Shown in pieces: positions 1-32,279 of a stretch of 32,279 bases of DNA. The stretch covers positions 1 through 32,279 of the forward strand of contig WGNH01000020.1 in NCBI GenBank assembly GCA_016124665.1, in the 5' to 3' direction. Position numbers and translations under genes: made by a program. Origin of the DNA: Alphaproteobacteria bacterium. Lineage in GTDB: Bacteria > Pseudomonadota > Alphaproteobacteria > Caulobacterales > Maricaulaceae. Position 1 is the stretch's first letter, and the number at the start of each line of letters is the position of its first letter. The notes below the pieces were generated by a model. It had not been told where the DNA came from. It ran no database searches and saw only the letters and a program-made list of their open reading frames with translations.

Positions 1-905
1 AGCGCTCCACCGTTGCCCAGATCGTGAAAACGCTCGAGGAAAACGGCGCGATGGAATACACCACCGTTGTCGCCGCGACCGCCTCCGATCCGGCACCGAT
101 GCAGTTCCTGGCACCGTTCACCGCCTGCACGATCGGTGAATATTTCCGCGATAACGGCATGCACGCCCTTATCGTTTATGATGACCTGTCCAAGCAGGCG
201 GTCGCCTATCGCCAGATGTCCCTGTTGCTGCGCCGTCCGCCGGGCCGCGAAGCTTATCCGGGTGACGTTTTCTATCTGCACTCCCGCCTGCTGGAGCGTG
301 CGGCCAAGATGAATGACGAGATGGGCGCCGGTTCGCTGACGGCCCTGCCGGTCATCGAAACCCAGGCCAATGACGTGTCGGCCTATATCCCGACCAATGT
401 GATCTCGATCACTGACGGCCAGATCGTCCTTGAAACCGACCTCTTCTTCCAGGGCATCCGCCCGGCGGTGAATGTCGGCCTGTCCGTGTCCCGCGTGGGC
501 TCTGCTGCCCAGACCAAGGCGATGAAGCAGGTGGCCGGCAAGATGAAGGGCGAGCTTGCCCAGTATCGTGAAATGGCGGCCTTTGCGCAGTTCGGTTCCG
601 ATCTGGACGCCGCAACCCAGCGTCTCCTGAACCGGGGCCAGCGCCTGACCGAGCTTCTGAAGCAGCCGCAATTCTCGCCGCTGTCGATGGAAGAGCAGGT
701 CTGCGTGATCTTCGCCGGTACGCGCGGCTATCTGGACAAGGTGCCGGTGGGCAGTGTCCGCCAGTTCGAGGCCGAATTCCTGCGGCATCTTCATGCCGAT
801 CACGCTGCGCTTCTGGCCGCTATCCGCGACGAGAAGAAGCTGAGCGATGACAGTGAAAGCAAACTGACCTCCGTGGTCGAGGCCTTCACCAAGAATTTCG
901 CTTAA
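1..905 (+). CDS. atpA: ATP synthase F1 subunit alpha, 3' part
   Basis: This is the C-terminal part of the regulatory, nucleotide-binding alpha subunit of the cytoplasmic F1 head. The reading frame is open from base 3 with no start codon of its own, so the gene begins before the window. Visible family signatures are [32 protein letters not shown] and [20 protein letters not shown], the last followed by the helical C-terminal domain. The Walker A motif lies upstream of the window. The stop is 22 bases before atpG, as in a normal ATPase operon. Identification is certain; only the 5' end is missing. Confidence 0.98.
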
Positions 906-927
906 GGGCAGGGTTTAGGAGAGCCGC

Positions 928-3278
<2,351 letters not shown>

Positions 3279-3299
3279 GACTTTCTATCATTCGAATTG

Positions 3300-3333
3300 A
3301 AAAGGCCGGTCATTGCGACCGGCCTTTTCTTTT
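3300..3333 (+). terminator. Rho-independent terminator after atpD
   Basis: A perfect 12-bp stem (AAAAGGCCGGTC / GACCGGCCTTTT) closes a 5-base loop ATTGC and is followed by TCTTTT. The A and T runs on the two sides could let it work in both directions, but the only gene ending here is atpD. It separates atpAGD from the downstream exported-protein genes and atpC. Confidence 0.93.
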
Positions 3334-3372
3334 GCGTGCTCGTCCGCCAAGCTTTGCCGGCAGGAGAAGCGT

Positions 3373-4032
3373 ATGAAAATTTTCATGACAGCAACATTCG
3401 CCGCCAGCCTCGCAATGGGCGCGGGTGTCCACGCCCAGAACACTGAGTCAACGACTCCGGATTTCGCGGTAAATGCCAACGATGCGGCGTCTATCACGGC
3501 ATTCAACTCAGCCCGTCTGCCAGATTTTCAAAGCACCGCTTCTGAAGGAGACATATACGGCTATACGTCAACCGTGCTTTTCTACTATGTCGGTGGTCTC
3601 GAACAGGCAGGCGGTTCGCTGATCGCGATTGATCGGATTTGTGACCCGCAGCCTGAAACGCCGGGGCGAGGCGTGTGTGACTGGCAGTATCGCTACGCAT
3701 CACTTCAGGCGCCGCTGACCGATCCGGCCACGGCACACCCGCCGGATCAATTGGAAATATTTACGGCGCGGCCGAGCGATTGTCCGGCCATCGCGGACCT
3801 TCTGGCCGAATTCCGGATCGGACCGGACCCAGCGCCTTATGATGTCTGGATGGGCTCCACGCCGCAGGCGGACCTTTATGACCGCCAATACCGCCGTCTC
3901 GAGATTGTAATCGGGCCGGCTTATGCGCCAGCAGCTGATATTCTGGTCGAGGGAAGCCGCAATCCCTGGCTCCGTAACATCGCCGTACAACTGCAATCGC
4001 CCCTGCGCGCCTGCAGAGAGGATGGAGAGTAG
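3373..4032 (+). CDS. Exported hypothetical protein between atpD and atpC (first)
   Basis: I do not recognise a family for this 219-residue protein. The ATG at 3373 follows a good AGGAGA ribosome binding site. The N-terminus MKIFMTATFAASLAMGAGVHAQ is a signal peptide with a probable cleavage after VHA, so the mature protein should be periplasmic or secreted. The mature part has cysteines in ICDPQPETPGRGVCDW, in PSDCPAI and near the C-terminus (RACRED), which could form disulfides. The next gene starts 3 bases after its stop and shows a similar cysteine layout, so the pair may be diverged duplicates. Function is unknown. Confidence 0.8.
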   Translation: MKIFMTATFAASLAMGAGVHAQNTESTTPDFAVNANDAASITAFNSARLPDFQSTASEGDIYGYTSTVLFYYVGGLEQAGGSLIAIDRICDPQPETPGRGVCDWQYRYASLQAPLTDPATAHPPDQLEIFTARPSDCPAIADLLAEFRIGPDPAPYDVWMGSTPQADLYDRQYRRLEIVIGPAYAPAADILVEGSRNPWLRNIAVQLQSPLRACREDGE

Positions 4033-4035
4033 ATC

Positions 4036-4812
4036 ATGATCGCAAGAATTCTTATCGCAGGACTGGCCTTGTTATTCGGTGCCGCTGCCTCTCCGCCTCC
4101 GCCGCCACCCGAGGCACCCGATGTCGCTCAGGGCGAGTTTGACGGCTTTCCGGGGCCGGACTTATGGCGCGCCTGGCAACGCGCCACCTATGATGCAGCG
4201 GCCAATGGCGCGCTGGAACGCTTTGAAAGCTATAATGCCGATCAGCCAAACGCGGTCATCGAAACCGAAGGCCCGCGCGGCCAACGGGGATCGCCCTTCT
4301 ACTGGACTGAAGTCTTCCGCTTTGCGTTCAACGAGATTTGTCGGAACGAGATCTGCCAATGGCGCTTTCATCAGGTCAGCATTGAAGGCGAAACAACAGA
4401 TTTTGATGCCATAGCTGAACGTCTTTTTGATGGAGCCGCAGCTGCCGACTATCTCCGCTCGAACGGGCTGGAGCCCGGACAGGCCATAACCGGGGAACAC
4501 CGCGCCTTCGGCCGGCAAGCCGAACTGAATGTAGCGGTGGCCGATCGCATTGGTTTCGTGACCTATCTGGAAAGCGATTGCGCCGCTGTCGGGCAATGGC
4601 AGCAACGTTATGAAGGTCAAATGCCTCCGCAGGTCATGACACCGGAGGGCGGAATACCGCCGCAGCCTCTTCCGCCCTTGCCGTTCAATGTTGCCATGCA
4701 GCTCGATATGCCCGGTTGGGCCGTGGGGTCAGATGAGCCCTGGGTCCGCCGCGAAGATAGCCGCGACCGTGCCCTTCTGGATTTGCTGGGGGCATTGCCA
4801 CCAAGCTGCTGA
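4036..4812 (+). CDS. Exported hypothetical protein between atpD and atpC (second)
   Basis: This 258-residue protein belongs to no family I recognise. It opens with a hydrophobic signal peptide (MIARILIAGLALLFGAAAS) and then a run of six prolines, so it is probably exported. Cysteines occur in EICRNEICQWRF, ESDCAAVGQW and at the extreme C-terminus (PPSC). The C-x(n)-CxW and SDCxA patterns echo the preceding gene. A second proline-rich stretch precedes the last 50 residues. The start follows a GGAGA site, and the 3-base gap to the upstream stop suggests cotranscription with it. Confidence 0.78.
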   Translation: MIARILIAGLALLFGAAASPPPPPPEAPDVAQGEFDGFPGPDLWRAWQRATYDAAANGALERFESYNADQPNAVIETEGPRGQRGSPFYWTEVFRFAFNEICRNEICQWRFHQVSIEGETTDFDAIAERLFDGAAAADYLRSNGLEPGQAITGEHRAFGRQAELNVAVADRIGFVTYLESDCAAVGQWQQRYEGQMPPQVMTPEGGIPPQPLPPLPFNVAMQLDMPGWAVGSDEPWVRREDSRDRALLDLLGALPPSC

Positions 4813-4900
4813 GGACGGCGTCGCCACCGAGTGATATCGCCTCTCCACAAGTGCGAAAAGGCCTGCTAGAAGCCACCGCGAAAGACGAGGATTCTCTGCC

Positions 4901-5302
4901 ATGGCTGACAAACTTCATTTCGATCTTGTTTCGCCCGAACGCCGCCTGTTCCAGGGCGATGTCGATATGGTCGTTGTGCCGGGTGAAGACGGCGATTTCG
5001 GTGTCCTACCGGGGCATGCACCCGTGATGAGCGCTATCCGCTCCGGGGCCATTTCCGTGCATGACGGACAAGATGTCCGCCGCACTTTCATTCATGGCGG
5101 TTTTGCCGAAGTCACACCGGACGGTCTGACCGTGCTCGCCGAGGAGGCCATTGATCTGGCCTCTGTCGACCGCGAACAACTGGCAAAAGACCTGACCGAA
5201 GCGAAGGAAGATATCGGCCTCGCGCGCGATGATCTCGAGCGTACACTCGCCGAAGCGAAACTCGCCAAGTTCGAAGCGCTGACCGAAGCGTTGAACGGCT
5301 GA
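4901..5302 (+). CDS. atpC: ATP synthase F1 subunit epsilon
   Basis: The 133-residue protein has the N-terminal beta-sandwich of the epsilon subunit (FDLVSPERRLFQGDV, then VVPGEDGDFGVLPGHAPV) and a charged C-terminal helical part. It joins gamma to the c-ring and can restrain ATP hydrolysis. It normally follows atpD directly. Here two exported-protein genes and a terminator lie between them, so it probably depends on a promoter after 3333. Its stop overlaps the frame of the next small membrane protein. Confidence 0.97.
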   Translation: MADKLHFDLVSPERRLFQGDVDMVVVPGEDGDFGVLPGHAPVMSAIRSGAISVHDGQDVRRTFIHGGFAEVTPDGLTVLAEEAIDLASVDREQLAKDLTEAKEDIGLARDDLERTLAEAKLAKFEALTEALNG

Positions 5303-5598
5303 CCGGTTTTCTCGACAGTCTCGGCCTCACCGACTTCATCGGCATTTCCGGTGTGGCGCTCATCCTCTTCGCCTATTTCTGGCAGCAGACGCGCGGCGTT
5401 CGTGACGATGACTGGCGCCATCCTGTCATCAACGGCATCGGCGCGGTGCTCTTGCTGGTTTCGCTGGTCTACAAGCCCAATCCGGCGTCCATACTGATCG
5501 AGTTCTGCTGGTTCGCGATCAGCATTATCGGGCTGGTCCGTGCCCTCCGGAACCGTCAGCGCGCAAAACGTGCGAAGGCCTCGGCCACGTCTTCATAG
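5299..5598 (+). CDS. Small multi-pass membrane protein, CBU_0592-like
   Basis: The protein has about three hydrophobic segments (GISGVALILFAYFW, NGIGAVLLLVSLVY and ILIEFCWFAISIIGLVRAL) and a basic C-terminal tail. The pattern resembles the small CBU_0592-type membrane proteins, whose function is not established. The start is uncertain. The first in-frame GTG (5353) would cut into the first membrane segment, while the frame is open and family-like from CTG at 5299, which overlaps the atpC stop as CTGA. I chose 5299 because it restores the segment LTDFIGISGV. The 3' end overlaps rppH tail to tail by about 43 bases. Confidence 0.65.
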   Translation: MTGFLDSLGLTDFIGISGVALILFAYFWQQTRGVRDDDWRHPVINGIGAVLLLVSLVYKPNPASILIEFCWFAISIIGLVRALRNRQRAKRAKASATSS

Positions 5599-6044
5599 AC
5601 GCTGCGTTTCCAGCCAATGATCAGCGGCGGGACGTTTTCCAGCTTTTCCCAGCGCCATTCTGCGAATTCCTGTGGCGGGACAGCTGTCAGATCGAAATCC
5701 GCGTCGCGTCCGGTATAGCGGAAGGCAAACCAGCGCTGTTTCTGGCCTTTCCACTTGTAGCGTTTCTGGTCCGGCCGCGGCGGCAGGCCGGGCGGAAAAT
5801 CATAGGCCAGCCAGTGATCGATGGATCCCAGCAATACGAGCTGGTCCGAGCGGGCACCGGTTTCCTCGAAAGCCTCGCGGCGGGCCGCGGCCTCGGCATC
5901 CTCGCCCGCATCCATTCCGCCTTGCGGAAATTGCCAGATATGCGGGCCGTCGACATCCGCGCGGCGGCCGATCCAGACGAGTCCGTCCGCATTGAACATG
6001 ACGACGCCGGCATTGGCCCGGTGTTGCGGATAGGGGTCGCCCAT
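5556..6044 (-). CDS. rppH: RNA pyrophosphohydrolase (Nudix)
   Basis: This 162-residue Nudix hydrolase should remove pyrophosphate from the 5' end of triphosphorylated mRNA and so start its decay; related enzymes hydrolyse diadenosine polyphosphates. The Nudix box spans residues 42-64 (GGMDAGE, seven residues, then REAFEETGA) and is complete. RRADVDGPHIWQFPQGG and the later YKWKGQKQRWFAF are typical of RppH. The start ATG overlaps the stop of the preceding deacetylase-like gene as TGATG, which fixes it at 6044 and suggests coupled translation. Confidence 0.95.
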   Translation of the reverse strand: MGDPYPQHRANAGVVMFNADGLVWIGRRADVDGPHIWQFPQGGMDAGEDAEAAARREAFEETGARSDQLVLLGSIDHWLAYDFPPGLPPRPDQKRYKWKGQKQRWFAFRYTGRDADFDLTAVPPQEFAEWRWEKLENVPPLIIGWKRSVYEDVAEAFARFAR

Positions 6045-7234
6045 CAGTGAGCGGAAGTGGCGGAGGCTGCCGATCCGCTGCGTTCCGCCTGCTGCCGCGC
6101 CATCACGGCAGACGGCGGGGCCAGCGCATAACCGCGGGCCTCGAGGCCTTCCGCCCAACGCGCAACCTGGTCCACAGTCGAGCGATAGGCAAACCCGGCC
6201 CCGACGGACGAACCGTTCTGCAGGGCGAGGGCTTCCAGCGTCAGCAAGCGGTCGTCCACAGCCGACGGCGAGGGATCTTCATCCAGCACCCGGTCGGCAA
6301 TTCCCCACCTTGCCCCGGCATTGCCGCCAGCCGCTTCAATTGTCGAGCGGCGGCCCGTCCCGTCATGCAGGAAGGAAACGCCGCGTTCCTCAAGTGTCGC
6401 CATCAGATGGCCCAGCGCGGGTTCCGACGTCGAGAACCGGGCGCCGAGATAGTTGGTCATGGCGAAATAGCCGGTCGCCTGGCTCATCAGCCAGTAGAGA
6501 CGGCGTGAATTTTCCGAATTGGGTGCATCCGCCAGCAGGGTGTGCGGACCCGGATCATTATTCGGATAATCAAACGGTTCCATCGGCACCTCGACCAGGA
6601 CTTCATGTCCGGCAGCGCGGGCACGGTCGATCCAGCTCTGCAGATCACGGGCATAGGGCGCAAAACTCAGCGCCACTTCCGGCGGCAGTTCGTCAATGGC
6701 CGATTCGGTTACGGCGCGGTTCAGGCCCATACCGCCAATCACCACCGCGATCATCGGTGTGTTGGGGTCGCCATGCCAGGGACGGGCATAGGCCTGATCC
6801 GGGCGTGTTCCATCCGGACCGATTGCGGGCAGCGGGCCGGACGGTCCCGGCGTGGTCAGCCCCGCCAGCGGCGCCGCGACAAGCGCATCCGGATCGGTTT
6901 GGCGGGCATGCTCGGCTTCTGCCTGCGCCGGGTCGGAACCCTGCCCGGTCGGTGCCTGGAAAGTTTCCGGCACGCCGGACAGTGTGGGTTCGATATCGGT
7001 GTCGGGTTCGGTGAATTCGACCGGGCGGCGCGTTTCCACGGTCTGGACGACTTCCGGCGGCGGCGCGGGCAGAGGCGCAAGCGCCTGGCGTGCAACCGGC
7101 GGGCGTCCGGCCGGATCGCCCAGAAAGGCAATCATCAGCGCACCGATGCCGAACAACAGTGCAGCGCCGAGCCCGGCGAGCGCCGGTGCCCTGAATGCCT
7201 GTGTCGCGCGTAGTGGTGTACTGCTCATCTTCAC
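6044..7234 (-). CDS. Divergent polysaccharide deacetylase family protein (YibQ/DUF610-like)
   Basis: The protein has 396 residues with an N-terminal membrane anchor (ALAGLGAALLFGIGALMIAFLG), a Pro/Ala/Thr-rich linker to about residue 150, and a periplasmic deacetylase-like domain beginning PMIAVVIGGMGLN. The segments LSFAPYARDLQSWIDRAR and EVLVEVPMEPFDYPNNDPGP are family signatures. The usual metal-binding Asp-Asp after the first strand is replaced by Gly-Gly, common in this divergent family, so catalysis is doubtful. A GTG at 7234 and an ATG at 7228 are both possible starts. It lies between ctpA and rppH. Confidence 0.88.
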   Translation of the reverse strand: MKMSSTPLRATQAFRAPALAGLGAALLFGIGALMIAFLGDPAGRPPVARQALAPLPAPPPEVVQTVETRRPVEFTEPDTDIEPTLSGVPETFQAPTGQGSDPAQAEAEHARQTDPDALVAAPLAGLTTPGPSGPLPAIGPDGTRPDQAYARPWHGDPNTPMIAVVIGGMGLNRAVTESAIDELPPEVALSFAPYARDLQSWIDRARAAGHEVLVEVPMEPFDYPNNDPGPHTLLADAPNSENSRRLYWLMSQATGYFAMTNYLGARFSTSEPALGHLMATLEERGVSFLHDGTGRRSTIEAAGGNAGARWGIADRVLDEDPSPSAVDDRLLTLEALALQNGSSVGAGFAYRSTVDQVARWAEGLEARGYALAPPSAVMARQQAERSGSAASATSAH

Positions 7235-7342
7235 CCGGCAAATCAGCCTGCCAGCCCGGCCGAATCACACGACCGGGCCTTTGCCTGATTGCTGCCCGCT
7301 TGCGGGTAAGAAAGGGTTAAGACGGAGGCCGGAAATCCGTGA

Positions 7343-8635
7343 CTATTGCAGCGCGGCCTGTTCGCGGGTCGAGAGGCTGGCCAGGATTTCCAGCGCGCGT
7401 TCAAGCTGGAAATCATCGCCTTCATAATCTTCCGGCGGCATCTCGATGGCCGCAATATTCTCGGCTTCGCGCTCGGCCCCGTCTTCATTCTGCAACGCGC
7501 CGTCCAGTGCCGACTCGCTGTAGCCTTCCGCGCCTTCCTCGATCCGGCGGAAAGCCACCAGCCAGTCCGGAATGATGCCGGTCGCCTGGATGGAACGGCC
7601 CGAAGGCGTGTAATAGCGCCCGGTCGTCAGACGCAGCCCGCCATCCCGTCCGCCCCGCAGCGGAATCAGCGTCTGGACAGATCCCTTGCCGAAGCTGGTC
7701 CGGCCGACCAGCGTGGCCCGTTGCCGGTCCTGCAGGGCACCGGCAACGATTTCCGATGCACTGGCAGAGCCTTCATTGATCAGAACGACAATGGGCGCGC
7801 CATTGATCATGTCGCCCGGGCGGGCATTGAAACGCTGGTTTTCGGCCGGATTGCGATAGCGCGTGGTCACGATCTCGCCGCCATCAAGGAAGGTATCGGT
7901 CACGCCGACAGCCTGATCCAGAAGCCCGCCCGGATTGAACCGCAAATCCACCACGACGCCCGGGATGGTGCCGTCAAAAGCGTCCCGCATCTCGGCAATC
8001 GCTTCGTGCAGGGTTTCCGTGGTGTGCTCGTTGAAACCGGCAATCCGCAGATAGCCATAACCGTCTTCCTCACGCCAGGCGACGGTCCGCAGCGGAATGA
8101 TTTCGCGAACCAGATTCAGATCGAAATTGTCCTCGCCTTCGCGGGCAATGGTTATGGTCACCGGCTCACCGACCGGGCCGCGCATCAGATCGACCGCTTC
8201 ATCGGTCGAAAATCCGACAATGGAGGAACCGTCAACGGCTATGATCTGGTCGCCCGGCAGCAGGCCGGCACGTCCGGCGGGTGTATCCTCATAGGGCGAG
8301 ACAATGGTGATAAGGTCATCGCGCAAGGTGATCTCCATTCCGAGACCGCCATATTCACCCCGGGTCGAGACCTGCATGTCCTGGAAACTGTCCGGCGACA
8401 GATAGGAAGAGTGCGGATCAAGGCTTTCCAGCATGCCCTCAATGGCGGCTTCGATCAGCGCCGCATCGTCCACATCGGTGACATAATCCGACTCAATCCG
8501 GGACAGGACATCGCCAAACAATTCCAGCTGGCGATAGGTGTCCTCGCGCGAATTGTCGAAACCTTCGGCGGATACGGCGAGCGCCCCGGCGCCCAGCGCA
8601 AAAGCGATAGCTGCAGCAATGAAATTCAAACGCAT
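7343..8635 (-). CDS. ctpA: C-terminal processing peptidase (S41 family)
   Basis: This 430-residue exported serine protease has a signal peptide (MRLNFIAAAIAFALGAGALA, with VSA before the cleavage), a PDZ domain at about residues 90-165 (GGLGMEIT, GLLPGDQIIAVDG) and an S41 catalytic domain. The expected Ser-Lys dyad is Ser292 in NEGSASASEI and Lys317 in SFGKGSV; I matched the 25-residue spacing to the family. Such enzymes trim C-termini of periplasmic proteins and regulate cell-wall hydrolases. The neighbour upstream is an EnvC-like protein, an arrangement usual in alphaproteobacteria and consistent with a joint role in the envelope. Confidence 0.95.
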   Translation of the reverse strand: MRLNFIAAAIAFALGAGALAVSAEGFDNSREDTYRQLELFGDVLSRIESDYVTDVDDAALIEAAIEGMLESLDPHSSYLSPDSFQDMQVSTRGEYGGLGMEITLRDDLITIVSPYEDTPAGRAGLLPGDQIIAVDGSSIVGFSTDEAVDLMRGPVGEPVTITIAREGEDNFDLNLVREIIPLRTVAWREEDGYGYLRIAGFNEHTTETLHEAIAEMRDAFDGTIPGVVVDLRFNPGGLLDQAVGVTDTFLDGGEIVTTRYRNPAENQRFNARPGDMINGAPIVVLINEGSASASEIVAGALQDRQRATLVGRTSFGKGSVQTLIPLRGGRDGGLRLTTGRYYTPSGRSIQATGIIPDWLVAFRRIEEGAEGYSESALDGALQNEDGAEREAENIAAIEMPPEDYEGDDFQLERALEILASLSTREQAALQ

Positions 8636-8664
8636 GATCTAACGAGTCCTTTTTCTCGCCCGCA

Positions 8665-9885
8665 CTATCCAGACCGCGATCTGACCCTTAACCAGGGCTC
8701 GGGGTCAACCGCTGTTTCTCCGCGCCGTATCTCCAGATACAAATCCGGTGCCATTTCGCCGCCGGCCGGCATCTCGCCCACTGGCTCGCCGGCCAGAACC
8801 GACTGGCCCGCCTGGGCATACACGGAAGCCAGCCCGGCTAGAACAATATAGTAGTCATCGCCCGTACTCAGGATCAATAGTCCGTTATAAGTATTAAATG
8901 AACCGGCATATTCAACACGCGCGTCGAACGGGGCGACCACCTGCCCGCCGGCGCGGGCACGGATCCGGATGCCTTCCAGCGGTTCGCCATTCTCGTCAGC
9001 CTGCCGGAAACGCAGGACAACAGGCCCTTCCACAGGCGGCCGCAGCTCGCCCCGGCTGTCGGCAAACCGCAAGGTTTCGATCGGGGCCATTGCCGCCCGC
9101 GCAGCCACCAGCCCGTCCTCGGGCCGAAGCGCCGGAGCAGGTATATCGTCGCTCCGGATCAGACGTCTTGGATTAAAGCGGGGTGAAATTTCTGTCATGC
9201 CCCGGACCGTTTCCAGCAATTGCCGTAAACTGCGGGCCTGCGCGCCGGCTGTTGCGGCAACATCCGCCAGGCGCTCGGCCTCGCCCCGGCGGCGGGCTTC
9301 CAGCTCCCGGCGCTCGGCCAGTAACCGGTTGATCTCGGTCTGACGCGCATCCAGCTCGGCTTCCGTGGACACAAGGTCCAGACGCTCGGCTTCGGCCGCC
9401 TCGCGGACACGGCGCAGGTTTTCCAGCTCTGCGGCCAGAGCTTCCGCGCGCGCCTGTAATTCCGGCGTGATGGCCGCCAGAAGGCTGGCGGCGCGGGCCG
9501 CCTCTTCGGCATCGCCCGGAGCGGCGGCCAGCGCGGGGGGTGTGCCGCGTTCAATTCTTTGCAGGGCCGCAAGAACATCGATCAGGGCTTCGCGGTCCGA
9601 GAGGAGCCGGTCCAGGATGACGGTTTCCTCGGCGGCCAGGCCGGCAATCCGGCGCTCGATTTCCAGCGCGGCCTGCTCGCTCGCTGACACGCGCCCGGCC
9701 GCGCTGACCAATCGCGTCTGCAGATCGACAATCTCGGCGGCGAGGGCTTCGGCTTCCCGGCGTGCCGCAGCGGCGCGCTCTGCCGCCTCGTTTTCTTCCT
9801 GTTCCAGGCGTTCGATTTCGGCCGGATCCGGCACGGGCGGATCGCTCACCGTCTGCAAGACCAGAATGAGCGCGGAAAGCCACAT
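8665..9885 (-). CDS. EnvC-like murein hydrolase activator with degenerate LytM domain
   Basis: The protein has 406 residues: an N-terminal hydrophobic segment (MWLSALILVLQTVS), a long Ala/Glu/Arg-rich coiled coil from about residue 20 to 225, and a C-terminal LytM/M23-like domain (PVEGPVVLRF ... GGQVVAPFDARVEYAG). The zinc ligands of active M23 peptidases (HxxxD and HxH) are not visible: the expected positions read NTYNGLLILS and LYLEIRRG. It is therefore more likely to activate cell-wall amidases during division, like EnvC, than to cut peptidoglycan. It starts 5 bases after rlmH. Confidence 0.9.
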   Translation of the reverse strand: MWLSALILVLQTVSDPPVPDPAEIERLEQEENEAAERAAAARREAEALAAEIVDLQTRLVSAAGRVSASEQAALEIERRIAGLAAEETVILDRLLSDREALIDVLAALQRIERGTPPALAAAPGDAEEAARAASLLAAITPELQARAEALAAELENLRRVREAAEAERLDLVSTEAELDARQTEINRLLAERRELEARRRGEAERLADVAATAGAQARSLRQLLETVRGMTEISPRFNPRRLIRSDDIPAPALRPEDGLVAARAAMAPIETLRFADSRGELRPPVEGPVVLRFRQADENGEPLEGIRIRARAGGQVVAPFDARVEYAGSFNTYNGLLILSTGDDYYIVLAGLASVYAQAGQSVLAGEPVGEMPAGGEMAPDLYLEIRRGETAVDPEPWLRVRSRSG

Positions 9886-9889
9886 GACA

Positions 9890-10360
9890 TCAATCCCGGT
9901 GATAGGGCGATCCGGACAGGATGGAGACCGCCCGGTAGAGCTGCTCGGCGAGCATGGCGCGCACCAGCATGTGCGGCCAGACCGCTTTGCCGAAGGATAA
10001 CATCATGTCCGGCTTGCCAAAGGCTTTAACGTCCAGCCCGTCAGCGCCGCCGATGATGAAGCAGGCCTCCCGCATCCCGTCATCCCGCCAGCGGGCGAGC
10101 GCATCGGCCAGATCACGCGAGCCCAGCGCTTTTCCGCGCTCGTCCAGCAGGCACAAGGCGGCTCCCTCGGGGATTTGTGCCGCCAGGGCAGCGGATTCGG
10201 CCGATGATGACCGGAAGGGTTTGGGATCGATTTCCGTTTCCACAAGCGGTCCGAGCGCGAGCTGGGGCCCACTGGCACGGATCCGCTCGGCATAACGCTG
10301 GATCAGCTCGCGTTCCGGCCCGGACTTCAGCCGCCCGGATGCGATGATCCGCAATTGCAT
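9890..10360 (-). CDS. rlmH: 23S rRNA (pseudouridine1915-N3)-methyltransferase
   Basis: This 156-residue SPOUT methyltransferase acts on helix 69 of 23S rRNA in assembled ribosomes. The SAM-binding knot is visible in CFIIGGADGL and in the C-terminal RAMLAEQLYRAVSILSGSPYHRD, nearly invariant in RlmH. The length matches the family. It follows rsfS by 6 bases, the classical rsfS-rlmH pair that joins two 50S-subunit functions in one transcript. Confidence 0.97.
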   Translation of the reverse strand: MQLRIIASGRLKSGPERELIQRYAERIRASGPQLALGPLVETEIDPKPFRSSSAESAALAAQIPEGAALCLLDERGKALGSRDLADALARWRDDGMREACFIIGGADGLDVKAFGKPDMMLSFGKAVWPHMLVRAMLAEQLYRAVSILSGSPYHRD

Positions 10361-10366
10361 GCCGGA

Positions 10367-10798
10367 TCAGCTTTCCGGCTTGTCCGGTGAATCCACCGAC
10401 CACATGCGCTCCAGATTGTAGAATGTGCGCACTTCCGGCCGGAAAACATGCACGACGACATCGCCGGCATCGATCAGCACCCAGTCGGCCGTGGCCAGAC
10501 CCTCGGCCCGGGCACGCCCATGGCCGGCTTCCTTCAGCGCCCGCAGGATATGATCGGCGATGGCGCCGACATGCCGGTGCGAACGGCCGGAGGCAATGAT
10601 CATGAAGTCGGTGACCGATGATTTTCCACGCAGGTCGATGGAAATGATATCTTCCGCCTTGTCGTCCTCCAGAAGCCCGATGATCAGGCTTTCCAGATCT
10701 TCTCCGGCGGCGTCCTCATCCTTGAGGATTACCGGGGCGGTCTCGGCGGACTTGGCCGTCCGGTCGGTTTGCGTGGTCAGTGGTCTGCTCCTGCTCAA
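10367..10798 (-). CDS. rsfS: Ribosome silencing factor
   Basis: The RsfS domain starts around residue 35 (LESLIIGLLEDDKAEDIISI) and contains DLRGKSSVTDFMIIASGRS and DWVLIDAGDVVVHVF. RsfS binds L14 on the 50S subunit and blocks subunit joining when nutrients are short. The only non-CTG upstream start in frame is TTG at 10798, which gives a tail of about 30 extra residues before the domain, so the N-terminus is uncertain. It lies 30 bases after egtD; nadD, normally its direct neighbour, is one gene further upstream. Confidence 0.93.
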   Translation of the reverse strand: MSRSRPLTTQTDRTAKSAETAPVILKDEDAAGEDLESLIIGLLEDDKAEDIISIDLRGKSSVTDFMIIASGRSHRHVGAIADHILRALKEAGHGRARAEGLATADWVLIDAGDVVVHVFRPEVRTFYNLERMWSVDSPDKPES

Positions 10799-10828
10799 AG
10801 GTCAACGGCTTTCAGCCTAGCACAGACT

Positions 10829-11809
10829 TCACGCGCGTTCGAGCCAGTAGAGTGTGAAATAGCCGCGCGCATCACTCCAGTTCTGTTTCACGGCCAGACC
10901 GGCGCTGGCAGCGAGGGCCGTGAAGCGGTCAATGGTAAATTTGTGCGAGTTTTCCGTATGTATGGTCTCGTCTTCCTTCATCCGGAAAACCTGTCCCGAA
11001 ACGGTGAACTCAATGTCCCGCCGCGCGGCCAGATGCATTTCCACCCGCGACAGATCGGCATTCCACACAGCCCGGTGCTCGAAAGCCCCGACATCGATTG
11101 TGCCGTCCAGCTCGCGATTGATGCGGGTCAGAAGATTGAGATTGAAAGCCGCTGTGACGCCATGCGTGTCATCATAGGCATTTTCCAGAATCTCCGCGGA
11201 TTTCACCCGGTCCGCACCGATCAGCAGCGCATCGCCCGGGCGCAGCCAGCCGCGCAGTGTTTCCAGCAGGGCTTTTGCGCCGCCGGGTTCGAAATTGCCG
11301 ATCGTGGAGCCGGGGAAGAAGATCAGCCGTTTCCCGTCCGGGATCGGCAGATCATCCAGGGCCACCGGCTGGGTGAAGTCAGCGCACACAGCGCCCACTT
11401 CAAGCCCGTCAAACCGAGCGGCAAGGTCTTCACAGGCGGTAATCAGATGGTCTTTCGATATATCGAGGCCGATATAGGCGGCGGGATGATCCAGCGCCGA
11501 CAACAGCTTGTCGATCTTCACGCTGGAGCCTGATCCCGGCTCGATCACGACCGCACCGCTGCCCGCCTTTGCCGCGATTTCATCCGCGATGGCGTCCAGA
11601 ATGCCCAACTCGGTCCGTGTGACATAGTAGTCTTCGGTATCGGTAATGTCGTCGAACAGCGCTGACCCTCTTGCATCGTAGAAATGCTTGGGCGGGATGG
11701 ATTTCTGTGGCTTTGACAGCCCGTCCAGCACATCCTCGCGGAATCGGGAGCGGGGCGGATGCAGGTCCTTGAAAAAGGACAGCGTGCCAGCTGGGCTTGG
11801 CGTCGTCAT
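10829..11809 (-). CDS. egtD: L-histidine N(alpha)-methyltransferase
   Basis: The 326-residue protein matches EgtD, which uses three SAM molecules to turn histidine into hercynine, the first step of ergothioneine synthesis. Signatures are YDARGSALFDDITDTEDYY, the SAM-binding EPGSGSSVKIDKLL, the segment LIFFPGSTIGNF and the C-terminal SHKFTIDRF. No egtB or other ergothioneine gene is nearby. It lies in the same direction as nadD and rsfS with gaps of about 30 bases on each side, as if inserted into that conserved pair. Confidence 0.93.
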   Translation of the reverse strand: MTTPSPAGTLSFFKDLHPPRSRFREDVLDGLSKPQKSIPPKHFYDARGSALFDDITDTEDYYVTRTELGILDAIADEIAAKAGSGAVVIEPGSGSSVKIDKLLSALDHPAAYIGLDISKDHLITACEDLAARFDGLEVGAVCADFTQPVALDDLPIPDGKRLIFFPGSTIGNFEPGGAKALLETLRGWLRPGDALLIGADRVKSAEILENAYDDTHGVTAAFNLNLLTRINRELDGTIDVGAFEHRAVWNADLSRVEMHLAARRDIEFTVSGQVFRMKEDETIHTENSHKFTIDRFTALAASAGLAVKQNWSDARGYFTLYWLERA

Positions 11810-11842
11810 GAATGGGCTCGATTGGTGACCGGCAGACAGGGG

Positions 11843-13569
<1,727 letters not shown>

Positions 13570-13740
13570 CTATACGCGCTCTCGCCTCAAATAGCAGCCA
13601 CCGCACTGAAAATCCGTGCCCGGACACGATTTTTCTTGCCTCCGGCCTGTCCGGGCCAAAAACTTGGCCTGTCGCGGCGCAATTCCAATGGATCGGGCCG
13701 GATACTTTCTGTCTCCTGACGCCACGGAGAAACGGACGCA

Positions 13741-14637
13741 ATGGCACGAAAACCCCGCAGCAAGAAAAGTGAAGCCTTGGAAATCCGCGTCTCCCATGAA
13801 GACAAGCAAGCCTTCATGGACGCGGTTTCAACGCGGGGAACCACCGCCAGCACCGTTCTCAGGGAGGCCATGGACCTGTTTGTCAGGAATGGCCGGATCA
13901 GAAGGAGAAACATCATGATCACCTCAACCCTGATGGCCATATCGGCCGGCGCTCTGGTCCTGCAGGGCAGTCCGGACGGCGAAACGCAGACCCTCACCGG
14001 CATCCCCGAATTCACCGAAATGGATACGGATGGAAACCGTCTTGTTTCGATTGATGAGTTCAGGGCGCATCGCGGCACCGCCCGCGACGCCTTGTCCGGG
14101 GCCAATGGGGCCGGTGCGTTCGGTTCGGCTCTCGGCGTTCTGCTGGCCCGGTACAGTGGTTCCGTTCCGCCCGAGTTCGGGCGGATGGCACGTGAAACGC
14201 CAGAAGAAATCGAGGCCGATTGCTGGGCCGCCATGGATGAAACCTGGCAGCAGAAAACCACGGCTGATCATTTGGCGATGGATGCTGATGATGATGGCTA
14301 TGTCTCCGTCGCAGAATTCAGCGACCGGGCGACAGCGCAGCTTCGCCGGACATTCAACCGGCTCGACAGGGATGCAAGCGGTTCGCTCGACGCCAACGAA
14401 GTCATTCCTGTCGATGAACCGGACGCCGGCGAAGCCGATCCGGCGCCTGCGCGAAACCTGCCCGATCACGTCACCATCTGTTTCGGTGAGGCACCTGTCT
14501 ACGAGACGCCCACGATTTCTGCTGAGCAGATCCAGCGGGGAAGCGAGACGATGATGACTTTCCTCGACCTGGACGGCGACGGAGCTGTCAGCTGGCAGGA
14601 ATACCGCACATCAATGGATGTGAACCTGTCCAGATAG
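13741..14637 (+). CDS. Ribbon-helix-helix-like / membrane segment / EF-hand protein (paralogue A)
   Basis: The 298-residue protein combines three parts. Residues 1-56 are basic and look like a ribbon-helix-helix DNA-binding domain (ALEIRVSHEDKQAFMDAVS, then a second helix). Residues 59-76 are hydrophobic. The rest carries four EF-hand calcium loops at about 95-106, 181-192, 209-220 and 276-287, each with acidic positions 1, 3 and 12. An internal ATG at 13915 (Met59) has AAGGAG 7 nt upstream, whereas the first ATG has only a distant GGAG. Both a full-length membrane protein and a short exported calcium-binding protein are possible. The second and third paralogues are at 14766 and 15722. Confidence 0.75.
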   Translation: MARKPRSKKSEALEIRVSHEDKQAFMDAVSTRGTTASTVLREAMDLFVRNGRIRRRNIMITSTLMAISAGALVLQGSPDGETQTLTGIPEFTEMDTDGNRLVSIDEFRAHRGTARDALSGANGAGAFGSALGVLLARYSGSVPPEFGRMARETPEEIEADCWAAMDETWQQKTTADHLAMDADDDGYVSVAEFSDRATAQLRRTFNRLDRDASGSLDANEVIPVDEPDAGEADPAPARNLPDHVTICFGEAPVYETPTISAEQIQRGSETMMTFLDLDGDGAVSWQEYRTSMDVNLSR

Positions 14638-14643
14638 ACCATG

Positions 14644-14852
14644 TACCGACACGAAAACGCTTGCAGAATTTTCGTGCAGACCAAAAAGTCGGGGTGTCAC
14701 GACGCGATTTGCCTGGATCGCGGACGCGGCACCCCGTTCTTCTGTCTGGCGGATGATATCTGGCGATGGCACGAAAACCCCGAAGCAAACGGTCCGAAAC
14801 CATGGATATCCGTGTCTCTCACGAAGAGAAGCGGGCTTTCATGGAAGCGGTA
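14644..14852 (+). repeat. Direct repeat, copy 1: upstream region and 5' end of paralogue B
   Basis: This block, containing the upstream region and first 29 codons of paralogue B, matches 15601-15808 before paralogue C, mostly with point changes. The segment from TCGGGGTGTCACGACGCGAT to the ATG is almost unchanged. A weaker version of the upstream motif, GTC(A/G)CG(A/G)CGC(A/G)ATT followed by TGGATCG, also precedes paralogue A near 13672, so it may hold a shared promoter or operator. In this copy CGGGGTG and CACCCCG form a widely spaced inverted repeat. Confidence 0.85.
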
Positions 14853-15440
14853 TCGAAAAAGGGGGAAACGGCCAGCGGTGTCATCCGCAAAGCGATGCGC
14901 CGCTATGTGCGGCTCTACTCAGACAGGAGCAAGTCCATGATATATGCCATTCGTTACCCCGTAGCAGCAGCCATCACTCTGTCAATTGCCATGCTTGGAT
15001 GGCAGGCGCTCGATCCTTTCAATTTAAGCGATGCATTGGCTCAGGATATAGATTCAAGAATTACGCTTTCGTTGACCAGCGAGCAGGATGGTGTGCGATC
15101 CCGTCGCGATATGGCCACACAAATTCGCCAGTCATTTGGCGAGCCGGTTTTCCTCCTGGTCTCGGAGTCGCTTGGCCATCCGGTACTGGTGCGGGAAATT
15201 GGCGAAGACTTGGAAAATACGGGATTCGTTTTTCGGATAATTGCTGAGGAATCCGGCACACCTGAACAAATCACATATCGCGTGGAAATACGCCGCACGA
15301 GTCCTGACGGTGCCACGATCGATACACTCGCAACCCCGGTGTTGACTGTAGAGCGCGCTGAAACGGCGAGAATTGAAATCGGCACATATCCAGTTGATAT
15401 GCTTGCGATGGAACTCACACCCGGCCCTGTGGATAATTAG
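14766..15440 (+). CDS. Ribbon-helix-helix-like / membrane segment / exported domain protein (paralogue B)
   Basis: The 224-residue protein has the same N-terminal domain as paralogue A (MARKPRSKRSE, then MDIRVSHEEKRAFMEAV), a hydrophobic stretch at about residues 59-79, and a 130-residue C-terminal domain, rich in predicted strands, that I do not recognise. An internal ATG at 14937 (Met58) has AGGAG 7 nt upstream and starts a signal-peptide-like sequence ending in DALAQ, a possible signal peptidase site. Its first 29 residues are identical to paralogue C, after which the two diverge abruptly. Its stop overlaps a GNAT gene fragment on the other strand. Confidence 0.72.
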   Translation: MARKPRSKRSETMDIRVSHEEKRAFMEAVSKKGETASGVIRKAMRRYVRLYSDRSKSMIYAIRYPVAAAITLSIAMLGWQALDPFNLSDALAQDIDSRITLSLTSEQDGVRSRRDMATQIRQSFGEPVFLLVSESLGHPVLVREIGEDLENTGFVFRIIAEESGTPEQITYRVEIRRTSPDGATIDTLATPVLTVERAETARIEIGTYPVDMLAMELTPGPVDN

Positions 15441-15577
15441 ATATCCAATACCATGTCCAGACTTGTCGCATAGGCGAGCCGGCCCATGCAGAACAGGCGG
15501 GTTGTGCAGCCGGTATAGGTAAAGCCCAGCTTTTCCAGAACACGGCCCGACGCCGGATTGTCCTCGAAATGCCCGGC
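15437..15577 (-). pseudogene. 3' fragment of the GNAT acetyltransferase gene
   Basis: On the minus strand this encodes the last roughly 45 residues of the intact acetyltransferase at 16396-16926, including GFTYTGCTTRLFCMGRLAYA, and ends in its own stop. Bases 15452-15577 match 16411-16536 without gaps and with very few changes. There is no start or catalytic core, so it is a leftover of a tandem duplication rather than a gene. The near identity points to a recent event or to continuing gene conversion. Confidence 0.88.
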
Positions 15578-15600
15578 GCATTGTCAGCGCAGGACACGTG

Positions 15601-15808
15601 TACCGACACGAAAATCCTTGCCTTCTTTCTGCCGGTACCAAAACTCGGGGTGTCACGACGCGATTTGTCTGGATCGCGGACGCGGCACACCGTTCTTCTG
15701 TCTGGCGGATGATATCTGGCAATGGCACGAAAACCCCGAAGCAAACGATCCGAGACCATGGATATCCGTGTCTCCCACGAAGAGAAGCGGGCTTTCATGG
15801 AAGCGGTC
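15601..15808 (+). repeat. Direct repeat, copy 2: upstream region and 5' end of paralogue C
   Basis: This is the second copy of the block at 14644-14852, offset by about 957 bases. It ends inside the N-terminal domain of paralogue C at the codon for Val29; beyond that the two genes no longer match. Together with the duplicated GNAT fragment, offset by 959 bases, it marks a tandem duplication whose central part has since been replaced or has diverged strongly. Confidence 0.85.
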
Positions 15809-16399
15809 AAACGTCGGGGTATTTCTGCCAGCACAATGATCCGCGAAGCTATGGCGCATTTTGCGCAAGCCCAACTGGACTGGAGAGAGCGAATGAAGCG
15901 ACGACTAATTGCTGGCGGAACCGTATTGGCCATTGCCGCTGCATCTGTGGGAACATGGGAGATAATGCGGCGCGGAGATTTTGGCACCGCCCATGCTGAA
16001 GGTGTGACCTCCAGCTTCCAGATGCGGATAGGGGTCGATGACGCGGGCGTTGAGCGGGTGTTTCGCACGAACACGCAAATCGTCATTCTGCCAGGCGAAT
16101 CTAGCATTTTTGAATTCGACCTTCGATCCCCTCAAATGCTGGCGGCTTTGCTCGCAGACGGGACGGTGATTACCGGCGGTCTTCTTTCGGTGGGTGTATC
16201 GCTGGACGAAGTGCCGGAGACCGATGATTTCATGTATTCGGTCAATGTTTCTGTCATCGATCAGGATGGAAATATCCATGCAACGCCCATCAATCCTCGA
16301 ATTGCGACCCGGATAGATGCCGCCGCATCAGTTGAATCGAGATTTGGAACGGATGCAGAAATCATCATCAATCTTATACCATTGTCGGTTGAGCACTAG
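15722..16399 (+). CDS. Ribbon-helix-helix-like / membrane segment / exported domain protein (paralogue C)
   Basis: The 225-residue protein shares its first 29 residues with paralogue B and then diverges. A hydrophobic segment lies at about residues 61-79, followed by GTAHAEG, a possible signal peptidase site, and a 130-residue C-terminal domain with no recognised family and little resemblance to B. An internal ATG at 15893 (Met58, MKRRLIAGGTVLAIAAAS) has GGAG exactly 7 nt upstream and begins a classical signal peptide. Its stop overlaps the stop of the convergent GNAT gene by a few bases. Confidence 0.72.
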   Translation: MARKPRSKRSETMDIRVSHEEKRAFMEAVKRRGISASTMIREAMAHFAQAQLDWRERMKRRLIAGGTVLAIAAASVGTWEIMRRGDFGTAHAEGVTSSFQMRIGVDDAGVERVFRTNTQIVILPGESSIFEFDLRSPQMLAALLADGTVITGGLLSVGVSLDEVPETDDFMYSVNVSVIDQDGNIHATPINPRIATRIDAAASVESRFGTDAEIIINLIPLSVEH

Positions 16400-16926
16400 A
16401 CCTTCAGCGCCATATCCAGACTTGTCGCATAGGCGAGCCGGCCCATGCAGAACAGGCGGGTTGTGCAGCCGGTATAGGTAAAGCCCAGCTTTTCCAGAAC
16501 CCGGCCCGACGCCGGATTGTCCTCGAAATGCCCGGCCGTGATGCGCTGGGGCACGAGATCTGCCGTGGCCGCACGTATCAGTCCGCCGGCCGCTTCCGTG
16601 GCGATGCCTCGCCCTTTTGCATCGGGCCCGACCCAGTAGCCGATCTCCCAGTCTGTCGCGTCAACATTCCGCTTGAACACACCGCTGGCCCCGAGCAAGG
16701 CATTCGAATGCCGGTCCGAGATGGCGTAAACATAATTCGCCTTGCGGCCGGCGCTCGCCCGGACACTCAATATGTAGAGCTCCGCCGCCAGCAGCGGGTA
16801 GGGGTCGGGAATGCGCGCAGTATTGCGTGCGACACTGCCATCAAGGCAATGATGATAGAATGCGGGTGCGTCACTGATCTCCAGTGGGCGCAATATCAGC
16901 CTGTCAGTCTCGATCCGGTCCCTCAT
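16396..16926 (-). CDS. GNAT family N-acetyltransferase (RimJ/RimL-like)
   Basis: This 176-residue acetyltransferase begins MRDRIETDRLILRPLEISDA, the usual opening of RimJ/RimL-type GNAT proteins, and has the acetyl-CoA-binding segment IGYWVGPDAKGRGIATEA followed by NPASGRVLEKLGF. The substrate cannot be told from sequence. ATG at 16926 is preferred to an upstream in-frame start at 16995 because it matches the family N-terminus and has GGAG upstream; the longer form would run through a terminator hairpin. A partial copy of its 3' end lies about 0.96 kb away at 15437-15577. Confidence 0.9.
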   Translation of the reverse strand: MRDRIETDRLILRPLEISDAPAFYHHCLDGSVARNTARIPDPYPLLAAELYILSVRASAGRKANYVYAISDRHSNALLGASGVFKRNVDATDWEIGYWVGPDAKGRGIATEAAGGLIRAATADLVPQRITAGHFEDNPASGRVLEKLGFTYTGCTTRLFCMGRLAYATSLDMALKV

Positions 16927-16948
16927 GGGCGATCTCCGGCGGGGAATG

Positions 16949-16976
16949 AAAAAGGGGAGGCGGAACCCGCCTCCCC
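16949..16976 (-). terminator. Rho-independent terminator after rpmA
   Basis: Read on the minus strand, GGGGAGGCGG pairs with CCGCCTCCCC over a 3-base loop and is followed by a run of five T. It lies about 65 bases after the rpmA stop and just before the start of the GNAT gene, so it separates the ribosomal operon from that gene. Confidence 0.9.
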
Positions 16977-17039
16977 TGAATTCATGTCCAGCCACCGGTT
17001 CCGCCTGTTGGTGAGGCGGTCCGGGTCTGTCCGTCCGCC

Positions 17040-17306
17040 CTATTTGGCCTCTTCAGCCGCGACGACCGAACAGAACATCTTGCCGCCGGCTTTCTTGGCA
17101 AAAGAGACACGGCCTTCGGTAAGCGCGAACAGGGTGTGATCCTTGCCCATGCCGACATTATCGCCCGGATAGAATTTGGTGCCGCGCTGACGCACGATGA
17201 TGTTGCCCGGAATGACCGCCTGGCCACCGGATTTCTTGACGCCCAGGCGCCGGCCTTCAGAGTCGCGCCCGTTACGGGATGAACCGCCTGCTTTTTTATG
17301 TGCCAT
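17040..17306 (-). CDS. rpmA: 50S ribosomal protein L27
   Basis: The 88-residue protein opens [20 protein letters not shown] and contains [21 protein letters not shown], both diagnostic of L27, which reaches the peptidyl transferase centre. It begins 3 bases after the rplU stop and is followed by a clear terminator. The rplU-rpmA pair is conserved in bacteria. Confidence 0.98.
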
Positions 17307-17309
17307 GGA

Positions 17310-17834
17310 TTAGTCCTCCGACTTCTTCGCGGTTTTCTTGGCCGCGGTGGATTTCTTCGGGGCAGCCTTCTTGGCAGCCGGCTTCTTGTCAGCCGCAGGC
17401 TTGGCCGCCGCTTTCTTCGGTGCGGCCTTTTTCGCGGCTGGCTTGGCATCGGCCGCAGGTGCGGCGTCGGCAGCAGCAGCTTTCTTCGGCGCGGCGGCTT
17501 TCTTCGCGGCCGGCTTGTCGCCCGGTGCGAGGATTTCCGAGATGCGCAGCTTCGAGAACCACTGGCGATGCCCGGCCTTGCGGCGGTAATTCTGGCGGCG
17601 GCGCTTCTTGAAGACGATGATCTTCTTGCCCCGGCCATTCTCGACCAGCTCGGCCACGACGGAGGCACCGGTCACCAGTGGTGCGCCGACGGTCACGCCC
17701 TTGTCACCACCCAGCATCAGCACGTTCTCGAGAACGATGCTGTCACCGGCTTCACCTTCAATTTTTTCGACGGAGATCTCGTCGCCGGGAGCGACGGTAT
17801 ACTGCTTGCCGCCAGTCTGGATGACTGCGAACAT
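17310..17834 (-). CDS. rplU: 50S ribosomal protein L21 with long Ala/Lys/Pro tail
   Basis: The first 100 residues are a standard L21 ([18 protein letters not shown] ... [19 protein letters not shown]). The remaining roughly 70 residues are a low-complexity tail of repeated AAKKAAPKK-like units ending KKSED, making the protein 174 residues against about 103 in E. coli. Comparable tails occur in Caulobacter-related bacteria, in my recollection. ATG at 17834 is preferred to an upstream in-frame start because it matches the family and has AGGAAA at a good distance. Confidence 0.97.
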
Positions 17835-18046
17835 GGTTTTTCCTTTCTGCAACAGGACTTTGCGCCTGCTCTTTTTCTTCCCCGCCTGTCCCGGCGGGCG
17901 TTGTTAACCGGCCTGAGGCCGCAATGAGCGCGGGACATACCCTTTCCGGACGGCCAATGTCAACGCGGAACGCGCATGGTTGCGCGCTATTTCCAGTTCT
18001 CTCTCTTGATTTTCGCAAACCGGTCGGCCAAAAGGCCTGTCCCCGC

Positions 18047-18136
18047 GGAGAGGTGCCAGAGTGGTCGAATGGGGCGGTCTCGAAAACCGTTGAGCGCGCA
18101 AGCGTTCCGAGGGTTCGAATCCCTCTCTCTCCGCCA
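18047..18136 (+). tRNA. tRNA-Ser (anticodon CGA)
   Basis: This 90-base class II tRNA has an acceptor stem starting GGAGAGG, an anticodon stem CGGT/ACCG around the loop CTCGAAA (anticodon CGA, reading UCG), a long variable arm, and the T arm GAGGG-TTCGAAT-CCCTC. The 3' CCA is encoded. The accessory island with a recombinase begins shortly after it, but I see no second copy of the tRNA 3' end marking an attachment site. Confidence 0.95.
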
Positions 18137-18302
18137 CCCATTCCTGTCTCGTTCGAGTGTTCGCCAAGGCGCGCCAAATAGCGCCGCGTTTCCGCAGGTT
18201 AGCGGGCGTTTGCGGAACTGTAGACGGCCCGATTTTCCGGTATTCCAGCCATTTTCCGCGAGTGTCTCACTTGGGCGCATCACGCGCTTCGGGAAGCGGC
18301 AA

Positions 18303-18459
18303 TTCCCTGCTAACAGGGAAATCTACAGGGAATTCGAGCTGGAATGCGGTGCTGCGCCCGGTGATACCAATTAAAATCCATCACTTGTGGCGTTGGACCT
18401 GCAATCAGAGCAGGGAATTTTTTCAAGCGAGCAGGGAAATCGCGTGAGAGAGCAGGGAA
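18303..18459. repeat. CAGGGAA repeat cluster between tRNA-Ser and the recombinase gene
   Basis: CAGGGAA occurs five times in direct orientation (18314, 18326, 18411, 18432, 18453) and once inverted (TTCCCTG at 18303), the last forming a perfect 7-bp inverted repeat around CTAA with the first. The spacings of the last three (21 and 21) are regular. The cluster lies directly downstream of the serine recombinase stop. I infer a recombinase binding or attachment region; the otherwise gene-free stretch 18137-18480 shows nothing else. Confidence 0.6.
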
Positions 18460-18480
18460 TTTTCGCCGCTTATAGCCTAC

Positions 18481-20142
18481 TTACCGAAAGCCAAATTTGC
18501 GTTCCTGCTGGTCCCAGTCGAGTGGTATTTCGGAGCGCACGAGGCGTTCTAGACTGAGATCGGCGGGCTGGGTTCCAGCCAGGATCTGCTCCTGGATTCG
18601 CGGTGACAGGAAGGCGAGATTGGCCCTCACGCGAATGAAGGCATCCGATGTCTTTTCAGACTTGGCAATGGTGGCTGCCGACACCCCGGTCTTCATCTGC
18701 GCGATCCATCGATGCGCTTTGGCAAGGGTTGATATCAGGGTCGCGTCGGGGCTCGGCATCATGTTGCCGGCCACGATTCGGGTCTCGACGCCGCGCCGCC
18801 GGGTCGCAAATGGCTTGGTCATGGTCAGGGCCTCCTCGTTGACCTGATCGAGCGGCAGGTTGAATCGCTCTGCCAACGCGGCCTTGTCGAGGAGGATATC
18901 CAGATGCCCTGAGGCGATGGTCACCTTGTCGACCAGTAGGCAAAGCTCCGCGGTCGACAGGCTTGCAAGAGACGCCCCAATATCTGCGGCCTGATCCTGC
19001 GTAGTGCTGGCGGCGTCCTGTAAAAGCGTGAGCCGAGCCCCGGCCGTTGTCAGATGGCTCTTGGTGGCCTGGCCGACGGCCTCTTCAAGGGCCGATGCAG
19101 GCAAACGCCAGCCAGATCCGTGGGCCGTGGCTTCCCTAGACGTCGTCGACACGTAGTAGCGATGAGCCTTTCCGGACTTTCCGCGCGTATGGGTTGGTGT
19201 GAGCCGACTTCCATTCGTGTCGACCACGCGGCCCGACAGGGGTGATCGGGTCCGCCCCGATGCTGACACGGTGCCGCGCGGTTTGCGGCCATTGATAACG
19301 AGCTTGTCCTGGACCCGGTCAAAGAGGTCCGGGTCGATGACCGCCTCGTGCTGGCCGGGATAGACCTTATCTCGGTGACGGACCTTTCCGGCATAGATCG
19401 GGTTGGTGAGGATGAAATGGACCTGGCCGCGCCGCAGCGGTTTGCCGCCATAGGTGGCCCCGCTCTTGAACTGGCGCGGCTTGGACAAAATGCCGGCCTC
19501 ACGCGCCGCATCACATACCGCCGAGAGGCACGGCGTTTCATCATAGGCGGAGAAAAGGAATTCGACCGACTTGGCTTCTGCCGCGTTGATTGTCAGGCGG
19601 CGCTGGTCGTTATTCCCATCGCGGTCGTAGCCCAGGGGGACCATGCCGCCCATCCACATCCCCTTCTTCTTCGAGGCCGTAATCTTGTCGCGAATGCGTT
19701 CAGCCGTGACCTCGCGTTCGAACTGGGCAAAGGACAGCAAGACATTCAGTGTCAGGCGGCCCATGGAGGACGACGTGTTGAAGGCCTGCGTGACCGAGAC
19801 GAAGGAGCAGCCTGCCGCATCGAGTGTCTCGATCAGCTTGGAAAAGTCAGCCAGTGAGCGCGTGAGCCGGTCGATCTTGTAAACGACCACCATGCCGACC
19901 TGTCCGGCCTTGATGTCGCCCAGCAGCGTGGCCAGGGCTGGCCGCTCCAGCGACCCGCCTGAATACCCGCCATCATCATAGGCCTTGGAAACCGCGCGCC
20001 AGCCTTCATGGCGCTGGCTCTGGATATAGGCCTCGCAGGCTTCCCGCTGGGCATCAAGCGAGTTAAACGCCTGGTCGAGGCCCTCTTCGGTCGATTTGCG
20101 CGTATAGATGGCGCACCGGACGAGTTTCGGCGGCGCGCTCAT
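18481..20142 (-). CDS. Large serine recombinase
   Basis: The 553-residue protein starts with the serine recombinase catalytic domain: the nucleophile is the Ser of AIYTRKSTEEG (about residue 17), with YDDGGYSGGSLERPAL, VVYKIDRLTRSLADFSKL and SFVSVTQAFNTSSSMGRL following. The recombinase domain (PLGYDRDG ... ILTNPIYAGKVRHRDKVYPGQH) comes next; no zinc-ribbon cysteines are obvious. Such enzymes integrate and excise mobile DNA without a ligase. ATG at 20142 overlaps the preceding stop as ATGA, so I prefer it to an upstream start. Confidence 0.93.
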   Translation of the reverse strand: MSAPPKLVRCAIYTRKSTEEGLDQAFNSLDAQREACEAYIQSQRHEGWRAVSKAYDDGGYSGGSLERPALATLLGDIKAGQVGMVVVYKIDRLTRSLADFSKLIETLDAAGCSFVSVTQAFNTSSSMGRLTLNVLLSFAQFEREVTAERIRDKITASKKKGMWMGGMVPLGYDRDGNNDQRRLTINAAEAKSVEFLFSAYDETPCLSAVCDAAREAGILSKPRQFKSGATYGGKPLRRGQVHFILTNPIYAGKVRHRDKVYPGQHEAVIDPDLFDRVQDKLVINGRKPRGTVSASGRTRSPLSGRVVDTNGSRLTPTHTRGKSGKAHRYYVSTTSREATAHGSGWRLPASALEEAVGQATKSHLTTAGARLTLLQDAASTTQDQAADIGASLASLSTAELCLLVDKVTIASGHLDILLDKAALAERFNLPLDQVNEEALTMTKPFATRRRGVETRIVAGNMMPSPDATLISTLAKAHRWIAQMKTGVSAATIAKSEKTSDAFIRVRANLAFLSPRIQEQILAGTQPADLSLERLVRSEIPLDWDQQERKFGFR

Positions 20143-20552
20143 GACCGCGGCCCCGCCAGGCCGAAGAAACGCGGGCCCGACCAATGGGCCCCGGTGATGG
20201 CCTTTGCGACCGCGGAGAGGGACCGGAAACTCTGGTCCTTCCAGCGATACCCATCCTCATGAACCTCCACGACATGGCGCACGCCATTCCATTCGCGGAT
20301 AAAGCGTCCGCCGGGTTCCAGGCGCGCTGACCCCTGGCGCGACGTGTCCGATCCGAGCGCGTCCAACTGGCGCTGGAGCTTGGCCGACAGGCCGCCAGAT
20401 GCGCGCGCCTGGATCTCGAAGGCGACGACACGGCGGATTAGCGGCGTGCTGGTGCGCGGTGGCGGTGGCGCGCCTGTCAGCGCGACCCAATGGGCAACAA
20501 GGCCATCACGGCCCATGGCGGCGATTTCTGCGACCGTCGCCGGGCTCGTCAC
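20139..20552 (-). CDS. DUF2924 family protein
   Basis: This 137-residue protein matches DUF2924, a family found beside serine recombinases in alphaproteobacterial mobile elements. The recognisable part is LEPGGRFIREWNGVRHVVEV, then WKDQSFRSLSAVAKAITGAHWSGPRFFGL. It starts at a GTG that overlaps the previous stop (GTGA), and its own stop overlaps the recombinase start. A link to recombination is inferred from this coupling; no biochemical function is known to me. Confidence 0.85.
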   Translation of the reverse strand: MTSPATVAEIAAMGRDGLVAHWVALTGAPPPPRTSTPLIRRVVAFEIQARASGGLSAKLQRQLDALGSDTSRQGSARLEPGGRFIREWNGVRHVVEVHEDGYRWKDQSFRSLSAVAKAITGAHWSGPRFFGLAGPRS

Positions 20553-20800
20553 GACTGACCCTTCTGAAGGACAGACTTGGGCGTGGGCTCAGCGGTGATG
20601 CGATAGGTCGCGGCAATACCAACCCGATTGGCATGCAGGCGATCAAGACCGTATCCCGCCTTGCGAAGCCGGCTGAGTTCAGCGCGGACCGAATGTTCCT
20701 TCCAGTCGGTCAGGGCACAGAGTTTATAGACGCTGGCTCCATGTCTGGAGCGCAGCGCCTTGATGACATTGTCGCGTTTGGAAGATTTGACCTTGGCCAT
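20549..20800 (-). CDS. DUF3489-like small helix-turn-helix protein
   Basis: This is an 83-residue basic protein (MAKVKSSKRDNVIKALRSRH, then GASVYKLCALTDWKEHSVRAELSRLRKAGYGL) resembling DUF3489. The middle looks like a winged helix-turn-helix, so DNA binding is likely. ATG at 20800 fits the family better than the upstream ATG at 20890. It is the first of three coupled genes ending with the recombinase, and could be a recombination directionality factor or a regulator; this is inference. Confidence 0.8.
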   Translation of the reverse strand: MAKVKSSKRDNVIKALRSRHGASVYKLCALTDWKEHSVRAELSRLRKAGYGLDRLHANRVGIAATYRITAEPTPKSVLQKGQS

Positions 20801-20893
20801 GTGGGCCTCCCGGGGCTCTTGCGGTGACCACACTGGCACCGCTACCGGGATGAGCCCGCAAGGCGGGCGCGCCACCACACATGCTCGCAACAG

Positions 20894-21301
20894 CTACGAA
20901 GTCGAGCGCGTTTTGAGCAGTTTTTCGATTTCGTCCTGGGGTAGGCGGAGTTTCCGATAGATCTGCTCCAGGGATTGCCTGATATAATTGTCCCACTCGG
21001 CGTTGGCGTCGTCGATTTGCGGGCCGACCAACAAAAGTGTTCGCATGACATCGAGCAAGGCTGCGCGATTGCCGGTGAGGGCCTTTTTACACAGCGCCAA
21101 ATAGCTGGCTTCCAGCATGCGAAGCGTCTGCTTTCGTCCCGCCTTGTCCCGCGTTTTCACCGGCTCGGAAAGAATCCGGGCACTCTCCTCAATAAGCGCC
21201 GTGGTTTTCGCCTTACGCCCACGCGGATTACCGCTCTGCCCGGGCTTGAACTGGGAGTGCTTCGGGGGATGGCCATAGCCAATTTTGTCAGGTGTAGCCA
21301 T
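20894..21301 (-). CDS. DUF5681 family protein (second)
   Basis: This 135-residue protein has the DUF5681 opening GYGHPPKHSQFKPGQSGNPRGRK, a basic Gly-rich motif common in proteins next to phage-like genes, followed by a helical C-terminus. ATG at 21301 overlaps the preceding DUF5681 gene by 14 bases. The two neighbours share the KxGxSGNPxG motif but little else. Function is unknown. Confidence 0.82.
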   Translation of the reverse strand: MATPDKIGYGHPPKHSQFKPGQSGNPRGRKAKTTALIEESARILSEPVKTRDKAGRKQTLRMLEASYLALCKKALTGNRAALLDVMRTLLLVGPQIDDANAEWDNYIRQSLEQIYRKLRLPQDEIEKLLKTRSTS

Positions 21302-21710
21302 CGCGCTTATCGTCCTCCTTGAGGTGATCGGGGTATTCCATGCCCAGTTTTTCATAGAATTTTGGGCGGTTTCTCCGGTATTCAAACTGAGCCTCAGCGG
21401 CCTGTTGCGCGAAAAGCGAAGGCTGGTCCTTGGTGGCAATCTTTTGGATAGCTGAGACGAGTTTGATGGCCTGCGGGTCGCCCGACACCGACAACTCGCG
21501 CAGTTTAAGGGTCAGGGCTTCGAGCATCGTGACGCGCCGGCCTGAGCGGGCGATTGTAACGCGGCGCGCCAGCACCTTGGTGATCACGGACGAGGGGTTG
21601 TCGATTGTCTTCGGGGCCCCTTTCGGGTTGCCGGACTTACCCTTCTTGAATCGCTTGGATTTTGGCGGCTTCATATAGCCGGATGTGTGGGGGGTGAGGT
21701 CGTCGCTCAT
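21288..21710 (-). CDS. DUF5681 family protein (first)
   Basis: The 140-residue protein carries the same motif (KRFKKGKSGNPKGAPK) as its downstream neighbour and then a helical region ending in a Glu/Arg-rich tail (PSLFAQQAAEAQFEYRRNRP). Its start overlaps the stop of the methyltransferase gene by 4 bases. DUF5681 proteins are often found near phage packaging or methylase genes; no activity is assigned. Confidence 0.83.
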   Translation of the reverse strand: MSDDLTPHTSGYMKPPKSKRFKKGKSGNPKGAPKTIDNPSSVITKVLARRVTIARSGRRVTMLEALTLKLRELSVSGDPQAIKLVSAIQKIATKDQPSLFAQQAAEAQFEYRRNRPKFYEKLGMEYPDHLKEDDKRDGYT

Positions 21711-23074
21711 GCCGCTGCCCCCTTGGCCGCATTGTCGCCGCGGCGATCTGCGGCGACGTCCTCAAAGACCTGTCCGGTCGCTTCCAGCTTCGCATCAAGG
21801 CCGCAGGTATTAAGCGCGCGCCGGATGATGACATCGCAATAGGCCGGATCGATCTCGACCAGCCGGGCATGCCGCCGCGTCCGTTCAGCCGCGATGAGTG
21901 TTGACCCCGACCCGCCAAAGACATCCAGGACAATCTCACCGCGTTTCGTAACGTCCTTGATGACATCGGCTATAAGGGCGACCGGCTTGACGGTCGGGTG
22001 GAGCGCCAGGTCTTTCTGGCCGCGTCCAAACGCATTGACGCCCGGATAGGTCCACACATTGCTGCGATACCGGCCGGTATCGCCCAGCCCAAACGTATTG
22101 GTGTGGGCCGCTTTGCCTTTTTTGAAGACGAAGACCAACTCGTGCTGGGAGCGATAAAAGCTGCCCATCCCGGCATTGGTCTTGGCCCAGACGACCAAAT
22201 TCTTAAGCTCGGAATAGACCTGCCGGCCTGCGCTCAGCAGCTCGCCCACGTGGCGCCAGTCCATGCACACGAAATGAATGGACCCGTCCTTGGCATGATT
22301 GGCAGCCAGGGACAACGTCGTCTCGAGAAAGGCGGTGAACTGGTCTGGCGACATCTCGCCGGCCCCCATCGCGAACTCGCGGTGCTTGATCTTGCCGGAT
22401 CCGCAGACGTGCTTGTCGATCGGGACATTGTAGGGCGGGTCGGTAAAGACCATGTCGGCTTGGGTCTTGCCCATAAGCGCGGCCAGCACCTCGACCTTCA
22501 TGGCGTCGCCGCAGGTCAATCGGTGCTCACCGATCCGCCAGATGTCGCCCGCCTGCGTGACAGCCGGCCCATCATCTGCAGGCGGGATGTCATCATCGCT
22601 GTCCTCGCCGGGATCAGCCGGTGACAGGAGATTGTCGAGCTCAGCGGTCTCGAACCCGGTGATCTCGAGTTCGAAGTCGAGGTCCAGCGCGGCAAGCTCG
22701 CCGAGCTCGACCCGGAGTGCGTCAGTGTCCCAGCCTGCCAGTTCGGCGAGGCGATTGTCGGCAATTACGAGCGCGCGGCGCTCAGCCTCGGAGAGGTGGT
22801 CCAGCCGAACGGTCGGCACATCGCGCATCTTGGAGAGCTTTGCCGCAGCGAGCCGCCCATGTCCGGCGATAATCATATTGTCCGCGCCAACCAGGATCGG
22901 GTTGACGAACCCGAATTGCCGGATGGACGCGGCGATCTGGCAGATCTGCTTGTCAGAATGGGTACGTGCGTTTTGTCCGTAAGGGATGAGATCATCAACC
23001 TTGCGATAGATGATCTTTAGCCGGAGCGTGTCCGGCAATGTCGGCGCTGTCGCCGCGGGCTTCTTTCCAGGCAT
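21707..23074 (-). CDS. ParB-domain DNA methyltransferase (N4/N6, beta class)
   Basis: The 455-residue protein joins a ParB/Srx-like N-terminal domain (DLIPYGQNARTHSDKQI, then IIAGHGRLAAAKL, about residues 27-105) to a SAM-dependent methylase. Catalytic motif IV is TDPPYNV and the SAM-binding motif I is VFGGSGSTL; motif IV precedes motif I, which places it in the beta class of N4-cytosine/N6-adenine methylases. No restriction gene is adjacent, so it is an orphan methylase of a mobile element. ATG at 23074 has AGGAGG six bases upstream, better than TTG at 23077. A GC-rich hairpin without a T-run lies upstream at 23127-23143. Confidence 0.92.
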   Translation of the reverse strand: MPGKKPAATAPTLPDTLRLKIIYRKVDDLIPYGQNARTHSDKQICQIAASIRQFGFVNPILVGADNMIIAGHGRLAAAKLSKMRDVPTVRLDHLSEAERRALVIADNRLAELAGWDTDALRVELGELAALDLDFELEITGFETAELDNLLSPADPGEDSDDDIPPADDGPAVTQAGDIWRIGEHRLTCGDAMKVEVLAALMGKTQADMVFTDPPYNVPIDKHVCGSGKIKHREFAMGAGEMSPDQFTAFLETTLSLAANHAKDGSIHFVCMDWRHVGELLSAGRQVYSELKNLVVWAKTNAGMGSFYRSQHELVFVFKKGKAAHTNTFGLGDTGRYRSNVWTYPGVNAFGRGQKDLALHPTVKPVALIADVIKDVTKRGEIVLDVFGGSGSTLIAAERTRRHARLVEIDPAYCDVIIRRALNTCGLDAKLEATGQVFEDVAADRRGDNAAKGAAA

Positions 23075-23274
23075 CAATTACCTCCTTTGCCGAGCGCAAG
23101 CGACCGAAGCCGCACACGCAAGCTACCCCGCCAAAGCGGCGGGCTTGATGGGTGGGAATTGATGACAATTGATAACTGCGACTCACCACGAGTCGCCCCG
23201 CGAAGACGCTACACGAATCGCCCGTCCGGTCAAATGTTTGTGTTACTTCAGTGTGCCATTTCAATCGGTTGCGT

Positions 23275-23889
23275 TTAAACGCCCTCGTTGAGGTCAATGC
23301 CACAGGCGGTCAGCGCATCAAGGAAGCTGGCATCAGGCGCGAACTCACCCGTTGCTGATAGTGCGCGATTAGTTCCCACCATTCTGAATATGACGCGGTC
23401 AGCGCTTACTATCTGGCGCAGCAGCTCGCGTGCTTCCTCACCCTGCAAAGCGCGATAGTGTGATGAGGTCTGATTGATAACATTCATCGTTGTCTCAAAG
23501 GCGCGCTGTTGAACACCGGCGAGACCTGCGCTTTGCGTCGCGACTTCGTCGATTGGCGCGTCCTCCAAGCCCAATCGGATCGCGCTTCGATCGTCAACAC
23601 GAATTTGAACATCTCCGGAGATCGGAATTGCTGGCTCGGTCATGACGCCCGCACGTACTTCTTCATCACGGTTTTCTGCATAGAAGTGCAACGTGATACC
23701 GGCGCGGGTCGCATACCTCATTGCCGTTCTTTGCGACGGCGTGCCGTGAAGGACCTGGCAGACACGCGTATCGTCAAACTCATCGATCCGTTGCGATGCC
23801 TGCCAACTGAATTGGGCTGAGGTTGTTGCGCATGCCGACAGGCTTACGCCAGCTACCAGCCCACAGATTAGTTGCTGGGTTGAGTTCAT
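23275..23889 (-). CDS. Putative lipoprotein of unknown family
   Basis: The protein has 204 residues with an N-terminal signal and a lipobox LSAC (Cys at about residue 20), so it is probably anchored in the membrane by a lipid. The mature part begins ATTSAQFSWQ and is mixed alpha/beta with a cysteine near each end (DTRVCQV and TACGIDL); I recognise no domain. ATG at 23889 follows a strong GGAGGCGG site. Its promoter region carries two palindromic operators shared with the divergent XRE gene, so it is likely that regulator's target. Confidence 0.75.
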   Translation of the reverse strand: MNSTQQLICGLVAGVSLSACATTSAQFSWQASQRIDEFDDTRVCQVLHGTPSQRTAMRYATRAGITLHFYAENRDEEVRAGVMTEPAIPISGDVQIRVDDRSAIRLGLEDAPIDEVATQSAGLAGVQQRAFETTMNVINQTSSHYRALQGEEARELLRQIVSADRVIFRMVGTNRALSATGEFAPDASFLDALTACGIDLNEGV

Positions 23890-23902
23890 TTCCGCCTCCG
23901 TG

Positions 23903-23933
23903 ATCCCGAAATGGGATAATCCGAAAACGGGAT
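23903..23933. promoter_or_regulatory. Tandem palindromic operators between lipoprotein and XRE genes
   Basis: Two 15-base near-palindromes, ATCCCGAAATGGGAT (23903-23917) and ATCCGAAAACGGGAT (23919-23933), start 16 bases apart, close to one and a half helical turns. They share ATCC(C)GAAA..GGGAT. They lie directly before the ATG of the lipoprotein (23889) and 40 bases before that of the XRE regulator (23973), placing them where bound dimers could block both promoters. Assignment to the XRE protein is inferred from position. Confidence 0.8.
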
Positions 23934-23972
23934 TAGCTCTCATGGCTTTCGAAGTCCAGTCTAAGCTAGATC

Positions 23973-24233
23973 ATGCGCTATTCAACGCGATCCGAGGAAT
24001 ACCAGCGGCTACAGACGTGGCTGCGCAAAGCACGGCAGGACACAGGCCTCACGCAATTCGAGTTAGCGGAAAAGCTGGGCAGGCCACAATCATTTGTCGC
24101 GAAAATTGAGAGCGGTGAGCGGCGCGTTGATATCTTCGAATTTGTGCAGATATGCGAAGCGTTGGGCCTCAATCCAAATGAAGCTCTTATGGCAATCATC
24201 AATAAGGAAATTGATAGCCGGTTTCGTCGTTAA
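23973..24233 (+). CDS. XRE family helix-turn-helix regulator
   Basis: This 86-residue protein is essentially one Cro/CI-type helix-turn-helix domain (LRKARQDTGLTQFELAEKL, then GRPQSFVAKIESGERRVDI, EFVQICEALGLNP). It should bind DNA as a dimer. It is divergent from the lipoprotein gene, with paired palindromes between them, so autoregulation and repression of the neighbour are likely. The CRISPR leader candidate begins directly after its stop. Confidence 0.9.
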   Translation: MRYSTRSEEYQRLQTWLRKARQDTGLTQFELAEKLGRPQSFVAKIESGERRVDIFEFVQICEALGLNPNEALMAIINKEIDSRFRR

Positions 24234-24360
24234 TGCGAAACTGAACTACTTTCGTTGCTCAATAAAAGCCGCCGTAGGCCTATCATGTTGGGCAATCGAA
24301 GCGAGAGGTAGAATTTCGATTCCACCTTGCCATCTTAGCAAATGAAACAACCTCGACATT
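24234..24360 (+). other. Candidate CRISPR leader
   Basis: This 127-base stretch lies between the XRE stop and an 11-base relic of the CRISPR repeat. It is visibly richer in A and T than its surroundings and contains no gene. Because the array is transcribed on the plus strand and the relic is its most upstream repeat, this is where the leader should be. I could not identify a convincing promoter in it. Confidence 0.55.
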
Positions 24361-24371
24361 ATTGCGGCTGG
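24361..24371 (+). repeat. Relic of an outermost CRISPR repeat, cut by an insertion sequence
   Basis: ATTGCGGCTGG matches the first 11 bases of the array repeat (GTTGCGGCTGG) with one change at position 1, in the same orientation, and is followed at once by the left end of an IS3-family element. A chance 10-base match at exactly this spot is very unlikely. It shows that the array once extended further and that the element landed inside a repeat after position 11. Confidence 0.8.
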
Positions 24372-24612
24372 TGACGTGACCCCCTGATTTTCCTCCACAA
24401 GCGATTAGAGTCTGGCCTGAAGGAAGGACAGACGATGAAGCGCAAGAGATTTTCGGAAGAGCAGATCATTGGGGTGCTGAAGGAGGCGGAGGCGGGTGCG
24501 AAGACCGCTGATCTGGCCCGGCGGCACGGGGTGTCGGAAGCGACGATCTACAACTGGAAGGCCAAGTATGGCGGGCTGGAGGTATCCGAGGCCCGGCGGC
24601 TGCGGGATCTTG
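24372..24612 (+). mobile_element. Truncated left end of an IS3-family (IS407-like) element
   Basis: The element begins TGACGTGACCCCCTGATTTT, a typical left terminus of this IS group, contains the first 59 codons of its orfA and stops at 24612, where the first intact CRISPR repeat begins. The rest of orfA, all of orfB and the right inverted repeat are missing, so it cannot move by itself. It sits within the former first repeat of the array. Confidence 0.85.
24435..24612 (+). pseudogene. IS3-family transposase orfA, truncated
   Basis: The reading frame MKRKRFSEEQIIGVLKEAEA, then TADLARRHGVSEATIYNWKAKYGG, is the helix-turn-helix part of orfA, which binds the IS ends. It breaks after EARRLRDL, where intact copies continue with a leucine zipper. 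The frame runs on into the CRISPR repeats as an artificial fusion until a stop at 24780; those extra residues (CGWTSISKRLN units) are repeat sequence and not transposase. Confidence 0.9.
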
Positions 24613-26754
24613 GTTGCGGCTGGACCTCGATCTCTAAACGGCTAAACTCTTCGCGGCACCGGCCTTCGCCTTGCCCTTGTTGCGGCTGGACCTCGATCTC
24701 TAAACGGCTAAACTTGGTGCGCCGCATTCCCCGCAACACTGTTCGTTGCGGCTGGACCTCGATCTCTAAACGGCTAAACTGATGAAGTCCAGCTTGGCAC
24801 CATTGTTGCCGTTGCGGCTGGACCTCGATCTCTAAACGGCTAAACTATGCTTCCACCACGTCCAGTCGCCCGCATAGTTGCGGCTGGACCTCGATCTCTA
24901 AACGGCTAAACTATCGCGGGAGTCCTTTCTAGGGTTAAGCCGGTTGCGGCTGGACCTCGATCTCTAAACGGCTAAACTTCTGCATCGTGTTGCTATCCCG
25001 TCCGGGTTGTTGCGGCTGGACCTCGATCTCTAAACGGCTAAACTAATCGACGCTGACACAAGCACGTTCCGTCAGTTGCGGCTGGACCTCGATCTCTAAA
25101 CGGCTAAACTGCCGCGCCTGATTGAACCGCTCGGTGACAAGTTGCGGCTGGACCTCGATCTCTAAACGGCTAAACTATGCAGATTGTCGATGTGTGGAGC
25201 AATCAGTTGCGGCTGGACCTCGATCTCTAAACGGCTAAACTCGGCGACATGGAAGTTGCGCACGTCTATAAGTTGCGGCTGGACCTCGATCTCTAAACGG
25301 CTAAACTATACGTCTGCAGGTGCGAAAGTGCTCGGCAGTTGCGGCTGGACCTCGATCTCTAAACGGCTAAACTCCGTGGCTGGATGCTCCCGCAAGGATA
25401 CCGGTTGCGGCTGGACCTCGATCTCTAAACGGCTAAACTCCAGCGATGCAGCGGCGCGCGTCTCCGCTGTTGCGGCTGGACCTCGATCTCTAAACGGCTA
25501 AACTCGTTGGCTTTCGACGTTGATACAATGAGTGGTTGCGGCTGGACCTCGATCTCTAAACGGCTAAACTGGTTGCCATTATTGACACGACCGTATCAGG
25601 GTTGCGGCTGGACCTCGATCTCTAAACGGCTAAACTCGGGCCGAATGTCTTGCGCCGCACCGATCTGTTGCGGCTGGACCTCGATCTCTAAACGGCTAAA
25701 CTAAGCGCGGCCTGCAATGGAGCTCTCAATTGTTGCGGCTGGACCTCGATCTCTAAACGGCTAAACTTTTGGTCATTTCAAGCGAAACGAAAAGCGTTGC
25801 GGCTGGACCTCGATCTCTAAACGGCTAAACTTCGATCGGCGCGGTCTATCGTCAATACGATGTTGCGGCTGGACCTCGATCTCTAAACGGCTAAACTGCA
25901 AAACCGGAGGCCGAAGATGCGGACGCCGTTGCGGCTGGACCTCGATCTCTAAACGGCTAAACTAGGCCCTCGACGGTGACATGATCGCCCATGTGTTGCG
26001 GCTGGACCTCGATCTCTAAACGGCTAAACTCATCTGACTGGCCGGCCCGTCTGAACCGGTGTTGCGGCTGGACCTCGATCTCTAAACGGCTAAACTCGTG
26101 GTTTTGCGTTCAGCGGTGTGCCGGCCGTTGCGGCTGGACCTCGATCTCTAAACGGCTAAACTCAAGCCGAGTGACGGTCACCAGAACATTGAGTTGCGGC
26201 TGGACCTCGATCTCTAAACGGCTAAACTTCTGGTCCCCCAGATAGACCCGCATCAGAGTTGCGGCTGGACCTCGATCTCTAAACGGCTAAACTTTCGCCC
26301 TGCAGGGCGATGATGTCGTCCTTGTTGCGGCTGGACCTCGATCTCTAAACGGCTAAACTCATAGACGACCACGCCGGCCGCCGTGATGCGTTGCGGCTGG
26401 ACCTCGATCTCTAAACGGCTAAACTGCTCATGTCTCATCCCCGTCGCTGCCGCTGGTTGCGGCTGGACCTCGATCTCTAAACGGCTAAACTAAATGGCGA
26501 TCGCGGCTATATCGGCTTTGCGTTGCGGCTGGACCTCGATCTCTAAACGGCTAAACTCAGACCGCGCGGCGAACGCCGCCTCGCCCTGTTGCGGCTGGAC
26601 CTCGATCTCTAAACGGCTAAACTAGAAGTAGATGGAACTGCGAGAGAAGATAGTTGCGGCTGGACCTCGATCTCTAAACGGCTAAACTGTGTTGTCGTCA
26701 TCATATGTGGTCACCGAGGTTGCGGCTGGACCTCGATCTCTAAACGGCTAAACT
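24613..26754 (+). CRISPR. Type II-C CRISPR array: 33 repeats, 32 spacers
   Basis: The 36-bp repeat begins GTTGCGGCTGGACCTCGATC and ends CTCTAAACGGCTAAACT. I found 33 copies, all identical by eye, from 24613 to 26719 (start of the last). Of the 32 spacers most are 30 bases; some are 28, 29 or 31. Plus-strand transcription is supported by the tracrRNA anti-repeat, by the terminator at 26770 and by repeat orientation. The repeat end TAAACT, with TGGACC 16 bases upstream, resembles a promoter, as in some type II-C arrays. Hydrophobic or repeat-like reading frames inside it are not genes. Confidence 0.98.
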
Positions 26755-26769
26755 CGATCCCTGATCAAG

Positions 26770-26795
26770 CCCCTCAAATCGAGGGGTTTTTTCTT
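26770..26795 (+). terminator. Terminator of the CRISPR transcript
   Basis: CCCCTC (26770-26775) pairs with GAGGGG (26781-26786) across the loop AAATC and is followed by TTTTTTCTTT. It lies 15 bases after the last repeat and has a T-run only in the plus direction, so it ends the array transcript before it reaches the convergent cas2. Confidence 0.9.
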
Positions 26796-26827
26796 TATCC
26801 GGACCGGAAATGTTCCGCGCGAATTCG

Positions 26828-27169
26828 CTAGAACAGCGCGAGCTGATCTGGATTTTTGGCAGGGCGTTCGCCTTTTCTTCCGGTAAAGATTCGCGCATTT
26901 CCATACTGTTTGTCCGTCAGGGTCACGATATGGACCTTGCCCTTTTTGGGCAGGGAGTCCCGGATTCGTCCGATATGGGCTTCAGCGGTTTCCTTGCTCT
27001 CCGCGAAGCGGAGATAGACAGAAAACTGGGCCATCTCGAACCCCTGATCAAGCAGGAATTTGCGGAATTTTGTGGCCGCCTTGCGTTCGCCGGGCGTTCC
27101 CACAGGCAGATCAAACATCACATAAAGCCACATCATCCTGTATCCGCTAAGAGCTGGCCGCTTTTCCAT
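26828..27169 (-). CDS. cas2: CRISPR-associated endoribonuclease/adaptation protein Cas2
   Basis: This 113-residue protein has the Cas2 ferredoxin-like core (MMWLYVMFDLPVGTPGERK, then FLLDQGFEMAQFSVYLRF, then KVHIVTLTDKQYGNARIF); the conserved Asp is Asp20 in FDLP. With Cas1 it forms the integrase complex that inserts new spacers. ATG at 27169 lies directly after the cas1 stop and has GGAAG six bases upstream; starting at the two later ATG codons (about 27136) would give 102 residues. It ends 74 bases from the array, with which it converges. Confidence 0.95.
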   Translation of the reverse strand: MEKRPALSGYRMMWLYVMFDLPVGTPGERKAATKFRKFLLDQGFEMAQFSVYLRFAESKETAEAHIGRIRDSLPKKGKVHIVTLTDKQYGNARIFTGRKGERPAKNPDQLALF

Positions 27170-27170
27170 T

Positions 27171-28070
27171 TCAGGCTTCCAGCGGCAATATCCGCCGGGG
27201 CAGCTCCAGCCTTGTTGCCTTTCCGGCAAAACAATTGGCCAGAGACACGGCGACGCGTTGCAGGCAGACCCCGACCGGGCTGACGCCCTGTGCCGTGCTC
27301 ATATCAGTAATGAGAATGCGCGCCAGACCGGCCTTGGTTTCCTTGTTCACCTCGTCTGCGCCTTCGCTGACCAGATCATGGATCAGAAGGTCGGCAAGTG
27401 GCCGGAAGGGCTCCATCAGATCATCTGCCAGCGCAAAAGCATTGCCCCGCTGACGGTGGGCGAGACCAAAGCTGGGGTGCAGGCCGGCCGCCATGATGGC
27501 GCGCGCCGTTCCAGCCCGCAAAATGGTGTAGGTGTAATTCAGCATGGCATTGATACCGTGCGATGACCGGTCGCGGCGGAAATCCTTGCCGAACAAGAGC
27601 GGCCAGTAGCGGCGCGCCGCCTGTGCCTCGACATTGTCGGGATCGCCGGACCGGACCTTACGCGAGAGCAGATGAAAGCCTTGATGCGGGGCCTTGACAG
27701 ATTCCAGCGTTGCGCCCTGACTTTCGATCTTGGCGGAGACGATTTGCGCCCAGAGGCGCTTTTTCAGCGGTTTTCCCGCCGCGGCCTGGTCGGCCATCCG
27801 GCCCGCTTGTTCATAATGCCCCTCCGCACTCCACAGAAAGGCGGCGGGACGATGATTGGCTGCACAGAAGACGACCGGCGCACAGCGCTCGGCAAGCGCA
27901 ACCAGCAGATTATTGGAATATGTGATGCCATGAGCCGAAGCGATCACGGCGGTCACATCATCCAGCGGAATGCGGCCGATCTCGACACCATCGTCACTGA
28001 CGGTCAGGAAACCGCGCGATTTTGCCAGATGCCGTCCGTCCTCGGCGATCTCGACAATGCGGCCGGTCAT
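27171..28070 (-). CDS. cas1: CRISPR-associated integrase Cas1 (type II)
   Basis: The 299-residue protein has the beta-rich N-terminal domain (DDVTAVIASAHGITYSNNLLVALAERCAPVVFC) and the all-helical C-terminal catalytic domain. The metal ligands are visible as Glu148 (NVEAQAARRYW), His205 (GLAHRQ) and Asp217 with Glu220 (DDLMEPFRP). Its ATG shares one base with the cas9 stop (TGATG), so the two should be translated together. It inserts new spacers with Cas2. Confidence 0.97.
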   Translation of the reverse strand: MTGRIVEIAEDGRHLAKSRGFLTVSDDGVEIGRIPLDDVTAVIASAHGITYSNNLLVALAERCAPVVFCAANHRPAAFLWSAEGHYEQAGRMADQAAAGKPLKKRLWAQIVSAKIESQGATLESVKAPHQGFHLLSRKVRSGDPDNVEAQAARRYWPLLFGKDFRRDRSSHGINAMLNYTYTILRAGTARAIMAAGLHPSFGLAHRQRGNAFALADDLMEPFRPLADLLIHDLVSEGADEVNKETKAGLARILITDMSTAQGVSPVGVCLQRVAVSLANCFAGKATRLELPRRILPLEA

Positions 28071-31000
28071 CAGAAGTCTCTTGCCGGCAGGACCCGGCCG
28101 ATCGGATCGACGCGTACGCGGCGTCCTTCCGCTGCTTTTAACTTTGAGTATGCAGCTTGCTGATATCTGGCTTTGTCTGATTTTCCCGCTGCTAAATGTG
28201 GAACAAATTCAATCCGGTTGTTTGTCGGGTCCAGCTTCTTCACCACGTACAGCTGTTTAGACTCCTCAAATTTGGCTTCAAACATATCTGCCTTATGTAA
28301 ACGCATCACGAGACGGGCGTCGCTATGTTCGCTCCTCCATTTGGGGCTGAATGACGGCTTGTTCGCGTCAAATACACTTACGCCGCAACCACGCCATTTG
28401 CCGTCCGGAGTTTCGAAAATCTCGATTCTATGATTTTCGTCGTTGGCGTAAGTTTTCGTATAATCCTGACCATGCGAAATGGTTTTGATGGTTTCTGTTT
28501 TTCTGGTTTCCAACACTCGCACGCGGCGAATGCCCCGCTTGCGCCCGAATTCGGCCAGCACCTCGTTCAGCTTTACGCCATCGCGTTTGGCCTCATAGGC
28601 GAGGGCTTGCAATTCCTCCCGAAGGGCCGCGTCGCGCACCCGTCCGATTTCGCCTTCGGATAGCGTTTCAACGGCCTTCCGTATGACTAGATTGTAGCGC
28701 TTGCCATCAATCTCCTCGTCTACATTGCCATAGGCGGTTGCCTTATGCAGCCTACCGGATGTGACATGCACATTGCCCTGCGCGCCCGGTGGAATGCCAT
28801 GATCGGGCTTGTGACTGACGATCAGGGTTTCCAGTCGTTCCCGAAGCATTTCGCGATAATTCTCGAACGGTTCCGGAAAGCTGTCCTTGGGGAAAAGCCG
28901 GTCGATTTCCAGATTTTCTGCCTTCCCGGACGCTTTAGCCAATCTGTTCAGCAAACCACGGTCCGTGCAGGCGACGACGAATGCATCAATAGCGTGGTGG
29001 CGGTGATCGTCGCGGTTCTTCGCCTGTTCTGCCTCTTCTTCACCGATCCTGTTGTGGTCGGCAAAAAGCGAGTTCAGCGCCCATTTATGCCGTAACATGG
29101 AGGTCAGGCGGCCCGGCGTTGCCCAGACCTGTTTCGAGACCAGTTCCAGATAGCGCCGCGCCATGCGCGCCATGTGCTGGGTATCGGTGAGTTGCCGGGC
29201 CAGAAAGCCGCCATCTTCGGCAAAGCGCTCCATGGCTCCGGGTTGAAAGCGCCAGGCCTTTTTCGGGAAAAGCCTTTCGGCGCGTTCGACGATTTCCTGC
29301 AAATCTCCGCCGGACCAGACTTCGGCAGGGGCCCGGTTGCGCTTGATGCGGTTCGAAGCCGACGTGCACAAAACCTTGTTCATGAAGCCGTCGTCGAGCG
29401 TTTTTGAATGGGGAAGAATGTGATCGATATCGACCGATCCATCAAACAGCCGCGCAACGTTCAAGGGGTCACCGGAATAGACACAGACCTTTTCGTCGGC
29501 CGGCAATTCCTCGAACAGGCGCATTCGGAGTCTTGAATCAAACGTGTCGGCCACGCCGAGCTTCGCCAGCTCTGTCCGGATGTTTTCATTCCGCTTCTGG
29601 TTCTTGCTGCTCTCGCGCTGGATATCGTCCTTGCGCTTCTTGTTCAGCTTCAGATCGCGGGCCAGTTCGATGACGATTTCATCCATATCGCCATATTCAT
29701 CGATCAGGGCATTGACGACCTTGCGAAGCTGGTTGAGCCCGATATGAACGGTGGGGTTCGGCACCCGGCCAATGGCGTCCTGACTGCCGTCCGGCGCGCC
29801 GGACTTGGCGATGACATCCCCGGCCATGGCCTCGCCATAATAGGGCAGGCGTTTCGCTTCGCCGCTGCCGCGTCTGTCGGAATGATGCAGGCCGAGCTCC
29901 CCGACGGCCTCGTCATAGGTCAACGGCCGGGCATAGACCTCGCCCGTGTCGGGATCGAAAGCGTCTTCCTTGCTCCCGGTTTCCATGACCCTGACCAGAT
30001 CGGTAAGGATGCCCCGGCCAAAGCGGCCATGACCCTGGGGCAGGCGCGCTTTAGACACCGCTTCGGCGGTGTCCTCATCCATGTCGAAAGTTTTTACCAG
30101 CCACGCTTTCAGCTCATCTGGATTTTCGGTTGCCAGAAGCCGCTCGACAATCTCGATCTGCCTGTCCCGGGCCAATGTGCGCCATGTCTTCCCGAACAGT
30201 TTGGCAGCCCCCAGTTTCACGGCGGTCTGATCGGGATCGAACCCCTTGCGCCCGAATTGCTCATAATTGAAGCGGACATCGTCCGGCAGTTTCAGTGCAC
30301 CCCGCAATTTCTCGAAGGTGCAGGCAGATGGCCCTTTGCTCATCAGTATATTGGCGAGCGCATCCCGTTCCTGGAGTGTCAGAAAGCGGGCTTGTCCGCC
30401 TGCGCGGGAAATACGCAGCTGACACAGATCCTGTAAAATGCGGAAGCGCTGGAACAGGGGATGTGCCTTGGGGGCGCGTTCGCCGAAATCGATTTCATTG
30501 AGGCCGTCATAAGATGGGCGTTTGTCGATGTCAGGCTTCAGTGAACAGCGGCCGACATCGGGCTTTTTCAAAGGGCGTTGCTCTATGATGATGCGTTTTA
30601 GGCGCGCCAGCAATGCACCGGTCAGTTCCGGGTGATGATGCGATTGCCGTTTCCAGATGGCGTCCAGCTCGCCTTCCACCATCTGGCGCTCGGGATAGAA
30701 ATCATAGGTGTTCTTCGTGCCCTCCGTGGCGGGCCGGAAACGGACCTGTTTCGGCTCGGCATAGCCAGTCGCGGTTGCCAGTCGCTTTCCGTTGCGGTCA
30801 CGCCCGTGCCGCCGGGCCAGCAATTCGCCCAGCGTCCGCGCATTCTCCTTTTCCATCGCCTCGTGCAGCGCCTTCATGCCGGTCTTCATCGCGCCATCTT
30901 CCTTGTCGTCCCCGTCTGCCAGCCGGTTCGACTTGAAACCACGTCGCTGGTTGAGGTGGAAAATGGCGCGGCCGATTTCGTGAAGGGGCAGTGTTTCATC

Positions 31001-31366
31001 AAGGGCGGCGGCACGAAGATGGTAGGGATCGAGCGTTTCGAGCGCCTTGCGGCCGGCTTCGTCCTCGGGCATCAGCCCGGCCCTGATCAGCGTTTCCATC
31101 AGCCGTTTCTGCCGGCGGATGAAGCGGTCGCGTCTCCGGCGCATGGCACGGGCCGCGCGCCTGTCTGCCGCCAGCGAGGCTTTTGATTGTGGATCGCGCC
31201 CGGCTTCTTCATTCGGTGTCAGAATGCGGACGCCCGCATCCTTCACGCCGCACGGCTGGTATATGGCTGAGCCATCGCTGCGTTTTCCGGTTTCTTCGAG
31301 TTCGACGAGGCACCAGCCGATCGAGTTAGTGCCCAGGTCCAGGCCAAGACGTTGTGGCATCCCCAT
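28070..31366 (-). CDS. cas9: CRISPR-associated endonuclease Cas9 (type II-C)
   Basis: The 1098-residue protein is a small type II-C Cas9 that cuts DNA matched by the crRNA:tracrRNA pair. All catalytic parts are visible: RuvC-I with Asp10 (LGLDLGTNSIGWCLVE), an Arg-rich bridge helix at residues 68-91, RuvC-II with Glu567 (DEIVIELARDLK), HNH with His649 (DIDHILPHSKTLDDGFMNK) and RuvC-III (HRHHAIDAF, with His790/His791 and Asp794). The C-terminus ends VRVDPIGRVLPARDF. It is related to the Parvibaculum-type Cas9. ATG codons at 31366 and 31360 both have GGGG-rich sequence upstream, so two residues are uncertain. Confidence 0.98.
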   Translation of the reverse strand: MGMPQRLGLDLGTNSIGWCLVELEETGKRSDGSAIYQPCGVKDAGVRILTPNEEAGRDPQSKASLAADRRAARAMRRRRDRFIRRQKRLMETLIRAGLMPEDEAGRKALETLDPYHLRAAALDETLPLHEIGRAIFHLNQRRGFKSNRLADGDDKEDGAMKTGMKALHEAMEKENARTLGELLARRHGRDRNGKRLATATGYAEPKQVRFRPATEGTKNTYDFYPERQMVEGELDAIWKRQSHHHPELTGALLARLKRIIIEQRPLKKPDVGRCSLKPDIDKRPSYDGLNEIDFGERAPKAHPLFQRFRILQDLCQLRISRAGGQARFLTLQERDALANILMSKGPSACTFEKLRGALKLPDDVRFNYEQFGRKGFDPDQTAVKLGAAKLFGKTWRTLARDRQIEIVERLLATENPDELKAWLVKTFDMDEDTAEAVSKARLPQGHGRFGRGILTDLVRVMETGSKEDAFDPDTGEVYARPLTYDEAVGELGLHHSDRRGSGEAKRLPYYGEAMAGDVIAKSGAPDGSQDAIGRVPNPTVHIGLNQLRKVVNALIDEYGDMDEIVIELARDLKLNKKRKDDIQRESSKNQKRNENIRTELAKLGVADTFDSRLRMRLFEELPADEKVCVYSGDPLNVARLFDGSVDIDHILPHSKTLDDGFMNKVLCTSASNRIKRNRAPAEVWSGGDLQEIVERAERLFPKKAWRFQPGAMERFAEDGGFLARQLTDTQHMARMARRYLELVSKQVWATPGRLTSMLRHKWALNSLFADHNRIGEEEAEQAKNRDDHRHHAIDAFVVACTDRGLLNRLAKASGKAENLEIDRLFPKDSFPEPFENYREMLRERLETLIVSHKPDHGIPPGAQGNVHVTSGRLHKATAYGNVDEEIDGKRYNLVIRKAVETLSEGEIGRVRDAALREELQALAYEAKRDGVKLNEVLAEFGRKRGIRRVRVLETRKTETIKTISHGQDYTKTYANDENHRIEIFETPDGKWRGCGVSVFDANKPSFSPKWRSEHSDARLVMRLHKADMFEAKFEESKQLYVVKKLDPTNNRIEFVPHLAAGKSDKARYQQAAYSKLKAAEGRRVRVDPIGRVLPARDF

Positions 31367-31432
31367 CCCCTTTTCGCGTTCAAGAGGAGAGTTGACACTA
31401 CAATGGATATGTCTGACAACTATAGAGGGTGA

Positions 31433-31547
31433 ACAAAGCTTAGCCGCTTAGAGATCGAGGTCCACCCGTTAACAAGCACTTTTAAGTGCACAAAATTCTC
31501 TATTCATAGAGACGAGCGGCGGGTCAAGGCCCGCCGTTTCGTATTTT
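31433..31547 (+). ncRNA. tracrRNA
   Basis: The anti-repeat at 31437-31473 is the reverse complement of the array repeat with few mismatches (core TTAGAGATCGAGGTCCA). Downstream hairpins follow: GCACTT/AAGTGC (31476-31489), TCTCTA/TAGAGA (31497-31512), and a terminator CGGCGGG/CCCGCCG (31517-31536) followed by a T-rich stretch. It is transcribed away from cas9 on the plus strand. A possible -10 box TATAGA lies at 31421-31426, just before the anti-repeat, but its -35 spacing is poor, so the 5' end (31433) is approximate. Confidence 0.92.
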
Positions 31548-31632
31548 GCTTTTGCGTTGTAGACGCTCTGTTAGGCATTTGCAGAAGAACTTGGGCTTGA
31601 GCGCGAGGTAGTGGCTTAGTAGCCTCCCCCCG

Positions 31633-32279
31633 ATGCGTAATCCGTTCAATTATTTCAAGACTTCGCCCGAGATCATCCGCCTGGCCGTAATGATGTAAAC
31701 CCGCTTTTCGCTTTAGCTGCGAAACGTCGAGGATCTGCTCCACGAGCGCGGGATCGATATCACGCATGAAACGGTGCGGTTCTGGTGGAACAGGTTCGGC
31801 CCGATGTTCGCTGCCGAGATTCGGAGAAAACGAGTTGATTAGCTTCGCGCCTGGGACCAGTGGCAATGGCATCTGGACGAGGTGTTCGTGAAAAAAATGG
31901 TGTCACGCACTATCTCTGGCGCGCCGTCGATCATGAAGGTGAAGTGTTGGAAGCCTATGTCACCAAGCGCCGGGATCGCCATGCCGCATTATAGTTTTTG
32001 CGCAAAACGATGAAGCGATATGGCAAACCCGAAGTCATCCTCACAGACAGACTTCACTCGTATCGAGCCGTCATGAAGGTCATCGGAAACGAGGACAGAC
32101 AGGACGTGGGGAGGTGGCTCAACAACAGGGCTGAAAATTCACATCAGACGCTACGAAGACGCGAACGCGCGATGCTTAGATTCAGGCGAATGCGAAGCCT
32201 CCAAAAGTTCGCCGCCGTCCATTCCTCCGTCCACAATCACTTCAATCTCGAACGTCACATCAACGACAGAAACGGGTTC
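31633..32279 (+). pseudogene. Decayed IS6-family transposase (incomplete at window end)
   Basis: The frame begins MRNPFNYFKTSPEIIRLAVM and continues in the IS6/IS26-type pattern (LRNVEDLLHERGIDITHETV, WRAVDHEGEVLEAYV), with the DDE residues still visible in WHLDEVFV, LTDRLHSY and NNRAENSHQ. It has four in-frame stops (after VMM, before LRNVED, before LRAWDQ and after RHAAL) and a one-base deletion in the A-run near 31895. It lies about 85 bases past the tracrRNA terminator and runs to the window end. A possible left end is around 31562 (GCTCTGTT), of low certainty. Confidence 0.9.

What the first reader, a model, noticed from the sequence alone, without database searches (positions are those of the whole stretch)
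13741..16399. Three paralogues with a conserved internal start: a possible dual-product membrane regulator / exported protein system
Each gene joins a ribbon-helix-helix-like domain to a hydrophobic segment and an exported domain. In all three an internal ATG (13915, 14937, 15893) lies at residue 58 or 59, exactly at the boundary, with a GGAG-type ribosome binding site at a spacing of 7 nt each time. The upstream ATGs have poor sites. The short forms begin like signal peptides (clearest in C, with AxA sites in B and C). The N-terminal domain is nevertheless protein-coding, because A versus B differ mostly by synonymous or conservative changes. Seen directly: spacing, motifs and codon pattern. 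Inferred: two products per gene, one binding DNA at the membrane, the other exported.
Basis: partly seen in the sequence, partly recalled or inferred. Interest (0 to 1): 0.85.

Follow-up and report, generated by a model that had tools for sequence, protein, structure and literature searches.

The report
Membrane-tethered gene switch with two starts
These three neighbouring genes belong to a bacterial family, for which we found no description, in which one gene appears to make both a membrane-anchored DNA-binding switch and a free exported version of its outer half, and the likely DNA target of the switch can be read from the genomes.

Summary
Genes A (13741-14637), B (14766-15440) and C (15722-16399) belong to a family largely confined to one order (Caulobacterales): ribbon-helix-helix (RHH) domain, hydrophobic signal/anchor, exported domain. 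I collected 255 members, 235 with the hydrophobic segment.

Internal start: 108 of 217 in-frame junction ATGs carry a Shine-Dalgarno match, against 22/195 in the RHH part, 30/534 after the hydrophobic part and 5/84 out-of-frame junction ATGs. Synonymous resampling (177-member set) gives 21 (maximum 30) of 117 representatives; 62 are observed. So the site is selected in DNA. The upstream start has a ribosome site in 101 of 172. No Caulobacteraceae member has the internal site (0 of 50).

New: a palindrome, TGTCnnGACA, lies upstream in 133 of 229 members (0-1 in controls), often in tandem 21-22 bp apart. Its centre varies with one residue of the RHH strand (CATG: 36/36 lysine; CCGG: 0/102). In 27 of 27 Caulobacteraceae-type loci it precedes a neighbouring signal-peptidase gene.

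Reading: a tethered RHH regulator plus an exported decoy or effector from one gene. The feedback logic is inferred; nothing was measured.

The parts
13741..14637 (+). gene A, full-length form: RHH domain, hydrophobic segment, EF-hand exported domain (298 aa)
   Evidence: (EF-hand_1 4e-15)
13915..14637 (+). gene A, predicted short form from the internal ATG
   Evidence: AAGGAG 7 nt upstream; signal peptide weak
13902..13907 (+). internal ribosome-binding site of A (AAGGAG)
13617..13626 (.). operator-like palindrome upstream of A (TGCCCGGACA, one mismatch, 124 nt before the full-length start)
13670..13679 (.). weaker second operator-like site of A (TGTCGCGGCG), 53 bp from the first
   Evidence: read by eye; 52-54 bp is a minor peak
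14766..15440 (+). gene B, full-length form (224 aa): RHH, hydrophobic segment, exported domain
14937..15440 (+). gene B, predicted short form, signal peptide with ALA/QD site
14925..14929 (+). internal ribosome-binding site of B (AGGAG)
14642..14651 (.). operator-like site upstream of B (TGTACCGACA)
14695..14704 (.). weaker second operator-like site of B (TGTCACGACG), 53 bp from the first
   Evidence: read by eye
15722..16399 (+). gene C, full-length form (225 aa): RHH, hydrophobic segment, beta-type exported domain
15893..16399 (+). gene C, predicted short form beginning MKRRLIAGG, AHA/EG site
15882..15885 (+). internal ribosome-binding site of C (GGAG)
15599..15608 (.). operator-like site upstream of C (TGTACCGACA, two mismatches to TGTCCGGACA)
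15651..15660 (.). weaker second operator-like site of C (TGTCACGACG), 52 bp from the first
   Evidence: read by eye
15429..15577 (-). duplicated 3' end of the GNAT gene 16396-16995, apparently left by the B/C tandem duplication
   Evidence: (92% identical to 16388-16536)

Best explanation
Each gene encodes two products. (1) From the upstream start comes a full-length protein with a cytoplasmic ribbon-helix-helix DNA-binding domain, one hydrophobic segment and an exported domain, so a DNA-binding regulator tethered to the inner membrane. (2) From an internal, in-frame start with its own ribosome-binding site comes the exported domain led by a signal peptide, without the DNA-binding domain. The RHH domain binds palindromes of the type TGTCnnGACA, often in tandem, in its own promoter (autoregulation), and in Caulobacteraceae in the promoter of a convergent signal-peptidase-I paralogue. 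Most likely logic (inferred): the exported domain of the tethered form senses a periplasmic state (calcium for the EF-hand types) and changes RHH dimerisation or release; the free exported form is the effector or a competing decoy, so its amount sets the switch. Shown by comparison here: selected internal start, ribosome sites at both starts, operator and its variation with the RHH strand. Inferred: membrane topology, processing, sensing and direction of regulation.
For: Junction ATGs with SD >=4 nt: 108/217, versus RHH zone 22/195, inside the hydrophobic segment 1/91, after it 30/534, out-of-frame junction 5/84. Synonymous resampling on the 177-member set: 95 observed versus mean 35.4, max 47; representatives 62 versus 21.0, max 30, of 117; Arg AGA/AGG 40/72 just before the best ATG versus 11% elsewhere. 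Codons -5..-3 unchanged in 111/130 conserved residues versus 80.8 expected, codon -4 in 44/44 (partly circular, since both rows of each pair were chosen for having an SD). Full-length start SD 101/172; small-x-A site in 79/90 members with internal site. RHH identity; RHH part of the model of C at pLDDT 85-94 in blocks of ten. Operator: exact TGTCnnGACA in 133/229 upstream regions, 0/229 inside the gene, 1 in the -400..-201 control (only members with that much sequence); second sites peak at 21-22 bp. Genome-wide, of 25 exact TGTCCGGACACGAWW hits in 200 genomes 17 lie just upstream of members (two of them one palindrome read on both strands) and 4 before the signal-peptidase gene (positions); 4 of 4 TGTCATGACACGAWW hits lie before members. 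Residue K versus centre AT among representatives: 21 of 24 K, 1 of 81 non-K, Fisher p 7e-18 ignoring kinship.
Against: No expression, ribosome-profiling, localisation or binding data. The internal start is absent in whole lineages. Of 15 members without it that are at least 60% identical to a member with it, the aligned codon is ATG in 6, GTG in 2, TTG in 1, but ATA (L155), ACG (L129) or TCC (L136) in one each and a gap in 3. The residue-operator association rests on few independent events: at least 4 changes of K and 7 of the CATG centre, only 2 supported contrasts, which cannot reach significance. With one mismatch allowed the palindrome is not specific: 204 places in the own genome, 113 in the reversed control. 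Gene A's short form is a poor signal peptide. Full-length proteins could be cut at the same site, which would blur the two forms. No split-gene version was recognised.
Confidence: 0.72

Rival explanations
1. One product only. The junction Met and purine-rich codons are a by-product of a basic membrane-flanking linker (Arg, Lys, Glu codons look like Shine-Dalgarno sites).
For: Junction linkers are often basic, and resampled codons still give SD matches in about 18-20% of members.
Against: Observed 62/117 exceeds all 300 resamplings (max 30); rare AGA/AGG Arg codons are enriched there; out-of-frame ATGs in the same stretch have SD matches in only 5 of 84.
Confidence: 0.07
2. The SD-like motif pauses elongating ribosomes so that the membrane segment is targeted; it is not a start site.
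For: It lies just before the hydrophobic segment. Members with a junction ATG but no SD by my definition also show some excess of SD cores (17 of 52; resampled mean 11.0, max 16).
Against: Members without any junction ATG show no excess (5 of 81; resampled mean 5.4), while those with the site do (54 of 102; 28.1, max 37). Three close relatives lacking ATG have GTG or TTG with a 5-6 nt SD instead (L124, L127, L060).
Confidence: 0.05
3. The exported protein is what matters. The RHH part is a plain autorepressor fused in frame so that repressor and payload are made in proportion; the membrane tether has no signalling role.
For: Payloads vary widely (EF-hand in A; TonB-C-like and beta domains by my reading of the sequences) under one RHH type and operator; the operator is mostly the gene's own.
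Against: RHH and hydrophobic segment stay in one frame in 235 of 255 members, and no split gene was recognised among the 25 short frames inspected. Caulobacteraceae keep the tether with about 30 exported residues and no internal site, so the tether seems to matter by itself.
Confidence: 0.25
4. TGTCnnGACA is the site of some other regulator or a promoter element, not of this RHH domain.
For: Operator position varies (about -40 to -200); no binding data; loose matches are common genome-wide.
Against: The extended 15-nt form is nearly specific to this gene family and the signal-peptidase gene: 21 of 25 and 4 of 4 hits. Its centre varies with the RHH strand residue.
Confidence: 0.12

Closest known systems
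Ribbon-helix-helix repressors and antitoxins (Arc/MetJ/CopG; RelB/DinJ; NikA)
   Same: RHH domain matched by profile; short inverted-repeat operators in tandem in the own promoter (the general habit of RHH proteins is recalled)
   Different: Joined to a hydrophobic segment and an exported domain; no toxin partner recognised among recurrent neighbours; second in-frame start
Membrane-bound one-component regulators (ToxR, CadC; recalled)
   Same: Cytoplasmic DNA-binding domain, one membrane segment, periplasmic domain
   Different: Those use winged-helix domains; here RHH, with an internal start giving a soluble exported form
In-frame dual-start bacterial genes (ClpB, SsaQ, PagC, OmpX; PMC11005335, passages read; two-polypeptide endolysins PMC9430671, listing and start of abstract only)
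   Same: Second start in the same frame gives a shorter proteoform; differential location proposed
   Different: In the exported cases in the passages read (PagC, OmpX, SseL) the short form lacks the export signal; here the short form has one at its N-terminus and lacks a DNA-binding domain
EF-hand proteins (NCBIfam lanmodulin NF053806, XopAW NF041410)
   Same: Gene A's EF-hands give weak matches (2e-6 and 2.3e-10)
   Different: 27.9 bits against a cut-off of 135 and 40.7 against 120: not a member of either; similarity is the EF-hand only

Membership tests
Ribbon-helix-helix superfamily | profile similarity to solved RHH proteins | tested here: met
   A3 profile: DinJ 9lew 1.1e-5, VapB26 0.006, ORF56 0.008. 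RHH-type Pfam hits of the single window proteins stay below the curated cut-offs
Ribbon-helix-helix superfamily | strand followed by two helices | tested here: inconclusive
   two helices in the right places in models of C (19-32, from 36; pLDDT 85-94) and A (19-31, 36-50; 70-87); the strand is not formed in the monomer models and no dimer was modelled
Ribbon-helix-helix superfamily | binds an operator through strand residues | tested here: inconclusive
   strand residue and operator centre vary together but few independent events and no binding assay
Type II toxin-antitoxin antitoxin (RelB/DinJ) | adjacent toxin gene | tested here: not met
   among the neighbour clusters listed (4 or more of 198 loci) I recognised signal peptidase, GNAT, obg and others but no toxin; flanks were only about 1.5-4 kb
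ToxR/CadC-type membrane regulator | winged-helix DNA-binding domain | tested here: not met
   no such Pfam hit for A, B or C; RHH instead
ToxR/CadC-type membrane regulator | cytoplasmic DNA-binding domain tethered by one membrane segment | tested here: inconclusive
   hydrophobic segment after the RHH part in 235 of 255 members; topology not measured
Genes with in-frame internal initiation | second start with own ribosome-binding site under selection | tested here: met
   in support
Genes with in-frame internal initiation | both products detected | not testable with these tools
   needs N-terminomics or initiation profiling

The most novel reading that the evidence does not exclude
A signal-peptidase-gated transcription switch. 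The RHH regulator is tethered by a signal sequence that signal peptidase I can cut. Peptidase activity cuts off the exported part and, directly or after further trimming, frees or destroys the RHH part, which controls tandem TGTCnnGACA operators before a signal-peptidase gene (Caulobacteraceae) or before its own gene (other families). In the latter, an internal start adds a second substrate, the signal-peptide-led exported domain, that competes for the peptidase and sets the threshold. This would be a transcriptional feedback loop that measures protein-export capacity.
Probability: 0.25. Interest if true: 0.93.

Novelty: new variant of a known kind. Interest (0 to 1): 0.82.

Why it matters
Membrane-tethered transcription factors and genes-within-genes are each known. 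Here they appear combined in one widespread family whose second start, operator and likely DNA-recognition residue can all be read from sequence. If true, it gives a simple design in which one mRNA makes both a tethered regulator and its free exported counterpart. The residue at one strand position would predict operator specificity. The link to a signal-peptidase gene would make an open question directly testable: how bacteria match signal-peptidase supply to export load. It also means that annotated starts and domain assignments of exported EF-hand proteins in this order may be incomplete.

Tried and rejected
Split-gene versions (RHH and exported domain as separate genes) would have been simple support for two products. 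None was recognised among the 25 short frames inspected; they were contig ends, generic RHH proteins, short membrane forms, apparent frameshifts (L091, L096) or a frame with a stop (L118).

Pausing and amino-acid-composition explanations were tested and judged unlikely.

Exported domain of B: no relative in 136 family genomes besides its own, except a marginal hit, G125, E 0.0099, so its origin is unresolved. The model of C has no confident fold match (best Foldseek E 2.5e-3, secretins; none at 1e-3); A gives EF-hand proteins (9 at 1e-3).

Signal-peptidase genes elsewhere: of 30 loci, one per genome searched, 22 have no upstream site with 7 of 8 fixed letters. Three from one Parvularcula-type genus have a TGTCCTGACA-like site at a constant place (L352 exact, L358 and L359 with one change; a fourth genome of that genus, L351, has not). 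L350, L351, L364, L365 and L374 have single imperfect sites. The one f3 locus in that set (L345) is the other paralogue and has none. A first attempt used too narrow a motif and found nothing. So the peptidase link is shown only for Caulobacteraceae-type loci.

Independent-contrast test of residue versus operator: only 2 supported pairs, not significant. Start-codon exchange: of 133 members without the internal site, 52 were dropped (under 45% identity to their nearest member with it); of the other 81 the aligned place was a gap in 37, ATG in 7, GTG in 4, TTG in 2 and another codon in 31; only the 15 close pairs are informative.

Papers: 10 searches. None of the papers listed describes this family by title or abstract start; for the operator letters 10 of 38 papers were listed, several on p53 sites, none bacterial regulation by title. 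Only passages of PMC11005335 were read.

Full report
What is there. The window (contig C46 of a 2.7 Mb genome) holds three tandem genes between obg and a GNAT gene: A 13741-14637, B 14766-15440, C 15722-16399. Each has about 50 residues of RHH type, a short linker, a hydrophobic segment and an exported domain: EF-hands in A (EF-hand_1 4e-15), a beta domain in C (model pLDDT 70.8 overall, 85-94 over the RHH helices) and probably B. Internal ATGs at 13915, 14937 and 15893 follow AAGGAG, AGGAG and GGAG at 7 nt. The genome has five members: these three, C32:16805-16966 and C5:4218-4367.

Family and host range. A profile of the RHH part alone (A3), so not selected for the internal start, found members in 75 of 137 genomes of the same family (E 1e-4), 104 of 299 of the same order (E 1e-8) and 3 of 385 of the class (E 1e-12), two of them in the order. 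Generic RHH proteins are among the weaker hits. Named loci, found with a closer 8-row alignment, come from Maricaulis, Parvularcula, Henriciella, Ponticaulis, Caulobacter, Phenylobacterium, Brevundimonas and others, with two from Kordiimonas and Kordiimonadales (the best 80 of 130 were kept). Matching contig lengths ties the group codes to names: f1 Maricaulis-like, f2 Henriciella-like, f3 Caulobacter-like, f5 Parvularcula-like. So the order is Caulobacterales in the broad sense (inferred). Pooling all loci gave 255 members unique by RHH DNA, 235 with a hydrophobic segment. Some loci came, whose query reached into the signal segment, a small bias.

The internal start is selected in the DNA. 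In-frame junction ATGs have an SD match of 4 nt or more in 108 of 217 cases, 94 of them at aligned spacing 4 or 5. The rate is 22/195 in the RHH part, 1/91 inside and 30/534 after the hydrophobic segment, and 5/84 for out-of-frame ATGs in the junction; control matches also favour spacings 4 and 7 because of codon phase. Keeping the protein and resampling synonymous codons (177 members then in hand) gives a mean of 35.4 and a maximum of 47 in 300 draws against 95 observed; for 117 representatives under 70% RHH identity 21.0 and 30 against 62. Just before the best ATG, Arg is AGA/AGG in 40 of 72 codons (11% elsewhere), Lys AAG in 41 of 50 (50%), Glu GAG in 53 of 67 (47%) (the ATG was picked by its SD, so these three ratios are inflated, the resampling is not). 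In 64 related pairs the codon at -4 is unchanged in 44 of 44 conserved residues and codons -5 to -3 in 111 of 130 against 80.8 expected (both rows were chosen for having an SD, so partly circular). Of 15 members without the site that are at least 60% identical to one with it, 6 have ATG there, 2 GTG (L124, L127), 1 TTG (L060), and one each ATA (L155), ACG (L129) and TCC (L136); 3 have a gap. Members without junction ATG have no excess of SD cores (5 of 81, expected 5.4); members with ATG but no SD by my definition have a slight one (17 of 52, expected 11.0, max 16); those with the site have 54 of 102 (expected 28.1). This speaks against a pausing role.

Both starts look real. The upstream start could be placed in 172 of 177 members and has an SD in 101. 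The short forms look exported: n-region net charge median +2, small-x-A site in 79 of 90 members with the site, 22 of 36 with ATG but no SD and 28 of 51 without ATG. No split into two genes was recognised (25 short frames). The internal site is present in 51 of 97 f1, 21 of 37 f2, 12 of 17 f5, 5 of 7 f4, 8 of 13 named Hyphomonadaceae, 4 of 11 otherwise named, 1 of 1 f6 and 0 of 2 Kordiimonadales members, but in 0 of 32 named Caulobacteraceae and 0 of 18 f3 members (8 of these 50 have an ATG without SD), whose exported part is only about 30 residues. On a tree of 183 rows the label changes at least 23 times.

A DNA operator (new). Aligning upstream regions showed a palindrome TGTCCGGACA. It occurs exactly in 84 of 229 upstream 200-nt regions and with one mismatch in 49 more; the controls have 0 and 2 (own 3' coding) and 0 and 0 (shuffled) (6 of 235 members lacked a start or enough sequence). 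The general form TGTCnnGACA is exact in 133 of 229 (76 of 133 representatives) against 0 inside genes and 1 further upstream; of 167 second sites counted, 77 lie 21-22 bp away (shuffled control 81 in all, no such peak), with minor peaks at 27, 32, 17 and 52-54. In the window: TGCCCGGACA 13617-13626 (A), TGTACCGACA 14642-14651 (B) and 15599-15608 (C), with weaker second sites 52-53 bp on, read by eye.

Specificity. In 183 members with a scorable site and strand (of 235; the score favours TGT...ACA, symmetry and C/G at places 4 and 7, not the central pair), the first strand residue x of x-L-E-V-R goes with the operator centre: CATG 36 of 36 with Lys, CCGG 0 of 102 with Lys, ACGG 3 of 3 with Arg, GGGG 3 of 3 with Leu. 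In representatives Lys goes with AT in 21 of 24 and non-Lys in 1 of 81. This place corresponds to base-contacting strand residues of Arc and MetJ (recalled). Kinship limits the inference: Lys changes at least 4 times, the CATG centre 7 times, and only 2 contrasts are supported; in them the operator goes the same way in 1.8 of 2 on average and never the other way.

Genome-wide, TGTCCGGACACGAWW gives 25 hits in 24 of 200 genomes (reversed control 1). Comparing positions, 17 hits lie just upstream of members (two in G220 are one palindrome read on both strands), 4 before a signal-peptidase gene and 4 elsewhere (G045, G229, G084, G252). TGTCATGACACGAWW gives 4 hits, all before Lys-type members. 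The loose form is not specific: with one mismatch the own genome has 204 places against 113 in the reversed control; of its 11 exact TGTCCGGACA sites two precede members, and the other nine were seen only in short context, one of them (L310) shortly before an ATG.

Signal-peptidase link. The most frequent neighbour, in 31 of 198 dereplicated loci, is a convergent signal-peptidase-I gene (recognised by me from its sequence; for G194 the gene beside the member matches Pfam PF10502 at 1.3e-45). In 27 of 27 loci where its PSSSMEP-type motif was found downstream of a member (f3 or named Caulobacteraceae, and a few unnamed relatives such as L238, L257, L278), its upstream region has the operator (22 exact, 4 with one mismatch, 1 with two), in 25 of 27 as a pair 21-22 bp apart; the RHH gene's own upstream region has an exact site in 6 of 26 and three or more mismatches in 18. 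Signal-peptidase genes of 30 genomes taken elsewhere have no such site in 22. In Caulobacteraceae members an AxA-like site follows the hydrophobic segment in 49 of 50.

How it probably works. A tethered RHH autoregulator, with a signal-peptide-led exported version of its outer domain from the second start. How the two forms talk to each other is inferred. The peptidase-gated switch is the boldest reading that the data do not exclude.

Noticed in passing
window 14640-15620 and 15590-16600: B and C share a 168-nt stretch (96%; upstream DNA plus about 29 codons) and a copied GNAT 3' end (92%), but no long DNA match between. A same-genus genome (G003) has only A and C here. B looks like a tandem duplicate whose body was exchanged; its exported domain has no clear relative in 136 family genomes.
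   Followed up: partly
L317, L319, L320, L321 and 27 Caulobacteraceae-type loci: A signal-peptidase-I paralogue (PSSSMEP-type motif) convergent with an RHH-membrane gene carries the same operator in its promoter, mostly in tandem.
   Followed up: yes
L352, L358, L359: Three signal-peptidase genes of one Parvularcula-type genus have a TGTCCTGACA-like site at a constant distance upstream; may be shared descent only.
   Followed up: no
obg-GNAT locus, e.g. L073, L011, window: This locus carries one to three tandem RHH-membrane genes in several Maricaulis-like genomes (GNAT beside members in 9 loci, obg in 6, a second member in 13 loci of any kind); perhaps a hot spot for duplication and payload exchange.
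   Followed up: partly
window 24435-31366: Apparent type II-C CRISPR array with Cas2, Cas1 and a 1098-aa Cas9-like ORF (recognised from memory; not tested).
   Followed up: no
window 18481-23077: Serine-recombinase-like ORF with DUF5681 (1.2e-14) and DNA-methyltransferase-like ORFs (from memory): perhaps an integrated element.
   Followed up: no
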